Under the pieces are notes generated by a model. The model was not told the origin of the DNA and ran no database searches. It saw only the letters and a program-made list of their open reading frames with translations. DNA of 64,000 nt from Pararhizobium gei (lineage in GTDB: Bacteria > Pseudomonadota > Alphaproteobacteria > Rhizobiales > Rhizobiaceae), in NCBI RefSeq assembly GCF_029223885.1, contig NZ_CP119409.1, positions 4,082,501-4,146,500 on the forward strand. Reading direction: 5' to 3'. A program made the position numbers and the translations under genes. Each line of letters opens with the position of its first letter. Positions within the stretch are counted from its first letter, which is position 1. Below are positions 1-64,000 of the stretch, one piece after another.

Positions 1-244
1 ATCTTGGCCGAAGCGGTGACGAGCGTTTGTGATGTGCCGAGCTTCCTCCTCCCGGCTCATGCAGGATGGTATAGAACAGGAGACTTGCATAGGAAGATTG
101 AAGCAGCGTGTTTGCGGTATCTGCTGTAGATGATGCGGGATCCTGCAGGACGCGCGCTGCCCTTCGGGCGCTTACTGAGGGATAAGGAAACAAGCCGGAC
201 TTTGACCGTGGAGGCGGGACAGGGTCGGCGGGAGGAGATGCTGC
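1..244. other. Leader region, no gene recognised
   Basis: I see no convincing gene here. Short open frames exist but lack a ribosome binding site and family resemblance. The end of the stretch carries a strong GGGAGGAG Shine-Dalgarno sequence just before the histidine kinase start at 245, so at least its last part is the kinase leader and presumably holds its promoter. Confidence 0.5.
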
Positions 245-1495
245 ATGCTCAAGATGGCGCCATCGGTGCTTCTCGAACATTATCTGGGAATATCGCGCCT
301 GCTTGCCGGACAGCTTGAGTTCCGATCAGCCATCCGTGCAGTAGCCGCGCAGATCTCCCATATCATTCCGCATGACCATCTCGACGTCTGCATCATCATG
401 CATGGCGGAAAATACCACACGGCTTATGAGACCGGCCTCGAAACGGCCTGGGGCAATCGCCCGCCGGCGCTCGTTTCGGACAGCCCGATCCGGGCGCTTC
501 TCTGGGGCGAGGTCTCGTATTTTCTCACCGACGATGCAGGAACCGATCCGCGCTTCAACTTCGAGAACGCCTTCACCCTGCCGATTTTCGACCAGGGGCT
601 GCGCAGCCGAATCCATGTGCCGCTCAAGGTCGAAGGAGACATCATCGGCGCACTCAGCTGTTCGTCGCATCAGGCGGGACTGTATACGATGGAAGATATC
701 GTCAATGCCCGCTCCATCGCAGATTTGCTTTCGCCCTATTTTTTTGCCTTGCGGGCTGCGGGACAGGCGCAGCAATCGGCGATCGTCGAGGCCGAGGCAC
801 GGGCTCGCGAAGAAGGATTGCGGCTTGGCGCGCTCAAGCTGACGGAGGCCCTGGAGCGTGAACGGCAGCGCATCGGCATGGACCTGCACGATCAGACGCT
901 GGCCGACCTTACGCGCCTGTCCCGCCGGCTGGAACGGCTTACCCATGAGCCGGACATTGCCGGAGAGGCATTGGAACCCCTAGTGCGCAGCCTGCAGCAC
1001 TGCATGCAGGATCTCCGCCAGATCATCGAGGAGGCCAAACCCTCCGTCCTTCAGCTTTTCGGCTTTGTCCAGGCTGTGGAGAACCATCTCGACCGGTCGG
1101 TGCGCGACAGTGGCCTCTCGATCGATCGCCAGTTGATCGATGAGACGGAGGGCAGTGTCGACAGCCTGGATCCGACCGTCTGCGTTGCGCTGTTTCGCAT
1201 CACCCAGGAGGCGATCAACAACGCCGTGCGCCATGCGCAGGCGGACCGCATCGTGGTGCGGCTGGGCAAGCAACAGGACGGACTGTCCGTCGAGGTTTAT
1301 GACGACGGTGTCGGCATCGCCAAGCAGCGGCGCCGCAATGGTGGCGGTATCGACAATATGAAAACGCGGGCCCGGCTCATTTCTGCCAGGTTTTCCATCG
1401 GTGCCGGTCGAAACAATCTCGGGACCGCCATCGGCGTGCATTTGCCTGTGGCGGCGCAAACGTCGCGCCAGCCAGACCCGAGGAACGAAATATGA
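245..1495 (+). CDS. GAF-domain sensor histidine kinase (NarL/HisKA_3 type)
   Basis: A soluble two-component sensor kinase of 416 residues. Residues about 20-170 form a GAF-like sensory domain. The HisKA_3 dimerisation segment holds the phospho-accepting His215 in 'MDLHDQ', inside the typical ERxRI..LHD context. The HATPase_c domain follows at about 300-405, with an N box (ITQEAINNAVRHA), a DDGVGI G1 box and a later GIDNM motif. I see no signal peptide or membrane span, so it should sense an intracellular signal such as a small ligand or redox state. The start is fixed by GGGAGGAG a few bases upstream. It overlaps the response regulator gene by ATGA, so the two are translationally coupled and form a cognate pair. 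The signal is unknown. Confidence 0.9.
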   Translation: MLKMAPSVLLEHYLGISRLLAGQLEFRSAIRAVAAQISHIIPHDHLDVCIIMHGGKYHTAYETGLETAWGNRPPALVSDSPIRALLWGEVSYFLTDDAGTDPRFNFENAFTLPIFDQGLRSRIHVPLKVEGDIIGALSCSSHQAGLYTMEDIVNARSIADLLSPYFFALRAAGQAQQSAIVEAEARAREEGLRLGALKLTEALERERQRIGMDLHDQTLADLTRLSRRLERLTHEPDIAGEALEPLVRSLQHCMQDLRQIIEEAKPSVLQLFGFVQAVENHLDRSVRDSGLSIDRQLIDETEGSVDSLDPTVCVALFRITQEAINNAVRHAQADRIVVRLGKQQDGLSVEVYDDGVGIAKQRRRNGGGIDNMKTRARLISARFSIGAGRNNLGTAIGVHLPVAAQTSRQPDPRNEI

Positions 1496-2214
1496 AAGTC
1501 CTGATCGTCGAAGACGACCCCCTGCACCGCTCCTACCTGCATGAAGCCGTCAGCGCCGCCCTGCCGGAGTGCGAAACCGTGATCGAGGCGGAAAGCGGTA
1601 CCATGGGCGAACACCTTGCCCGCGACCACCGCTCTGCCCACATCGTGATGGATCTGCAGATGAACAATCGCAACGGCATAGAGGCCGCCCGTACGATCTG
1701 GAAAGAGCGGCCGGATACGCGCATTCTCTTCTGGTCGAACTATTCCGATGAAGCCTATGTACGGGGCGTTTCCCGCATCGTGCCGGACGGCGCGGCTTAC
1801 GGATATGTGCTCAAGTCCGCCTCCGACGAACGCTTGAAACTGGCTTTGCGCAGCATCTTCGTCGAGGCGCAATGCGTCATCGACCGGGAGGTGCGCGGAA
1901 TGCAGCAAAAGAGCCTGGGGCAGACGAAGGGGTTCAGCGACACGGAGTATGAAATTCTGGTCGATATCGCGCTTGGCCTGACGGATCGGGCCATTGCCAG
2001 GAGGCGCAATCTGTCGCTTCGCAGCGTCCAGAACAGATTGCAGCAGCTGTATGAAAAGCTTGACGTCTATCAAACAGCAACAGACGACCACGAAGATGGC
2101 CGCTTCAACCTGAGAGCAAGGGCGGTAACCATCGCGATGCTGCGCAAGCTTCTCAACTACAGCGCGCTTGAACGCGCAGAGAGCGAGCTGGCGGAATGGC
2201 TGAAATCCGTCTAG
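1492..2214 (+). CDS. Response regulator, REC plus LuxR-type HTH
   Basis: The 240-residue partner of the upstream kinase. The receiver domain (about 1-120) begins LIVEDD and carries the phospho-acceptor Asp54 in 'IVMDLQM' and the conserved Lys in 'GYVLKSA'. A GerE/LuxR-type helix-turn-helix lies at about 143-190 ('LTDRAIARRRNLSLRSVQNR'). It is followed by an unusually long tail of about 50 residues that the NarL family normally lacks. The ATG overlaps the kinase stop codon. The kinase family and HTH type point to transcriptional control, but no target is identifiable beyond possible self-regulation. Confidence 0.88.
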   Translation: MKVLIVEDDPLHRSYLHEAVSAALPECETVIEAESGTMGEHLARDHRSAHIVMDLQMNNRNGIEAARTIWKERPDTRILFWSNYSDEAYVRGVSRIVPDGAAYGYVLKSASDERLKLALRSIFVEAQCVIDREVRGMQQKSLGQTKGFSDTEYEILVDIALGLTDRAIARRRNLSLRSVQNRLQQLYEKLDVYQTATDDHEDGRFNLRARAVTIAMLRKLLNYSALERAESELAEWLKSV

Positions 2215-2267
2215 TTGCCCTGATCACAAGCGGTAGAGACCGGTGTGCAGCCAAGACAAAGACAGTC

Positions 2268-2594
2268 TTATCCGAACAGTTTAAGTTTGCCGGCCGCAGC
2301 GTTCGCTTCGTCCATGGAGGCATCCAGTGTTGCTTTCAGAATGCGTAATTCCGCAGAAAGGCGAGGACTAAGTTGCAGTTGCTGCCAATCGCTCAGTTTC
2401 TGCTGCCACTGGGCAACTTCGACGATGAGCTCCCGAGACCGATGCTCTGTTTCGGGATTGACCTCTCTCGCTGCGCGTTCTGCATTTTCTGCCAGTTCAA
2501 CAAGCTCCACCGTGCTGACCAGCCACAGGGGCAAAGCTGCACGCAAGGTTTCAATTTCCCCCACGACCGCTGCGTCGGCGTTATGATCCGTCAT
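2268..2594 (-). CDS. Small hypothetical protein, 108 aa
   Basis: An unrecognised small protein, acidic at the N-terminus and rich in Ala, Glu and Leu, with no signal peptide or membrane span. Its composition and heptad-like Leu/Ala spacing suggest a helical, possibly coiled-coil protein. Two Trp-Gln clusters (AQWQQ, DWQQLQ) sit near residues 62-72. An AAGGA ribosome binding site about eight bases before the ATG supports it as a real gene. It converges on the response regulator gene with a gap of about 50 bases. No function can be assigned. Confidence 0.6.
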   Translation of the reverse strand: MTDHNADAAVVGEIETLRAALPLWLVSTVELVELAENAERAAREVNPETEHRSRELIVEVAQWQQKLSDWQQLQLSPRLSAELRILKATLDASMDEANAAAGKLKLFG

Positions 2595-2996
2595 GCCAAA
2601 TTCCTTTCATGATAAAACAACCACCCACGGACGATAGCGGCGACCGATTTGTCACTGTCGTCTTCCGATAATGCTCGGTTCGATTCTCCGTGTTACGGCT
2701 TCTTCATCATTTCATTCCGGCAAATGCCGGAAATTTTCCCCATGCCGCATCAACGCCAGGCCCCACGGTGTGGGTCGACAGTGAACCCGTGGCGGATGGG
2801 TTTGTTCCGGCGTTGCATTGCCAAAAACCCCTTGCCTCGTTGAAGGGGGCTGATATTTTAGATCGGCCTCCCGAAAAGGCCTAAAATCTTCAAGCCACGG
2901 GCGCTATGGCAGGTTGTCTCGTCCATCCCGAAAGGAGACGCTCTTTTGTTGTGGGGAGGAAGGAGCCGCTTTTCACAAGCGACTCCACAGAACAAG
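2595..2996. other. 402-base intergenic stretch
   Basis: I find no convincing gene; the short open frames lack ribosome binding sites. The right end (about 2855-2887) can fold: ATTTTA pairs with TAAAAT around an inner GGCCT/AGGCC pair with a four-base bulge. This lies about 110 bases downstream of the quinone-reductase gene on its strand and could be an mRNA end structure. The left end must carry the promoter of the small minus-strand gene. Confidence 0.4.
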
Positions 2997-4010
2997 TCAG
3001 AAACCTTCCAGAACCACCTTGCCTTTGGACTTTCCGCTTTCGAGCTTGGCATGTGCCGTCTTGAGATTTGCGGCATTGATGGGTGACAGGGTTTCAGTGA
3101 CCGTGGTGCGGATTTTGCCGCTGTCAATCAGTTGGGCAACCTGATTGAGCAGTTTGCCCTGCTCGTCCATATCGGCCGTCTGGAAGATCGAACGGGTAAA
3201 CATCAACTCCCAATGAACGGAAACCGCCTTGCGCTTGAACCCGAGCACATCGAGACTTTCCGGATCGTCGATGAGCCCGAACCGGCCCTGCGGCGAAATC
3301 AACTCGATAATCTCCTTCAGATGGCGATAGGTCTCTGTGGTGGAGAAGACGAAGGCGGGAGCACCTATGCCCAAGGCGGCGACCTGTTCTGCAATCGGCC
3401 TGCTGTGGTCGACGACATGATGCGCTCCAAGGCTTTTCACCCAGTCTTGCGTTTCCGGTCGGGATGCAGTGGCGATAACCGTCAGGTCCGTCAGCGCCCG
3501 GACAAGTTGGATAGCGATGGAGCCGACACCGCCCGCGCCGCCGATGATGACGACAGCGTTGGCGGCACCTGGCACTGGCTTGCGGATGTCGAGTCTGTCG
3601 AACAGCATTTCCCAGGCTGTGATCGCTGTCAGCGGCAGCGCTGCGGCCTGTGCGTTCGACAGGGTCGTCGGTTTTCTCCCGGCTATGCGCTCGTCGACCA
3701 GATGGAACTCACTGTTCGCACCGGGCCGGGTCAGAGATCCCGCATAAAACACCGTGTCGCCGACTTTGAAATCCACCACCTCCGGACCGACATCGACCAC
3801 CGTGCCGGCGGCATCCCAGCCCAGCACCTTCCACTGGTCCTGTTCGGCCGAGACTGTCTTGCGGACCTTGGTATCGACGGGATTGACGGATATCGCCGCA
3901 ACCTCCACCAGTATGTCGCGCGCCGACGGCGTCGGACGGGGAAGGTCGATGTCGAGAAGGGAATCGTGACGATCTATTGCGCCAGCTATCTTATATCCGA
4001 TTGCTTTCAC
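2997..4010 (-). CDS. Zinc-type alcohol dehydrogenase / quinone oxidoreductase family protein
   Basis: A medium-chain dehydrogenase/reductase of 337 residues, close to the family's usual 330-345. It has a GroES-like N-terminal domain and a Rossmann NADPH-binding fold with 'GGAGGVGSIAIQLVRAL' near residue 160. The cysteine zinc ligands of true alcohol dehydrogenases are not evident, so it fits the ZADH/quinone oxidoreductase branch that reduces quinones or enones with NADPH. I chose the GTG start at 4010 because AAGGAG lies seven bases upstream of it and the protein then begins MKAIGYK as in relatives; the in-frame ATG at 4028 has no such site. It is divergent from the HxlR regulator, 109 bases away. 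That layout is typical of electrophile or quinone stress modules. Confidence 0.85.
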   Translation of the reverse strand: MKAIGYKIAGAIDRHDSLLDIDLPRPTPSARDILVEVAAISVNPVDTKVRKTVSAEQDQWKVLGWDAAGTVVDVGPEVVDFKVGDTVFYAGSLTRPGANSEFHLVDERIAGRKPTTLSNAQAAALPLTAITAWEMLFDRLDIRKPVPGAANAVVIIGGAGGVGSIAIQLVRALTDLTVIATASRPETQDWVKSLGAHHVVDHSRPIAEQVAALGIGAPAFVFSTTETYRHLKEIIELISPQGRFGLIDDPESLDVLGFKRKAVSVHWELMFTRSIFQTADMDEQGKLLNQVAQLIDSGKIRTTVTETLSPINAANLKTAHAKLESGKSKGKVVLEGF

Positions 4011-4098
4011 AGTTCTACTCCTTGGCATTGAAGCTGTTGATGTAAGCCAACAATGGCCTTATGATCGCAATCTATCAATACGCACAAAATAAGCATGT

Positions 4099-4116
4099 AG
4101 TATCAAAAAGGATACT
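4099..4116. promoter_or_regulatory. Candidate HxlR operator over the regulator's ribosome binding site
   Basis: A perfect inverted repeat, AGTATC-6-GATACT, ends three bases before the HxlR gene start and overlaps its AAGGA ribosome binding site. It lies in the divergent promoter region shared with the quinone oxidoreductase gene. HxlR proteins bind short dyads of this kind, so autorepression and control of the divergent gene are likely. This is inferred from position and symmetry only. Confidence 0.5.
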
Positions 4117-4119
4117 GTA

Positions 4120-4515
4120 ATGGCCAAGGCACGCTATTCCCGCTTCGACTGTTCCCCCGGCTGTTCCGTCGAGGCAGCCATCGGTCTCATCGACGGCAAG
4201 TGGAAATCGGTGATCCTGTTCCATCTTCTGTCTGGCACGCTACGTTTCAGTGAAATCCGCCGGCACGTCGTGAATGTGACGCCGCGCATGCTGACAAACC
4301 AGCTTCGCGAGTTGGAAGAAGATGGCCTGATCAGCCGCAAGGTCTATGCGCAAGTGCCGCCGAAGGTGGAATACAGCTTGTCTCCTCTCGGCTGGAGCAT
4401 GGAGCCGATCCTTCTTGCCCTCAAAAGCTGGGGCGATACCAATATCGGCCTTTATGGCAAGCCGCACGGCATCGATCCGCGCGAACCGGCATTGGAAACA
4501 GCGCAATCAGTGTAG
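4120..4515 (+). CDS. HxlR-family transcriptional regulator
   Basis: A 131-residue winged-helix MarR-like regulator of the HxlR class. The family signature is clear: 'GLIDGKWKSVILFHLL', then 'LRFSEIRR', 'TPRMLTNQLRELEEDGLISR' and a wing 'VPPKVEYSLSPLG'. Two cysteines (Cys11 and Cys15, CSPGC) sit just before the first helix, where redox-sensing relatives (YodB, QorR) carry their reactive cysteine. Divergence from a quinone-reductase-type gene and a palindrome over its own ribosome binding site make a quinone- or electrophile-responsive repressor likely. The inducer is inferred, not shown. Confidence 0.9.
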   Translation: MAKARYSRFDCSPGCSVEAAIGLIDGKWKSVILFHLLSGTLRFSEIRRHVVNVTPRMLTNQLRELEEDGLISRKVYAQVPPKVEYSLSPLGWSMEPILLALKSWGDTNIGLYGKPHGIDPREPALETAQSV

Positions 4516-4542
4516 CCGCGAAATCCAACCGTGGTTGCTTCA

Positions 4543-5331
4543 TCACCAGCAGCAAAAGCCGCCATCGACGAGAAGATCAACGCCGGTTACGTAGCTTGCT
4601 GCATTCGACAACAGGAAGACGGCAGGACCTACCATTTCGTCGACGGTCGCCATGCGCTGCATGGGTGTCTGCTCTTCGAAAAGTTTCGTCTGGTGCACCA
4701 TTTCCGGGCGGGTATTCATCGGTGTTGCCGTGTAGCCCGGACTGATCGTGTTGACCCGGATACCGCGGCCGACCCACTCCATCGCCATGGATTTCGACAT
4801 GTGGATGACACCGGCTTTCGAGGCATTGTAGTGGCACTGGTTGAGGCCGCGATTGACGATGACACCCGACATTGAGGCAATGTTGACGATCGCGCCTCGT
4901 CCGTTCTTCAGCATTGCCCGGGATTCAGCCTGGCAGGAAAGGAACACACCTTTCAGATTGATGTCGATCATCGTCTGGAACTGGCTTTCCTCCATCTCTT
5001 CTGCAGGATTGGCATTGGCGATCCCGGCAGCATTGACGGCAAGGGTCAGTGCGCCCAGCTCGGCTTCCGTGCGGGTGACCGCATCGTTCAATGCTGCGCT
5101 GCTGGTGACATCCGCCGCAATCTGGATGCTGCGCCGGCCTGCCCTGGCGATGAAATCGGCGGTGTTCGCCAACCCATCATCGCTGCGTCGGTCAAGCAGA
5201 GCGACATCCGCCCCGCATTGTGCCAGCCCCATGGCGATGCGCTGGCCGATACCGCTGCCGGCCCCTGTCACCAGGGCGATATTGCCGGAAAGATCGAACA
5301 GTTTCGGCGCGTTGAGCATTATGTCGGACAT
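4543..5331 (-). CDS. Short-chain dehydrogenase/reductase, probable polyol dehydrogenase
   Basis: A classical SDR of 262 residues. It shows the coenzyme motif TGAGSGIG (residues about 22-29), NAAG, a catalytic Ser in 'NIASMSG' and YxxxK in 'CHYNASKAG'. An acidic or Asp residue follows beta-2 ('ALLDRR'), which favours NAD over NADP. The C-terminus ends DGGFCCW; a terminal aromatic tail of this kind is seen in some polyol and ketose SDRs. It is the last gene of the minus operon after the ribose-type ABC importer, 14 bases from the ATPase stop, with AGGA about nine bases upstream. Oxidation of an imported sugar alcohol to a ketose is the likely role; the substrate is not determined. Confidence 0.88.
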   Translation of the reverse strand: MSDIMLNAPKLFDLSGNIALVTGAGSGIGQRIAMGLAQCGADVALLDRRSDDGLANTADFIARAGRRSIQIAADVTSSAALNDAVTRTEAELGALTLAVNAAGIANANPAEEMEESQFQTMIDINLKGVFLSCQAESRAMLKNGRGAIVNIASMSGVIVNRGLNQCHYNASKAGVIHMSKSMAMEWVGRGIRVNTISPGYTATPMNTRPEMVHQTKLFEEQTPMQRMATVDEMVGPAVFLLSNAASYVTGVDLLVDGGFCCW

Positions 5332-5345
5332 GTTTAGTTTCCTGT

Positions 5346-6833
5346 TCAGATGGTTGCCAGTTCCATCACCGAGACGTCGTTCGCGTCCTTGCGGTCCAGA
5401 ATGCCGGCCTGCTTGCCTTGTGCCATGACCATGATACGGCTGGAGACCCCGAGAACCTCCTCGAGATCGGAGCTGACGACAATCACCGCGACGCCCTCCC
5501 GAGCCAGATCGATGATCAGGTCATAGATCGATGATCGGGCACCGACATCGATGCCGCGCGTCGGCTCGTCCAGAACCACGACCTGCGGCTTGCGCGCCAG
5601 CCACTTGGCCAGCACGACTTTCTGCTGGTTGCCGCCGGAAAGTTCGCCGGCTTTCTGCTTGCCGCGTCCCTTGACGCCGAACCGCCTGATATACTCATCA
5701 GCGAACTGATGGAGCCGGCGGGACGAGATCCAACCCTTACTGGAGATTTCGCCCAGATTGGCGTAGGCGATGTTTTCCGCGATCGAGTGATCGAGCACGA
5801 CGCCCTGAAGCTTCCTGTCTTCCGGGACCAGCACGATGCCGTTGCGGATTGCGTCGATCGGCGAGCGCGGCGTCACGGGCTTGCCGTGCAGCAGCACCTC
5901 GCCAGCGGAAATAGGGTCCGCTCCGGTTATGGCGCGAACAAGTTCCGTGCGCCCGGCACCCATGAGCCCGGCGATACCGAAGACTTCGCCTTTGCGAACC
6001 GAAAAGCTGATATTTCTAAACGTGTTCGACGGCGAGGTGAGGTCTCGAACTTCAAGCGTCACTTCATCTGCGGCCGCTGGCAGTGCGGGGAACATACGCT
6101 CCAGGGAGCGGCCGACCATTGCCTCGACGATGGCACGGATAGGCGCATCGCCCTCGGCAAATTCCTTCACTTTGGCACCATCGCGCATGACGACGATTCG
6201 GTCGGCAATCTGCCGTATTTCCTCGAGACGATGCGAGATATAGACGATCCCTACGCCTTCGGACTTCAAGCGCTTGATTTGCTGGAACAGGAGCTGCGTT
6301 TCCTCGCCGCCAAGCGCCGCGGTCGGCTCGTCGAGGATCAACAGGCGCGCATTCAGCGTCAGCGCCTTGGCGATCTCGATCAATTGCTGCTTGCCGGTCG
6401 ACAGCCCTTCGACAAGACGGTCGGGCGGCACGTCGAGACCAAGCCGTTGCAGGCCGGCGCGGGCGCGCTCCTCCATCGCTTTTCGGTCGATCCGCCCGGC
6501 GCGCATCGGATAGCGGCCGAGAAAGACGTTTTCCGCGATCGAAAGCTTCGGCAGCAGCTTCAGTTCCTGGTGGATCATACCGACGCCAAGATCCATGGCA
6601 GTGCGGGGATCAGCCGGGGCATAGGGCGCCCCAAGCCATGTCATCTTGCCGTCAGACGGCTGCACGGTACCGGAAATAATGTTCGACAGCGTCGATTTTC
6701 CGGCACCGTTTTCGCCCAGCAGCGCCACGACTTCACCGGGACCGACATCGAAATCGATCCCGTGCAACACCTTGACCGGTCCGTAGGATTTCCGGATTCC
6801 ACGGAGCGACAGGATGGAAGGCTGTGTTGTCAT
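5346..6833 (-). CDS. Sugar ABC transporter ATP-binding protein (RbsA/MglA type)
   Basis: A 495-residue double ATPase of the CUT2 sugar family. The first nucleotide-binding domain has Walker A GENGAGKST, a signature in 'LSTGKQQLIEIAKAL' and Walker B 'LLILDEPTAAL'. The second has the degenerate Walker A usual in this family (GLMGAGRTE), 'LSGGNQQKVVLAKWL' and 'VVVLDEPTRGID'. It energises the permease at 7923-8900 with the binding protein at 6862-7800. The gene starts 28 bases after the binding-protein stop and is followed closely by the SDR. Family members import ribose, galactose, xylose, erythritol or other small polyols, so the substrate cannot be read from this gene alone. Confidence 0.93.
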   Translation of the reverse strand: MTTQPSILSLRGIRKSYGPVKVLHGIDFDVGPGEVVALLGENGAGKSTLSNIISGTVQPSDGKMTWLGAPYAPADPRTAMDLGVGMIHQELKLLPKLSIAENVFLGRYPMRAGRIDRKAMEERARAGLQRLGLDVPPDRLVEGLSTGKQQLIEIAKALTLNARLLILDEPTAALGGEETQLLFQQIKRLKSEGVGIVYISHRLEEIRQIADRIVVMRDGAKVKEFAEGDAPIRAIVEAMVGRSLERMFPALPAAADEVTLEVRDLTSPSNTFRNISFSVRKGEVFGIAGLMGAGRTELVRAITGADPISAGEVLLHGKPVTPRSPIDAIRNGIVLVPEDRKLQGVVLDHSIAENIAYANLGEISSKGWISSRRLHQFADEYIRRFGVKGRGKQKAGELSGGNQQKVVLAKWLARKPQVVVLDEPTRGIDVGARSSIYDLIIDLAREGVAVIVVSSDLEEVLGVSSRIMVMAQGKQAGILDRKDANDVSVMELATI

Positions 6834-6861
6834 GGCGCTGCTGCCTTTCGTTCAAGACAGG

Positions 6862-7800
6862 TTACGGATGATTCTTGACGAATTCCGGCGCGTTGTCGCA
6901 GGTCGTTAGAACGGCATTCGGTGTCTGACGCTCTTCGACCTTCTGGCCTGCAGCAACGGCGAGCGCCGATTCGACCGCGAGAACGCCCATCTTCTGCGTG
7001 CTCTGCGTCGCGGTGGCGATGAACGGTCCCTTGCACTTTGCAAGATATTCGAGTGCCGAACCGTCCCCGTCATAGCCGCCGATGATCACCTTGTCGGAAA
7101 GGTTGGCAACGTCCATGGCCTTGGCCGCACCCATCGCCAGACCGTCAGCCTGGCCGAAGATGATGGTGATGTCAGGATTTGCCTGCAGCATGTTCTGCGC
7201 GATCGAGAAGCCCTCGTCCGCCGACCACATCTGACTCCACTGCTGATCGACCAGTTCGACGCCGGTATTCTCGTCGATGGCGCGCTTGCAACCGGTGAAG
7301 CGATCGACTTCGGGCGTGGTGCCCTTCTGGCCGTGGATGATGGCCATCTTGCCCTTGCCGCCGGCCTTTTCGATGATGTGCTTGCACACGGCGTAGGCAG
7401 ATTCGACGCTTTCGCCCGCGATGAAGGTGTCGCCCGGCGCACCGTCCGGCACACGGTCGACGTTGATCACGGGAATGCCGGCTTCGCGCGCGAGACGGGT
7501 CGGCACGGCGGCCGCGGCCGCACCTGCGGGGATGTAGATGAACGCATCAATCCCCTGGGTCATCAGGTCCTGCACCTGGCTGACCTGGGTAGCAGTATCG
7601 TTCTTCGCATCGACGACGATGACCTCGATGCCTTTTTCCTTGGCGTATTTTTCGACGCCGAGCTTGATCTGGTTGAAGAAGTCCGCCTGAAGGTTCGGAA
7701 CGGCGAGGCCAATCTTCTTGACCTCCGCGGCCGAAGCGCCGAACGGGGACATCATAAGCGCGGCCGCAGTGGCAGCCATCAGAAATCTGGACAGTTTCAT
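6862..7800 (-). CDS. Periplasmic sugar-binding protein (RbsB type)
   Basis: A 312-residue substrate-binding protein of the ribose / peripla_BP_4 family. The start at 7800 gives a classic Sec signal peptide (MKLSRFLMAATAAALMM..., cleavage after ASA) and has GGAGGAG six to seven bases upstream. The mature part shows the family order: 'KKIGLAVPNLQADFFNQI', a hinge strand 'GIDAFIYIPAGAAAA', 'GIPVINVD' and a late 'GYDGDGSALEYL'. It delivers the sugar or polyol to the permease and ATPase encoded around it. In the operon it sits between permease and ATPase, with a 122-base gap to the permease gene that could hold a processing or attenuation site giving more binding protein. Confidence 0.92.
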   Translation of the reverse strand: MKLSRFLMAATAAALMMSPFGASAAEVKKIGLAVPNLQADFFNQIKLGVEKYAKEKGIEVIVVDAKNDTATQVSQVQDLMTQGIDAFIYIPAGAAAAAVPTRLAREAGIPVINVDRVPDGAPGDTFIAGESVESAYAVCKHIIEKAGGKGKMAIIHGQKGTTPEVDRFTGCKRAIDENTGVELVDQQWSQMWSADEGFSIAQNMLQANPDITIIFGQADGLAMGAAKAMDVANLSDKVIIGGYDGDGSALEYLAKCKGPFIATATQSTQKMGVLAVESALAVAAGQKVEERQTPNAVLTTCDNAPEFVKNHP

Positions 7801-7922
7801 GGTTTCTCCTCCGAGTTGAACATGTCGGCGTCCTGCTCTGCAGGAGCCCTCTCCCTTGCCGGCCTGCACCATTGCTGGCCGATATCAGCATCCGGAACGC
7901 CATCGCGACCGGATGAAATCGA

Positions 7923-8900
7923 TTACCGTCGCTTCTTGTAGGTCTCAGCCGTAACCGCCAGAACAATGACGGCACCAATGATCACCTGCTGCAGGAAGGG
8001 TGATACGCTGAGCAGGTTGAGCCCGTTGCGCAAAACGCCGATGATGAGCACGCCGATGATGGTGCCGCCGATCCCGCCCGTGCCGCCGGAAAGCGACGTA
8101 CCGCCGATGACGACAGCCGCGATAGCGTCGAGTTCATAGGATACGCCCGACGATGGCTGCACGGAGTCGAGCCGCGCTGCGAGAACCATACCGGACAAAC
8201 CGGCCAGAAAGCTGCTGACGACGTAAACGAGTACCGTCGCGGTCTGCACATTGATCCCGGCAAGCCGCGCCACTTCGGCATTGCCGCCGATGGCATAAAG
8301 AATGCGTCCGCCGTGGCGATAGCGCTGGTAAAGCAGGCCGATCAGGAACACGGCAAACATCACCGCAACCGTCAGCGTCAGGAACCCGCCGAAGCGCACG
8401 ATGGCCATCATGTTGAACCAGGCCGGAAAGCCAATGATCTGCTGACCGTCGGTAATCATGTTGGCGACGCCGCGCGAAATCGACATCATGGCCAAGGTCG
8501 CAATGAAGGCGGGCACGTTGAATCGGGTGATAAGAAGCCCGGCAATCAGACCGTTCAACGATGCAACCAGCAGCGCTGCCGGGATTGCGACACCCATCGG
8601 GAGGCCGACAACGACATTTAGGTAGCCGAGAACCATCATTGCCAATGCCATGACTGACCCTACGGCCAGATCGATGCCGCCGATGAGGATGACCATCGTC
8701 ATGCCCACGGCCATCACTCCCAAGACAGTGATCTGGTCCAGAACGTTCAGAAAGTTGCGGACTGAAAGGAACCTGTCTGTCACGAGCGTCAGGAAAAGAC
8801 ATAGGAAAAGCAAGCCGATGAGGGGACCTGTGGCCCCGCGCAGCGAGGCAAAGATCTGGCTAGCAGCAATACCCTGCTTCTCCTTCGGAACCGCAAGCAT
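7923..8900 (-). CDS. Sugar ABC transporter permease (RbsC type)
   Basis: A 325-residue inner-membrane permease of the BPD_transp_2 family, with about eight to ten hydrophobic segments and the family's conserved loop 'AIGGNAEVARLAGINV' plus 'AVVIGGTSLSGGTGG'. The start at 8900 has GGGAG about six bases upstream. It is the first gene of the minus operon and is divergent from the transketolase operon across an AT-rich control region. It forms the channel for the RbsA-type ATPase and RbsB-type binding protein. Confidence 0.92.
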   Translation of the reverse strand: MLAVPKEKQGIAASQIFASLRGATGPLIGLLFLCLFLTLVTDRFLSVRNFLNVLDQITVLGVMAVGMTMVILIGGIDLAVGSVMALAMMVLGYLNVVVGLPMGVAIPAALLVASLNGLIAGLLITRFNVPAFIATLAMMSISRGVANMITDGQQIIGFPAWFNMMAIVRFGGFLTLTVAVMFAVFLIGLLYQRYRHGGRILYAIGGNAEVARLAGINVQTATVLVYVVSSFLAGLSGMVLAARLDSVQPSSGVSYELDAIAAVVIGGTSLSGGTGGIGGTIIGVLIIGVLRNGLNLLSVSPFLQQVIIGAVIVLAVTAETYKKRR

Positions 8901-8943
8901 GACGTTCTCCCATTCCCATCAAAGCCAGTCACGATTGATTATT

Positions 8944-8957
8944 TGCATAAATATGCA
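8944..8957. promoter_or_regulatory. Palindrome in the divergent control region
   Basis: TGCATA-AA-TATGCA is a perfect dyad in the AT-rich stretch of about 200 bases between the divergent importer and transketolase operons. A related ATTTATGCAT element recurs at about 9087-9096 near the transketolase start. Position and repetition suggest binding sites for the SorC-type regulator encoded at 12458, which would coordinate both operons. This is an inference from symmetry. Confidence 0.4.
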
Positions 8958-9108
8958 TGACCGTGTGTAAATTCGTATATGATCGATAGACGTCATGTCA
9001 ATATCAAGAATGATCAATTATACGGCAAAAGCTGCAAAATTAGCTTGACTTGAATTCAAACACTGCAATTATATAGGAATATGAATATTTATGCATTATG
9101 AGGGATTC

Positions 9109-9918
9109 ATGCAGCCGAACGATCTCGACAGCATCGCCCGGCAGATTCGCCTTCGCGATCTGCAGGCGGTTTTTGAAGCCGGCGCTGGCCATATCGGCGG
9201 CGAGATGTCCGCCATCGACATTCTTACCGCGCTCTATTTTCGCGTGCTGCGAATTTGGCCGGATCAGCCGAAACATCCAGACCGTGACCGCTTCATCCTC
9301 TCCAAGGGGCATGTTGCGCTTGCCCTCTATGTGACGCTGGCCAAACGCGGCTTCCTGCCCGAAGAGGAAATCAGCACCTTCCTGAAGCCGCATTCACGTC
9401 TGAACGGGCATCCAAACTGCAACAAGGTGCCCGGTGTGGAGACAAATACCGGGCCGCTCGGCCATGGTCTACCGGTCGCCGTCGGTATAGCGAAAGCCGC
9501 CAAACTGACTGGCGCTGCCTACCACACCTACGTCATGACCGGTGATGGCGAGATGCAGGAAGGTTCCAACTGGGAAGCCATTTCGTCTGCTGCGCAGTTC
9601 GGCCTCGACAATCTGACTTTGATCATCGACCACAACCGTTTCCAGCAAGGTGCCGCCCTGAAGGACACCAACAATCTGGCGCCCTTTCCGGCCAAACTCG
9701 AAGCCTTCGGTTGGGATGTATCCGAAATCAACGGCAACGACATGACGCAGATCATTCCAGCGTTGGAGCAGCGGGGGGGGCGCCCGCACTGCATCGTCGC
9801 CCACACCAATAAGGGACAAGGCATCTCGTTTATGCAGGACACGGTCGATTGGCACCACAAGGTGCCCAGTGCCGAACAATACAAGATCGCCGTGGCTGAG
9901 CTTTCGGAGGGAATGTGA
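9109..9918 (+). CDS. Transketolase, N-terminal (TPP-binding) subunit
   Basis: A 269-residue protein matching the N-terminal half of transketolase. It contains 'GHIGGEMSAIDILTALYF', 'RFILSKGHVALALY', 'GPLGHGLPVAVGIA' and the TPP/Mg motif GDGEMQEGSNWEA with the downstream Asn. Full-length transketolase is about 660 residues; here the C-terminal half is the next gene. I prefer the ATG at 9109 because GAGGG lies four bases upstream; an in-frame ATG at 9091 is possible. Split transketolases act on common pentose phosphates or on special ketose phosphates such as apulose 4-phosphate. Codons near 9773-9780 contain a run of eight G. Confidence 0.9.
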   Translation: MQPNDLDSIARQIRLRDLQAVFEAGAGHIGGEMSAIDILTALYFRVLRIWPDQPKHPDRDRFILSKGHVALALYVTLAKRGFLPEEEISTFLKPHSRLNGHPNCNKVPGVETNTGPLGHGLPVAVGIAKAAKLTGAAYHTYVMTGDGEMQEGSNWEAISSAAQFGLDNLTLIIDHNRFQQGAALKDTNNLAPFPAKLEAFGWDVSEINGNDMTQIIPALEQRGGRPHCIVAHTNKGQGISFMQDTVDWHHKVPSAEQYKIAVAELSEGM

Positions 9919-10886
9919 TGAACGCTTTGACAACCCCACCCAAGCTGCATGATTGCCGCGATGCCTTTGTTGCCGTTCTGGAGCGTCTCGCAGCCGAGAA
10001 TCCAAGGATCGTGGCAGTTTGCAACGACTCGGTCGGCTCATCGAAACTGGGCGGCTTCAAGGGAAAATGGCCGGAGCGGCTAGTGAATGTCGGCATTGCC
10101 GAACAAAATATGGTGGGCGTCGGTGCCGGCCTTGCCAATGGCGGCCTTCTGCCCTTCGTCTGCGGCGCCGCCTGCTTTCTCACAGGACGCTCGCTCGAAC
10201 AAATCAAGGCCGACATCGCCTATTCGAACGCCAATGTGAAGCTGATCGGCATTTCCTCCGGCATGGCCTATGGCGAGCTGGGGCCGACCCATCATTCCAT
10301 CGAAGACTTTGCCTGGCTCCGGGTGTTGCCGAATTTGCCTGTGATCGCACCCTGCGATTCGATCGAGACGGCTGCGGCTGTGGAATGGGCAGCCAGCTAT
10401 GACGGCCCCGTGTTCCTTCGCCTGTCGCGCGTCGGCGTGCCGGATCTGCTGACAGCCGGTCATACATTCGAACTTGGCAAGGCGAACCTGCTTCGGGATG
10501 GCGATGCAGTGACGCTGATCGCCAACGGCACATTGACCCACCGCGTCATGACGGCCGCCAGCCTTCTTTCGGAACAGGGGATCGAGGCGCGTGTGCTGAA
10601 TATGGCAACGGTTCGGCCCATCGACGTCGAGGCTGTGGTGGCCGCGGCTCAGGACACCGGCGCCATTCTCACGGCGGAAGAACATTCCACCTTCGGCGGC
10701 CTGGGTTCGGCGATTGCAGAAGTCGTTGTCGCCGAAGCGCCAGTACCCATGAAAATTCTCGGCGTACCCGGCATTTTTGCACCGACCGGGTCGGCTGAAT
10801 TCCTGCTGGATGAATTCGGCATGTCTCCCTTAGCCATTGCCGAGGCAGCTATCGCATTGATCGCACGAAAGTCTTCCCGCGCCTAG
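9918..10886 (+). CDS. Transketolase, C-terminal subunit
   Basis: A 322-residue second half of transketolase, with the pyrimidine-binding domain (about 10-175) and the transketolase C domain (about 190-315). Visible motifs include 'RLVNVGIAEQNMVGVGAGLA' with the catalytic Glu, 'MAYGELGPTHHSIEDFA' and 'AEEHSTFGGLGSAIAE'. The ATG at 9918 overlaps the preceding TGA (ATGA) and has GGAGG seven bases upstream; a GTG one codon earlier is a weaker choice. Translational coupling fits a stoichiometric heterotetramer. It transfers a two-carbon unit from a ketose phosphate; the specific donor is not readable from sequence. Confidence 0.9.
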   Translation: MNALTTPPKLHDCRDAFVAVLERLAAENPRIVAVCNDSVGSSKLGGFKGKWPERLVNVGIAEQNMVGVGAGLANGGLLPFVCGAACFLTGRSLEQIKADIAYSNANVKLIGISSGMAYGELGPTHHSIEDFAWLRVLPNLPVIAPCDSIETAAAVEWAASYDGPVFLRLSRVGVPDLLTAGHTFELGKANLLRDGDAVTLIANGTLTHRVMTAASLLSEQGIEARVLNMATVRPIDVEAVVAAAQDTGAILTAEEHSTFGGLGSAIAEVVVAEAPVPMKILGVPGIFAPTGSAEFLLDEFGMSPLAIAEAAIALIARKSSRA

Positions 10887-10910
10887 TATAGCGGGTCCAG
10901 ATGACGTGCC

Positions 10911-10942
10911 GGGCGCGGCAAAACCTCCCTGATGCCGCGCCC
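10911..10942 (+). promoter_or_regulatory. Intra-operon hairpin
   Basis: GGGCGCGGC and GCCGCGCCC form a perfect nine-base stem with a 14-base loop, in the 79-base gap between the transketolase C subunit and the kinase gene. It is followed by TATTTTC rather than a full T tract. It may be a partial terminator or an mRNA-stabilising structure that sets the ratio of transketolase to kinase. Confidence 0.45.
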
Positions 10943-10965
10943 TATTTTCGCCTGTCGGAGCAACC

Positions 10966-12435
10966 ATGACGACCGCCATACTCGCCATTGATCAGGGCAC
11001 CACCAATTCCAAAGCGGTGCTTGTTTCCACGACCGGAGACATCCTGTCGCGCGGGTCGGCTTCCGTCGGCATAGAACACCCGCAGCCCGGCTGGGTCGAG
11101 CAAGACCCGATGCGCATATGGGCTTCCGTGCAGGAGGCAATCGCTATCTGTCTGCAAGCCGGCCCCAATTCCGACATCTTGGGCATCGCGGTTTCCAACC
11201 AGCGCGAATCCGTCACCGTCTGGGATGCGGCCACGGGAGAACCGCTTGGCCCGGTCGTCAGCTGGCAATGCCGTCGCAGCGCACCCGCTTGCGCCGCGTT
11301 GATTGCCGCAGGCCATGCTTCCCGTGTACAGGAGCTCACCGGCCTGCCCATCGATCCGATGTTCCCCGGCCCCAAGATGAAATTGCTTCTGGACCGCGTT
11401 CCCCCCGGGTTCGAAGCGCGACTGGGCACAATTGATGCGTGGTTGATCCACTGCCTGACGGGCGGCGCGGTTCACGCATGCGACGCGTCGAATGCGGCCC
11501 GCAGCCAGCTTTATGATCTTAACAGCCGGACATGGAGCGACGAGCTTTGCACGCTGTTCGGCGTGCCGAAATCATGCCTGCCGCAGGTTCGCGACAGTGC
11601 GTCCTCGTTCGGCGTGACGAAAAATGTCGCGGGACTTCGCGACGGCATTCCGATTTGCGCGGCGATCGGCGACAGCCATGCCGCACTGTTCGGACACGGA
11701 GCCTTCAACCCTGGCGACGGCAAGGTCACGTTCGGCACCGGCTCCTCCATCATGACGACGCTGCCGCGCTTCATCGCGCCGCGCCACGGCATAACCACGA
11801 CGATTGCCTGGTCCATTGCCGGTAAACCGACCTTTGCCTTCGAGGGAAATATTCTCGTGTCCGCCGCCGCCCTGCCCTGGATGGCCGAGATGCTGGCCCT
11901 CCCCGACGTGCAGGCCCTGACGGATCTTGCCGCCACCGCAGAACCCATGGGGCCTGGCTTCGTGCCGGCCTTTGTCGGACTTGGCGCACCCTACTGGCAC
12001 GCGGATGCGCGAGCGTTGTTTTCCGGCATCACCTTCAACACGACCCGCGCCCAGATGGCCCGCGCGGTGACGGATTCCATGGCCTTTCAGGTCCGGGACG
12101 TCTTTGAGGCGATGTCGGCGCAATCACCGACACCGCTCGGCCGGCTCTTTGCCGATGGTGGGCCGAGCAAAAACACCTTCCTGATGCAGTGTGTCGCCGA
12201 CATGCTTGAACACCCCATCATCCAGTGCGACGCTCCGGAGGCTTCGGCGCTGGGGGCCGCCTATCTGGCGGGCCTGTCTCTGGGGGTCTGGCCCGACCTC
12301 GCCGCGATCGCGGCCCTGCCGCGTGCCGGAAATATTTTGCAACCGCGCGCTTTCGATTTGCAAGGCAAGCGCAACACCTGGAAAGACGCCGTCAATCGCT
12401 CGACCATGTCATTCGCTTCGACTAAGGGTGAATAA
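10966..12435 (+). CDS. FGGY-family carbohydrate kinase
   Basis: A 489-residue sugar kinase, the normal length for FGGY enzymes. The N-terminal domain opens with the phosphate-binding strand 'ILAIDQGTTNSKAVLV'. The C-terminal domain has 'TFGTGSSIMTT', 'GLGAPYWHADARALFSG' and the adenosine motif 'FADGGPSKNTFLMQ'. The overall look is glycerol-kinase-like, but FGGY specificity is not predictable from motifs. It follows the split transketolase and precedes a SorC regulator, so phosphorylation of the ketose made by one of the two SDRs, before transketolase cleavage, is the most economical role. Apulose kinase (AplK) is a family precedent paired with a split transketolase. CGGAG precedes the start. 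Confidence 0.9.
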   Translation: MTTAILAIDQGTTNSKAVLVSTTGDILSRGSASVGIEHPQPGWVEQDPMRIWASVQEAIAICLQAGPNSDILGIAVSNQRESVTVWDAATGEPLGPVVSWQCRRSAPACAALIAAGHASRVQELTGLPIDPMFPGPKMKLLLDRVPPGFEARLGTIDAWLIHCLTGGAVHACDASNAARSQLYDLNSRTWSDELCTLFGVPKSCLPQVRDSASSFGVTKNVAGLRDGIPICAAIGDSHAALFGHGAFNPGDGKVTFGTGSSIMTTLPRFIAPRHGITTTIAWSIAGKPTFAFEGNILVSAAALPWMAEMLALPDVQALTDLAATAEPMGPGFVPAFVGLGAPYWHADARALFSGITFNTTRAQMARAVTDSMAFQVRDVFEAMSAQSPTPLGRLFADGGPSKNTFLMQCVADMLEHPIIQCDAPEASALGAAYLAGLSLGVWPDLAAIAALPRAGNILQPRAFDLQGKRNTWKDAVNRSTMSFASTKGE

Positions 12436-12457
12436 AAATTCACACATGGAGGTGTCG

Positions 12458-13408
12458 ATGGGACGGATCAACGAGCTGAGACTGATTGCCCGCATTGCTC
12501 AGATGTATCATGTGGAAAGCAAGCGTCAGGCAGAGATCGCCGAAATCATGCACATGTCGCAGGCAACCGTGTCACGCATGTTGAAACGTGCCGAGCAGGA
12601 AGACATTGTCCGCACCACGGTCATCCCTCCACCGGGAACATTTGCCGAATTGGAAACGGCTCTCCGGGAACGCTATGGTCTGACGGAGGCCATCGTCATC
12701 GACTGCTCGGAAGATCGCGACGGCGCAATCATGGCGCGGATCGGCGAAGCGGCTGCTCATTTTCTGGAAGTCACACTTCAACAGGACGAGATCATCGGCG
12801 TTTCGAGCTGGAGCCAGACGATCCTGCGAATGGTGGACAACATCCACCCGTTCAAGAATGCCAAGGCCAAGTATATCGCGCAAATCCTCGGCGGCATGGG
12901 CGATGCGTCCGTGCAGACCCATGCCACACAGTTGACAGCACGCCTTGCTAGGCTGACGGGCGGCGAGCCGCGCCTGCTGCTCGTTCAAGGCATCACCTCG
13001 TCGCGTGAAGCCAAACTTGTCATGCTGGCCGATCCGGTCGTGCGGGGAACGCTGGATCTCTTCGGACGATTGACCCTCGCTATCATTGGCATCGGGGCAG
13101 TAGAGCCATCGGAACTGCTTGCCCGCTCCGGCAACGTCTTCTCGCGCCAGGAAATGGCGATGCTTCAAGATGCCGGCGCAGTCGGCGAGATCTCGTATCG
13201 ATTTTACGACAAGGACGGAAAGCCGGTCGAGACACCGTTGAATGAGCGCGTGATCGGCATTTCGCTCGAGGATCTGAAAAAGGCCGGCCGCGTCATTGCA
13301 TTGGCAGGTGGAGAATCAAAAACCCAGGCGATCGCGGGCGCCCTGAAACTCGGTGTCATCGACGTTCTGGTTACCGACAAGTTCACTGCAGCAAGGCTGA
13401 CGGCCTGA
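12458..13408 (+). CDS. SorC/DeoR-type sugar-binding transcriptional regulator
   Basis: A 316-residue regulator with an N-terminal HTH ('ESKRQAEIAEIMHMSQATVS', about 20-42) and a large C-terminal sugar-phosphate-binding domain as in SorC, DeoR(Bsu) and CggR. The start at 12458 is chosen because GGAGGT lies five bases upstream and the protein then begins MGRINELRL, as relatives do. Family members are tetrameric and respond to phosphorylated sugars. Its place between the kinase and SDR genes suggests it senses the kinase product and controls both divergent operons, possibly through the palindrome at 8944. Confidence 0.9.
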   Translation: MGRINELRLIARIAQMYHVESKRQAEIAEIMHMSQATVSRMLKRAEQEDIVRTTVIPPPGTFAELETALRERYGLTEAIVIDCSEDRDGAIMARIGEAAAHFLEVTLQQDEIIGVSSWSQTILRMVDNIHPFKNAKAKYIAQILGGMGDASVQTHATQLTARLARLTGGEPRLLLVQGITSSREAKLVMLADPVVRGTLDLFGRLTLAIIGIGAVEPSELLARSGNVFSRQEMAMLQDAGAVGEISYRFYDKDGKPVETPLNERVIGISLEDLKKAGRVIALAGGESKTQAIAGALKLGVIDVLVTDKFTAARLTA

Positions 13409-13458
13409 TCTAGTCCGAGATTATCGCTTGGCTTGCTGCGCATCATGGAGGAAAGACG

Positions 13459-14244
13459 ATGAGACGCTTTGCAAATCAGACAGTTTTCGTGACGGGGGGC
13501 AACAAAGGCATCGGCCGCGGCATCGCCAAGCGCTTTGCCGAGGAAGGCGCCAAGGTCGCAATAGCAGCCATCGAGAAAAACACGGCCGATATTGCGGCAG
13601 CACTCGCACAGGAAGCCGGCGGAGAGGTCATCGGTTTCACCCTGGATGTGACCGACGCCAAGGCCGTACAGGAGGCCTATGGGGAGGCCGAGGCGAAACT
13701 CGGCGCCATCTCCGTATCGGTGCAGAACGCGGGCGTCATCACCATCGCCAAAATTGAGGATCTGACCGAGCGCGAGTGGGATCTCAACCTGGACGTCAAC
13801 ACCAAGGGTGTCTTTCTGTGCTGCCAGGAAGCTGTTCGCCGCTTCCGCGCGAGTGGCACGAAGGGCCGTCTGATAAACACCGCATCGGGCCAGGCCCGCC
13901 AGGGCTTCATCTATACACCGCATTACGCCGCGTCGAAGTTTGGCGTGGTCGGCCTGACGCAGAGCCTCGCCAAGGAGCTTGCCCGCGAAGGCATAACCGC
14001 CAATGCCATATGCCCCGGCATCATCCACACCGAGATGTGGGACTACAACGACCGCGTCTGGGGCCAGATGCTCGGCGAATATGGTCCTGGCGAGTTGATG
14101 GCCGAATGGGTCGAAGGCATCCCCATGGGCCGGGCCGGCACTCCCGCCGAAGTCGCCGCTCTTGTTGCTTTCCTAGCCTCTCCGGACGCGGCCTACATCA
14201 CGGGCCAGACGATCAATGTGGACGGCGGATTGATCATGTCGTAA
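13459..14244 (+). CDS. Short-chain dehydrogenase/reductase, second of the sugar module
   Basis: A 261-residue SDR with TGGNKGIG (about 13-20), 'QNAGVI', catalytic Ser in 'NTASGQA' and YxxxK in 'HYAASKFG'. The residue after beta-2 is not clearly acidic, so the cofactor is uncertain. The C-terminal '[13 protein letters not shown]' is typical of sugar or polyol dehydrogenases. GGAGGAAAG lies a few bases before the ATG. As the last gene of the transketolase-kinase-regulator operon it probably makes or interconverts the ketose or alditol processed by the kinase. It is clearly different from the SDR at 4543-5331, so the module has two oxidation steps or two substrates. Confidence 0.88.
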
Positions 14245-14372
14245 CGTCGTGATCGGGCGGATCAAACTCCAGACCAGCGCGTTGCAGGCACGCTTCCCAT
14301 TGCATGGTCCGGCGATGCCGTGGGCTGAACCCGTCAAACATCAATGTCTCCAAACCTATTTGGGAGCTTTCC

Positions 14373-15245
14373 ATGCCGCTTTCTTTGTCGGGTTCGCTCG
14401 TTTCCACCGCATGGCTGGCGACACATCTCGATGATCCGAAGCTCGTCATTCTCGACGGATCCTTCAAGCTGCCCGGCGTGATGCCGATTGCCTCGGACGA
14501 TTTCGCTGAACGTCACATTCCCGGTGCACGCTTCTTCGACATCGACGCAGTCGCCGATCACGAGACGGCGCTGCCGCACATGCTGCCGTCCGCCGCCGCT
14601 TTTGAACGCCATGCATCGGAACTGGGCATCTCGAACGACAGTGTGGTGGTGGTCTACGACACACCTGGTCTCATGTCGGCAGGACGCGTCTGGTGGACCC
14701 TGCGCACCTTCGGCCATAAGCAGGTCGCAATCCTCGATGGCGGTCTGAAGAAATGGCTGGCGGATGGATACGCCGTGACGAACGAGGTCACGGCGCCCGC
14801 CAGCACTCGTTTCCGCGCCAGTTTCGATCCTGCTGCCGTGCGCTCGAAGGGAGAGGTTCGCGACAATCTGGAAAGCCGTGCGGAGCAGCTGATCGATGCG
14901 CGCTCGGCCAGTCGCTTTGCCGCAAAGGAGAAGGAATCACGCCCGGGCTTGCGTTCCGGCCATATCCCCGGCAGCCTCAACCTTCCTTTCAATCTTCTGA
15001 CCAACCCCGAGACTGGCGAGATTATTCCGGTGGCGGACATCCGCAGGGTATTCGAGACGGCCGGTCTCGATTTCTCGCAGCCGGTGATTGCCAGTTGCGG
15101 GTCGGGCGTCACCGCCGCTGCACTCGCGTTCGGACTGCACCTGGCCGGTAAGAACGATGTCGCCATTTACGACGGCGCCTGGACCGAGTGGGGCCAGCCG
15201 GGCGACACACCTGTCGAGACTGGCAACGGCGGGGATGGAAAATGA
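14373..15245 (+). CDS. sseA: 3-mercaptopyruvate sulfurtransferase (tandem rhodanese)
   Basis: A 290-residue protein with two rhodanese domains. The N-terminal one is inactive, as usual ('FFDIDAVADHETALPHML' segment). The C-terminal one carries the active-site loop CGSGVT with the persulfide Cys near residue 241. The CGSGVT loop is the hallmark of 3-mercaptopyruvate sulfurtransferase, as opposed to the CRKGVT of thiosulfate rhodanese. It moves sulfur from mercaptopyruvate to cyanide or thiol acceptors in the cytoplasm. GGGAG lies about six bases before the ATG. It stands alone between the sugar module and the acylphosphatase-like gene. Confidence 0.92.
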   Translation: MPLSLSGSLVSTAWLATHLDDPKLVILDGSFKLPGVMPIASDDFAERHIPGARFFDIDAVADHETALPHMLPSAAAFERHASELGISNDSVVVVYDTPGLMSAGRVWWTLRTFGHKQVAILDGGLKKWLADGYAVTNEVTAPASTRFRASFDPAAVRSKGEVRDNLESRAEQLIDARSASRFAAKEKESRPGLRSGHIPGSLNLPFNLLTNPETGEIIPVADIRRVFETAGLDFSQPVIASCGSGVTAAALAFGLHLAGKNDVAIYDGAWTEWGQPGDTPVETGNGGDGK

Positions 15246-15453
15246 ACGTTCTGTCCCCGGCGCTGCGCAAGCGCTAACCACGCTCTGTCGAGCGCTTCTC
15301 GACAGAGCCGGCCTTGGCGAACAGTCGCGGCCGAGGATCACGACAGCCTGAACGGATAGGGGCTTCGGGGAAATCATGTGTCAAAGGCGAAATATCTTCC
15401 TCAGTGGCGCTCAATCGCTATGATGTGTCCAAGGCAACCAAATGCAGGGCGCG

Positions 15454-15714
15454 ATGACAGAACGAAACGATGGTCATTCCCGGGAACGCATGACCATCGT
15501 CGGCGATCTCGATGCCCCCTCCTTCGTGCCCTGGATACGGCGCCATGCTGCCAAGCTTGGGCTTTCGCAAGCCATTTCCCACTCCAGTGCCGAACGGATC
15601 GAGCTTGAGGTCGATGGGCCGGAAGAGCTGATCGACATGATGGAAATGGGCTGCTCGCTCGGGCCCATCGACGTCTGGGTCGATACGATTGTGCGCAAGC
15701 CTATCAGCCCCTGA
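15454..15714 (+). CDS. Acylphosphatase-like protein, probably inactive
   Basis: A small protein of 86 residues with the acylphosphatase fold pattern: beta strand 'MTIVGDLD', helix 'FVPWIRRHAAKLGL', strand 'ERIELEVDG', helix 'PEELIDMMEMG' and a final 'VDTIVRK'. In active enzymes the first loop reads GxVQGVxFR and its Arg binds the phosphate; here the matching position is Val (SFVPW). The catalytic Asn of the second strand region is replaced by the 'ISHSSAE' segment. It therefore looks like a non-catalytic member. An upstream in-frame ATG at 15442 is an alternative start. Its role is unknown. Confidence 0.7.
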   Translation: MTERNDGHSRERMTIVGDLDAPSFVPWIRRHAAKLGLSQAISHSSAERIELEVDGPEELIDMMEMGCSLGPIDVWVDTIVRKPISP

Positions 15715-15887
15715 AATCATCTGACGGCCACGCGAAGCTCTACGGCAAACACAACCTCTGCACTTTATTTGATCATTCTTGCCAATGCGGAAATTTTATG
15801 CAAACGTGATCGCTGCCGGGAAACCATCGCGTGCGGCGCCGCGCTCATTTTCCGTTACGATTTGATTTCGTTCAGAAAGTCTCAACC

Positions 15888-16550
15888 ATGCATTCCGACA
15901 CGACGGGCTCGTGGACGCCAGTCGCCCTTTCCGGAGATCTGCCGGCCGGAGCCGTCATGTCGGCCCAAATCCCAGCCGAGGCCATTGCACTCTGGCGAAG
16001 CGCTTCCGGCCGTTTATCCGCATCGGCGGATCGCTGTCCGCATCGCGGCATGCGCCTGTCCCATGGCTTCGTGCGCGGCGAGGCGCTGTCCTGCATCTAC
16101 CACGGCTGGAGCTATGCGCAGACCGGACATTGTCTGCGCATCCCGGCGCATCCCGGATTGGTTCCCCCGGAAACCATCCGGGTGGCGACGCATGCCGTCG
16201 AGGAATCCGGCGGCATCATCTGGGTTTCCGCCGGCAAGCCCATGGGCGGGCCACCGCGGTTCGAAGGCCTGGCTCCGTTGCGTTCCCTGACTGTACACGC
16301 TGACATCGCCACCATCGAGGCCGCCGCCGTTGCAAAGGCAGGGCCGGAGGGTCTTCTGGAGCTCGATCGGGGTGCCGGCCCCATCTGCGTGCTTCTTTCC
16401 GTGCAGAAGGACAACACGACGCTGATGCATGTTCTGCTCTCCGCCACAGCCGAACCCGCCGCGGGCATCGCGGCTTCCCGGGCTGTCGAAAGCCTCCGCC
16501 GAAAGGCCGAGGCGCTGCAGACGACAGGGGTCGCGCCATGCAGGCAATGA
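15888..16550 (+). CDS. Stand-alone Rieske [2Fe-2S] protein with degenerate oxygenase tail
   Basis: A 220-residue protein with an intact Rieske centre: Cys50-Pro-His52 and Cys69-Ile-Tyr-His72, the CxH-16-CxxH spacing of ring-hydroxylating oxygenases. After the Rieske domain (about 10-120) the remaining 100 residues lack the N-x2-D-x2-H-x4-H mononuclear iron motif, so it cannot act as an oxygenase by itself. The next gene shows the opposite: no Rieske ligands but an intact iron site. I infer that this subunit passes electrons to the iron site of that partner. It is the first gene of the operon, and its TGA overlaps an internal ATG of the next gene. A reductase is not encoded nearby. Confidence 0.85.
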   Translation: MHSDTTGSWTPVALSGDLPAGAVMSAQIPAEAIALWRSASGRLSASADRCPHRGMRLSHGFVRGEALSCIYHGWSYAQTGHCLRIPAHPGLVPPETIRVATHAVEESGGIIWVSAGKPMGGPPRFEGLAPLRSLTVHADIATIEAAAVAKAGPEGLLELDRGAGPICVLLSVQKDNTTLMHVLLSATAEPAAGIAASRAVESLRRKAEALQTTGVAPCRQ

Positions 16551-17377
16551 TCGACGAATGGTATCCGGTCGGCCTCTTCAGCCAACTTGATCGGGCGGGG
16601 CGCAAGACTGCGCTGATGGGCGAGCCGATAAAGGTCGCTTGCGACGAGAATGGCGATGCGAGGGTGACCGGCGCAGACGGGCGTGTCCTGCCGGCATGCA
16701 TCCGCTACGGCCATGTCTGGTCATCCCTCGGCTCGCCAAAGAAGGCGCTTTTTCCGATCCCGGAGGCCGATCAGCCCGGCCGCCGATTTGTCGACGTCGG
16801 CGTGGTGCGCGTACGCTGCTCCCCACTGCGGGCTGTCGAAAACTTTCTCGATGTCGCCCACTTCCCCTTCGTACACACGGACATTCTTGGCGCCGAGCCA
16901 CATACGGAAGTTCAAAACTACAAGGTCGAAATCCGCGAGGATGTCGATGAGGTCTGGGCAACGCAGGTCAAGTTCTACCAGCCGCAGGCGGCGAAATCGG
17001 CAAGCGGCGGCATCACGACGGAATATATGTACCGCGTGCCGGCCCCAACCTGCTCGGTGCTCTACAAGACATGCCCGCCACGCCCCAGCGAATGGGATGT
17101 CATCACCCTGTTCGTCCAGCCGCTGGCCGAAGACCTGTGCGACGTCTGGCCATGGATGGCTTTGTTCGACGACACGACCTCCTTGACCGATCTGATCCAT
17201 TTCCAGCAGACTATCTTCCTGCAGGACCGGTCTATCCTGGAAAACCAGATCCCACGCCTGCTGCCGCTCGACCCCGGCATGGAAATCCCGACACGCGCCG
17301 ACCTCACCTCGATTGCCTATCGACGCTGGCTCAAACGCCACAACTACACCTATGGTGCGCAGCTGGTGGCACAATGA
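16538..17377 (+). CDS. Rieske-oxygenase catalytic subunit with degenerate Rieske domain (NdmC-like)
   Basis: A 279-residue protein whose first 90 residues keep the shape of a Rieske domain start (DEWYPVGLFSQL, then MGEPIKV) but lack every CxH/CxxH ligand. The catalytic part has Asn102, Asp105, His108 and His113 in 'ENFLDVAHFPFVH', the mononuclear iron motif, and a distal Asp in 'FLQDRSILENQ' at the usual third-ligand position. Canonical Rieske oxygenase alpha subunits carry both centres in one chain. Here the Rieske centre is presumably supplied by the preceding gene. In Pseudomonas, NdmC (7-methylxanthine N7-demethylase) also lacks its own Rieske cluster and works with a GST-like NdmE; a GST-like gene follows here too. 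The start at 16538 has AGGGG seven bases upstream; 16547 (ATGA overlap) is an alternative. Confidence 0.83.
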   Translation: MQAMIDEWYPVGLFSQLDRAGRKTALMGEPIKVACDENGDARVTGADGRVLPACIRYGHVWSSLGSPKKALFPIPEADQPGRRFVDVGVVRVRCSPLRAVENFLDVAHFPFVHTDILGAEPHTEVQNYKVEIREDVDEVWATQVKFYQPQAAKSASGGITTEYMYRVPAPTCSVLYKTCPPRPSEWDVITLFVQPLAEDLCDVWPWMALFDDTTSLTDLIHFQQTIFLQDRSILENQIPRLLPLDPGMEIPTRADLTSIAYRRWLKRHNYTYGAQLVAQ

Positions 17378-18033
17378 AGCTTTACGATTACATCCTCTCC
17401 CCCAGTTGTTACAAGGTGCGCCTGATGGCGGCGCTGACCGGCGTGACACTCGATATCCGCCCCGTGGATTTTCACCCTGGAGCCGAACACAAGGGCGCCG
17501 CGCTCCTGGCGCTCAATCCCGCCGGCTCCATCCCAATCCTTGAAGATGGCGATCTGATCCTGACCGAATCCTCGGCCATTCTCGTTTACATCGCGGTCAA
17601 GGCGGCACCGGAATGGCTTGCCGGCAGCCAGTCCGGCGAAGCCGCGCGCGTGCAGCAATGGCTATCCTATTCCAGTCGCCTGACCGCAAGCCTCGGCGGC
17701 GCAAGGCTTACAGAGATGTTGCTGCGGCCCGGCGATATCGGCGCACTGCAGGCGCAGGGGGTTCTTGCGCTCAGAGAATTGGAAGCGGGCCTGGTGGAGC
17801 AAGGCCTGCGCGGCATGCGCTTCCTGGCGGCGGACAGGCCAACGGTTGCCGATATTGCGTGCTTTCCGTATGTGGCGCTGGCGCCCGACGGCGGTGTCTC
17901 GCTCGACCCTTATCCCGCGATCCGCCTCTGGTCGCGCGCGCTGCGCAGTCTTGATCATTTCATCGAAATGCCCGGCATTCATCGGCTGCATGAATTGAAG
18001 CCCGAACCACATATTGAACCGGGCGAGGCATAA
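17374..18033 (+). CDS. Glutathione S-transferase-like protein (NdmE-like by context)
   Basis: A 219-residue GST with a thioredoxin-like N-terminal domain: 'LYDYILSPSCYKVRLMAAL', the cis-Pro segment 'GSIPILEDGD', the glutathione-binding 'LTESSAILVYIA' and a helical C-terminal domain ending in 'RPTVADIACFPYVALAP'. The ATG overlaps the preceding stop (ATGA), so it is made together with the oxygenase subunit. In the caffeine pathway the GST homologue NdmE is a structural partner needed by NdmC and NdmD, and I propose the same kind of role here. A catalytic glutathione role is the alternative. The catalytic Ser/Cys position (SPSC) is present. Confidence 0.85.
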   Translation: MKLYDYILSPSCYKVRLMAALTGVTLDIRPVDFHPGAEHKGAALLALNPAGSIPILEDGDLILTESSAILVYIAVKAAPEWLAGSQSGEAARVQQWLSYSSRLTASLGGARLTEMLLRPGDIGALQAQGVLALRELEAGLVEQGLRGMRFLAADRPTVADIACFPYVALAPDGGVSLDPYPAIRLWSRALRSLDHFIEMPGIHRLHELKPEPHIEPGEA

Positions 18034-18034
18034 C

Positions 18035-19414
18035 ATGACCGGCTATCTTCTGAAAAACTGCGCGGCAGTAGTGGTCGATGACGGCAAGGGGCCGGTCGTC
18101 CATCGCAACGTCGATCTCCTGACCAATGGGCCGGCGATCCAGGCGATCGGCGAAAACCTTGGGGCCCAAGCGCTGCCTGCCGGCACAACGATCCAGGATG
18201 CCAGCGGCTGGTTCGTCTATCCCGGCCTCGTTAACACCCACCATCATTTCTTCCAGTGCTTCGTGCGCAACCGCGCCGATCTCGACTGGACGAAGCTCTC
18301 GGTCATAGAGTGGCTCGACCGCATCTACCCGATCTTCTCGCAACTGAACGAGGAGTGCTTCTACCATTCCTCGGTCACGGCCATGGCCGAGCTGATCAAG
18401 CATGGCTGCACCACGGCCTTCGACCACCAGTATAATTTCCCCCGGCACGCAGGAAAGCGGCTGATCGACCGGCAATTCGAAGCGGCTCAGATGCTCGGCA
18501 TGCGTTTCCACGCCGGTCGCGGCGGTAACACACTTCCGAAGTCGCAGGGCTCCACCATCCCCGACGAAATGCTGGAAACGACGGACGAATTCATTGCCGA
18601 TTGCGCCCGGCTGATTGATGCGTATCAAGACCCCAACCCCTTCAGCATGCGCCAGGTGGTCGTGGCGCCGTGCCAGCCGGTCAATTGCTACCGTGAAACC
18701 TTCGTGGAATCGGTGGCGCTGGCGCGCGATCGGGATGTGATGATGCACACCCATGTCGGAGAGGGTGAAAGCCCGGTCATCCAGGCCCGCCACGGCCTGC
18801 GCACGGTCGATTATCTGGAAGAACTCGGCTTTGCCGGGCCCGATGCCTTCTATGCGCATTGCTGGGAACTGACTCATGACGAATTGAAAACGATGGCGGC
18901 AAGCGGAACCGGGGTTTCGCATTGCCCGGAGCCCGTCTATCTGGTCGGCGCCGAGGTCACCGATATCCCCGCCATGTCGGCCTTTGGCTTGCGTGTCGGG
19001 CTTGGCTGCGACGGCGCGGCCTCCAATGACAATTCGAACCTGATGCACTGCCTGCACTCGGCCTACATGCTGCAGTGCCTTGTCGCATCTACCCGCACCC
19101 ATCCCGTACCGCCTTCCGTTGACTTTCTGGGCTACGCCACGACGGGCGGCGCAAGCCTGCTCGGGCGGCACGATATCGGCCGGCTGGCGCCCGGCATGGC
19201 TGCCGATCTGTTTGCGATCGACACGCGCCGCATGGACTATGTCGGCACGCGGCATGATCCGCTGAGCCTGATCCCCCGCGTCGGGATCGGCATGGCCGCC
19301 GACATGACCATGATCAACGGCCGTATTGTTTGGCAAAAGGGTGAGTTTCCCGGGCTCGACGAAGCGAAACTGTTTGCCGATGCCGAGGCCGCACTCGCCA
19401 CTGCAAATTTCTGA
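18035..19414 (+). CDS. 8-oxoguanine deaminase-like amidohydrolase
   Basis: A 459-residue metal-dependent hydrolase of the TrzN/AtzA-like amidohydrolase branch. Visible metal ligands are the HxH pair His69 and His71 in 'NTHHHFFQC', a His in 'MHTHVGEG', a His in 'YAHCWELTHDE' and the Asp in 'GLGCDGAASND'. Overall it matches 8-oxoguanine deaminase, the cytoplasmic enzyme that converts 8-oxoguanine to uric acid, and related guanine or isoguanine deaminases. It begins one base after the GST stop. Next to a purine-type ABC importer and a putative purine oxygenase, a role in salvage or breakdown of modified purines is likely. The exact base is not proven by sequence. Confidence 0.85.
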   Translation: MTGYLLKNCAAVVVDDGKGPVVHRNVDLLTNGPAIQAIGENLGAQALPAGTTIQDASGWFVYPGLVNTHHHFFQCFVRNRADLDWTKLSVIEWLDRIYPIFSQLNEECFYHSSVTAMAELIKHGCTTAFDHQYNFPRHAGKRLIDRQFEAAQMLGMRFHAGRGGNTLPKSQGSTIPDEMLETTDEFIADCARLIDAYQDPNPFSMRQVVVAPCQPVNCYRETFVESVALARDRDVMMHTHVGEGESPVIQARHGLRTVDYLEELGFAGPDAFYAHCWELTHDELKTMAASGTGVSHCPEPVYLVGAEVTDIPAMSAFGLRVGLGCDGAASNDNSNLMHCLHSAYMLQCLVASTRTHPVPPSVDFLGYATTGGASLLGRHDIGRLAPGMAADLFAIDTRRMDYVGTRHDPLSLIPRVGIGMAADMTMINGRIVWQKGEFPGLDEAKLFADAEAALATANF

Positions 19415-19450
19415 TGTGATTTCTGAAAAACCGAAAAGGGAACCGACACC

Positions 19451-20548
19451 ATGAACAACCTGACCCGCCGAAATCTGATGAAGGCCGCCGCTGCCACCGG
19501 TCTCGCCGGCGCATTCGGCAGCCGCCTTGCCCACGCAGCCGACGAACCGCTCGGCATTACGCTTGTCATACCCTCGCCGGTTGGCGATGTCGGCTGGGGG
19601 CATGCCCTCGCCGCCGGCCTCGATCCCGTCAAGGCGGCCTATGGCGACAAGGTGAAAGTCACCATTCTCGAAAACATCCCCGAAGGCCCTGACGCCGACC
19701 GTATCATGAACAAGACTGTCGCGGACGGAAACAAGTTCCTGATTGCCGGTTCGTTCGGTTACCAGAACGGCGCGCTGCAGATCGCCCGCCGCGATCCGAG
19801 CGTCACCGTGCTGCACGCATCCGGCTTCCAGGTCGCCCCCAATTTCTCGCCCTTCGCCGCCAAATATTTCCAGGGTTCCTACCTTTTGGGCATGGCTGCC
19901 GCCGCGCTCAGCAAAACCGGCAAGCTCGGCTCCGTATCCGCCTTTGCGATCCCCGAACTGATCACCACCATCAACGCCTTCACGCTGGGTGCCCAATCGG
20001 TCAAGCCCGACATTGAAGTGTCGGTCGTGTGGGTGAATTCCTGGTTCGACCCCGCCAAGGAGCAGGAAGCCGCAAAAGCCCTGATCGCGCAGAAATGCGA
20101 CGTCATCTTCTCGAATGCGCAGGACACGCCCTCCGTCATCGCCGCCTGCGAGGAGGCCGGCGTCTATGCGTTCAACCTCAACTCCTCGATGAAGAAATAT
20201 GCGCCGAAAATGTATCTCGGCTGCGTTTCGACGGACTGGTCGCCCTTTTTCAAGGCCTCGGTCGATGCGCATTTCGCCGGCACGTTCAAGGGCGCCAACA
20301 CCTTCCTCGGTGTCAAGGAAAAGGTCGTTGAGGTCGTGGACTGGAGCCCGGATGTCCCAGCCGACGTTATGACCAAGATCAAGGACGTCGAGGCGAAGAT
20401 CGCAGATGGCAGCTTCTCGCCCTTCACCGGGCCGATCAGCAAGGCGGATGGCAGCGAAGCCGTGCCGGCCGGCACGGCCCTGACCGATGCCGAGATCGTC
20501 GCCCTCGACTGGCACGTCAAGGGCGTCACCACGCCGCTGCCGAAGTAA
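19451..20548 (+). CDS. BMP-family nucleoside/purine-binding protein
   Basis: A 365-residue substrate-binding protein of the basic membrane protein (BmpA/PnrA-like) family. The N-terminus has a twin-arginine-like motif (TRRNLMK) and ends in an AxA cleavage site near residue 30, so export may go through Tat. The mature chain shows 'PVGDVGWGHALAAGL', 'LIAGSFGYQN' and a late 'YLGCVSTDWSPFF'. Family members bind nucleosides or purines; several alphaproteobacterial ones accompany purine catabolic genes. It is followed three bases later by the ATPase gene and two permeases, giving a complete importer. Confidence 0.9.
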   Translation: MNNLTRRNLMKAAAATGLAGAFGSRLAHAADEPLGITLVIPSPVGDVGWGHALAAGLDPVKAAYGDKVKVTILENIPEGPDADRIMNKTVADGNKFLIAGSFGYQNGALQIARRDPSVTVLHASGFQVAPNFSPFAAKYFQGSYLLGMAAAALSKTGKLGSVSAFAIPELITTINAFTLGAQSVKPDIEVSVVWVNSWFDPAKEQEAAKALIAQKCDVIFSNAQDTPSVIAACEEAGVYAFNLNSSMKKYAPKMYLGCVSTDWSPFFKASVDAHFAGTFKGANTFLGVKEKVVEVVDWSPDVPADVMTKIKDVEAKIADGSFSPFTGPISKADGSEAVPAGTALTDAEIVALDWHVKGVTTPLPK

Positions 20549-20551
20549 GCC

Positions 20552-22075
20552 ATGTCCATCCCGCTCCTGTCGCTGCGCGGCATTTCGAAGAGCTACGGCC
20601 AGATCCATGCCAATCAGGCGATCGATCTGGACGTGGCTCCACAGTCGATCCATGCGATCCTCGGGGAAAACGGGGCGGGAAAATCGACGCTGATGAAGCT
20701 GATCTATGGCGTCGAACAGCCGGACGACGGAACCCTCGTCTGGGAAGGAGAGCCCTTGGACCTTGCCTCCCCTGCGGATGCCAGGCGCAAGGGCATCGGC
20801 ATGGTTTTCCAGCACTTCTCGCTTTTCGAGACGCTGACGGTGGTGGAAAACATCCGGCTGGTCGTTCCGGGGCGGAAGGCCGATCTTGAGGAAAAAATTC
20901 GGACACTCGGGCGGGAATTCGGCCTTGACGTGGATCCGCGCGCCCATGTGCACGCACTGTCCGTTGGCGAACGGCAGCGGGTGGAGATCGTCCGCTGCCT
21001 GATGACCAATCCGAAGCTGCTCATTCTGGACGAGCCGACCTCGGTCCTGCCGCCACAAATGGTGGAGACACTGTTCGACACCTTGCGCCGCCTGCGTGAC
21101 GGCGGCGTTTCCATCCTGTTCATTTCCCACAAGCTGGAGGAAATCCGGGCAATTTGCGACCGGGCGACCATTCTGCGGGGCGGGCGTGTCACCGGCGATG
21201 TCGATCCGCGGGCGCATGATGCTCATGACCTTGCCCGTATGATGATCGGGCGCGATATGCCGGCGCCGATGCCTGCCATTGCGCGCGCCTCCGGGGAAAA
21301 GCAGCTTGAGATCATCGGCCTCGACCACACGCCCGCCGATCCTTTCGGCGTGCCGCTCTCCGGCATCAGCCTAAAGGTGCGGGCCGGCGAAATTCTGGGG
21401 ATCGCCGGCATTTCCGGCAACGGACAAAGCGAACTCGCCGCGCTGATATCCGGCGAGACTTTGCTTGGCCCTGAACAGCGCGACCGGATTTTCATGATGG
21501 GAAAGGATGTCGGCAGGCTCGGTGCCGCCGCCCGCCGCAAGCTTGGTTTTGCCTTCGTTCCTGAAGACCGGCTCGGGCGAGGCGCCATCCCTGAAATGTC
21601 GCTTGTCCTCAACAGCCTGCTGACGGCCCATCCGCTCAAGCTCCTGCGGCACAGTCTTGTCGACAGAGCGCGCGCGACCGCCTTTACCGAGGAATGCATC
21701 CGCCAATACGATGTCCGCACACCAGGCCCGCAGGCCGAGGCGGGCAGTTTGTCCGGGGGGAACCTGCAGAAATTCATCGTCGGCCGGGAAATCATGCTCT
21801 CGCCCAAGCTCTTGTTCGTGGCGCAGCCAACCTGGGGCGTCGATATCGGCGCGGCGTCGGCCGTGCGCAGCCGGCTTGTCGCGCTGCGCAACGAGGGTAT
21901 GGCAATCCTCGTGATATCCGAGGAACTCGAGGAACTGTTCGAACTCTGCGATTCAATTCAGGTACTGCATCACGGAGCACTGAGCCGCCCACTTGTCACC
22001 CGAGAAACCAAACCCGAAGAGATCGGCCGATACATGATCGGGGTACAGCATTCGCCGGAAAAGGCGCACGCATGA
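20552..22075 (+). CDS. ABC transporter double ATPase, nucleoside type
   Basis: A 507-residue tandem ATPase of the simple-sugar/nucleoside class. Domain one has Walker A GENGAGKST, signature 'LSVGERQRVEIVRCL' and Walker B 'LLILDEPTSVL'. Domain two has the weak Walker A GISGNGQSE, 'LSGGNLQKFIVGREI' and 'LLFVAQPTWGVD', where Gln replaces the usual Asp-Glu; this degeneracy is normal for the nucleoside subfamily. The start lies three bases after the binding-protein stop and its own stop overlaps the next start (ATGA). Confidence 0.92.
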   Translation: MSIPLLSLRGISKSYGQIHANQAIDLDVAPQSIHAILGENGAGKSTLMKLIYGVEQPDDGTLVWEGEPLDLASPADARRKGIGMVFQHFSLFETLTVVENIRLVVPGRKADLEEKIRTLGREFGLDVDPRAHVHALSVGERQRVEIVRCLMTNPKLLILDEPTSVLPPQMVETLFDTLRRLRDGGVSILFISHKLEEIRAICDRATILRGGRVTGDVDPRAHDAHDLARMMIGRDMPAPMPAIARASGEKQLEIIGLDHTPADPFGVPLSGISLKVRAGEILGIAGISGNGQSELAALISGETLLGPEQRDRIFMMGKDVGRLGAAARRKLGFAFVPEDRLGRGAIPEMSLVLNSLLTAHPLKLLRHSLVDRARATAFTEECIRQYDVRTPGPQAEAGSLSGGNLQKFIVGREIMLSPKLLFVAQPTWGVDIGAASAVRSRLVALRNEGMAILVISEELEELFELCDSIQVLHHGALSRPLVTRETKPEEIGRYMIGVQHSPEKAHA

Positions 22076-23178
22076 ATATCTGGTCGATGGCCCCCAGTTT
22101 CGTCCGCCGCGAGCGCGCATCATCGGCCGCGACCGTGCTTGCGCCTGTTGTCGCGCTTACGGTCGCCATCATCCTCAATCTCGGCCTTTACGTCGTGATC
22201 GGCCGCGATCCCCTTGCCGTCATTCACGCGATGCTTCTCGAGCCATTCCTCTCCTTTGCGTCCTTTTCGGAAGTGCTGCTCAAGGCCGGCCCGCTCCTGC
22301 TGATCGCCCAGGGGCTGGCGATCGGCTTTCGGGCAAAGGTCTTCAATATCGGGGCAGAAGGCCAGTTCATCCTCGGCGCGATTTCCGCCTCCGCCATTCC
22401 CGTCTGGTTTCCGCAGGCGACGGGCCAGTGGATCTGGCCGGCAATGCTCCTGCTCGGCGCAATCGGCGGCGCGCTCTGGGCGTCGATCACCGCCTTCTGG
22501 CGGGTTAGGCTGAATGCCAATGAAATACTGGTTTCGTTGATGCTCAGCCTTGTTGCTGCACAGCTTCTGAACTACCTCTTGCTCGGCCCCTGGAAGGACC
22601 CGAACGGCTTCAATTTCCCGCAATCCGTGATGTTCCAGTACGATGCGATGGTGCCGACGCTGATTTCCGGGACACGCGTCAATGTTTCGCTTCTGATCAC
22701 GCTCGCCCTATCGCTGGCCGCATGGATCTTCATGCAGAAGAGCTTTGCCGGCTACAAGCTGCAGGTTGGCGGGCTTGCGCCCAGAGCTGCCGGCTATGCC
22801 GGCTTCAGCCAGAGTTGGGCAATCTGGCTCTCCCTGCTCATCGGCGGCTTTGCCGCAGGACTTGCGGGAGCGGCAGAAGTCGCCGGGCCGCTCGGCCAGT
22901 TGCAACGCTCGATCTCCACCGGCTACGGTTATGCGGCCATCATCGTCGCCTATCTCGGCGGCCTGCATCCGCTTGGGATCATCGTTTCCGCGCTGGTCAT
23001 GGCTGTCATCTATATCGGCGGGGACAATGCCATGGTCTCGGCCAATCTGCCGATCGCCGCCGTTCGCGTCTTTCAGGGCAGCTTGCTTCTGGCCTATCTC
23101 GTCGCCATTGCCTTCGTGCGCTACCGCCTGGAGTGGCCTCAAGCCGCCAGAAAGACCGTCCATCGGAGCCCGTCATGA
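22072..23178 (+). CDS. ABC transporter permease 1, nucleoside/purine type
   Basis: A 368-residue membrane protein of the BPD_transp_2 family. About nine or ten hydrophobic segments begin near residue 20 ('VLAPVVALTVAIILNLGLYV'). Family landmarks are 'FNIGAEGQFILGAI', 'NANEILVSLMLSLVA' and 'GYGYAAIIVAYLGGLHPLGI'. The start at 22072 overlaps the ATPase stop (ATGA), and the stop overlaps the second permease in the same way. It forms a heterodimeric channel with the product of the following gene. Confidence 0.92.
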   Translation: MNIWSMAPSFVRRERASSAATVLAPVVALTVAIILNLGLYVVIGRDPLAVIHAMLLEPFLSFASFSEVLLKAGPLLLIAQGLAIGFRAKVFNIGAEGQFILGAISASAIPVWFPQATGQWIWPAMLLLGAIGGALWASITAFWRVRLNANEILVSLMLSLVAAQLLNYLLLGPWKDPNGFNFPQSVMFQYDAMVPTLISGTRVNVSLLITLALSLAAWIFMQKSFAGYKLQVGGLAPRAAGYAGFSQSWAIWLSLLIGGFAAGLAGAAEVAGPLGQLQRSISTGYGYAAIIVAYLGGLHPLGIIVSALVMAVIYIGGDNAMVSANLPIAAVRVFQGSLLLAYLVAIAFVRYRLEWPQAARKTVHRSPS

Positions 23179-24086
23179 ATGCCATTGAGTTCATCATTTC
23201 CGGCATGCTCGCAGCCGCCACGCCCTTCCTTCTTGCCGCCCTTGGCGAGTTGGTGGTCGAGCGTGCCGGGGTCCTCAACCTCGGGGTCGAGGGGCTGATG
23301 GCCTTGGGCGCAGTGCTCGCCTTCATCACCGTCTATCACGGCGGCGGACATTTCTTGGGCTTCGTCGCCGCCGGGCTTGGGAGCGCTGCTCTTTCTCTGG
23401 TGTTCGCAGTCGTCGCGCTTGGATTTCGGGCAAACCAGGTGGCGACAGGCTTGGCAATCGGCATCCTCGGCCAGGGGCTCTCGGCACTTTTCGGGAAAAC
23501 CTATGAAAGCCTGACAGTCAAGGCGCTGCCCAAGCTCGCTTTTCCCTGGCTCTCTGACATTCCGGTCGTCGGGGGGCTCTTCACCCAGGACATCGTCGTG
23601 TGGATTTGCCTGCTAGCGACGCTTTGCATATGGGCGATGTTTACATTCTCAAAACTCGGTTTGATCATCCGCGCAGTCGGAGAAAACCCCAAGGCGGCCC
23701 ACGCTATCGGCTACCCGGTCGTCACCGTGCGGGTTCTGGCCATTGCCTTCGGCGGCGCCATGGCTGGTTTCGCCGGCGCCTACGCGGCGGTGATCTACAC
23801 CCCGCTTTGGGCCGATGGAATGATCGCCGGCCGTGGCTGGATCGCAATCGCCCTCGTCGTCTTCGGCACATGGCTCACCGGTCGCATATTCCTCGGCGCC
23901 TGCCTCTTCGGCGCCGTCTCGCTGATGGGGCTCGCAGCCCAGGCAACAGGAATGGACGTTCCCTCGCAATTGCTGTCGAGCCTGCCCTATATCGTCACGA
24001 TCATCGTGCTCGGCATCATCTCGTCAAACCGCCGCCTGCTGAAGCTGAACGGCGTCGCCTCGCTCGGCGAGCCCTTCGAGCGGTAA
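23175..24086 (+). CDS. ABC transporter permease 2, nucleoside/purine type
   Basis: A 303-residue second permease of the same family, with 'ERAGVLNLGVEGLMALGA', 'GFRANQVATGLAIGILGQGL' and 'GRGWIAIALVVFGTW'. ATGA overlap with permease 1 shows coupled translation. It is the last gene of the operon that begins with the Rieske protein at 15888. No clear terminator follows on the plus strand. Confidence 0.92.
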   Translation: MNAIEFIISGMLAAATPFLLAALGELVVERAGVLNLGVEGLMALGAVLAFITVYHGGGHFLGFVAAGLGSAALSLVFAVVALGFRANQVATGLAIGILGQGLSALFGKTYESLTVKALPKLAFPWLSDIPVVGGLFTQDIVVWICLLATLCIWAMFTFSKLGLIIRAVGENPKAAHAIGYPVVTVRVLAIAFGGAMAGFAGAYAAVIYTPLWADGMIAGRGWIAIALVVFGTWLTGRIFLGACLFGAVSLMGLAAQATGMDVPSQLLSSLPYIVTIIVLGIISSNRRLLKLNGVASLGEPFER

Positions 24087-24547
24087 GTTGCAACCCCCAA
24101 GGCGCACGTGAGGCCATCGGTATCTGGTTCTTGTGCAGGCTGCATGGCGTATCGTCCTTCGGAGCACTTACCGGCGAGAGCAGATAATGTTCCAGCGTGG
24201 ACGTCGGCACCCAGTCACAGTTCACCGCTTGGTCGGAACCACTGGAACACCTGCACCGTCCAACGAAGCGCCGCTCAGGCTTTCCGACAGGGCCGATAGG
24301 CGCTTTGCCGTATCCGGATCCATTGCCCATGGACCCTGCCCTACACTGCAGCACCGCCACGTCGCAGTCCGTTCACGCCGCCCCATGCCGTCATGGTCGG
24401 CCTCAGATGCCGAAGCCCGGAATCCCGCAGGGCCGCTGGCGGAAACTTCATCGAACAAAGCGGAACACACCCGTCCAGAATGGCTGAAAACATAAAAAGC
24501 CCCGTCATTGCTGACAGGGCTTTTGGTCTTACTTTCGAAAATAGCGG
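24087..24547. other. 461-base intergenic stretch between convergent genes
   Basis: Apart from the carD terminator at its right end I recognise nothing here. Open frames exist on both strands but have no ribosome binding site or family features. There is no tRNA-like fold that I can see. It marks the border between the accessory purine operon and the conserved core that starts with carD. Confidence 0.4.
24495..24524 (-). terminator. Rho-independent terminator of carD
   Basis: AAAAGCCCcGTC and GACaGGGCTTTT form a hairpin with one mismatch and a six-base loop. On the minus strand it ends in a T tract, 23 bases after the carD stop. Confidence 0.8.
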
Positions 24548-25117
24548 CTATGCAGCTTCTTCCTGGGTATCTTCTTCTTCAACCGTCTTGCCGCGCTTGG
24601 GACCCTTGGCAAGGTTGGTTTCAACGAGACGCACGGCTTCGGTTTCCGACATCTTGTTCACGGCGGCGATTTCGCGCGCCATGCGGTCGAGGGCGGCCTC
24701 GTAGAGTTGACGCTCGGAGTAGGACTGCTCCGGCTGGTTTTCCGCACGATAAAGATCGCGAACGACTTCGGCGATGGAAATCAGGTCACCGGAATTGATC
24801 TTGGCATCATATTCCTGCGCACGGCGCGACCACATGGTCCGCTTGACGCGCGCCCTGCCCTGGACCACCTTCAATGCACGCTCGACGAAATCCGTTTCCG
24901 ACAGCTTGCGCATGCCAATGCTGACGGCTTTGGCGACCGGCACCTTAAGGCGCATTTTATCCTTTTCGAAATCGATTACAAACAGTTCGAGCGTCATGCC
25001 CGCAACCACCTGCTCCTCGATTGTGACGATCTGTCCGACACCATGAGCCGGGTAAACGATCGATTCACCGGTCTTGAAGCCGTGGCGTGCTGAAGATTTT
25101 TTCTGCTGGGTCGTCAT
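24548..25117 (-). CDS. carD: CarD family transcriptional regulator
   Basis: A 189-residue RNA-polymerase-binding regulator. The N-terminal RID/Tudor-like domain begins 'FKTGESIVYPAHGVGQI' and the C-terminal helical domain includes 'MWSRRAQEYDAKINSGDL' and 'SYSERQLYEAALDRMA'. CarD/CdnL proteins bind the polymerase beta subunit and stabilise open complexes at rRNA and other promoters. The C-terminal tail is acidic (VEEEDTQEEAA). The start is uncertain: an ATG at 25117 matches relatives, while a TTG at 25126 lies closer to the AGGGAG site. Confidence 0.92.
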   Translation of the reverse strand: MTTQQKKSSARHGFKTGESIVYPAHGVGQIVTIEEQVVAGMTLELFVIDFEKDKMRLKVPVAKAVSIGMRKLSETDFVERALKVVQGRARVKRTMWSRRAQEYDAKINSGDLISIAEVVRDLYRAENQPEQSYSERQLYEAALDRMAREIAAVNKMSETEAVRLVETNLAKGPKRGKTVEEEDTQEEAA

Positions 25118-25524
25118 TCGTTTCAAAAACTCCCTGTTACGCTCCCGGGCTCTGCCGGGGCCGGGTCAGTCAGGCCCGGAATGGACGGGGACACCGTCGG
25201 GTGACTCCATGCTGATCCGTGCCAACGGTCGTCAAATCAATCTTCTGCGGGGCGATCACACACAAGCAACAGACGTTGCGTATTTGGGGTCAGCCGCGCC
25301 TTGGGATTGTTTTGCTTTCGTGATGGTTTTCGGACGCATGTTTGCGTCGTGGTGTGGATCAGTTTTTAGACCCTATCACAAAAATCTGCAGAAATCAATA
25401 ATTTGCTTTACAACAGCAAACGACTCTCACCCGTCCGGCAGGGACATGGTTAAGCCGCAATTCCCCAAATTTCGCCACTTTCCAGAAGGCGCTTTGCCCT
25501 CCCGAAAATCACATGCCCTTAGGG
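25118..25524. other. 407-base intergenic stretch upstream of carD
   Basis: It must contain the carD promoter and leader, with AGGGAG near 25130 on the minus strand, and the 3' end of the ferredoxin transcript. I see no gene: the longest plus-strand frame (25074-25619) runs through carD and ferredoxin sequence and has no ribosome binding site. An AT-rich block lies near 25370-25420. Confidence 0.4.
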
Positions 25525-25863
25525 TCAATCGCCTTTTCCAGGCTCCGGCGAAAAGTATTTCTCGTACTTGCCCTCTATCCCGTCCATCTCTTTGGCTTCC
25601 GGCAAGGGATCGCGCTTGATCGTTATGTTCGGCCATTGCGTGGAAAAATCGGCATTCACCTTCAGCCACATGTCGAGACCCGGCTCGGTGTCCGGCTTGA
25701 TCGCGCCGGCCGGACATTCGGGCTCGCAAACGCCGCAATCGATGCATTCGTCGGGATGAATGACCAGAAAATTCTCGCCTTCGTAGAAGCAATCCACCGG
25801 GCACACTTCCACGCAATCGGTATATTTGCAGCGCACGCAATTGTCTGTCACGACATACGTCAT
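25525..25863 (-). CDS. fdxA: Ferredoxin FdxA (7Fe type)
   Basis: A 112-residue seven-iron ferredoxin. The first cluster region reads '[17 protein letters not shown]' and the second '[12 protein letters not shown]', the FdxA pattern for one [3Fe-4S] and one [4Fe-4S] cluster. The C-terminal 50 residues ([18 protein letters not shown]) are the usual alphaproteobacterial extension. The start at 25863 gives MTYVVTDNC as in relatives, with GGAG about seven bases upstream. It lies downstream of the S4 protein and helicase genes on the same strand. It could serve general electron transfer; no partner is encoded next to it. Confidence 0.94.
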
Positions 25864-26052
25864 GAGGTACTCCAGCGATGTCACAATCGGATGGCGGAGA
25901 TGGACGGGACGCCCGCCGGCCGCTTACGTTCGGTATATCAGCAGCCCCGCGTCATCGCGATCCGCTGCCGGGTGAGTGCGTGAGGTAAAGGCTTTGCAGG
26001 ACCATTGCAAGGATTATCCATGCGCCGAAACCCCTTCTGGCAAGACAGTTTT

Positions 26053-26463
26053 CTAATCCGTTTCCCAGTCCGGCCGCAGCCGGTCCACGTCGCGCCGTTC
26101 CTTTTTCGTCGGCCGCCCGGCGCCGCGTTCACGGGTCGCCTGTTCGAAGGCGGTCGGCTTTTCACGCGAGGCCGGCGGCGTCATGTCTTCGTAAAGCAGC
26201 TTCGCCTCTTCAAAGGGACCACGCCGCGTACCGGCTTGCAGCACCCGCGCGACAAAAGTGTGCCGATCGAGCGAAAGGGAGACGACATCTCCGAATTTCA
26301 GCAGAAAGGACGGCTGGGTGACGCGTGCGTCGTTAACACGGACATCCCCTTTCTCGATCGCCTTCTGGGCGATCGAGCGCGATTTCTGCAGGCGGGTAAA
26401 AAACAGCCATTTGTCCAGACGCTGGCGAAGGGCCGGCAACGGGGGAAGCTGCGTCTCGCTCAT
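26053..26463 (-). CDS. S4-domain RNA-binding protein (Hsp15-like)
   Basis: A 136-residue basic protein with an S4 domain at about 10-75: 'RLDKWLFFTRLQKSRSIAQK', 'GDVRVNDARVTQPS', 'LKFGDVVSLSL'. The C-terminus is charged and Arg/Lys-rich (RPTKKERRDVDRLRPDW). It resembles Hsp15, which binds stalled 50S subunits carrying nascent chains. The ATG lies two bases after the helicase stop, so the two are almost certainly co-translated and may act on RNA together. Confidence 0.88.
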   Translation of the reverse strand: MSETQLPPLPALRQRLDKWLFFTRLQKSRSIAQKAIEKGDVRVNDARVTQPSFLLKFGDVVSLSLDRHTFVARVLQAGTRRGPFEEAKLLYEDMTPPASREKPTAFEQATRERGAGRPTKKERRDVDRLRPDWETD

Positions 26464-26465
26464 GC

Positions 26466-29400
26466 CTATTTCTTCATCTGTTCCTTGAGAGCGGCGAGCT
26501 TTGCAAAGGGCGAATCCGGATCGACCGGCTTTTCCTTGCGGGGTGGGCGGGCCTCGAATTTCGCCGCCTGCGGCTTTCCGCCGCGGTCGTTGCGATCCGG
26601 CCGGTCCTTCCGCTCGCCCTTGTCCGGACGCGGTCCGTTTTGAGGCTTGCCGCCGTCACGGCTGCGATTGCGATCCGGCCGGCCACCGCCACCGCTCTTG
26701 CGCTTGTCGTCGTCGCGGGGTTCACGACGCGCCTCGCCGCGCGGTTCGCCGGTTTCGCGACGGGTCTCGGCCTGCGGAGCGCGATTGTTGGCGCCACGCT
26801 GATTGGGGCGCCCGCCCGTTCGCTGGTTGTCGTTGCGCCCGCCAGGGCGCCACAGGAGAACGGGCTTGGCTTCGACAGGTTCGGCGGCCTCAACCACGGC
26901 AACTGCTTCGGTCGCGACGGCCTCGATCTCCGTTGCAGCTGCAGCCGTCTCGGGCTCCGCAGTCTGATCGGAGGCTGGCTGATCGGAGACAGTATGATGG
27001 GGGGCGGTCGGCCCGGCAGCCGGCTGTTCAACGGCGCTCTGTTCGTCCGGCTGGGCCGCATCGGCCGGGGCATCGGCAGCGTCATGATCCGCCGCGTCCA
27101 CAGGCTCGCCGGCTGTCTGCGCCACGGGTGTGGTGGCCTGACCGGCCTGAGCAGCCAGAAATGCTGCAGCGTCTTCTGCCTTCACTGCGTCGGCGCGGTA
27201 GCCGAGGCCCTTCAGGATCTCTTCCATATCGTCCGGCGTCGCACCGAGGATGGACAGCATGGCCGTCGTCGCGGTAAAGCGGCGGCCATCATAGGCGCCT
27301 TCGGGCCGAACCGTGCCCGGCTTCCACTGCAGAAGCGGACGGATAAGATCCGCCAGACGCTCAAGGATGTCGATGCGCACGGCCCGTTTGCCGAGGAACC
27401 GGAAACCCGCAAGTTTGTAGAAGCTGCGCTCGAAGGACGGATCGGTGACGACGGAGGTGCGACCTGCAGCCAGAACAGGGATGAGATCGCCATAGCCGGG
27501 CTTGTCCAGACCGTCGTTCTTCAGCGCCCAGAGCAACGTGATCAGTTCCGCAGGCGCCGGCTTCAACAGCGCCGGCATGAAAATATGATACGCCCCGAAG
27601 CGAATGCCATGACGACGGATCGAGGCACGCGCCTCCTGGTCCAGCGACTTGACATCGTCCGCCACATCGCGACGGAACATGACGCCGAGATTTTCCACGA
27701 GCTGGAATGCCAGGCCCTTGGCAAGGCCTTCCAGATCTTCAGCGCGGGAGAGATCGTCGAGCGGCTTCAGCACGGTCGAAATATGGTGGTTCACGAAACG
27801 CTCGATACGCGCCAACACATGGTCGCGCGCAATGCCCTGAAGCTGTTCGTCGGCGAGAAGGATAACGCGCGGGCGCATAACATGGTCGCTGGCAGCAAGA
27901 CGTGCCACAGGATCGCCGACCCAGCGGACCAGACCGTCTGAGGCAAGCGCCAGATCCGAATTGCCGGCCGCATGCAAGCGCGCAGCCCGGGCTTCGAATT
28001 CCAATGCCAGTGCCTTCTGTGCGGCACCCTGTGCCGCACGCGCATCCAAACCATCGGCGCCGGTCGCCAGCGTGAAACGGAACCCGGCCAATTGTCCCAC
28101 ATGATGTCCTTCAACAAAGACATCGCCATTTACACTGATTTCAGCTTCCAGCATCGCATTCTCTCTCAGGCGCTTCATGAGCACAGATGTCCTGCGATCA
28201 ACAAAGCGTTTCGTCAACCTTTCATGTAACGCGTCAGACAATCGATCTTCGATTTCCCGCGTCTTTTCCTGCCAGTGTGTCGGATCGGCAAGCCACCCCG
28301 GACGATTGGACACATAGGTCCACGTCCTTATCTGCGCTATTCTCGCGGACAGTGTGTCGATTTCACCATCCGTATAGTCCGCACGCCGGACCTGTTCAGC
28401 CATAAAATCTTCATTCACTGTGCCACGCCGGACAAGATCGGCATAGATGGTCGAGATCAGATCGGCGTGTTGCGCCGGCGTTATACGACGATAGTCCGGA
28501 AGTGCACAGGCCTCCCAGAGTTTTTCTACACGCTCCGGTGTGGTGGCGACCGATATGACTTCCGGATAGCGAGAAAGATAGTCCAGCGCCTGCTGATCGA
28601 CCGCCGGCAGCGCACGTGTCAGGCCGTGAACCGCCGGCGGTGTTTCGAGACTTTTCTTCAGCGTTGCGATGGAGGCGTAGTTCACTGCCTTGGACCGCCA
28701 CTGCAGCACCCGGACCGGGTCAAAGTGATGCGACTCGATCCTGTGGACCAGTTCCTTGTCGAAGGGCTCGACCCTGGACGTAACGCCGAACGTACCGTCG
28801 CGCAGGTGACGGCCGGCACGGCCGGCGATCTGCGCGAGTTCGCCGGGATTGAGATCCCGGAACTGATAGCCGTCATATTTGCGACTCTGGGCAAAGGCCA
28901 CATGGTCGACATCCAGATTGAGCCCCATGCCGATCGCATCGGTCGCCACCAGATATTCGACCTCGCCTTCCTGATAGAGCGCCACCTGGGCATTGCGGGT
29001 GCGGGGCGAGAGCGCGCCGAGCACGACCGCTGCGCCGCCCCTTTGCCGGCGAATCAACTCGGCGATCGCGTAGACCTCCTCGGCCGAAAAGGCGACGATG
29101 GCCGAACGCTGGGGCAAACGGGTGATCTTCTTGGAACCGGCATAGAGAAGCTGCGACAAACGCGGCCGCTCGACGATGGTGATACCGGGCAGCAGATGCT
29201 CGAGAATGGGCCTCATGGTGGAGGCCCCGAGAAGCAGGGTTTCGACACGCCCGCGCAGATGCATCAACCGGTCGGTAAAGATATGACCGCGCTCCAGATC
29301 GCCGGCAAGCTGGACCTCGTCGATGGCGACGAAAGCAGCCTTGGTCTCGCGCGGCATGGCCTCGACGGTGCAGACCGAAAAGCGCGCCATATGCGGGGTG

Positions 29401-29642
29401 ATTTTCTCCTCGCCGGTTATCAGCGCGACATTGTGGGCACCAACCTTCTCAACGACACGCGTATAGACTTCGCGCGCAAGGAGACGCAGCGGCAGACCGA
29501 TAACGCCGCTTTCATGCGCAACCATGCGCTCGATCGCATAATGCGTCTTGCCGGTATTGGTCGGGCCGAGGACCGCGATCACGCCGCGGCCACTCAAAAT
29601 CATCGGTTGGTCAGGCACTGTGTCGATCCTGCGCATTTCCAT
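26466..29642 (-). CDS. SUV3-like RNA helicase with long basic tail
   Basis: A superfamily 2 helicase of about 1058 residues. The core shows Walker A 'LGPTNTGKTHYAIERM' near residue 30, DEVQ ('FVAIDEVQLAGD') and motif VI 'QIAGRAGRHL', the signature set of SUV3/mitochondrial degradosome helicases. The middle carries the SUV3 C-terminal-like domain. From about residue 830 the chain becomes Ala/Glu/Thr/Pro-rich, and the last 150 residues are a low-complexity basic Arg/Gly/Asp-rich segment, a likely disordered RNA-binding tail. The start is uncertain (ATG at 29642, or TTG two codons earlier). It is coupled to the S4 gene. A role in RNA turnover or ribosome metabolism is inferred from the family. 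Confidence 0.9.
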   Translation of the reverse strand: MEMRRIDTVPDQPMILSGRGVIAVLGPTNTGKTHYAIERMVAHESGVIGLPLRLLAREVYTRVVEKVGAHNVALITGEEKITPHMARFSVCTVEAMPRETKAAFVAIDEVQLAGDLERGHIFTDRLMHLRGRVETLLLGASTMRPILEHLLPGITIVERPRLSQLLYAGSKKITRLPQRSAIVAFSAEEVYAIAELIRRQRGGAAVVLGALSPRTRNAQVALYQEGEVEYLVATDAIGMGLNLDVDHVAFAQSRKYDGYQFRDLNPGELAQIAGRAGRHLRDGTFGVTSRVEPFDKELVHRIESHHFDPVRVLQWRSKAVNYASIATLKKSLETPPAVHGLTRALPAVDQQALDYLSRYPEVISVATTPERVEKLWEACALPDYRRITPAQHADLISTIYADLVRRGTVNEDFMAEQVRRADYTDGEIDTLSARIAQIRTWTYVSNRPGWLADPTHWQEKTREIEDRLSDALHERLTKRFVDRRTSVLMKRLRENAMLEAEISVNGDVFVEGHHVGQLAGFRFTLATGADGLDARAAQGAAQKALALEFEARAARLHAAGNSDLALASDGLVRWVGDPVARLAASDHVMRPRVILLADEQLQGIARDHVLARIERFVNHHISTVLKPLDDLSRAEDLEGLAKGLAFQLVENLGVMFRRDVADDVKSLDQEARASIRRHGIRFGAYHIFMPALLKPAPAELITLLWALKNDGLDKPGYGDLIPVLAAGRTSVVTDPSFERSFYKLAGFRFLGKRAVRIDILERLADLIRPLLQWKPGTVRPEGAYDGRRFTATTAMLSILGATPDDMEEILKGLGYRADAVKAEDAAAFLAAQAGQATTPVAQTAGEPVDAADHDAADAPADAAQPDEQSAVEQPAAGPTAPHHTVSDQPASDQTAEPETAAAATEIEAVATEAVAVVEAAEPVEAKPVLLWRPGGRNDNQRTGGRPNQRGANNRAPQAETRRETGEPRGEARREPRDDDKRKSGGGGRPDRNRSRDGGKPQNGPRPDKGERKDRPDRNDRGGKPQAAKFEARPPRKEKPVDPDSPFAKLAALKEQMKK

Positions 29643-29867
29643 TCGCAACGGCCGTCAGACGCGCATGGACCACGCAACCGACTGGCCACACATGCCTATC
29701 GCCGCCTTCAAACACAAGGGCGGCGATCGAAAAGATTGAAAATCGGCGAAATGAGTGCGGTCGCAACAGCGCCAGCGGAACAGGGATGGAACGAATCGGC
29801 GACGAATCGCTGACACACTGGAATTCGCTCTTTGTTCGCGCCGTATCCTTGTTGGGGTCCGCATCCG

Positions 29868-30593
29868 TCAGACGAAGAACTGACCGCCGTTCGCGGATAT
29901 GGTCGATCCGGTAATGAAGCCCGCGTCATCGGAAGCGAGGAACACCGCGATACGGGCGATTTCTGCCGGCTCTCCGAGGCGTCCCACCGGGATTTGCGGG
30001 ATGATCCTCTCGTTCAAAACCTTTTCAGGGATCGCACGCACCATTTCCGTGCCGATATACCCCGGACAAATGGCGTTGACGGTGATGCCCTTGGCAGCGC
30101 CTTCCTGCGCCAGCGCCTTGGTGAAGCCAAGATCGCCCGCCTTCGCGGCGGAATAATTGACCTGGCCCATCTGGCCCTTTTGGCCATTGATCGAGGAAAT
30201 ATTGATCACCCGGCCGAAATTGCGATCCCGCATTCCGGTCCAGACCGGATGCGTCATATTGAAAAGGCCCGTCAGGTTGGTATCGACAACGGCCGTCCAT
30301 TGATCCGGCGTCATCTTGTGAAACATGGCATCGCGTGTGATGCCGGCATTATTGACGAGAATCTCGACCGGACCGAGATCGGCTTCGACGCGGGCAAGGC
30401 CGGCAGCACAGGCCGCATAGCTGGAGACATCCCATTTATACGTGGGAATACCGGTTTCGGCAGTGAATGCCTGGGCTTTTTCATCATTGCCGGCATAATT
30501 GGCCGCCACCGCGTATCCGGCGTCCTTCAAGGCAGCGGAAATAGCCGCCCCAATGCCACGCGATCCGCCCGTAACCAGTGCTACTCTGCTCAT
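29868..30593 (-). CDS. phbB: Acetoacetyl-CoA reductase
   Basis: A 241-residue SDR that reduces acetoacetyl-CoA to (R)-3-hydroxybutyryl-CoA with NADPH, the second step of poly-3-hydroxybutyrate synthesis. It has TGGSRGIGAA (residues 7-16), 'VNNAGITRDAMFHKM', catalytic Ser in 'NISSINGQKGQ', YxxxK in 'NYSAAKAG', and ends 'ISANGGQFFV' as PhbB proteins do. It follows phbA on the same strand after a 96-base gap that contains a strong inverted repeat. Confidence 0.96.
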   Translation of the reverse strand: MSRVALVTGGSRGIGAAISAALKDAGYAVAANYAGNDEKAQAFTAETGIPTYKWDVSSYAACAAGLARVEADLGPVEILVNNAGITRDAMFHKMTPDQWTAVVDTNLTGLFNMTHPVWTGMRDRNFGRVINISSINGQKGQMGQVNYSAAKAGDLGFTKALAQEGAAKGITVNAICPGYIGTEMVRAIPEKVLNERIIPQIPVGRLGEPAEIARIAVFLASDDAGFITGSTISANGGQFFV

Positions 30594-30642
30594 TCGTATC
30601 TCCCCCCGTTTTATCCGTTTTTTATAACACCGTCGCCCGCCT

Positions 30643-30676
30643 TGGTACGTCCCGGCCAGCGGGCCAGGACGTACCA
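30643..30676 (-). promoter_or_regulatory. 34-base inverted repeat between phbA and phbB
   Basis: TGGTACGTCC-c-GGCC and GGCC-a-GGACGTACCA are perfectly complementary apart from one c/a mismatch, with a four-base AGCG loop. It lies in the phbA-phbB gap, 13 bases after the phbA stop. There is no adjacent T tract on the minus strand, so partial termination, mRNA processing or stabilisation of the phbA transcript is more likely than full termination. Confidence 0.6.
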
Positions 30677-30689
30677 GGAAATCGGACGT

Positions 30690-31871
30690 TTAAAACCGCT
30701 CGACACACATGGCTACACCCATGCCGCCGCCGATGCAGAGCGTTGCAAGGCCCTTGGAAACGCCGCGGCGCTTCATCTCGAACAACAGCGTGTTGAGCAC
30801 CCGCGCACCGGATGCGCCGATCGGATGGCCGATGGCGATGGCGCCGCCATTGACATTGACGATCGATGTATCCCAGCCGAGATCCTTGTTGACGGCGCAG
30901 GCCTGCGCTGCAAAAGCCTCGTTGGCTTCCACAAGATCGATATCGCTGACCGACCAGCCGGCCTTTTCCAGCGCCTTTCGCGAGGCCGGGATCGGACCCG
31001 TGCCCATGATCTGCGGATCGACGCCGGCCGTTGCCCAGGAGACAATGCGGGCGAGCGGCTGGATGCCACGCCGACCAGCCTCATCTTCCGTCATCAAAAG
31101 AGCCGCAGCGGCGCCGTCGTTGAGACCCGAAGCATTCGCTGCCGTCACGGTTCCGTCCTTGTCGAAGGCCGGGCGCAGCTTGGTCATGGATTCCAGCGTT
31201 GCCCCATGGCGAATATATTCATCCTGGTCGACGGTCACGTCGCCTTTGCGCCCCTTCACCACGAAGGGAATGATCTCGTCCGCAAAACGGCCTGCCTTCT
31301 GCGCGGCTTCGGCCTTGTTCTGCGAACCCACGGCAAACTGGTCCTGTTCGTCGCGCGACAGCTGCCACTTCTTGGCGATATTCTCGGCCGTCGTACCCAT
31401 GTGATAGCCGTAGAAGGCGTCGGTAAGCCCGTCCTTGATCATGGTGTCGACCATCTTCAGATCGCCCATCTTCACGCCGCCGCGCAAATGCGCGCAATGC
31501 GGTGCCATCGACATGGATTCCATGCCGCCGGCCACGATGATCTTTGCGTCGCCGGTGGCAATCTGTTGCATGCCGAGCGCAACCGCGCGCAAGCCCGAAC
31601 CGCAGAGCTGGTTCATGCCCCAGGCTGTTGCTTCCTGGGGAATGCCGGCCTTCATTGCCGCCTGGCGCGCCGGATTCTGGCCCTCGCCGGCAGACAGCAC
31701 CTGCCCGAGGATCACCTCATCGACCTCTGCGGGGTCGACGCCCGCCCGTTCGAGCACACCCTTGATGACGGCGGCCCCGAGTTCGTGGGCCAGTGTATTG
31801 GCAAAAGAGCCGTTGAAGGCGCCGACTGCCGTCCGGCCGGCACTGGCGATGACGATGGAGGGAGTGCTCAT
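30690..31871 (-). CDS. phbA: Acetyl-CoA acetyltransferase (beta-ketothiolase)
   Basis: A 393-residue thiolase that condenses two acetyl-CoA to acetoacetyl-CoA for polyhydroxybutyrate. The nucleophilic Cys is in '[14 protein letters not shown]' (about residue 88), with '[11 protein letters not shown]', '[11 protein letters not shown]', '[17 protein letters not shown]' and the C-terminal Cys in '[11 protein letters not shown]'. Length and motifs are those of biosynthetic PhbA. It is divergent from phaR with 227 bases between. It is first in the phbA-phbB operon. Confidence 0.97.
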
Positions 31872-32098
31872 GAAATGTTTCCTCGTTCATTTTTTTAGCA
31901 ACTGGCCAAAGACTGACAAAGGTCTGCCCGCAAGTCAAACGGGATCGTTGACGCGCAACGTCCACTGTTTGAAACCTGGTGTCAGCGCGAAACCTCGCGC
32001 TTGCGTCGCCGCATCGCACAAAGAGATTGTCAGAAGAGGTTTTTTCCGGATACTCTAAAAAAACATAATAAAGACGGGACCATGGGGAGGAGACCCAG

Positions 32099-32680
32099 AT
32101 GGCTAAACACGACGGCCAGATCGTTATCAAGAAATACGCCAACCGACGGCTCTACAATACCGGCACGAGCACCTATGTCACGCTCGACGATCTCGCGGTG
32201 ATGGTGAAAAAGGGTGAGGAATTCAACGTCCAGGACGCGAAATCCGGTGATGACATCACCCATTCGGTGCTGACACAGATCATCTTCGAACAGGAATCCA
32301 AGACCGGCAACACGCTTCTGCCTATTTCCTTCCTGCGCCAGCTTATCGCTTTTTACGGCGACCAGATGCAGATGGTCGTGCCGAGTTATCTCGAACATTC
32401 GATGCAGGCATTCACCGACCAGCAGGTGCAGATGCGCGAGCAGATCAACAAGGCCTTCGGCGACACGCCGCTGGTCAAGAATCTGGCCGTTCCGCTGCAG
32501 TTGGTGGAGGAGCAGGTCCGGCGCAACACCGAGATTTTCAATCAGGCCATGCAGATGTTCTCGCCCTTCATGGCGGCAACACCGGCCGCCAAGGAGCCGC
32601 GCAAGGCCGAAGCGAAGGACATTGACGACCTGAAGGAGCAACTGCGCGCCTTGCAGACAAAGCTGGAAAATCTGGGCTGA
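32099..32680 (+). CDS. phaR: Polyhydroxyalkanoate synthesis repressor PhaR
   Basis: A 193-residue DNA-binding regulator (AniA in rhizobia). The N-terminal PHB_acc_N domain is unmistakable ('KKYANRRLYNTGTSTYVTL' at about 9-27), followed by the PHB_acc segment and a C-terminal coiled coil ('DIDDLKEQLRALQTKLENL'). PhaR binds both the polymer and the phasin or biosynthetic promoters and senses polymer state. GGGGAGGAG lies nine bases before the ATG. Divergence from phbA fits direct control. In rhizobia it also affects carbon flow and exopolysaccharide. Confidence 0.95.
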   Translation: MAKHDGQIVIKKYANRRLYNTGTSTYVTLDDLAVMVKKGEEFNVQDAKSGDDITHSVLTQIIFEQESKTGNTLLPISFLRQLIAFYGDQMQMVVPSYLEHSMQAFTDQQVQMREQINKAFGDTPLVKNLAVPLQLVEEQVRRNTEIFNQAMQMFSPFMAATPAAKEPRKAEAKDIDDLKEQLRALQTKLENLG

Positions 32681-32737
32681 CCGCTGCACCCGGTCCGGAT
32701 CGGGCAGCGTGTAAAAGCGCTCCCGTGAAATACGCGG

Positions 32738-33145
32738 TCATAGCCCGATCGATACATCCCGCCCGGCCGTGCGCATGGACACGGAAAAGCCTGCGATCAC
32801 GTCGATGAAGCAGATCGTCATGAGAATGAAGAAGACATGCGTCGCCGCATTGGCGACGAGCAGGAACTCGACAAGAAAAACGATGAACAGCACCATGGAA
32901 AGAAGGTGATCCATCAGCGCCTTGGAACTGATGCGCGTGGCCTTGAGGATTTCCACGAAAAGCACGGCGAGCGCGATCACGATCAGCAGGTCCCCGACAC
33001 TCATCGTCCAGACCGCACCGGACAGCATGGTCATCGAGAAGATCGTATTGTCGAAGACGGCAACCCCTCCGCTTCCCAGCAGCCCGACCATGCCGAGATT
33101 GTAAAGCACGAAGGGCAGGATCAGCAAAGGAATGGCGGCAATCAT
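32738..33145 (-). CDS. Small integral membrane protein, unknown function
   Basis: A 135-residue protein with four predicted membrane spans: 'IPLLILPFVLYNLGMVGLL', 'DLLIVIALAVLFVEIL', 'LLSMVLFIVFLVEFLLVA' and 'FFILMTICFIDVIAGF'. I chose the start at 33145 because it directly precedes the first span and has GGGAG upstream; an in-frame start 15 codons earlier is possible. I do not recognise a family function. It converges with phaR. Confidence 0.7.
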   Translation of the reverse strand: MIAAIPLLILPFVLYNLGMVGLLGSGGVAVFDNTIFSMTMLSGAVWTMSVGDLLIVIALAVLFVEILKATRISSKALMDHLLSMVLFIVFLVEFLLVANAATHVFFILMTICFIDVIAGFSVSMRTAGRDVSIGL

Positions 33146-33232
33146 CGACAGGAACTCCCGGTTTCTTGAGACCGGTCCCGACCGGCGCAATGATATTCGC
33201 TTACAGTGTTTTTGCGGTCAAGAAATGGCACC

Positions 33233-33262
33233 AAAAGAAAAGGGCCGGCAAAAGCCAGCCCT
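33233..33262 (-). terminator. Rho-independent terminator of rpmF
   Basis: On the minus strand GGGCTGGC-TTTT-GCCGGCCC forms an eight-base stem (one G-T pair) followed by TTTTCTTTT, 28 bases after the rpmF stop. Confidence 0.8.
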
Positions 33263-33289
33263 CCGTCTTCAATCCCAAGCATGCGCTGA

Positions 33290-33475
33290 TTAAGCGGAAG
33301 CCTTCGGGGTCAAAACCTGGCGGCCGCGGTACATGCCGGTCTTCAGGTCGATATGGTGCGGACGGCGAAGTTCGCCGGAGTTCTTGTCCTCGACATAGGT
33401 CGGGGACTTCAACGCGTCAGCGGAGCGGCGCATGCCGCGTTTGGACGGGCTTGTTTTTCTTTTTGGTACAGCCAT
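33290..33475 (-). CDS. rpmF: 50S ribosomal protein L32
   Basis: A 61-residue L32 protein. It begins [18 protein letters not shown] and contains '[18 protein letters not shown]'. The start at 33475 gives the family N-terminus and has GGAG about eight bases upstream. The zinc-binding cysteines of some L32 proteins are absent, as usual in this group. It has its own terminator. Confidence 0.97.
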
Positions 33476-33631
33476 TTCAGTCTCCACTTATCGGGCAAAA
33501 CTCTGTTCAGCGGCCAGACCGTTGGTCGGGACAAACAGATGTCAATCTCGGAATTTTCCGGGCTTATACATGCCCGGCAGATGTTTGACCAGTCCCTGCC
33601 ATCATTTTTTCGCAAAGGACGGTTCGCATCA

Positions 33632-34279
33632 TCAAGCCTCGTCCTCCGGAACGATCCAGCTTTCCTGCAACGCCGCGTCCTGCCATTTCCGGAAGGCCGG
33701 ATGGGTCTTGACCGCATCCATATAGCCGAGCGAGCCAGGATTGCGGGTGAGATCGTAGATCTCGAACCGGTTGACCACCGGTGCGAACATAGCATCCGCA
33801 GCGGTGAAGCGACCGAACAGGAAGGGGCCGCCCGAGCGGGCCACGGCCTCCCGCCAGATCGTCTCGATCCGCTCAACATCCTCCATAACGCCGGCAGGCA
33901 GGTCTATGGCGCGCTTTTCACGGCGGATATTCATCGGGCAGGCATTGCGGAGAGCCCGGAACCCGGAGAGCATTTCCATGGAATAGCTGCGGGCGGCGGC
34001 GCGTTCCACCATATCCTCAGGCCAGAGCCCGGCCTCAGGAAAGAGCTCGGCGACATATTCGATGATCGCCAGTGATTCCCAGATCCGGATATCGCCGTGG
34101 TGCAGCACGGGAACGCGACCGGTCGGCGAAATATCCCGAAATTTGGGATTTCCGGCTGGAAAATCGAAAGGGATGACGACATCTTCGAAGGGAATGCCGC
34201 AGCCTTCCAGCGCAAGCCAGGGCCGGAGCGACCAGGAGGAATAATTCTTGTTGCCGATATAGAGGGTGAGATTGGTCAC
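33632..34279 (-). CDS. Glutathione S-transferase family protein
   Basis: A 215-residue cytosolic GST. The thioredoxin-like domain begins 'LTLYIGNKNYSSWSLRPWLA' with the catalytic Ser in NYSSWS, cis-Pro in 'GRVPVLHHGD' and the glutathione motif 'IWESLAIIEYVAE'. The C-terminal helical domain ends 'FTAADAMFAPVVNRFEIY'. It resembles the YfcF/zeta-like group. Substrate unknown; the gene lies between rpmF and mtgA in a region of housekeeping genes. Confidence 0.88.
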   Translation of the reverse strand: MTNLTLYIGNKNYSSWSLRPWLALEGCGIPFEDVVIPFDFPAGNPKFRDISPTGRVPVLHHGDIRIWESLAIIEYVAELFPEAGLWPEDMVERAAARSYSMEMLSGFRALRNACPMNIRREKRAIDLPAGVMEDVERIETIWREAVARSGGPFLFGRFTAADAMFAPVVNRFEIYDLTRNPGSLGYMDAVKTHPAFRKWQDAALQESWIVPEDEA

Positions 34280-34354
34280 GGTCTTCTCCGATCCGCTTGG
34301 GTTGCCCTGCTATAGGGGCAAAGCCACGCTCAAAGCCAATCAAAAGGCCTGATC

Positions 34355-35143
34355 CTACTCATAAAGACACTTGATATATTCGCCGGAACGCCCGGCCCGG
34401 CGTTCGATGACCGAGGCGAGACGCCGCAGACCGCGTCCCGGTTTGCCCGCATTGCGCTCGACCGGATTGGGAAGCGATACCGCGAGAAGAGCCGCCTGGC
34501 GGCGCGTCAGCTTGGCAGCAGGAACGCCGAAATGGCGTTGCGCGGCGGCCTCGGCGCCATAGATGCCCGGACCCCATTCGGCAATATTCAGATAGAGTTC
34601 CATCATCCGCCGCTTGCTCCAGACGAAATCCGCCGCGACCGCCAGCGGCAATTCCATCGCCTTGCGGACAAAGGAGCGCCCATTCCATAGGAACAGGTTC
34701 TTGGCCGTCTGCATCGGGATGGTCGAGGCACCGCGGGTGGATTCGCCTTCGAGGGCCTCGTTGACGACGCCACGCATCTGTACCCAGTCGACGCCGGCAT
34801 GGATGCAGAACTGGCCGTCCTCCGACATCATCACGGATTGGACGAGATTGGGAGAAATATCGTCGAGCGACACCCACTGGCGGTCGTAGCCGCGCAGCAG
34901 CACCAGATCGCGCAGCATGAGCGTCGAAACCGGATGGACGAAACCCGGCACGTAAAGGACGATCAGCACATAGGGCAACAGAACGATGGCGAGGACGATG
35001 AATATGATCTGGCGCCAGCGACGGTGCAGAGCCGCGCGCCATCCCTGAGAACGGCTGGACGACACCACCTCTTCCTCTTCCCGGCTTTCCGGTATGATTT
35101 CCACCCCTGACACACCCGCCTGATGATCCATTTGAATTTTCAT
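34355..35143 (-). CDS. mtgA: Monofunctional peptidoglycan transglycosylase
   Basis: A 262-residue family 51 glycosyltransferase that polymerises lipid II. A single N-terminal membrane anchor ('[20 protein letters not shown]') follows a short cytoplasmic segment. The catalytic domain has the Glu of '[13 protein letters not shown]', '[17 protein letters not shown]', '[21 protein letters not shown]' and '[15 protein letters not shown]'. The exact start is unsure (ATG at 35143 or 35131); neither has a strong Shine-Dalgarno site. It is divergent from ispA. Confidence 0.92.
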
Positions 35144-35264
35144 AGAGCAAGAACAGCGGGAGTTGAACGCTTTTCTGGACTTTGTCCCGTCCGGCGGCCG
35201 CATCCATGGCCATATGGCAAAATCCCGTTGCCAGCGGCAGCGCAGTCGTGCCAAACAGCGCCGC

Positions 35265-36179
35265 ATGAGCGACCTGCCCCATTCTTTCGAAGTGCGCCTG
35301 AAGAGCCATGCTATGGCCGTCGAGGCCTGCCTTGTTCACCTTCTGACAGATCAGGTGCAGTCCGACGAGATCGCCCGGCCGACATCGCTCCTTGCAGCCA
35401 TGCGGCACGGCGTGCTGAACGGCGGCAAGCGCCTGCGCCCGTTTCTGGTGATGGAGAGCGCTGCCCTGCTCGGCGGCGATGCACAGGCAGCACTCAGGGT
35501 CGGCGCGGCGCTCGAATGCGTTCACAGCTATTCCCTTGTCCACGACGATCTTCCGGCCATGGATGACGACGAACTGAGGCGCGGGCAGCCGACCGTGCAT
35601 ATCGCCCACGGCGAAGCGAATGCGATCCTTGCCGGCGACGGCCTGCTGACGCTCGCCTTCGACATTATCGCCGCACCGGAAACCCATCTCCCGGACAGCA
35701 GCAAGACGGACCTGATCCTGGCGCTGGCCCGCGCTTCAGGTATTGGCGGCATGGCCGGCGGACAGGCGCTCGATCTGGCGGCAGAGGGGCGCGGTCTCGA
35801 CGAAGCCCGCATTATCACCCTGCAGGCCATGAAGACCGGGGCGCTGATCCGCTTTGCCTGCGAGGCCGGCGCCATCATCGCCGGCAGCACCGCGGACGAC
35901 CGGCGCGTGATGCGCCAGTACGGCGAAACGATCGGCCTTGCTTTCCAGCTCGCCGACGACCTTCTCGATCTGACGGCCGATGCCAAGACCATGGGCAAGG
36001 CCACTGGCAAGGACGCTGCCCGCGGCAAGGGCACGCTGGTTGCGCTGCGCGGTCAGGTTTGGGCTGAGGCAGAGCTGGCAAGGCTTGTCGCCAATGCAGA
36101 GACCTTGCTGACGGCTTTCGGACAGGAGGCCTCGATCCTTTGTGAAACGGCCCGTTTCGTGGCCAATCGAAGCCACTGA
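35265..36179 (+). CDS. ispA: Geranyl/farnesyl diphosphate synthase
   Basis: A 304-residue prenyltransferase of the polyprenyl synthetase family. First Asp-rich motif 'DDLPAMDDD' (about residues 95-103), second '[10 protein letters not shown]', and '[10 protein letters not shown]' for diphosphate binding. The residue pattern before the first motif ([14 protein letters not shown]) is the short-chain FPP-synthase type with the two-residue insertion. It makes farnesyl diphosphate for ubiquinone and undecaprenyl synthesis in the cytoplasm. The start at 35265 gives the expected N-terminus, but its Shine-Dalgarno is weak. Confidence 0.93.
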
Positions 36180-36388
36180 CCATTATATGCTTTCGCCGGA
36201 GCCTCGGCCCTGCCCCTTCCATTGGGGAGGAGCAAGAACGCAGGCCAGCGGGAACTCCTTCTTGGTCTCTCTCGGCTTAAAGGGAGAGGTACCAACAAGG
36301 CGAGGAACGTCGGGCCATTGTCCACCCGGCCAGCCAACTTGTTACCGCAACAAGATTGCACATTCCCTTCGCCGGCCGCTGCGGCAGA

Positions 36389-37063
36389 ATGAATATACGT
36401 AACTTTCCGCCCGGAGTCTCCGCTTTGCCAGATCTTCTACCCCACCTGCCGCAGCTTATGCTTGCCTGGAGCGCCTATCTGATCGCCGTCGCGTCGCCCG
36501 GACCGGCAGTCCTCGCCATCATCGGCACCTCGATCAGCCGTGGGCGCAGCGCGGGTATGGCGCTGGCGCTCGGCGTGCTCACAGGGTCCTATATCTGGGC
36601 GATGCTGACGGCGGCCGGGCTTTCGGCTCTGATCCGCTCCTATGGGCAGGCGATGATCGTTCTGAAGATCGCCGGCGGCCTTTATCTGCTGTGGCTTGCC
36701 TTCAACGCCTTGAGGGCCGCTCTGCGGAAAGATCTGCCGGCAGCAGCCGCAAACGAAGTTCAGCCTTCTCTGCGGAAACTCTATTTCAAGGGCCTGGGCA
36801 TCCACCTTACCAATCCCAAGGCGATCTTTGCCTGGATCATGCTGGTCTCGCTCGGCATGCCGAAGGATGCGCCCGCCAGCATCATGGCGGTGTTGATCGG
36901 CGGCTGCATGGTCATGGGCGTGGTCGTGTTCACTGGCTTTGCGCTGTTGTTTTCGCTGGCACCCGTCAACCGGGCGTACCGGAGGGCGCACCGTTGGATC
37001 GAGGGGGCCATGGCGGGCTTCTTCACCTTTGCCGGCCTCCGCCTGCTGACGGCAAGGCTTTAG
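36389..37063 (+). CDS. LysE/RhtB-family amino-acid exporter
   Basis: A six-span inner-membrane exporter of about 224 residues. The hallmark segment is 'YLIAVASPGPAVLAIIGTSI' near residue 30, followed by 'GVLTGSYIWAMLTAAGLSAL', 'GGLYLLWLAFNALR' and 'FKGLGIHLTNPKAIFAWIM'. RhtB-type proteins export homoserine, threonine or other amino acids. A TTG at 36425 with GGAG eight bases upstream is an attractive alternative start. It converges with ispG, 12 bases apart. Confidence 0.88.
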   Translation: MNIRNFPPGVSALPDLLPHLPQLMLAWSAYLIAVASPGPAVLAIIGTSISRGRSAGMALALGVLTGSYIWAMLTAAGLSALIRSYGQAMIVLKIAGGLYLLWLAFNALRAALRKDLPAAAANEVQPSLRKLYFKGLGIHLTNPKAIFAWIMLVSLGMPKDAPASIMAVLIGGCMVMGVVVFTGFALLFSLAPVNRAYRRAHRWIEGAMAGFFTFAGLRLLTARL

Positions 37064-37075
37064 AGCATCGTTCCC

Positions 37076-38329
<1,254 letters not shown>

Positions 38330-38440
38330 GGTGGCCCCTTGAAGGTTCTGGTACGGCGACGATCCTCAGGTGGATGAGGATGGCCGCCTTGTCAACGGCC
38401 AACACCATGTCTTGACGGCGAATTGATGGTTGCCCTGCCG

Positions 38441-39643
38441 TCAGTCGCGCCCTTTCAGATCGGCATGCGCCGCATGATGGGAGAGCAGGAGGACGACGAT
38501 AAAGAGGATGGGCACGCAGGTGAAGATAATGGCAAACCCCGTGTGTTCGGCAACGAAGCCGATCAGCGAGGGCGCAAACAGCATGCCGGAATACCCCATG
38601 AAGGTGGCGACCGACAATCCGATGCCGGGCGCCAGCCCCGGCATGTTGCCTGCCGCCGAAAAGGCGATCGGCACCATGTTGGAGATACCGACGCCGGCCA
38701 GCGCGAAGCCGAGAATGGCGAGCGGCGCAGTGGGAGAAAGGCCTGCCAACAGAAGGCCGACCAAGGCCGTCAACGTGCAGATGCGCAGCGTCTTCACGCC
38801 GCCGAACCGGTCGCGGACATGGTCGCCGGCAAATCGCATAATCGCCATGGTCGCGGAAAAAGCAGCAAAGCCGAACCCCGACAGCGCGACCGAGGCGCCG
38901 AGCTCATTGCGAAGGTATAGCGCGCCCCAGTCGAGCACCGTCCCCTCCGGCACCATGGAAAACAGCGCGACGAGACCGATCAGCCAAGGCAGCGGCGTCA
39001 GCGGCAGACGCAGTTTCTGCTTTGCGACATCGGGATGAGGCTTGTCTGCATGGATCATCGGCCAGGCAATGCCAAGAACCGCAACGCAGAACAGCGTGAC
39101 GAGGAGTGCGTGCGGCAGGACGCCGAACTGCGCCATGATCACGCCGCCGCTGGCCGAGCCGATCAGGCCCCCGAGACTCCAATAGGCATGGCAGGACGAC
39201 ATGATCGCCCGGCGCATGGATTTCTCCACCTCGACCGCATTGGCGTTCATCGCCACGTCCATCGCGCCCACAAAGCCGCCAAGCAGGAACATGGCGGGAA
39301 TTGCCGTCCAGATGTTCGACACCAGCGTGAGAAGAAACAGAAGAGGCGACAGGATGACGGCCGTCACCCTCACGACCTTCTGCGACCCAAGTTTGGCGAT
39401 ATAGCCGCCGGCAATTGGCATCAGCACCAACGAGCCGATGCCAAAGACGAGGATGAGAAGCCCCAGTATGCTTTCGCTGATACCCAGCTTGTCCTTGAAC
39501 TCGGGAATTTTGGGCGCCCAACTGCCGGTAACGAAGCCGTTCATCAGGAAGAGAAGAGAAACGGCCAGGCGCGATTTCGGCATGTAACCTTGCCGGAGGG
39601 TGTCGTGCTGAGGAAGAGAATGCTGATCCATGACCTTTTCCAA
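38441..39643 (-). CDS. MFS transporter (YbjJ/fucose-permease-like)
   Basis: A major facilitator protein of 400 residues with about 12 membrane spans. It has the loop motif 'GGYIAKLGSQKVVRV' and 'SCHAYWSLGGLIGSASGGVI', which recalls the YbjJ and sugar-permease branch. Substrate unknown. It lies downstream of the DeoR-type regulator on the same strand, with 149 bases between, so it may be that regulator's target. Confidence 0.88.
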   Translation of the reverse strand: MEKVMDQHSLPQHDTLRQGYMPKSRLAVSLLFLMNGFVTGSWAPKIPEFKDKLGISESILGLLILVFGIGSLVLMPIAGGYIAKLGSQKVVRVTAVILSPLLFLLTLVSNIWTAIPAMFLLGGFVGAMDVAMNANAVEVEKSMRRAIMSSCHAYWSLGGLIGSASGGVIMAQFGVLPHALLVTLFCVAVLGIAWPMIHADKPHPDVAKQKLRLPLTPLPWLIGLVALFSMVPEGTVLDWGALYLRNELGASVALSGFGFAAFSATMAIMRFAGDHVRDRFGGVKTLRICTLTALVGLLLAGLSPTAPLAILGFALAGVGISNMVPIAFSAAGNMPGLAPGIGLSVATFMGYSGMLFAPSLIGFVAEHTGFAIIFTCVPILFIVVLLLSHHAAHADLKGRD

Positions 39644-39697
39644 TGCGGGGCGGAACCCGCTTCAAACCGTTGTTTAACAAAATTGCCGTCGGGTCGT

Positions 39698-39796
39698 TCA
39701 GGACGGCCACGCAAAGCCGCGGCTCCTGATGCCGGCAGGAGGGATGAGAACCGGTCGCCACGGCACCGGCAGCTCTTCGACGATGAGCATCCTCAT
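39698..39796 (-). CDS. Possible 32-residue leader or coupled peptide
   Basis: An ATG overlaps the stop codon of the DeoR-type gene (ATGA) and opens a 33-codon frame beginning MRMLIVEELPVPWRP and ending FAWPS. It is Pro/Arg/Trp-rich with no signal or membrane span. Only the position supports it: it could be translated by coupling from the regulator and lies upstream of the MFS gene. It may equally be chance. Confidence 0.25.
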   Translation of the reverse strand: MRMLIVEELPVPWRPVLIPPAGIRSRGFAWPS

Positions 39797-40575
39797 GGTT
39801 TCGCCTTTCGTGCACGGGCGATGACAATACCTGCTTCTTCGAACGAACCGACGGCATCGGCCGGCGCATCATATTCGACGATCAGTGTTGCACAGTCTTG
39901 CGCGCCGATGACGGCATGGGGAGCGGAGATCCCGAATTTGTCGTTGGTAATGGCTGTGATGACCGAAACACTGTGATGCGCCAACAGCCTCTTGAACTCC
40001 GCGTCCTCGTATTCGGACACGGTCAGGCCGGTCTTGATATCCGCACCGCAGGCCCCGAGAATACAGAGATCCGGCCGCAGCATCTCCAGATCGCGCTGCG
40101 CCTTTGCGCCGATAGCCGCTCCCACCCGCTGGTCGATCCGGCCTCCGATCACGATCAGTTCCACCAGCGGCTTGTCCAAAAGGGCCGAGGCGATCAGCGG
40201 CGTGTTTGTCGCCACGGTCAACTCGAGATCCGGGGCAAGAGCACGGGCAATGGCAAGATTGGTGGAGCCGGCATCGAAGAACACCATCATGCCGGGACAT
40301 ATGAAGGGCAATGCCGCCGCGGCCAGCGCCGCCTTGCGCTCCGGCGCCTGGCCAACCCGTTCCGTGAGCGTCGTGCCGCCCGGTGCGACAAGCAACGCTC
40401 CACCATAAACCCGCTCGCACAGTCCAGCCGCGGCAAGCTCCCGGAGATCGCGCCTTATCGTATCCTCGGAAACCCTGAACTCCTGCGCCAGATCGGCCGC
40501 CAGCACCCTGCCGGAAACGGTCAAACGGTCTCGGATCATCCGCTGGCGTTCCTGAAGGAGAAGCTCTGGCTGCAT
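39793..40575 (-). CDS. DeoR/GlpR-family transcriptional regulator
   Basis: A 260-residue regulator with an N-terminal DeoR HTH ('ERQRMIRDRLTVSGRV', then 'ADLAQEFRVSEDTIRRDLRE') and a C-terminal DeoRC sugar-phosphate sensor with 'FFDAGSTNLAIARAL' and 'VIGGRIDQRVGAAIG'. Members repress sugar or polyol genes and are relieved by phosphorylated intermediates. The start at 40575 gives MQPELLL and is the best candidate, though its Shine-Dalgarno is weak. The following MFS gene is a likely target. Confidence 0.9.
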   Translation of the reverse strand: MQPELLLQERQRMIRDRLTVSGRVLAADLAQEFRVSEDTIRRDLRELAAAGLCERVYGGALLVAPGGTTLTERVGQAPERKAALAAAALPFICPGMMVFFDAGSTNLAIARALAPDLELTVATNTPLIASALLDKPLVELIVIGGRIDQRVGAAIGAKAQRDLEMLRPDLCILGACGADIKTGLTVSEYEDAEFKRLLAHHSVSVITAITNDKFGISAPHAVIGAQDCATLIVEYDAPADAVGSFEEAGIVIARARKAKP

Positions 40576-40600
40576 ATTTAAGCGCAATCAAGGATGAATC

Positions 40601-40618
40601 GGCATAAACAGGCATAAA
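40601..40618. promoter_or_regulatory. Direct repeat upstream of the DeoR gene
   Basis: GGCATAAA occurs twice with a ten-base period (40601-40608 and 40611-40618), about 25 bases upstream of the DeoR-type start. One-turn spacing is typical of operator half-sites. Autoregulation is inferred from position only. Confidence 0.35.
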
Positions 40619-40844
40619 GGGGTCAGAAACAAATTGCAACCCGATCATCATTTTCCGTCAAAGAATGAGCAGGAAGCCTTGTTTTTAGGCTAAGGAAGCC
40701 AAACTTCTCCCAAACCTGCCAATTTAGAAAAAGCATTCCCTGCTTGGCGCGGCACCCGGGGTTTTGTACGCAGAGATCGGGGCAGAGCTGTGCGATTGTC
40801 ACGCAACATCGGCATATGAGCCGTCAGAAAGAATGGAAAAGACA

Positions 40845-41621
40845 ATGAAGTGGGTTCCCAAACTTCTCGCCGCCGCCGCTTTTGCCCAATTGGTGTCTTT
40901 CGGGGCGGCTCAGGCCGGCGAAAACCTTGAGGCTGTCAAATCGGCCGGCGCCCTGAAGATCGGCACCGAAGGCACCTATGCGCCATTCACGTATCACGAC
41001 GAAAGCGGCAAGCTCGTCGGCTTCGATGTCGAGATCGGCGAAGCCCTTGCCAAGAAACTGGGCGTCAAGGCCGAATTCTTGGAAGGCAAGTGGGACGGCC
41101 TGATCGCCGGCCTCGACGCCAAGCGTTACGACACCGTGATCAACCAGGTTGGCATTACTGACGAACGCAAGAAGAAATATGATTTTTCCGAGCCCTATAT
41201 CGCCTCAAAGGCCGTTCTGATCGTCAAGGCGGACAATACCGAGATCAAGGGCTTCCCGGACTTGAAGGACAAGAAAGCAGCACAATCGCTTTCGAGTAAC
41301 TTTGGCAAGATTGCCGCCGATGCCGGTGCAGAGCTCGTCGGCACCGATGGCTTCGACCAGTCGATCCAGCTGGTGCTGACGGGACGCGCCGATGCTACCA
41401 TCAACGACAGCCTGTCTTTCCTCGACTTCAAGAAGAAGAAGCCGGACGCGCCGGTGAAGATCGCTGCCGAGCAGGCCAATGCCGATTATTCCGGCGTCAT
41501 CATCCGCAAGGGCGAACCCGAGCTTCTCGAAGCCATCAACAAGGCGCTGGCCGAGATCAAGGCAGACGGCACCTACGACACGATCTCGCAGAAATATTTC
41601 GGCGCCGACGTTTCGAAATAG
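40845..41621 (+). CDS. Amino-acid ABC transporter binding protein (cystine type)
   Basis: A 258-residue family 3 solute-binding protein. Sec signal peptide at 1-24 (MKWVPKLLAAAAFAQLVSFG, cleaved after AQA). The mature start 'LKIGTEGTYAPFTYHDESG' and 'LVGFDVEIGEALAKKLGVK' closely recall the cystine-binding protein FliY/TcyJ. 'INQVGITDERKKKYDFSEPY' is also typical. The permease and ATPase follow, giving a complete importer. Cystine or a related amino acid is likely but not proven. A second possible start lies at 40833. Confidence 0.9.
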   Translation: MKWVPKLLAAAAFAQLVSFGAAQAGENLEAVKSAGALKIGTEGTYAPFTYHDESGKLVGFDVEIGEALAKKLGVKAEFLEGKWDGLIAGLDAKRYDTVINQVGITDERKKKYDFSEPYIASKAVLIVKADNTEIKGFPDLKDKKAAQSLSSNFGKIAADAGAELVGTDGFDQSIQLVLTGRADATINDSLSFLDFKKKKPDAPVKIAAEQANADYSGVIIRKGEPELLEAINKALAEIKADGTYDTISQKYFGADVSK

Positions 41622-41729
41622 GCGTTCGGTGGGTGCGGGGGAACAGGTTTCGTCGCTCCCTGGTCTGAACTATAGTCGTGATCCGTTCCGGACCTCCGGG
41701 ACGGATCACGGTGTTTGAAAGGCTCTTCC

Positions 41730-42410
41730 GTGCCCCCCTGGCTTCAACTGATGCTCGATTCGCTCCAGCCGCTTCTCTGGGCCGGGCTGATCTTTACCAT
41801 TCCGCTGACGCTGCTTTCCTTTGCGCTCGGACTGGCGCTCGGTCTTCTGACGGCTGTCGTGCGGCTGTTCGGACCAAAGCCTCTGGTCGCGGTGGCGCGC
41901 TTTTATGTCTGGGTCATCCGGGGCACGCCGCTTCTGGTGCAGCTCTTCGTTATTTTTTACGGCCTGCCAAGCCTTGGCATTCTGCTCGACGCTTTCCCCG
42001 CAGCGCTGATCGGCTTCACGCTGAACATCGGCGCCTATACCTCGGAAATCATCCGTGCCGTCATCTCCTCGGTCCCGCGCGGCCAATGGGAAGCCGCCTA
42101 TTCGATCGGCATGAGCTGGGGCCAGGCAATGCGCCGGACCATCCTGCCGCAAGCGGCGCGTGTCGCCGTGCCGCCGCTTTCAAATACCTTCATTTCGCTG
42201 GTGAAGGATACATCGCTTGCCGCTGCAATCACCGTGCCGGAGCTGTTCCAGACGGCGCAACGCATCGTCGCGACGACCTATGAGCCGCTGATTCTCTACA
42301 TCGAAGCCGCGCTGATCTACCTCGCGCTAAGCTCGGTGCTCTCCGCGCTGCAGGTGCGCTTGGAAAAACGCTTCGCCCGCTATGGCGGTTTTCTGGAGGC
42401 GCGCACATGA
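41730..42410 (+). CDS. Amino-acid ABC transporter permease
   Basis: A 226-residue inner-membrane permease of the HisM/GlnP class, with about five spans. It has 'YVWVIRGTPLLVQLFVIFYG' and the EAA-like loop 'EAAYSIGMSWGQAMRRTILPQAA'. I prefer the GTG start at 41730 with AAAGG eight bases upstream; a TTG at 41715 is possible. Its stop overlaps the ATPase start (ATGA). Confidence 0.9.
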   Translation: MPPWLQLMLDSLQPLLWAGLIFTIPLTLLSFALGLALGLLTAVVRLFGPKPLVAVARFYVWVIRGTPLLVQLFVIFYGLPSLGILLDAFPAALIGFTLNIGAYTSEIIRAVISSVPRGQWEAAYSIGMSWGQAMRRTILPQAARVAVPPLSNTFISLVKDTSLAAAITVPELFQTAQRIVATTYEPLILYIEAALIYLALSSVLSALQVRLEKRFARYGGFLEART

Positions 42411-43168
42411 TCGAACTCACCCATATCGAAAAACGCTTCGGTGACAATATCGTTCTGAAGGATATCAGCGTCACCATTGCCGAGGGCACGGTGACGGCCC
42501 TGGTCGGCCCCTCCGGCGGTGGCAAAAGCACATTGCTGCGTTGCATCAACCTGCTCGAGATTCCGACATCAGGCACGATCAGGCTGGGCGAAGAGCAGAT
42601 CACCTTCGCGCCTGACAAAAAGACCGGCTGGGACGCCAGCCAGCGCCTTCGCCGCCAGACCGGCATGGTGTTCCAGAACTTTCAGCTCTTCCCGCACCAG
42701 ACGGCGATCGAGAACGTCATGGAGGGACTGGTCACGGTTCTGAGATGGCCGAAGGCGAAGGCGAAGGTTCGAGCGCAGGAACTGCTCGAAAAGGTCGGCA
42801 TGATCCATAAGGCCGATGCATGGCCGGCGACTCTGTCCGGCGGACAGCAGCAGCGTGTCGCCATTGCCCGCGCGCTGGCCCCCTCTCCACGGGTTCTCTT
42901 GTGCGACGAGCCGACATCGGCGCTCGACCCGGAGCTGGCGGAGGAGGTCGTGGAGGTTCTCAACCGTCTTGCCGCGGAGGGCACCACGATGATCATGGCC
43001 ACCCACGACCTGCGGCTGGCCTCAAAAGTCGCCGATCAGGTTCTGTTCCTCGACGGAGGCCTGATCGTCGAAAGCGGCGCGCCCAGGAACATTTTCCAGA
43101 CGCCGGAGCGGGAGCGGACAAAGAAATTCATCTCTTCGTTGAGTGCCGGAAACAGCTACGATATTTAA
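42407..43168 (+). CDS. Amino-acid ABC transporter ATP-binding protein
   Basis: A 253-residue ATPase of the GlnQ/TcyN family. Walker A GPSGGGKST, Q-loop 'GMVFQNFQLFPHQTAIENVM', signature 'LSGGQQQRVAIARAL' and Walker B 'VLLCDEPTSALDPELAEEV', then the switch His in 'TMIMATHDLRLA'. It is coupled to the permease by ATGA. An inverted repeat follows 31 bases after its stop. Confidence 0.94.
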   Translation: MIELTHIEKRFGDNIVLKDISVTIAEGTVTALVGPSGGGKSTLLRCINLLEIPTSGTIRLGEEQITFAPDKKTGWDASQRLRRQTGMVFQNFQLFPHQTAIENVMEGLVTVLRWPKAKAKVRAQELLEKVGMIHKADAWPATLSGGQQQRVAIARALAPSPRVLLCDEPTSALDPELAEEVVEVLNRLAAEGTTMIMATHDLRLASKVADQVLFLDGGLIVESGAPRNIFQTPERERTKKFISSLSAGNSYDI

Positions 43169-43199
43169 GGAGTTTTCGAGTTTCAATGTCGCGAAGGCT

Positions 43200-43226
43200 T
43201 ACCCTCTGTCGCTGAGACAGAGGGTA
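43200..43226. terminator. Perfect hairpin between convergent genes
   Basis: TACCCTCTGTC and GACAGAGGGTA form a perfect 11-base stem with a GCTGA loop, between the ABC ATPase (plus) and pyc (minus). Neither side has a clear T tract, so it may act as a bidirectional weak terminator or 3'-end stabiliser. Confidence 0.55.
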
Positions 43227-43260
43227 GTGCGCGTGACATGCCGACGATAGGCACAGCCCC

Positions 43261-46200
43261 TCAGCCATAAACTATCAGCAGGTCCTTGGCATCGATCTGG
43301 TCGCCGGTCTTGACCAGCACTTCCGCGATCGTGCCGTCCTTTTCCGCATGCAGCGCTGTTTCCATCTTCATCGCCTCGATCGACAAGAGGACGTCGCCGG
43401 ACTTGACTGTCTGGCCGGCCGAGACCGAGACTGTGGAAATGACCCCCGGCATGGGCGCGCCGAGATGGGCGGCATTGCCCAGATCGGCCTTGCGGCGCGC
43501 GGCGCTGGACGCGGAGCGGTTGCGATCGGGAACCTTGATCAGGCGAGGCTGACCATTCAGCTCGAAGAACACCTTGACCATGGCCTGCTCGTCCGGTTCG
43601 GTCTTTGCCTGATGCAGGATGACGAGCGAAACACCCTTTTCCAGCTCCGGCAACAGTTCCTCTCCAGCCGAAAGCCCGTAAAAATAGGCGGGCGTCGGCA
43701 GAACGGAAACTGGACCATAGGTATCGACAGCAAGCGCGTAGTCGGTGAAGACCTTCGGGTACATCAGATAGGAGGCGAACTCGAAGTCGGAAATCTCACG
43801 GTCGAGCTTTTCCTCAATAACCTTGCGTTCGGCATCGAGATCGGCGTCGGCAAGCAGCGAGCCAGGTCGGTCCGTATAGGGCCGTTCACCCTTCAGCGCC
43901 TTGTCCTGCAGCGCCTTTGGCCATCCACCCGGGGGCTGGCCGAGATCGCCTTTCAACATGGAGACGACCGATTCCGGGAAGGACACCTCCTTGGCCGGGT
44001 TTTCGACATCGGCGACCGTCAGATCCTGTGACACCATCATCAACGCCATGTCGCCGACGACCTTGGAGGAGGGTGTCACCTTGACAATATCGCCGAACAT
44101 CTGGTTGGCGTCGGCATAGGTCTGCGCAACCTGGTGCCAGCGGGTCTCAAGCCCGAGCGAACGGGCCTGTTCCTTCAGATTGGTGAACTGGCCGCCGGGC
44201 ATTTCGTGCAGATAGACTTCGGAGGCGGGGCCTTTCAGGTCGCTTTCGAAGGCGGCATACTGGTTGCGCACGGCCTCCCAGTAGAAGGAGATGCGGCGGA
44301 TCCAGGCCGGATCGAGGCCGGGATCGCGCTCCGATCCGCGCAAAGCCTCGACGATCGAGCCGAGGCAGGGTTGCGAGGTATTGCCGGAGAAGGCGTCCAT
44401 TGCCGCGTCGACCACGTCGACGCCAGCATCGACGGCGGCCAACACCGTTGCTGCGGCGATGCCGGACGTGTCATGCGTGTGGAAATGGATCGGCAGGTCG
44501 GTCGCTTCCCGCAAGGCCTTGAACAACACCGTCGCAGCCGCCGGCTTCAGAAGGCCGGCCATGTCCTTGAGCGCGATCATATGCGCGCCGGCCTTTTCCA
44601 GGTCGGCGGCAAGGGCCGTGTAGTATTTCAGATCATATTTCGGACGCGCCGAATTCAGGATGTCGCCGGTGTAGCAGATTGCCGCTTCGCAGATCTTGTT
44701 CTCTTCCGACACCGCGTCCATCGAGACGCGCATGTTGTCGACCCAGTTCAGGCAGTCGAACACGCGGAACACGTCGATGCCGCCCTTGGCCGCCTGACGA
44801 ACGAAATATTTGACGACATTGTCGGGATAGTTCTTGTATCCGACGCCGTTGGCGCCGCGCAGCAACATCTGCAGGAGGAGGTTCGGGGCGTCTTCCCGTA
44901 CCTTGGCAAGACGCTCCCATGGATCTTCCGTCAGGAAGCGCATGGAAACATCGAACGTGGCGCCGCCCCAGCATTCGAGCGAAAACAGGTTCGGCAGGGC
45001 GCGGGCATAGGTGCCGGCGATGCGGGCAATGTCATAGGTGCGCACGCGTGTCGCGAGCAGCGACTGGTGACCGTCGCGCATCGTCGTATCGGTCAAGAGC
45101 ACGCGTTTTTCGGCACGCACCCATTCTGCGAATTTCTTCGGCCCGAGCGCATCCAGCTTCTGTTTCGTGCCATCGACGATATCGCCCTTGCTGTGGGGAA
45201 CGATCGGCTTGGCGGCATCGGCGCTCGGCTTCGGCCGGCCCTTGGCTTCCGGGTGCCCGTTGACCGTGACATCGGCGAGATAGGTGAGCAGCTTGGTGGC
45301 GCGGTCCTGGCGCTTGACCTGCTGGAACAGTTCCGGCGTCGTATCGATGAACCGCGTCGTATAGGTATTATCCTTGAACTTCGGGTGCGTGATGATCGCT
45401 TCGAGGAAGGTCAGGTTGGTCGCAACGCCGCGGATACGGAATTCGCGCAGTGCGCGGTCCATGCGGGCAATCGTCTCCTGCGGGCTCGGCGACCATGCCG
45501 TGACCTTGACCAGCAGCGGGTCATAGAACCGGGTAATCACCGCGCCCGGATAGGCTGTCCCGCCATCGAGGCGGATACCGAAGCCGGAGGCGGAGCGGTA
45601 TCCCGTGATGCGGCCATAGTCCGGAATGAAGTTCTGTTCAGGATCTTCCGTCGTGATCCGGCACTGCAGCGCATGGCCGTTAAGGCGGATATCCTCCTGT
45701 TTGGGAACACCCGATTCCGGCGTGCCGATGGCAAAACCGTCGAGAATATGGATTTGCGCCTTGACGATATCGATGCCGGTGACGACTTCCGTGACGGTAT
45801 GTTCGACCTGGATGCGCGGATTGACTTCGATGAAGTAGAATTTGCCGGTGTCCATATCCATCAGATATTCGACGGTGCCGGCACCGACATAGTTCGTCGC
45901 CTGGGCGATCCGCGTCGAATAGCCGGCCAGTTCCTGGCGCTGTTCCTCGCTCAGATAAGGCGCCGGGGCGCGCTCGACGACCTTCTGGTTGCGGCGCTGC
46001 ACCGAACAATCGCGCTCGAACAGATGCACGACATTGCCGTGGGTATCACCAAGCACCTGGCTTTCGACGTGGCGCGCACGCTCCACAAGTTTCTCCAGAT
46101 AGACCTCGTCCTTGCCGAAGGCAGCCATCGCCTCGCGCTTGGCTTCGACGACTTCCCGGGAAAGATCCTTGGGATCGCGGATGGTGCGCATGCCACGCCC

Positions 46201-46716
46201 GCCCCCGCCCCAGGAGGCCTTCAGCATGATCGGATACCCGATGCTCTCGGCCATCTTTGCCACTTCCGCCATATCGTCCGGCAGGGGCTCTGTCGCCGGA
46301 ACGACCGGCACGCCGATCTCGATCGCAAGATTGCGCGCCGCCACCTTGTTGCCGAGACGGCGCATCGTATCGCCGGTCGGGCCGATGAAGATGATGCCGG
46401 CTGCCCTGCAGGCGTCGACAAATTCCGGGCTTTCCGACAGGAGGCCATAACCGGGATGGATCGCGTCGGCACCGGAGAGCTTGGCGACGCGGATGATTTC
46501 CTCGATAGACAAATAGCTTTCGATCGGTCCGAGATCGCGCGCCAGATGCGGGCCCCTGCCGATCGGATAGCTTTCGTCCGCCTTGAAGCGGTGCAGGGCG
46601 AGCTTGTCCTCCTCGGCCCAGACAGCAACCGTTTTGATACCCAGTTCGTTAGCCGCGCGAAACACGCGAATGGCAATTTCCGAACGGTTGGCGACCAGAA
46701 TCTTCGAAATGGGCAA
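43261..46716 (-). CDS. pyc: Pyruvate carboxylase
   Basis: A 1151-residue biotin enzyme that makes oxaloacetate from pyruvate, bicarbonate and ATP. Order: biotin carboxylase (about 1-460, 'ILVANRSEIAIRVFRAANEL', ATP-grasp 'KASWGGGGRGMRTI'), carboxyltransferase (about 540-810, 'TTMRDGHQSLLATRVRTYDI'), PC allosteric region, and a C-terminal biotinyl domain with the modified Lys in 'IEAMKMETAL'. I chose the TTG start at 46716: GAGGAG lies about seven bases upstream and the chain then begins MPISKILVANR as in rhizobial Pyc. It is the single-chain alpha4 form. It supports growth on sugars and three-carbon acids. Confidence 0.97.
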   Translation of the reverse strand: MPISKILVANRSEIAIRVFRAANELGIKTVAVWAEEDKLALHRFKADESYPIGRGPHLARDLGPIESYLSIEEIIRVAKLSGADAIHPGYGLLSESPEFVDACRAAGIIFIGPTGDTMRRLGNKVAARNLAIEIGVPVVPATEPLPDDMAEVAKMAESIGYPIMLKASWGGGGRGMRTIRDPKDLSREVVEAKREAMAAFGKDEVYLEKLVERARHVESQVLGDTHGNVVHLFERDCSVQRRNQKVVERAPAPYLSEEQRQELAGYSTRIAQATNYVGAGTVEYLMDMDTGKFYFIEVNPRIQVEHTVTEVVTGIDIVKAQIHILDGFAIGTPESGVPKQEDIRLNGHALQCRITTEDPEQNFIPDYGRITGYRSASGFGIRLDGGTAYPGAVITRFYDPLLVKVTAWSPSPQETIARMDRALREFRIRGVATNLTFLEAIITHPKFKDNTYTTRFIDTTPELFQQVKRQDRATKLLTYLADVTVNGHPEAKGRPKPSADAAKPIVPHSKGDIVDGTKQKLDALGPKKFAEWVRAEKRVLLTDTTMRDGHQSLLATRVRTYDIARIAGTYARALPNLFSLECWGGATFDVSMRFLTEDPWERLAKVREDAPNLLLQMLLRGANGVGYKNYPDNVVKYFVRQAAKGGIDVFRVFDCLNWVDNMRVSMDAVSEENKICEAAICYTGDILNSARPKYDLKYYTALAADLEKAGAHMIALKDMAGLLKPAAATVLFKALREATDLPIHFHTHDTSGIAAATVLAAVDAGVDVVDAAMDAFSGNTSQPCLGSIVEALRGSERDPGLDPAWIRRISFYWEAVRNQYAAFESDLKGPASEVYLHEMPGGQFTNLKEQARSLGLETRWHQVAQTYADANQMFGDIVKVTPSSKVVGDMALMMVSQDLTVADVENPAKEVSFPESVVSMLKGDLGQPPGGWPKALQDKALKGERPYTDRPGSLLADADLDAERKVIEEKLDREISDFEFASYLMYPKVFTDYALAVDTYGPVSVLPTPAYFYGLSAGEELLPELEKGVSLVILHQAKTEPDEQAMVKVFFELNGQPRLIKVPDRNRSASSAARRKADLGNAAHLGAPMPGVISTVSVSAGQTVKSGDVLLSIEAMKMETALHAEKDGTIAEVLVKTGDQIDAKDLLIVYG

Positions 46717-46829
46717 ATCGGACTCCTCAAGACCTGAACACGGCAATGCTGCACCGCGAAACAGATTAGTAGCGGCTCATGAGATGAAGTTCAATTTCAG
46801 ACTTGCACGGTGCCGCGAAAGATTTTCAA

Positions 46830-47570
46830 TCAAGAAATAAGACCGAGCCGAAAGGACAGGGCGACGATGTGCTGCCGGTTTTTTGCCTTCAGCTTATCCT
46901 GGATTCCGTTCATGTACCAATCGACGGTATGGTTCGATATTTTCAGCACCCGCCCGATTTCGGCCGATGTCATTCCCTGTGCAAGATAGTTCAGCGCTTC
47001 CATTTCGCGGTGGGTCATCTGGACATCGACGCTTGAGGCCAGTTCTGCCAGCACGGCCGGATTGACAAGTTCAAGCAACCTCCAGAACAGCTTCTTGGCA
47101 ACGGCGTCGAACAGGCTGATCTCGACGGGGCTGAGATCGACCGGTTTTCCGCCGATGGTCAGGTTGCCAAGCAGCCCACGCCGGCCATGTACGGGAAGGA
47201 TATAGCCGTCATGGAGGCCGTGGCTGCGCGCCTCGACGATCATTCGCTCCATCCGCTTGCGATGCGGGTCCGAACGGAACGCGACCATGGTTTCGCGCCA
47301 GCGGAACCCGTGCCGCGCATGACCAAGATAGCGGATCGTCGGATCGATCACGACATATTTCTTGCGGATGTAGATATGCGGCCAAAGCTCCGGCCATCGC
47401 CCCGCCAGCAGCAGGCTCAAAGGATCGACACTCGGTTTGAGCTGCTGGAAGACACCGTAATATTCAAAGCCGTACCGGTCCAGAAGCCTTTCGAATTCCT
47501 GCACGATCTCGTCGCGGCCGCGCAACTCGTCGATCAGGGCGAGGAATTGAACCAGCAACGTAATCTTCAT
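46830..47570 (-). CDS. expR: LuxR-family quorum regulator, probable ExpR
   Basis: A 246-residue LuxR-type protein. The autoinducer-binding domain (about 10-160) keeps the usual Tyr, Asp-Pro and Trp positions ('YIRKKYVVIDPTIRYLGHA', 'GFRWRE') and the Gly of 'HGLHDGYILPVHG'. The GerE helix-turn-helix (about 180-240) includes 'LNYLAQGMTSAEIGRVLKIS'. In Ensifer meliloti expR lies between pyc and ndvA; the same neighbours flank this gene, which supports the name. ExpR binds acyl-homoserine lactones and controls exopolysaccharide and motility. No luxI-type synthase lies in the window. An inverted repeat sits 52 bases upstream of its start. Confidence 0.82.
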   Translation of the reverse strand: MKITLLVQFLALIDELRGRDEIVQEFERLLDRYGFEYYGVFQQLKPSVDPLSLLLAGRWPELWPHIYIRKKYVVIDPTIRYLGHARHGFRWRETMVAFRSDPHRKRMERMIVEARSHGLHDGYILPVHGRRGLLGNLTIGGKPVDLSPVEISLFDAVAKKLFWRLLELVNPAVLAELASSVDVQMTHREMEALNYLAQGMTSAEIGRVLKISNHTVDWYMNGIQDKLKAKNRQHIVALSFRLGLIS

Positions 47571-47974
47571 GCAATTTCCTCGAAGGGCAGCTGTTTTTCA
47601 GGCGGAAAACATCATTGCAGCGCAACATGAATGCCTTGTTCAGCACTGGTTCATGTTGCAACCGCGATAGTCGGCATCGTCAGTCCATGGACCACCTAAC
47701 ACTGCATCATAACTGTTCTGCAAGGCGCAAAAATTCGGGCGATGGAATGCGGCACCGACGACGAGACCCGTCGCGCCTGCCACAGGAAGCCCGGACTGCC
47801 TGACCGGATCAGGGACGGTGACTGTTTTGTGGGCCATGGAAATAGGAAGATTTCGAAGCTCCGGCAAAGAACAACTCTCAAGAAGAGGTTGCGGTCGCCG
47901 GGACGGACAATTTTCCGCTTCATCGTATCGCGGAGCATTTGCGCCGCACCCAACTGCCCAAGAGGGATAAGACC
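47571..47974. other. 404-base divergent promoter region, expR / ndvA
   Basis: No gene is recognisable. It holds the promoters of the LuxR-type gene (minus) and ndvA (plus), including the inverted repeat at 47622-47659 described separately. The ndvA Shine-Dalgarno AGAGGG lies at its right end. Open frames here lack support. Confidence 0.5.
47622..47659. promoter_or_regulatory. Inverted repeat upstream of the LuxR-type gene
   Basis: GCAACATGAA at 47622-47631 and TTCATGTTGC at 47650-47659 are perfect ten-base arms with an 18-base spacer. It lies 52 bases upstream of the LuxR-type start, in the region shared with ndvA. It could be the binding site of the regulator itself. The long spacer is unlike a compact lux box, so another factor or an mRNA structure is possible. 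Confidence 0.5.
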
Positions 47975-49732
47975 GTGTCATTGTTTCAGGTCTATGCAAG
48001 AGCGCTTCAATACCTTGCCGTACATAAGTTCCGCGTTTCGGCGATTGTCGCTGCCAATATCGTATTGGCAATGATTACGATCGCGGAACCCGTTCTGTTC
48101 GGCCGCATTATCGATGCGATGTCTTCCAAGCAGACCGTAACGCCCATGCTTCTGATGTGGGCGGGTCTTGGCGTGTTCAATACGATCGCTTTCGTGCTGG
48201 TTGCCCGCGAGGCCGACCGGCTTGCTCACACGCGCCGTTCGACCCTGATTACGGAAGCCTTTGGCCGGATCATTTCCATGCCCCTGTCCTGGCACAGCCA
48301 GCGCGGCACCTCTAACGCCCTTCATACGCTGCTGCGCGCCTGTGAAACCATGTTCGGCCTTTGGCTGGAATTCATGCGCGAACATCTGTCGACCGTCGTA
48401 GCCCTGGCCTTGCTGGTGCCGACTGCGCTGATGATGGATGTGCGTCTGTCGATCGTTCTCTTCGTGCTCGCCGTTCTCTATGTGCTGATCGGCAAGGTCG
48501 TCATGTCCAAGACCAAGGACGGCCAGGCTTCGGTTGAAGGCCATTATCACACGGTTTTCAGCCATGTCTCCGACTCGATCAGCAATGTTTCGGTCGTTCA
48601 CAGCTATAACCGCATCGAGGCTGAAACGCGTCAGCTCAAGGAACTTGCCAATCGTCTGATTTCCGCCCAGCTGCCGGTCCTCGACTGGTGGGCGCTTGCC
48701 AGCGCACTCAACCGCATGGCATCGACCATCTCGATGATGACCATCCTGGTGATCGGCACCGTGCTCGTCCAGCGCGGCGAGCTCGGGGTTGGAGAAGTTG
48801 TTGCCTTTATCGGCTTCGCCAATCTCCTGATCGGCCGTCTCGACCAGATGAAGAACTTCGTCAACCAGACTTTCGAGGCGCGTGCCAAGCTGGAAGATTT
48901 TTTCAAGCTGGAAGACTCCGTGCGTGAACGCGAAGAACCGGCCGATGCCGGCGAACTGAACCATGTGCGCGGTGAAGTCGAATTCCGCAACGTATCCTTC
49001 AACTTCCCCAACACGAATGACGGCCTTCAGGATATCTCCTTCAAGGTGAAGGCTGGCCAGACGATCGCGATCGTCGGTCCGACCGGCTCTGGTAAGACCA
49101 CGCTGATCAACATGCTGCAGCGCGTTCACGAGCCGCTGTCCGGGCAGGTGCTGATCGATGGGGTCGATGTCGCCACCATTACCCGCAAGTCGCTGCGTTC
49201 GTCGATTGCCACCGTGTTTCAGGATGCCGGTCTTCTCAACCGCTCGATCAGCGACAATATCCGCCTTGGCCGGGAAGATGCGTCCGATGAGGAGGTTGTC
49301 CGGGCGGCTGAAGCTGCAGCGGCTGCCAACTTCATCGAAGGCCGGGAGACGGGTTATGAGACGCGGGTCGGCGAGCGGGGCAACCGGCTTTCCGGCGGCG
49401 AGCGCCAGCGGATCGCCATTGCCCGCGCCATCCTGAAGAATGCACCGATCCTCGTTCTGGACGAGGCGACCAGCGCACTGGACGTCGAGACGGAAAATCG
49501 GGTCAAGGAGGCGATCGACAATCTGCGCAAGGATCGCACCACCTTCATCATCGCCCACCGCCTGTCGACAGTTCGGGAGGCTGACCTGGTGGTGTTCATG
49601 GACCACGGCCGCGTCGTCGAAATGGGCGGCTTTACCGAGCTCAGCCAGAGCAATGGTCGTTTTGCAGCCCTTCTGCGGGCAAGCGGCATCCTGACGGACG
49701 AAGATGTCCGCCGGAGCCAGACAGCGGCCTGA
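47975..49732 (+). CDS. ndvA: Beta-(1,2)-glucan export ABC transporter NdvA
   Basis: A 585-residue half-transporter that exports cyclic beta-1,2-glucan to the periplasm. Six membrane spans in the first 320 residues ('KFRVSAIVAANIVLAMITIA' and others) precede an ATPase domain with Walker A GPTGSGKTT (about 369), signature 'LSGGERQRIAIARAIL' and Walker B 'ILVLDEATSALD'. The GTG start at 47975 gives MSLFQVYARALQYLAVHK, the N-terminus of known NdvA/ChvA, with AGAGGG about nine bases upstream. Needed for osmoadaptation and nodule invasion in rhizobia or attachment in Agrobacterium. A strong terminator follows. Confidence 0.97.
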   Translation: MSLFQVYARALQYLAVHKFRVSAIVAANIVLAMITIAEPVLFGRIIDAMSSKQTVTPMLLMWAGLGVFNTIAFVLVAREADRLAHTRRSTLITEAFGRIISMPLSWHSQRGTSNALHTLLRACETMFGLWLEFMREHLSTVVALALLVPTALMMDVRLSIVLFVLAVLYVLIGKVVMSKTKDGQASVEGHYHTVFSHVSDSISNVSVVHSYNRIEAETRQLKELANRLISAQLPVLDWWALASALNRMASTISMMTILVIGTVLVQRGELGVGEVVAFIGFANLLIGRLDQMKNFVNQTFEARAKLEDFFKLEDSVREREEPADAGELNHVRGEVEFRNVSFNFPNTNDGLQDISFKVKAGQTIAIVGPTGSGKTTLINMLQRVHEPLSGQVLIDGVDVATITRKSLRSSIATVFQDAGLLNRSISDNIRLGREDASDEEVVRAAEAAAAANFIEGRETGYETRVGERGNRLSGGERQRIAIARAILKNAPILVLDEATSALDVETENRVKEAIDNLRKDRTTFIIAHRLSTVREADLVVFMDHGRVVEMGGFTELSQSNGRFAALLRASGILTDEDVRRSQTAA

Positions 49733-49750
49733 TCCATCCATATGCAGCAA

Positions 49751-49783
49751 AAATCCCCCAGGACAGATTGTCCTGGGGGATTT
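49751..49783. terminator. Strong terminator after ndvA
   Basis: AAATCCCCCAGGACA and TGTCCTGGGGGATTT form a 15-base perfect stem with a three-base loop, followed on the plus strand by a run of T, 18 bases after the ndvA stop. The A run on the left makes it work for opgC from the other side too. Confidence 0.92.
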
Positions 49784-49830
49784 TTTTTGCGTTCAGTTCC
49801 AGACCGGTGAGAACCAAACCGGTTTGTCTG

Positions 49831-50994
49831 TTAAACCCCAACGGTCCGCGGTCGCGACAGGCCGCCCAGCCAGTCGAGATAACGCGCATAGACAAAGTGC
49901 AACACGAGACCGAAGGCCACCAGCAGCGAGCCCCATAGAGGGTCCCGGCCCGTCACGAAGAGGATGACCTGGGCCACCATGGCCAGAATCGTACCGAAGA
50001 TGAAGATCGGCAGGGAATGGCGCCCGATCATGACCAGCGGATGATCTGCGCGCAGCCGCGTCACGCGGCTGAACACGGGGAAAACGGCAAGCAGATAGCC
50101 AAGCGCAAGAATATGGAGTAGCCGCGTCAGCGACAGGAAAGTCTTGTCGAACCCGGTGAGGACTGCGGGAAGTCCATAGGAAAAATCGATGTTCCACCAC
50201 GACAGCGTCACCCAGAAAAAGGACAGCGTGACGTAGCCGGCGGAGACGAGGATCATCAGCGGGTGGCGCGGCAGGGGCTTTCCCTTTCTGGACCGGGTCA
50301 TGCAGATCAGACCGATGACAAACAGGAACTGCCATGACCAGGGATTGAGAAACCAGTACCCCTCGTCGAGAAAATTGATCGGCACGATGGTGAAGATCCC
50401 AGCCGCCAGCCAGAGCAATGCGGATGCGCAGAACAGTAGCAGCGGACTGCGGGCATTGAGCCAGAGCATGCCGGGCAGAAGCAGGAATAGCACGGCATAC
50501 ATCGACAGGATATTGTTGTAGCCAAGCTGATGCCCGAGAAGCACCATCGCGACAATGCCCTGCTCAGTGTGTTCGAGAAGCGGGCGGATATTGATCTCGC
50601 CGATGAGATCCTGCCGGCCGAAATAAAGCGCGCCGCCGGCAAAGATCGCCAGCGTCAGAATGCTCGTCATGATATGCGCGACATAAAGCGTGAGCGCCCG
50701 GCGCCAGATCTTCAGGCTGACCGCGAGCCGATGGCCCGGCGAGAATTTCCGGGCATAGGCAAGGCCGGCCGATAGCCCGGAGATCAGCACGAAAGCTTCA
50801 GCCGAATCGGAAAAGCCGAAATTCTTCGTCGTGAGATATTCCAGATACTGCCCGGGAACGTGATTGATGAAGATCATGATCAGGCAGATCGCGCGATAAA
50901 CATCCAGCCGGGTATCGCGTTCGGGCGGCGTGGGCGGGACAGCTCCGATATGTCCTTTGACGGCGGGCGGGTCGAAATTCAGCTTCTGAAGCAT
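49831..50994 (-). CDS. opgC: OpgC-family glucan acyltransferase
   Basis: A 387-residue membrane protein with about ten spans and the OpgC_C signature. It starts with 'RLDVYRAICLIMIFINHVPG', in which the His is the likely catalytic residue, then 'GFSDSAEAFVLISGLSAGLAY'. Such proteins transfer succinyl or similar groups onto periplasmic glucans. It lies 113 bases downstream of ndvB on the same strand and converges with ndvA, so it very likely decorates the NdvB product. The acyl group is not known. Confidence 0.88.
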   Translation of the reverse strand: MLQKLNFDPPAVKGHIGAVPPTPPERDTRLDVYRAICLIMIFINHVPGQYLEYLTTKNFGFSDSAEAFVLISGLSAGLAYARKFSPGHRLAVSLKIWRRALTLYVAHIMTSILTLAIFAGGALYFGRQDLIGEINIRPLLEHTEQGIVAMVLLGHQLGYNNILSMYAVLFLLLPGMLWLNARSPLLLFCASALLWLAAGIFTIVPINFLDEGYWFLNPWSWQFLFVIGLICMTRSRKGKPLPRHPLMILVSAGYVTLSFFWVTLSWWNIDFSYGLPAVLTGFDKTFLSLTRLLHILALGYLLAVFPVFSRVTRLRADHPLVMIGRHSLPIFIFGTILAMVAQVILFVTGRDPLWGSLLVAFGLVLHFVYARYLDWLGGLSRPRTVGV

Positions 50995-51063
50995 AGCAAA
51001 GGGTCTCGTCGGAGTTCAGTGCCCCTGCCCTCATTGACGGATGACATAATATGCAGTGGACGA

Positions 51064-51086
51064 AGGCTGGCCGCGCTGGCCAGCCT
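51064..51086 (-). promoter_or_regulatory. Hairpin between ndvB and opgC
   Basis: AGGCTGGCC-GCGCT-GGCCAGCCT forms a perfect nine-base stem, 21 bases after the ndvB stop on the minus strand. There is no T tract. It may be a weak terminator or processing site that sets opgC expression relative to ndvB. Confidence 0.5.
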
Positions 51087-51107
51087 CTTGCGTCGAAGAT
51101 GCCCGTT

Positions 51108-54100
51108 TTAAAGCAGCACACCTTCATGCGCGTTGTTTGTGACAGTTTTATTGACACTGACGATGGGCTCGCCGCTTTCCCCGTTCTTTGTTACGGAAAT
51201 CTCGTAAGGCTTGCCGTCGATTGTCAGGGTCGCCGAAAAGCCGTCCCAGCCCGTGGGCAGAACAGGGGTAACGAACAGCTTGTCGCCTTGCTTGCGGATT
51301 CCGAGAATGCCTTCGACTGCAGCCCGGTAGAGCCAGGCCGCCGAACCCGTGTACCACGTCCAGCCGCCCCGTCCCGTCAGTTCGCCATCGCCATAGATGT
51401 CGGCGGCGACCACATAGGGTTCAACGCGGTAGAGATCGGCGCTTTCACGATCCTTGGCGTGGCTGACCGGGTTGAGCATTTGAAACGCGCGCCATGCGTC
51501 CTCTGTGCGGTTCTGTGCCGCGAGCGCCAGCACGACCCATGTCGCGGCATGGGTATATTGCCCGCCGTTTTCACGTACACCGGGCGGATAGGACTTGATA
51601 TAGCCAGGATCCTGCGCGGTCCCGGACAGCGGCGGCGTAAACAGACGAATGATCTGATGATCGGCATCCGCCAGTTCGGATAGCACCGCATCCATTGCCT
51701 GCGCCGAACGGGCGGCATCGCCTTCGCCGGAAAGCACGCTCCAGGATTGCGCAATCGAATCGATCCGGCATTCGCTGCTTTCTGCCGATCCCAACGGTGT
51801 TCCATCGTCATAATAGCCGCGACGATAATGCCCGCCATCCCAGCCGGCAGTTTCCAGAGCCTGCTTGAGGGCAGCAAGATGGGCTTCCCAGGCTTGAACC
51901 CGCTTTTCATCGCGCCGCTCCCGGGCGATTGCGAGGAAGGAGCGCAAGGTGGCGGCCAGGAACCAGCCGAGCCAGACGCTCGTACCGCGACCGTCAATGC
52001 CGACCCGATTCATCCCGTCGTTCCAGTCGCCGCCGAGAATGAGCGGAAGGCCGTTTTCCCCCTTGCGGGCGATCGCAAGGTCGAGCGCCAACGCGCAATG
52101 GTCGTACAAGCTCGCGCGTCTCTCCGACACATCGGGTTGGAAGAAGTTGTCGTGTTGGCCGGACTGAAGTGCCGCTCCCTCGATAAAGGCGACCTGTTCG
52201 TCAAGGACCGCCCTATCCCCGGTGACCTTGCAATAATGCTGTACAGCGTAACCGAGCCAGACCACGTCATCGGAAATAAGTGTCCGCACGCCCGAGCCGT
52301 TGCCAGGCAACCACCAGTGCAGAACGTCACCTTCGGGAAACTGCCGGGCCGCCGCGTTGAGGATCTGCGTGCGTGCGAGTTCCGGCCGATGGATGAGGAA
52401 GGCAAGCGTGTCCTGCAACTGATCACGGAAGCCGAAAGCGCCGCTTGCCTGATAAAAGGCCGAGCGGGCGAGAATACGGCAACCGAGGCTCTGGTAAGGC
52501 AGCCATGCATTGACCATGTTGTTGAAGGACTTGTCCGGTGTTTCCACCTTCAGAACATCGGTGAAGTCGTGCCAGAAGGCATGCGTGGCGTCCAGCACGG
52601 CGTCGAATGTTTCCTCCCGCGCCGCGGCAAGATGTGTGAGCGCCTGCTCGGCCGAGTCCGCATCACCCATATAGAAGGTGAGGTCGCGGCTTTCGCCCGG
52701 CTTCAGAACGATATCCACAGCAAGCGCTGCGCAGGGATCGCCGTCGGCATCCATCTCGCCTGAGAGGGATACCCCGTCCGATACAGCCTTCGGCGCCAGG
52801 ATGCTGCCTGCAAGCCCGATGAATTCGCGCCGGCTCGTGGTGACGCTTTCCGGCAATTCGCTCGCCCCCAGAAAGGCCGTGCGCCCGGAATAATCGATAC
52901 TATAGGGATTGCCGGCCAGAATCGCCCCGCTCGCCTCATCGCGGGACGACAGAATGAACGGCGCGGTCTTGCTGCGATTGTTTCCAAGCACCCATTCCGC
53001 ATAGCCATAGACCCTGAGGCTTCTGCTGCCCTTCGACTGGTTCGAAATCCTGACCCGCCAGTATTTCACCGGCGCCGTGCGATGGACGGCATGTCCCACG
53101 TCAAGGGCAAGCCCGCCCTGTACACTGGAGAAGACCGAATAACCGAGCCCGTGTCGCGTTTCGAACAGGACCGACTTTCGGCGCGAGAGCGCCGCATAGG
53201 GCGAGAATACATCGCCGCTGTCCTTGTCGCGGATGAAGATCGCCTCGCCCGGCCTGTTGATGACCGGATCGTTCGTCCAGGGCGTGAGCTGGTAGTCGCG
53301 CGAATTGCGGCTCCAGGTGAAGGCCGATCCTTCCGCTGCGACGTGGAACCCGAAGGCCTCGTTGGAAATAACGTTGATCCAGGGCTGCGGCGTCGCCTCG
53401 CCACCGCGAAGACGTGTCACATATTCGCGTCCGTCCTGCGAGAATCCGCCATAACCGTTCCAGTAGTCGAGACCGTCGCCATTGATCTGCGCCGGAGCCC
53501 CATCGCCATCGGCACGGGGGCTCGAGAGCAGCGGGAGCACGATCGTCTTGTCCACGGGCTTGGCAAACAATGCCTCGGCGCGGGCGATCTGGTCCGAAAT
53601 CTTGCCGTTGCGGGCATGGAAAACAGCGCGTGCCGACGCCAGAAGCGCCGACCAAGTCTGCGCCTCCATGATGTCGCGGCGAACGGCGAAGATATGCTGG
53701 CGGGCGCTGTCGGTGAGGCGCAAGCGTAAATTTTCGCACATGGCATCCAGCGTATGCTGCATGTCCTGCGCATAGGAAGAGGCCCGCTCGTTGATGATCA
53801 CGAGATCGGCCGTGACGCCGCGCGAGCGCAGATATTCCTGAGCTTTCAAAGCCTCGCGGGCGATGCCGAGATCGATATCGTCGTTGATGCGCACGGCAAA
53901 GATCGGGTAGTCGCCCGAGATGGACAGCGGCCAGAGGGCGGACTGCGGCGCAAGCCCCGCTTTGACAGTGGCGATGTCGGCGCGCAATTGCATGTCCGGA
54001 TAGGTCAGGTAGCGGCCGAGCGTCTGGAAGCTTGCCGCTTCCTGTGATGTCACGCCGACATGCCGCATCTGAACCTGGCTTCGGGTCCAGGCATGAATCA

Positions 54101-57100
54101 TTTCGTGATTGAAACTGTCGGGATGACGGTAGCGTTCGATCGCCCTGTCTATCTGCTCGCGGCCAGGCGCCGCGATGGTCCAGAAAATGACGCTGACTTT
54201 CTTGCCGGCCGGCACCCTTACGGTACGGCGCAGCGAGATTACGGGGTCGAGCGTATAACCGTCGGCGCCAGATAACTTGGAGCCTTCATCGAACGCCTGA
54301 GCTTCAGCCAAGGTGCGTCCGACACCGATGAAGCGTCGCCTGTCCGTTTCTGCCTCGGTCAGCCGGTTGCTGCCGGCATTGTCAACGATGAGATGCGCAA
54401 CCTGCATGTCCGGTTCGCCTGGGCTACGCTTGTTGCGCGTCACATAGATCACATCGCCCTTGGGATCGATGTCCGTCCGCAGGAACATCTTGGCGAACAT
54501 GGGATGAGCGCTGTCTGTGTCATCCGTCGTCAGAACAGGCTCGGCATAGGACGTCACCTCGATGAATCGGTCTTCCGTGCCGGTGTTGAGAAGGATCACC
54601 CGCCGGCCTTCGGCATCGTGCTCGGTGGCGACGATGCATTCGACCTCGCTCACCAGGGAACCGACCGTCTTGATGAACTCGGCCTTGTCGTCGCCGAACC
54701 GGATCGACGCTTTCTCGCCCTCCGTCCGCCGCGGCTCTGCTGTCGCCGACCACCAGCCGCCGGTTTCCGTGTCGCGCAGGAAGATGAAGGTGCCGGAGCG
54801 GTCCTCGCTGGGGTCGGACTTCCAGCGAACGACGGTTTGGCCATTCCAACGGGAATAGCCGCTGCCCGTCGCCGTCAGCATGACCGAATAGTGGCCATTC
54901 GACAGGAAGGCGGTTTCACGGTCCTTGATAAGCGGATTGTTGACGGTCCGCACTTCAGGGCGAAGCAGATCTTCCTGCCCCTTGCCAAGCGCTTCCGGCT
55001 CTTTCTTCGTATTGATGATGGGAATGTCGCGCGGGGCTTTTTCCTGTAACAGTAGTTCCGCCGCCTCGATGACGGGGTCGGCGTGGAACCAGCCGCGGAG
55101 GCGACCGTTGAACACGACGTTCGCGACCGCAGCGATGGACATGCCATGGTGGTGGGCATAATAATTGCGCACCACCGCACAGGTTTTTCCTTCGGGCACG
55201 CGTGTCGGCGTGAAGTCGACGGAATCGTGGAAACCATAGGCGCCGAGGGCTCCGACCCCGCGCAGCCGTACCAGATTGGCAAGTGCTGCCTTCGGGTCAT
55301 ACATGCTGGCAAGGATAGAGGCATAGGGCGCGATGACGGCGTTCTGGCCAAGACCACGCTTCAAGCCCAAGGTCGGCACGCCGAAATTGGTGTACTGGTA
55401 GGTCAGCTCATGGTCTCGAGCGTTGAAGGCCGCCTCGGAAATACCCCACGGCGTGCCCAGCCGGCGTCCATGATTCATCTGCTCCTTGACGATGAGATTG
55501 TTGGTCTGGTTGAGAATACCGCCCTGACGCTCCTGCATGACGAGCGGTGGCATCAGATATTCGAACATCGAGCCGGACCATGATACCAGCGCGCCCCGCG
55601 CACCGATCGGCACGATCGGACGCCCGAGCTTGTACCAGTGTTCCGTCGGCAGATCGCCCTTGGCGATCGCGAACAGACTGGTAAGGCGCGCCTCCGATGC
55701 CAGAAGATCGTAGCAGGCTTCATCCAGTTCGTTTGTATTGACGCGATAGCCGATGGAAAGAAGGCGGCGTTCCGGCCGGAAGAGGAAACTGAAATCCATC
55801 GAAAAAGCGAGATCGCGCGACCGGTCGCGCAGGACCACCAGCCGCTGGCGCAATTTCTCGATGGCACCGAGATCGAACACGCCATCGGCAATGTGGGATT
55901 CGCAGGTGTTGACCAGCATGGTCGCCCACTTGGCCACTTCGCCGCTTTCGCCAGTCTTGATCTCATGGTCGAGATTGGTGGTGAGCTTATGGATATCGCG
56001 TGCCAGAACCGCAAGATTGATCACGCGGATAGAGGCGAATTCAGGCTCGCGCTTCACGGCCTGCAATGCATTGTGGAACCCGAGAATGCGCTCCTCGAGC
56101 AGGCGGCGCAACGGCCTGACGGTCTTGCGGTCATCAGGCAGATCCGCCAAAACTTCCGACAGGATCGAGGCGACATCGCCGATGCCGTCGAGATTGCCCT
56201 GGACATGCGCGGACGGCGCCTCGGCCAATTCGCGACACATGGATGACACGGCGATCAGATGGCCGGCGAGATTTCCGCTATCGACGGCCGAGATATATTT
56301 CGGCTCCATCGTATTGAGCGGGTTGGTCGTATACCAGTTGAAGAGGTGGCCCCGGTATTTCGGCATCCGATCGATGGTGCCGATCGTCTCTTCAAGGCGG
56401 CGAACGGTCTCTTCGAAGCCGATCCAGCCGAAATCGCGGGCAGACATGACGGAGAGCAAATAGACGCCGATATTGGTCGGCGACGTGCGCTCAGCCAGAA
56501 CGGGATGCGGGGTTTCCTGAAAATTGTCCGGCGGCAGAAAGTTCTGCTGCGCCGTGACGAACTGCTCGAAATAGAGCCATGTCCGGCGCGCAATCTTGCG
56601 CAGTTCCCCGGCATCCTCGTCGGATACGACCAGTTGGTCCTCGGTTTCGGCGGACTGGCTGACGAACCAGGCGATTGCCGGAGAAAGGGCCCAGAGCAAG
56701 GCAAAGGGAATTCCGATGAAGGGCAGTCCGGTGTCCGAAACGGCTGCAAGAAGCAGAGATAGCACGGCGAGCGCCGGCGCAATCCACATGGAGCGGTAGT
56801 AGTCGGCAATGGTGCCGCCGGCGGAACTCTGGGCTTGCGCCGCCGTCCGCCACTCGAGCATCAGCTTGCCGCTGACAAAGGTGCGGTAGACCGATCGCAC
56901 GATGGCATCGCCCATCATGGCGGCCGAATGGGCGATGAAGACGATTCGCAGCGCGACCTGCGCATTGGCCGCCTGGATTTCCGAAAGTACCGCGTGAAGA
57001 TGGGCACGCGCGACGATATCGTTGCGGCGCGGCATCAGGCCGGAGATGAGCGATAGGGTCGGCGCGACGAACAGGCTGAAAATCAGCACGAATTGCCACA

Positions 57101-59588
57101 CCAGCGCTTGGGTCGGCTGCATGTAGTACCAGCCCATAACGGATGCGATGAGCCAAGCCATCGGGATCAGCGACCGCCTGAGGTTATCGTACATCTTCCA
57201 GCGGCCCAGCATGCTGACGCCATTGGAAAGGTTGAACATATAGGGAAGAAGTTGCCAGTCGCCCCGGGCCCAGCGGTGCTGGCGGGACATTTCGACCTCG
57301 TAGCGCGTCGGGAAGTCCTCGACAAGCTCGACATCGCTGACCAGCGCGCAATGCGCCATCGAGCCTTCCAGCAGGTCATGGCTGAGAACCGAATTCTCTT
57401 CGATCCTGCCCTTCAGCGCGGCCTCGAAGGCATCCACATGATAGAGGCCCTTGCCGGTAAAGGTGCCCTCGCCGGCGATATCCTGATACACGTCGGACAC
57501 CGTGAAGACATAAGGATCGATGCCGCGATTGACGGAAAAGATGCGCTGGAAGGCAGAGGCATTGCTGCCGGTCGTCAGGGAAGGCGTTACCCGCGGCTGC
57601 AGGATGCCGTATCCTGCAGTGATCGTCTGCGTAACGGGATCGACGACCGGGCGATTGATCGGGTGATAGAGCTTGCCGACGAGCTTGGTCACGGCATCGC
57701 GCATCAGCCGGGTGTCCGAATCGAGCGTCATGACATATTGCACGTTTGCCGGAACGGTATTGGCGCCAGCGAGGAAGCTTGTATCATCGTCACCGCGCAG
57801 CAGCAGATTAAGCTCGTGCAGCTTGCCGCGCTTGCGCTCCCATCCCATCCATGCGCCTTCGGCCTCGTTGTAGAGGCGTCGACGGTGGAGCAGGTAAAAC
57901 AGCGTGCGCCCGACATGGGCATAGCGCGCGCTCAGCGCATCAACTTCCTGTTTGGCATAATCGAGAACATCCAGATCCGCCGCCGTTTCCTCGTTCAGGC
58001 TGTCCGTCCAGTCGCTCAACAGGGCGAAATAGATCTCGCCCTTGGGATTTGCGAGATAATGGACCTCGAGATTTCGGACCAATTCGTCGACATCATCGCG
58101 TTTGGCAATCAGACAGGGAACGACGACGAGGGTACGCGCATCCTCGGGAATGCCGTTGAGAAATTCGTATCCGACAAGCCGGGATGGTGTGACACAAAAC
58201 GTGACCAGCGTGTTGAAAAGCCCGGCAGCACCTTCCGAGGCCGGAAGCGCAAACAGGAGAAGCATGACCAGCTTGGCGCCTGTGGGAATGTCCATAGGGC
58301 TGACGAAGGCATAGACCGTGATCATCGCAAGGATTGTCAGGATGATGTTTGGTCCTGCGATCGCCAGCCAATCGAGCTTGCGGCCGAGCCGGACAATGGT
58401 TTGCAGCAAACTCGGCTTGTAGCCGATCCTGTCTTCAAGAAGCCGCCGCTGCTTGCCGACGAGGAAACCGCCGACATTCGGCTCATGGGGGATGTCGGCG
58501 GGCGACGCGACCTGCTCCTCCACCATGTCGAGCGCCAGTTGCGTCACGTCCAGTTCCGCACGACCGGAACGGCGCGCGAGGCGCTCGATGGTGTTGCGGT
58601 ATTTGTTACGCGAACCGAAATCCAGCGCCATGTAATCCGAGCGCTGGCGCAGCGCCTCATCGAGCTTGCTGATGCTTTCAAACCAGACGGCCCAGTCATT
58701 ATCATCGATTTCGCGCAGGCTGCGGACGATATTGCTCATCGTCGCATTGCCGGATGAAAGCCGGCTTTGCTCGGCAACCAGGGCCTCCTCTACATTGCTG
58801 TCGCGTTTCTCAAGCTGTTCCTCAAGCCAGGTAATGACAAAGCTGGAGGTCTGCGAACCGTCGCGCAGTCGATAGAGCAGCTGTGTTACGAACGTGTTGT
58901 CGGCACAGAGCGGCTGCGCCTCAGCAAGGACCGGACCGAATTTCTCCTGTTCACCCAACCGCACAATCTGGTCGGCAACGTCGTTCGCCTTGATGCGCAT
59001 GCCGCGTGACCGGTCGACGCGGATGGCAATGCGGCGAAGATTTTCGATCAGCACGAAGCGGATGATCGACGGGAGAGCCCAGAGCTCGCCGATCTTCAAC
59101 GTCTCGTGCTGTTGAAATCCGTCCACCATCGCCGTCAGGCTTTCACGCGAGACGGTGCTGTGGGTGTGCGCGACGTAGAGCCAGGCGAGCGCCATGGTCC
59201 GCGGAATTTCCGCTCCAAGGACGGACATGGTCGGGAGTTGCCGATAGAACTTGCGCGGGAAATCGCGTCGAACCTCCTGTATCGCTTCCTCGATCAGATA
59301 ATGATTGTCGAGCAGCCATTCCGCCGCCGGCGTGATCGAGGCACCTGCTTCGACATCCGCCGCCGTTATCTTGTAGACCCGGAAAATCTCGTTCTCATTA
59401 TCGCGATGCCGCGGCCGAAACTCGAAGGGAAAGAAATTCGGAAGATCCGCCAAGCCATCGCGCGCAAGCGCTGCGCCGCAATCACGAAGTTCATCGATGG
59501 TGAAATAGGTGGAGCGGATCGACTCATTGTAGTCGATCGGCTTGATCTCGGCTTCGCTCGAAGGCGTAGAGGGGGTGTTTTGATGCAT
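51108..59588 (-). CDS. ndvB: Cyclic beta-1,2-glucan synthase NdvB
   Basis: A giant membrane enzyme of 2826 residues that starts, elongates, phosphorolyses and cyclises beta-1,2-glucan from UDP-glucose. The N-terminal third has membrane spans near 410-470 ('NIILTILAMITVYAFVSPM') and 800-1000, and the glycosyltransferase 84 domain between them with the Asp motif 'TLDSDTR' (about 618) and 'QHRWARGDWQ' (about 770). The C-terminal part is a GH94-type phosphorylase with 'GGDWNDGMNRVG' (about 2523) that controls ring size. The length matches rhizobial NdvB/ChvB. A plausible start is the ATG at 59588. It and ndvA are separated by opgC and transcribed convergently. Confidence 0.97.
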   Translation of the reverse strand: MHQNTPSTPSSEAEIKPIDYNESIRSTYFTIDELRDCGAALARDGLADLPNFFPFEFRPRHRDNENEIFRVYKITAADVEAGASITPAAEWLLDNHYLIEEAIQEVRRDFPRKFYRQLPTMSVLGAEIPRTMALAWLYVAHTHSTVSRESLTAMVDGFQQHETLKIGELWALPSIIRFVLIENLRRIAIRVDRSRGMRIKANDVADQIVRLGEQEKFGPVLAEAQPLCADNTFVTQLLYRLRDGSQTSSFVITWLEEQLEKRDSNVEEALVAEQSRLSSGNATMSNIVRSLREIDDNDWAVWFESISKLDEALRQRSDYMALDFGSRNKYRNTIERLARRSGRAELDVTQLALDMVEEQVASPADIPHEPNVGGFLVGKQRRLLEDRIGYKPSLLQTIVRLGRKLDWLAIAGPNIILTILAMITVYAFVSPMDIPTGAKLVMLLLFALPASEGAAGLFNTLVTFCVTPSRLVGYEFLNGIPEDARTLVVVPCLIAKRDDVDELVRNLEVHYLANPKGEIYFALLSDWTDSLNEETAADLDVLDYAKQEVDALSARYAHVGRTLFYLLHRRRLYNEAEGAWMGWERKRGKLHELNLLLRGDDDTSFLAGANTVPANVQYVMTLDSDTRLMRDAVTKLVGKLYHPINRPVVDPVTQTITAGYGILQPRVTPSLTTGSNASAFQRIFSVNRGIDPYVFTVSDVYQDIAGEGTFTGKGLYHVDAFEAALKGRIEENSVLSHDLLEGSMAHCALVSDVELVEDFPTRYEVEMSRQHRWARGDWQLLPYMFNLSNGVSMLGRWKMYDNLRRSLIPMAWLIASVMGWYYMQPTQALVWQFVLIFSLFVAPTLSLISGLMPRRNDIVARAHLHAVLSEIQAANAQVALRIVFIAHSAAMMGDAIVRSVYRTFVSGKLMLEWRTAAQAQSSAGGTIADYYRSMWIAPALAVLSLLLAAVSDTGLPFIGIPFALLWALSPAIAWFVSQSAETEDQLVVSDEDAGELRKIARRTWLYFEQFVTAQQNFLPPDNFQETPHPVLAERTSPTNIGVYLLSVMSARDFGWIGFEETVRRLEETIGTIDRMPKYRGHLFNWYTTNPLNTMEPKYISAVDSGNLAGHLIAVSSMCRELAEAPSAHVQGNLDGIGDVASILSEVLADLPDDRKTVRPLRRLLEERILGFHNALQAVKREPEFASIRVINLAVLARDIHKLTTNLDHEIKTGESGEVAKWATMLVNTCESHIADGVFDLGAIEKLRQRLVVLRDRSRDLAFSMDFSFLFRPERRLLSIGYRVNTNELDEACYDLLASEARLTSLFAIAKGDLPTEHWYKLGRPIVPIGARGALVSWSGSMFEYLMPPLVMQERQGGILNQTNNLIVKEQMNHGRRLGTPWGISEAAFNARDHELTYQYTNFGVPTLGLKRGLGQNAVIAPYASILASMYDPKAALANLVRLRGVGALGAYGFHDSVDFTPTRVPEGKTCAVVRNYYAHHHGMSIAAVANVVFNGRLRGWFHADPVIEAAELLLQEKAPRDIPIINTKKEPEALGKGQEDLLRPEVRTVNNPLIKDRETAFLSNGHYSVMLTATGSGYSRWNGQTVVRWKSDPSEDRSGTFIFLRDTETGGWWSATAEPRRTEGEKASIRFGDDKAEFIKTVGSLVSEVECIVATEHDAEGRRVILLNTGTEDRFIEVTSYAEPVLTTDDTDSAHPMFAKMFLRTDIDPKGDVIYVTRNKRSPGEPDMQVAHLIVDNAGSNRLTEAETDRRRFIGVGRTLAEAQAFDEGSKLSGADGYTLDPVISLRRTVRVPAGKKVSVIFWTIAAPGREQIDRAIERYRHPDSFNHEMIHAWTRSQVQMRHVGVTSQEAASFQTLGRYLTYPDMQLRADIATVKAGLAPQSALWPLSISGDYPIFAVRINDDIDLGIAREALKAQEYLRSRGVTADLVIINERASSYAQDMQHTLDAMCENLRLRLTDSARQHIFAVRRDIMEAQTWSALLASARAVFHARNGKISDQIARAEALFAKPVDKTIVLPLLSSPRADGDGAPAQINGDGLDYWNGYGGFSQDGREYVTRLRGGEATPQPWINVISNEAFGFHVAAEGSAFTWSRNSRDYQLTPWTNDPVINRPGEAIFIRDKDSGDVFSPYAALSRRKSVLFETRHGLGYSVFSSVQGGLALDVGHAVHRTAPVKYWRVRISNQSKGSRSLRVYGYAEWVLGNNRSKTAPFILSSRDEASGAILAGNPYSIDYSGRTAFLGASELPESVTTSRREFIGLAGSILAPKAVSDGVSLSGEMDADGDPCAALAVDIVLKPGESRDLTFYMGDADSAEQALTHLAAAREETFDAVLDATHAFWHDFTDVLKVETPDKSFNNMVNAWLPYQSLGCRILARSAFYQASGAFGFRDQLQDTLAFLIHRPELARTQILNAAARQFPEGDVLHWWLPGNGSGVRTLISDDVVWLGYAVQHYCKVTGDRAVLDEQVAFIEGAALQSGQHDNFFQPDVSERRASLYDHCALALDLAIARKGENGLPLILGGDWNDGMNRVGIDGRGTSVWLGWFLAATLRSFLAIARERRDEKRVQAWEAHLAALKQALETAGWDGGHYRRGYYDDGTPLGSAESSECRIDSIAQSWSVLSGEGDAARSAQAMDAVLSELADADHQIIRLFTPPLSGTAQDPGYIKSYPPGVRENGGQYTHAATWVVLALAAQNRTEDAWRAFQMLNPVSHAKDRESADLYRVEPYVVAADIYGDGELTGRGGWTWYTGSAAWLYRAAVEGILGIRKQGDKLFVTPVLPTGWDGFSATLTIDGKPYEISVTKNGESGEPIVSVNKTVTNNAHEGVLL

Positions 59589-59999
59589 GGGTGCGGGTTC
59601 TAGTCCAGGCTGTGTTGAAGGGTCCGGGAAGAATTATCGTCCCGGATGGGCGTCAGCCCTTAAGTCTGTCTCTGCGCGGCTGCCAGTCCGGAACGTGGTC
59701 GTGCCATCGGATTCACACAGGCGAAAGCCATGGAATTCGGCACTGCCGGAAAAGGCGGTAAAGGCTTCAGTCGCTTCGCTGCCGGAACGACGTGGTATAA
59801 GAAATGGGCATTTTTTAGCCGCGCTGCCAATAGGTTGCAAGGAGCGCATTGCCCTGTATAGCCGAAATCCAGCCGGTCGGGGAAAAGAATGGGCGGCTGG
59901 CTCCCATTCTTCGTGAACAAATGGATACAGCGCTTGAACCTGTTTTTTTCGGCAGGGATCATCCGCGGTTCAACGCTGATGCAGCAGAATGGTTCCACG
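59589..59999. other. 411-base intergenic stretch upstream of ndvB
   Basis: It carries the ndvB promoter and the end of the LysR transcript. No gene is convincing. AAGAATGGG (59885-59893) and CCCATTCTT (59903-59911) form a perfect nine-base stem with a nine-base loop; on the minus strand it is followed by TTCCCC, so it could be a weak LysR terminator. Confidence 0.45.
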
Positions 60000-60893
60000 T
60001 TATTCCACCTGACCGGTGATCCATGTCCGGAAAGAGCGGCTGACCGGATTCTCCAGCTTCCCCTCCGGAATTACGAGGTAATAATTGTTCTCCGTCTGCA
60101 TAGGCCTGTCGAACACCACACAAAGCCTCCCTCCGGCCAGTTCCTGTTCGATCAGATAGCGCGGCAGAAGCGCAAAGCCGAGGCCCGCGACGGCCGCTTC
60201 GATGACCATCGAGAACTGGTCAAAGCGGTTGCCACGATAGGCTGATGTCTTGTCTCCACCATTGCCTTCGAACCATTGCGCCCACATCTTCGGGCGTGTC
60301 GCAAGATGCAGGAGCGGCTTGTTTTCCAATTCACCGGGCTCGGTCATGGGGTAAAGGGCCTGCAAACCCGGGCTGGCGACCGGCACGATGATCTCGCTGC
60401 AGAGATAGCTGCAGGTCGCGTGCGCCCAGACCGGCTGGCCATAGTGGATGGCGAGATCGAAATTCTGCTCCTCGAAATCGAAAGGCTGGGATCGGGAGGC
60501 GATATTGATGACCGTGCCGGGATGCGCATTCAGAAATCCCGGCAGCCGTGGTGTCAGCCATCGGCTGCCGAAGGTCGGCAGGGAGGCGATGGAAAGTGTC
60601 GATTCCGAAAGGGCCGACGCCATGGCGCGCACCATCAGCTCTTCCGACTGCGTCAGCAGCCGTCGCACCTCCGGCAGAAACTTCTGTCCGGCTTCCGACA
60701 GAATAACCCTTTGCCGGACGCGCTCGAACAGGAGCACGCCGATCTGACTTTCCAGATCCTTGATCTGGCGGCTGACCGCGCTTTGCGTTAGGTTCAGTTC
60801 CGCCGCGGCCTGTGTGAAGCTGCCATGGCGGGCGGCGCATTCGAAGGCCTGCAGGGTCGTGACGTCTGGAACCAGTCTTCTGCTCAACGTCAT
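60000..60893 (-). CDS. LysR-family transcriptional regulator
   Basis: A 297-residue LysR protein (GcvA-like group). The N-terminal HTH runs 'FECAARHGSFTQAAAELNLT' then 'SAVSRQIKDLESQIGVLLFE'; the effector domain fills the rest with 'ASLPTFGSRWLTPRL' at its start. It is divergent from the 2-oxoadipate enzyme gene with 112 bases between, the usual LysR layout, so it probably activates that lysine-degradation operon in response to a pathway intermediate. Confidence 0.92.
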   Translation of the reverse strand: MTLSRRLVPDVTTLQAFECAARHGSFTQAAAELNLTQSAVSRQIKDLESQIGVLLFERVRQRVILSEAGQKFLPEVRRLLTQSEELMVRAMASALSESTLSIASLPTFGSRWLTPRLPGFLNAHPGTVINIASRSQPFDFEEQNFDLAIHYGQPVWAHATCSYLCSEIIVPVASPGLQALYPMTEPGELENKPLLHLATRPKMWAQWFEGNGGDKTSAYRGNRFDQFSMVIEAAVAGLGFALLPRYLIEQELAGGRLCVVFDRPMQTENNYYLVIPEGKLENPVSRSFRTWITGQVE

Positions 60894-60904
60894 TCCGGCC
60901 TCGC

Positions 60905-60918
60905 ATGATCTAAGTCAT
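60905..60918. promoter_or_regulatory. Candidate LysR binding dyad
   Basis: ATGA-6-TCAT lies in the 112-base gap between the divergent LysR gene and the 2-oxoadipate enzyme gene, 11 bases from the LysR start. Short dyads of this kind are typical LysR operators. Inferred only. Confidence 0.35.
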
Positions 60919-61005
60919 AACCGTCGCAATCAATGGTCATTCTACAGCTATATGATACGAAATGAGAATGATCGACCCGAATTTCATACTGCGAGGCACC
61001 GCGCC

Positions 61006-62406
61006 GTGAAAGAGAATAGTTTCGTTTCCACCGACCATATCCGATCGGCCTTCTCGTCTGCCATGTCGGCCATGTATCGGGCCGAGGTTCCGGCCTATGG
61101 CACGCTGATGGACCTGGACGAGACAGTTAATGCCGAAACGCTCGCGGCGCATCCCGAACTGCGTGCCCGCCTTGAGGATACCGATTCACTCGACCGCATT
61201 TCGCAGGAACGTCATGGAGCGATCCGGCTCGGCTCGCCAGCGGAACTGTCGATGATGCGCCGTGTCTTTGCCGTCATGGGCATGTTTCCCGTGGGCTATT
61301 ATGATCTTTCCACCGCCGGCGTACCGGTTCACTCCACCGCCTTCCGGCCGGTGGGCGATGCCAGCCTGAAAAAGAACCCGTTTCGCGTCTTTACCTCCTT
61401 GCTCAGGCTCGACCTGATCGCTGACGAGGCCCTGCGCATGGAAGCGGAGGAGACCCTGTCGAAGCGGCAGATCTTTACGCCCGGTGCGATCGTGCTGACT
61501 GAAAAAGCCGAGAACCAGGGCGGTCTGGACAAGGATGATGCCGCGCGTTTCGTTGCCGAAACCCTTGAAACCTTCCGCTGGCACGAGAGAGCGAGTGTAA
61601 GCCCGGCCATGTACAAGCGTTTGCACGACGCCCATCGTCTGATTGCCGACGTCGTATCGTTCAAGGGCCCGCATATCAACCACCTGACCCCACGCACGCT
61701 GGATATCGATGCCGTTCAGGCGCGCATGCCGGATTATGGCATTGCGCCCAAGGCGATCGTCGAAGGACCGCCGACCCGCCAATGCCCGATCCTGTTGCGC
61801 CAGACCTCGTTCAAGGCGCTGGAAGAACCGGTCTCCTTCCAGGCCGACGACGGAAGCTGGCAGCAGGGATCGCACACAGCCCGCTTCGGCGAGATCGAAC
61901 AGCGTGGCATCGCGCTGACACCCAAGGGCCGCGCCCTGTACGACGATCTTCTCAACGCGTCCCGCAAGACCGTTCGCCCCGCAGCAGACGGTTCCAACGC
62001 CGCCGAATATGAAAAGGCGCTGGCCGAAGCCTTCGCGCCATTTCCGGACAGCTGGGCCGGGATCCGGGCTGAAAACCTCGGATATTTCTCCTACTCGCTG
62101 ACGGCAAAGGGCAGATCGGCCAAGGCAGATCGCTCCGCAAGCCTCGACAGCTTGATTGCCGATGGCCTGGTCCAGTTCGATCCCATCGTCTATGAGGATT
62201 TTCTGCCCGTCAGCGCCGCCGGTATCTTCCAGTCAAATCTCGGTGACGACGCGGCGCAGGAATTCGTGGCGAGCCCGAACCAGCAGCGGTTCGAAGAGGA
62301 TCTCGGCGCAAAGGTGCTCAACGAGTTCGATCATTATGCAGCGATCGAGCAGGCCTCGATCGAGGAATGCCGCCGCTTGCTGTCATCCGTTGCCGCCGCC
62401 GAGTAA
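61006..62406 (+). CDS. hglS: 2-oxoadipate dioxygenase/decarboxylase (HglS/YdcJ family)
   Basis: A 466-residue VOC-type iron(II) enzyme (formerly DUF1338). It matches the YdcJ/HglS pattern along its length: 'AMSAMYRAEVPAYGTL', 'YYDLSTAGVPVHSTAFRP', 'NPFRVFTSLLRLDLI', 'HINHLTPRTLDID', 'GTHTARFGEIEQRG'-like 'GSHTARFGEIEQRG' and 'YEDFLPVSAAGIFQSNL'. HglS converts 2-oxoadipate to D-2-hydroxyglutarate in bacterial lysine breakdown. The GTG start at 61006 gives VKENSFVSTDHIRSAFS, matching the family N-terminus, with GCGAGG about ten bases upstream. The following FAD dehydrogenase would oxidise the product. Confidence 0.92.
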   Translation: MKENSFVSTDHIRSAFSSAMSAMYRAEVPAYGTLMDLDETVNAETLAAHPELRARLEDTDSLDRISQERHGAIRLGSPAELSMMRRVFAVMGMFPVGYYDLSTAGVPVHSTAFRPVGDASLKKNPFRVFTSLLRLDLIADEALRMEAEETLSKRQIFTPGAIVLTEKAENQGGLDKDDAARFVAETLETFRWHERASVSPAMYKRLHDAHRLIADVVSFKGPHINHLTPRTLDIDAVQARMPDYGIAPKAIVEGPPTRQCPILLRQTSFKALEEPVSFQADDGSWQQGSHTARFGEIEQRGIALTPKGRALYDDLLNASRKTVRPAADGSNAAEYEKALAEAFAPFPDSWAGIRAENLGYFSYSLTAKGRSAKADRSASLDSLIADGLVQFDPIVYEDFLPVSAAGIFQSNLGDDAAQEFVASPNQQRFEEDLGAKVLNEFDHYAAIEQASIEECRRLLSSVAAAE

Positions 62407-62415
62407 TCCGACCGA

Positions 62416-63837
62416 ATGATCGATCAAGAGCACATTGCAGCACTGGCCGGGATTGTCGGTGACAAGGCCATTGTTCCCGGGAACAGTGGCATGGCTGCCT
62501 ACCAGTCCGGTGCGCGCTATGATGAAGGACGCGCGGCACTGGTGATCCGGCCGCAGACGACGGAGGACGTGTCGGCGGCCCTTGGCTATTGCGTCCGCAA
62601 CGGCATTGCAGTCATTCCGCAATCCGGCAACACGGGACTTGTGTCCGGCTCGACGCCCGACGCGTCCGGCGGGCAGGTTGTCCTCAGCCTCGATCGGATG
62701 ACACAGCGTTTCGACATCGATCTCGACAATCGCACGCTGCATGCGGGTGCCGGTTTCCGGCTGTCGGACGTCAATGGCAAGCTCGAAAAACACGGGCTTT
62801 TCTTTCCGATCGATCTCGGTGCCGATCCGCGTCTCGGGGGCATGCTTGCCACCAACACGGGCGGCTCGCGCTTTCTGAAATATGGCGACGTGCGACGCAA
62901 CACGCTCGGCATCAAGGTCGTTCTGGCTGACGAGCAGGGCACCATCCTCGACCTCACATCTCAACTGCGCAAGAACAATACCGGCATCGACTGGAAACAG
63001 GCATTCATCGGGACATCGGGGGCTTTCGGTGTCATTACCGAATGCGTTCTCAACCTCGAATATCTCCCGAAGCAAGTTGCGACCGCATATCTGGTGCCAT
63101 CAAGCGGCGCCCATGTCATGCCCCTGCTGCGCGCCATGGAAGACAGGCTTGGCGCTTATCTATCCGCATTCGAGGGGATTTCGGGAAACGCCATCGCAGC
63201 CACGCTCGATCATGTGCCGTCGCTCAGAAATCCGTTCCAGGGCGGCGGCGTGCCGGATTATGTCATCCTTGCGGAAATCTCCCGCACCTGGGAACCGCGG
63301 CAAGGCGAACAGAGCCTCGATTCGGTTCTCGAAGCCGTTCTGGCGGAAATCTGGGAGACGGATGAAGCACCGCTGGCCGACGCCTTTGTTGGCCCGGCAC
63401 ATGAAATGTGGGCACTCCGGCACGCGCTGTCGGAAGGCGTCAAGCATGCGGGAAAACTGATCGCCTTCGATCTGTCTTTCCGCAGGGGTGATATCATGGC
63501 TTTTTGCGACCGCATGAAGAGCGAGATGCCGAAAAATTTCCCCGAGGTAACCATCCGCGATTTCGGCCATATCGGCGACGGCGGCGTCCACTTCAATCTG
63601 ACGGTGCCGAAAGACAGCGCCTCGGCGACAGAGCCGGATTTTGAGAGGCGCCTGCGCGACTGGGTGTTTGCCGTCGCCGTCGATGATTTCGACGGCAGCT
63701 TCAGCGCCGAACATGCCATCGGCCGGAAAAACCAGATCTATTACGACCTATATACCCACCAGAAGATCAAGGACATGGCCCAGGGCCTCAAAGCGATGAC
63801 ATCACCGGGCGATCTCGGCTCGGTGCGCTTTGGATAG
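62416..63837 (+). CDS. FAD-linked oxidase, probable D-2-hydroxyglutarate dehydrogenase
   Basis: A 473-residue VAO/PCMH-type flavoprotein. The FAD-binding N-terminal half has 'IPQSGNTGLVSGSTPD' and 'GGMLATNTGGSRFLKYGD'; the C-terminal half has 'FGHIGDGGVHFNL' and 'SAEHAIGRKN', the substrate and metal-site motifs of the D-lactate/D-2-hydroxyglutarate dehydrogenase group. It starts nine bases after the hglS stop. Oxidation of D-2-hydroxyglutarate to 2-oxoglutarate is the natural next step. Other D-2-hydroxyacids are possible. Confidence 0.88.
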   Translation: MIDQEHIAALAGIVGDKAIVPGNSGMAAYQSGARYDEGRAALVIRPQTTEDVSAALGYCVRNGIAVIPQSGNTGLVSGSTPDASGGQVVLSLDRMTQRFDIDLDNRTLHAGAGFRLSDVNGKLEKHGLFFPIDLGADPRLGGMLATNTGGSRFLKYGDVRRNTLGIKVVLADEQGTILDLTSQLRKNNTGIDWKQAFIGTSGAFGVITECVLNLEYLPKQVATAYLVPSSGAHVMPLLRAMEDRLGAYLSAFEGISGNAIAATLDHVPSLRNPFQGGGVPDYVILAEISRTWEPRQGEQSLDSVLEAVLAEIWETDEAPLADAFVGPAHEMWALRHALSEGVKHAGKLIAFDLSFRRGDIMAFCDRMKSEMPKNFPEVTIRDFGHIGDGGVHFNLTVPKDSASATEPDFERRLRDWVFAVAVDDFDGSFSAEHAIGRKNQIYYDLYTHQKIKDMAQGLKAMTSPGDLGSVRFG

Positions 63838-63859
63838 TCCATAGAAGGAGTTACCCATC

Positions 63860-64000
63860 ATGAACATTGCAACGAAGACGGTGAATGTCGTTCAGGAAAC
63901 GGCCGCTCTCCTTGACAAGCTCGGCGTCCCCAGGGAGCTTTACACGGGCGGCAGCATGGCCTCCTATTCGCCCGTTACCGGCGAGCAGATCGCCAGTCTG
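63860..64000 (+). CDS. Aldehyde dehydrogenase, 5' end only (AmaB/ALDH7-like)
   Basis: The gene runs off the window; 47 codons are visible. The N-terminus has an 'ALLDKLGVPRELYTGG' helix followed by 'YSPVTGEQIA', as in the ALDH7 / 2-aminoadipate-semialdehyde dehydrogenase group. AGAAGGAG lies nine bases before the ATG. After hglS and a 2-hydroxyglutarate-type dehydrogenase, a role in converting 2-aminoadipate semialdehyde (piperideine-6-carboxylate) to 2-aminoadipate in lysine catabolism is likely. No catalytic residues are in view. Confidence 0.65.
   Translation, partial: MNIATKTVNVVQETAALLDKLGVPRELYTGGSMASYSPVTGEQIASL

Follow-up and report, generated by a model that had tools for sequence, protein, structure and literature searches.

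A conserved nine-gene block in Pararhizobium gei

Gene calls and Pfam matches place eight genes, all on the plus strand, between positions 15888 and 24086 of the window, that is, the whole 64,000-nucleotide stretch of Pararhizobium gei DNA analyzed here (Table 1). The Rieske and oxygenase genes overlap by 13 bases, the oxygenase and GST genes by 4 bases (ATGA), and a single base separates the latter from the amidohydrolase gene. Gaps of 36 and 3 bases follow on either side of the binding protein gene, and two further 4-base overlaps join the ATPase gene to that of permease 1 and the latter to permease 2. The single operon held together by ATGA overlaps and short gaps, as originally predicted, is therefore real and correctly placed. 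However, it comprises eight genes and not seven, and a ninth, encoding a pseudo-acylphosphatase (ACYP), lies just upstream and accompanies the hydrolase in 76 of 80 loci. No riboswitch or other known RNA was matched in the window at gathering thresholds.

Table 1. Genes of the operon, with positions in the window.
Feature	Position	Strand	Remarks
Pseudo-acylphosphatase (ACYP) gene	15442..15714	+	Ninth member, conserved; start codon uncertain
Stand-alone Rieske [2Fe-2S] protein	15888..16550	+	Pfam Rieske, 73 bits
Rieske-less catalytic oxygenase subunit, NdmC-type	16538..17377	+	VanA_C; no Pfam Rieske match
GST-like subunit, NdmE-type	17374..18033	+	GST_N; 40% identity to L052 NdmE orthologue
Amidohydrolase, predicted N2,N2-dimethylguanine hydrolase (NdmH)	18035..19414	+	Amidohydro_1; 13/13 NdmH residues
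BMP-type binding protein, putative guanine-class ABC importer, Tat signal	19451..20548	+	Bmp; nearest PDB entries AtzT 6pi5 and Brucella 3s99
ABC importer ATPase	20552..22075	+	ABC_tran; 77/80 loci
ABC importer permease 1	22072..23178	+	BPD_transp_2; 77/80 loci
ABC importer permease 2	23175..24086	+	BPD_transp_2; 77/80 loci

As the same gene order recurs in named genomes, the arrangement is not due to chance. The oxygenase and GST genes adjoin the amidohydrolase gene in 79 of the 80 loci from named genomes, and a family-wide sample that included the P. gei genome has the block beside the hydrolase gene in 15 of 16 hydrolase-bearing genomes, bearing out the notion of a conserved unit. The block is chromosomal in P. 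gei and is found in several alphaproteobacterial families. In Rhizobium johnstonii 3841 the block corresponds to RL_RS29070-29105, with RL_RS29085 as the hydrolase orthologue. The hydrolase occurs without an adjacent oxygenase in two cases (L088 and G658), and in one locus (L155) neither hydrolase nor importer goes with the oxygenase module.

A predicted NdmH-type amidohydrolase

The amidohydrolase was initially labelled 8-oxoguanine-deaminase-like. Its best named model is indeed 8-oxoguanine deaminase (NF006055), with which it shares its amidohydrolase subgroup, but the score of 368 bits lies under the curated cut-off of 532 bits. On this ground, and on that of the active-site residues, the identity was rejected, as was that of canonical guanine deaminase (TIGR02967; 122 bits against a cut-off of 375 bits). 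Instead, all 13 residues published for NdmH are kept at identical numbers, namely those of the CQNN signature (C213, Q214, N217 and N165), catalytic Q74, E243, H275 and D326, and flanking W85, W93, Y98, Y133 and P300. Among orthologues whose reading frame is closed, 83 of 83 have the full set, and so does the enzyme of Pleomorphomonas oryzae (P0252), which aligns without gaps at 79% identity. The 8-oxoguanine-type enzyme of Paracoccus, by comparison, has 8 of the 13: Gln214, Asn217, Asn165, Trp85 and Pro300 of the window enzyme are replaced by Ser, Ser, Met, Gly and Ser, respectively.

These data render very improbable a pathway in which a methylated or oxidised purine is imported, demethylated and then processed by an 8-oxoguanine deaminase, as the original prediction had it. 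The nearest solved structure, like the nearest named model, is an 8-oxoguanine deaminase, and the Paracoccus relative pairs its oxygenase with a cut-off-passing enzyme of this kind; against this stand the insufficient score and the five divergent active-site positions of the window enzyme, which lacks the residues of the Paracoccus protein. The amidohydrolase is thus predicted from its residues to be an N2,N2-dimethylguanine hydrolase (NdmH) and not an 8-oxoguanine deaminase. Because it carries this signature, the substrate probably bears N2-methyl groups. In passages of PMC13054789, NdmH is reported to prefer N2,N2-dimethylguanine over guanine 150- to 3600-fold, and the genomic context of NdmH is named as planned follow-up.

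A split oxygenase and its partners

The catalytic subunit is 45% identical end to end to authentic NdmC (P0136; 126 of 277 aligned positions) and falls with it inside a Rieske-less clade of the tree, while the GST-like protein matches the L052 NdmE orthologue at 82 of 205 positions. Both parallels drawn at the outset, with NdmC and with NdmE, are thereby upheld. Residues H108, H113 and D230, invariant among 60 sequences, are those which we take to be the mononuclear iron ligands (two His, one Asp), based on the familiar motif and on alignment to Asp280 of SxtT. The iron-side segment F-Q-Q-x-I-F-x-Q-D is identical in 83 NdmH-linked, 8 GuaD-linked and 6 NdmC-type sequences, and the structure of the subunit is predicted with a pLDDT of 89.

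It is improbable that the oxygenase acts in the manner of the xanthine hydroxylase HpxD, adding a hydroxyl group to a carbon of the purine ring such as C8 instead of demethylating. HpxD, a named xanthine hydroxylase subunit, is a distant relative (H48, 27.5%), and a tree row at 27% identity, which adjoins hpxO in L033, was labelled HpxD-like by us. This row, however, lies outside the Rieske-less clade containing NdmC, the iron-side residues of the subunit are those of NdmC, and several other clade members have formaldehyde-detoxification genes nearby.

Over 123 positions, the Rieske protein and the Rieske domain at the N-terminus of an NdmD orthologue share 39% identity, and C50, H52, C69 and H72 of the former are invariant among 44 sequences; in L155 the Rieske protein reads as a 216-aa open frame. 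The P. gei protein, with 220 aa, has no reductase domains in Pfam. A reductase gene was found in the block in 0 of 80 loci, and no match in the P. gei genome spans both halves of an NdmD-like query. The closest reductase candidate (34-35% match) lies some 120 kb from the block, among the genes of a dimethylamine-monooxygenase-like cluster, and the reductase would presumably come from elsewhere in the genome.

A profile of 27 ACYP relatives matches acylphosphatases in the PDB, yet the catalytic Arg and the catalytic Asn of these enzymes are each present in none of the 27. The gene accompanies the stand-alone Rieske form in 26 of 34 loci and the fused form in 0 of 22. ACYP is a ninth member of the operon, devoid of the catalytic residues of acylphosphatase, and perhaps aids the split oxygenase.

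Predicted pathway and comparison with known systems

The nearest solved relatives of the binding protein bind guanine and adenine, in agreement with the purine importer foreseen originally. Five of the eight guanine-site residues of AtzT are kept (Ser97, Phe98, Glu165, Trp194 and Asn218), while Tyr45, Asn169 and Asn220 are changed to Trp, Thr and Asp, which sets the protein apart from AtzT and the Brucella protein. The pocket near the exocyclic amine is more polar in NdmH-linked than in GuaD-linked importers, so that a dimethylamino group is not obviously favoured. For the four transporter proteins, the best NCBIfam models all describe a putative vitamin B6 transporter, with scores far under the cut-offs (89 against 400, 425 against 670, 156 against 400 and 171 against 465 bits).

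A catabolic cluster for s-triazines of the atrazine type was also considered, in view of the similarity of the hydrolase to AtzB and of the binding protein to AtzT. Certain relatives are annotated as 'hydroxyatrazine ethylaminohydrolase', and among binding proteins of solved structure AtzT comes nearest. This explanation is hardly credible, given a hydrolase with CQNN where AtzB has SSII, the chromosomal location and wide distribution of the block, and an NdmC-type oxygenase without evident role in a triazine path.

From homologies, residue signatures, gene order and conservation we infer the substrate, the order of steps and the role of each helper protein. The operon probably serves to import and break down guanine methylated at both the exocyclic N2 and N7. 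Most likely, it lets methyl-bearing guanine, as released from RNA, serve as food. The BMP/ABC importer would bring in the methylated base, the NdmH-type amidohydrolase would cleave off the dimethylamino group as dimethylamine, and the split oxygenase, composed of the catalytic subunit, the separate Rieske protein and the GST-like scaffold, would oxidise the N7 methyl group to formaldehyde. The end product would be xanthine, which could enter ordinary purine catabolism. Import and demethylation of a methylated purine, as first proposed, are consistent with the oxygenase, GST and importer homologies; the 8-oxoguanine deamination does not stand, and N2-methyl groups had not been considered.

The operon itself contains no genes for formaldehyde or dimethylamine metabolism, and a FrmA relative of more than 50% identity occurs at 1 of the 80 hydrolase loci, 9 kb distant. 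A dimethylamine-monooxygenase gene is present in 8 of 16 hydrolase genomes versus 26 of 183 others (P = 0.0016), a contrast that is weaker when counted by genus (4 of 10 versus 17 of 99; P = 0.098).

One compound needing both enzymes would be N2,N2,7-trimethylguanine, which forms the cap base of small nuclear and small nucleolar RNAs and is scarce relative to singly modified guanines. It might be converted to 7-methylxanthine, an NdmC substrate, and on to xanthine, or be processed in the reverse order. This base is recorded as a natural product in a passage of PMC2763108. A catabolic operon dedicated to it, with a three-way split Rieske demethylase in which a dead acylphosphatase replaces the NdmD linker, is a possibility that we put forward tentatively.

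Less likely, two substrates set free from RNA could share one importer, N2,N2-dimethylguanine being handled by NdmH and 7-methylguanine by the oxygenase, with no doubly modified base involved. Both are natural RNA bases, the strong preference of NdmH for the former would fit, and a separate guanine deaminase homologue elsewhere in the genome (37% identity) could finish guanine. Arguing against it, the two enzymes are paired almost without exception, and six related operons have a guanine deaminase where NdmH would be (all four of those tested pass TIGR02967). This near-absolute pairing and the replacement suggest successive steps on one molecule.

Part of this system is known from caffeine breakdown, while the combination of genes and its target appear new. 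The original claim that the combination was undescribed holds in that sense for the whole, though not for the oxygenase/GST half, since ndmCDE homologues in Sinorhizobium and Mesorhizobium are already in print, as given in passages of PMC4408171. The window enzyme keeps all 13 published active-site positions of the NdmH of PMC13054789 and is highly identical to a P. oryzae protein that has them too; there, NdmH is described as an enzyme only, and here its predicted counterpart is set in an operon. This places the newly described N2,N2-dimethylguanine hydrolases in a genomic setting beside a likely partner reaction, and hence in a testable modified-guanine pathway in many soil and plant-associated bacteria.

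SxtT/GxtA and NdmA are full-length Rieske oxygenases with their own Rieske cluster, whereas the N-terminus of the catalytic subunit retains part of that domain only (263 of 327 SxtT residues aligned). Closest in design is NdmCDE of Pseudomonas putida CBB5, termed "very unique" in a 2015 review, which has a Rieske-less catalytic subunit, a GST-like partner and a related Rieske domain as well. In contrast to NdmD, which fuses this domain to a reductase, the P. gei block has it on a separate small protein, includes a pseudo-acylphosphatase but no reductase, and carries a predicted guanine-type importer and a predicted N2 hydrolase where NdmA and NdmB are found in CBB5. The NdmCDE design is thereby extended to a clade in which one protein has the Rieske cluster, another the catalytic iron, and the reductase is outside the block, to which a pseudo-acylphosphatase linked to the stand-alone Rieske form is added.

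Operon organization and the predicted hydrolase

The operon is real and conserved. It comprises eight contiguous plus-strand genes, with overlaps at four junctions (13, 4, 4 and 4 bases) and short gaps at the other three (1, 36 and 3 bases). Their products carry the Pfam domains Rieske, VanA_C, GST, Amidohydro_1, Bmp, ABC_tran and, twice, BPD_transp_2. In the oxygenase subunit, Pfam detected VanA_C but no Rieske domain. The genome is near-complete, and the contig that holds the window measures 4.38 Mb. The original prediction had counted seven genes and had missed a ninth, encoding a pseudo-acylphosphatase; its reading of a demethylase is borne out, as is, so far as sequence can tell, the class of importer.

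Features located in the window
Feature	Position	Strand	Remarks
Sugar-type cluster	4543-14244		ABC transporter, SDRs, FGGY kinase, SorC/DeoR-type regulator; transketolase divided between two genes
Pseudo-acylphosphatase	15442-15714	+	without catalytic Arg and Asn
Eight-gene operon	15888-24086	+
2826-aa frame	51108-59588	-	GH94 and glycosyltransferase domains; probably cyclic beta-glucan synthase

The amidohydrolase had been likened to 8-oxoguanine deaminase, which is indeed its closest named model, yet its score of 368 bits falls short of that model's cut-off (532 bits), and the original prediction was wrong on this point. N2,N2-dimethylguanine hydrolases (NdmH) were described in 2026, and 13 residues were named for the Pleomorphomonas oryzae enzyme (PMC13054789). 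The window protein has all 13 with identical numbering, as does P. oryzae protein P0252; the two align over 459 residues with no gap, at 79% identity. Among 84 orthologues, one (L126) runs off its contig, and the remaining 83 all keep the 13 residues, compared with 8 of 13 in a Paracoccus 8-oxoguanine-type enzyme. Because of this conservation and the similarity to P0252, the amidohydrolase is predicted to be NdmH. A guanine deaminase homologue (37% identity) is encoded by a separate gene elsewhere in this genome.

Conservation of the block was surveyed in named genomes among the best 80 of 409 hydrolase relatives, a sample biased to close kin (78-93% identical). Oxygenase and GST are present in 79 of these 80 loci, the Rieske and BMP proteins in 78, and the ATPase and each permease in 77; 76 carry the pseudo-acylphosphatase. 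Several absences reflect short or cut stretches (L126, L132, L133, L095). Two Pleomorphomonas loci (L129, L130) carry the full block, and in one exception, L088, the hydrolase stands by itself. A VanB- or NdmD-type reductase was sought in all 80 stretches without success. In a second, partly overlapping draw of 199 family genomes, own genome counted, the hydrolase occurs in 16 (scored by similarity alone, E<=1e-200), two of them (G583, G747) just 67% identical, and the oxygenase lies within 1 kb in all except G658 (15/16). Oxygenase matches were found in 36 of 199 genomes drawn at order level (E<=1e-10) and in 15 of 398 at phylum level (E<=1e-40). At L155 (G087), an 87% identical oxygenase module occurs without hydrolase or importer; of six neighboring frames, three match acetoacetate decarboxylase, patatin and AAA domains and the other three have no Pfam match.

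Oxygenase partners and the pseudo-acylphosphatase

In six relatives (L139-L143, L151), pseudo-acylphosphatase, Rieske, oxygenase, GST and importer genes are followed by a guanine deaminase. All five guanine deaminases tried (L139, L141, L142, L151 and, outside the six, L041) pass the TIGR02967 cut-off. The oxygenases of L139-L143 fall within the 20-row clade of the window oxygenase and that of L151 in the adjacent clade. Read most simply, the N-demethylase module stays constant and the 2-position enzyme changes: guanine deaminase for an amino and NdmH for a dimethylamino group. Iron-side residues are identical across 83 NdmH-linked, 8 guanine deaminase-linked and 6 NdmC-type oxygenases, which favors an N7 chemistry common to all three; past residue 85, just four sites met the separation criterion between the first two groups.

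Other oxygenase neighborhoods hold NdmA/NdmB kin, xanthine dehydrogenase kin or 8-oxoguanine deaminase. Six loci (L037, L160-L163, L165) combine a tandem pair of Rieske-less oxygenases with a BMP importer and single genes for a GST and a Rieske-reductase fusion; since the pair falls into two separate subclades, methyl groups may be removed at two different positions. The conjugative plasmid pKNA08 of Komagataeibacter nataicola from kombucha, a tea ferment (L034), bears two Rieske-less modules, full-length NdmA/NdmB-like oxygenases and a VanB-type reductase, a set that suggests a methylxanthine pathway. Plasmid pTmex-577K of P. putida MT178 (L052) carries an ndmABCDE-frmA-frmB-like cluster; a 2015 review placed known ndm clusters on genomic DNA, except for a 12 kb plasmid reported without sequence (PMC4408171).

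The pseudo-acylphosphatase alone scores 18.9 bits against Pfam acylphosphatase, under the cut-off of 22.5; 24 of its 27 relatives match at E<=0.1, and a 27-member profile matched solved acylphosphatases at 2.6e-7. At alignment-derived positions, neither of the acylphosphatase catalytic residues, Arg and Asn, occurs in any of the 27; D65, E68 and C71 are conserved in 26 and G74 in all. Across 58 loci, including ten NdmH operons, the gene was present at 26 of the 34 with a stand-alone Rieske protein, at none of the 22 with a Rieske-reductase fusion and at 0 of the 2 that have neither form. We suggest that it may serve a docking or assembly role replacing the covalent Rieske-reductase link.

Import and a proposed pathway

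The closest solved structures to the binding protein are AtzT, crystallized with guanine (KD about 0.11 uM), and Brucella 3s99, in which adenine was modeled (both PMC6834077). AtzT residues Ser97, Phe98, Glu165, Trp194 and Asn218 are retained; Tyr45, Asn169 and Asn220 are replaced by Trp, Thr and Asp. Against a guanine importer, putative vitamin B6 transporter models (NCBIfam) score best for all four transport proteins (binding protein, ATPase, two permeases), with every match far under cut-off. Of 82 binding proteins from NdmH loci, among them an additional protein in L089 with 32% identity, 81 have Asn at position 218 and 81 have Ser/Thr at position 169, whereas all six guanine deaminase operons (L139-L143, L151) have Leu and Ile there. 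The pocket around the exocyclic amine thus varies together with the N2-acting enzyme, in a direction that is hard to interpret.

We propose that the operon serves to break down guanines methylated at N2 and N7. A candidate substrate is N2,N2,7-trimethylguanine, for which both enzymatic steps have a counterpart among known family activities: NdmH acts on the 2-dimethylamino group and NdmC on 7-methylxanthine. After import, NdmH would strip dimethylamine and the N7 methyl would be oxidized off, leaving as formaldehyde, with xanthine as end product. The main rival is that the substrates are a mixture of singly modified bases. Trimethylguanosine caps carry N2,N2,7-trimethylguanine as their base. 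The compound is also a recorded ascidian natural product (PMC2763108). Formaldehyde-detoxification genes adjoin several oxygenase relatives (L052, L053, L171, L175, L161, L163, L174, L034; a 26% match in L153 is left out), but among the 80 hydrolase loci a relative at >50% occurs in one (L091, 9 kb off the hydrolase). Electrons for the demethylation would have to come from a reductase encoded elsewhere in the genome, where the closest matches (34-35% identical) lie inside a dimethylamine-monooxygenase-like cluster. A DmmA-like gene is present in 8 of 16 hydrolase genomes versus 26 of 183 others (p=0.0016 by genome, 0.098 by genus).

No description of this gene combination or of NdmH genomic context was found in open-licence PMC papers. 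NdmCDE, the methylxanthine N7-demethylase of Pseudomonas putida CBB5, has been called very unique; its homologues, reported chiefly from Sinorhizobium and Mesorhizobium, had no known function (PMC4408171). We conclude that the operon follows the NdmCDE design in split form, coupled to a guanine-class importer and to a hydrolase predicted to act on N2,N2-dimethylguanine.
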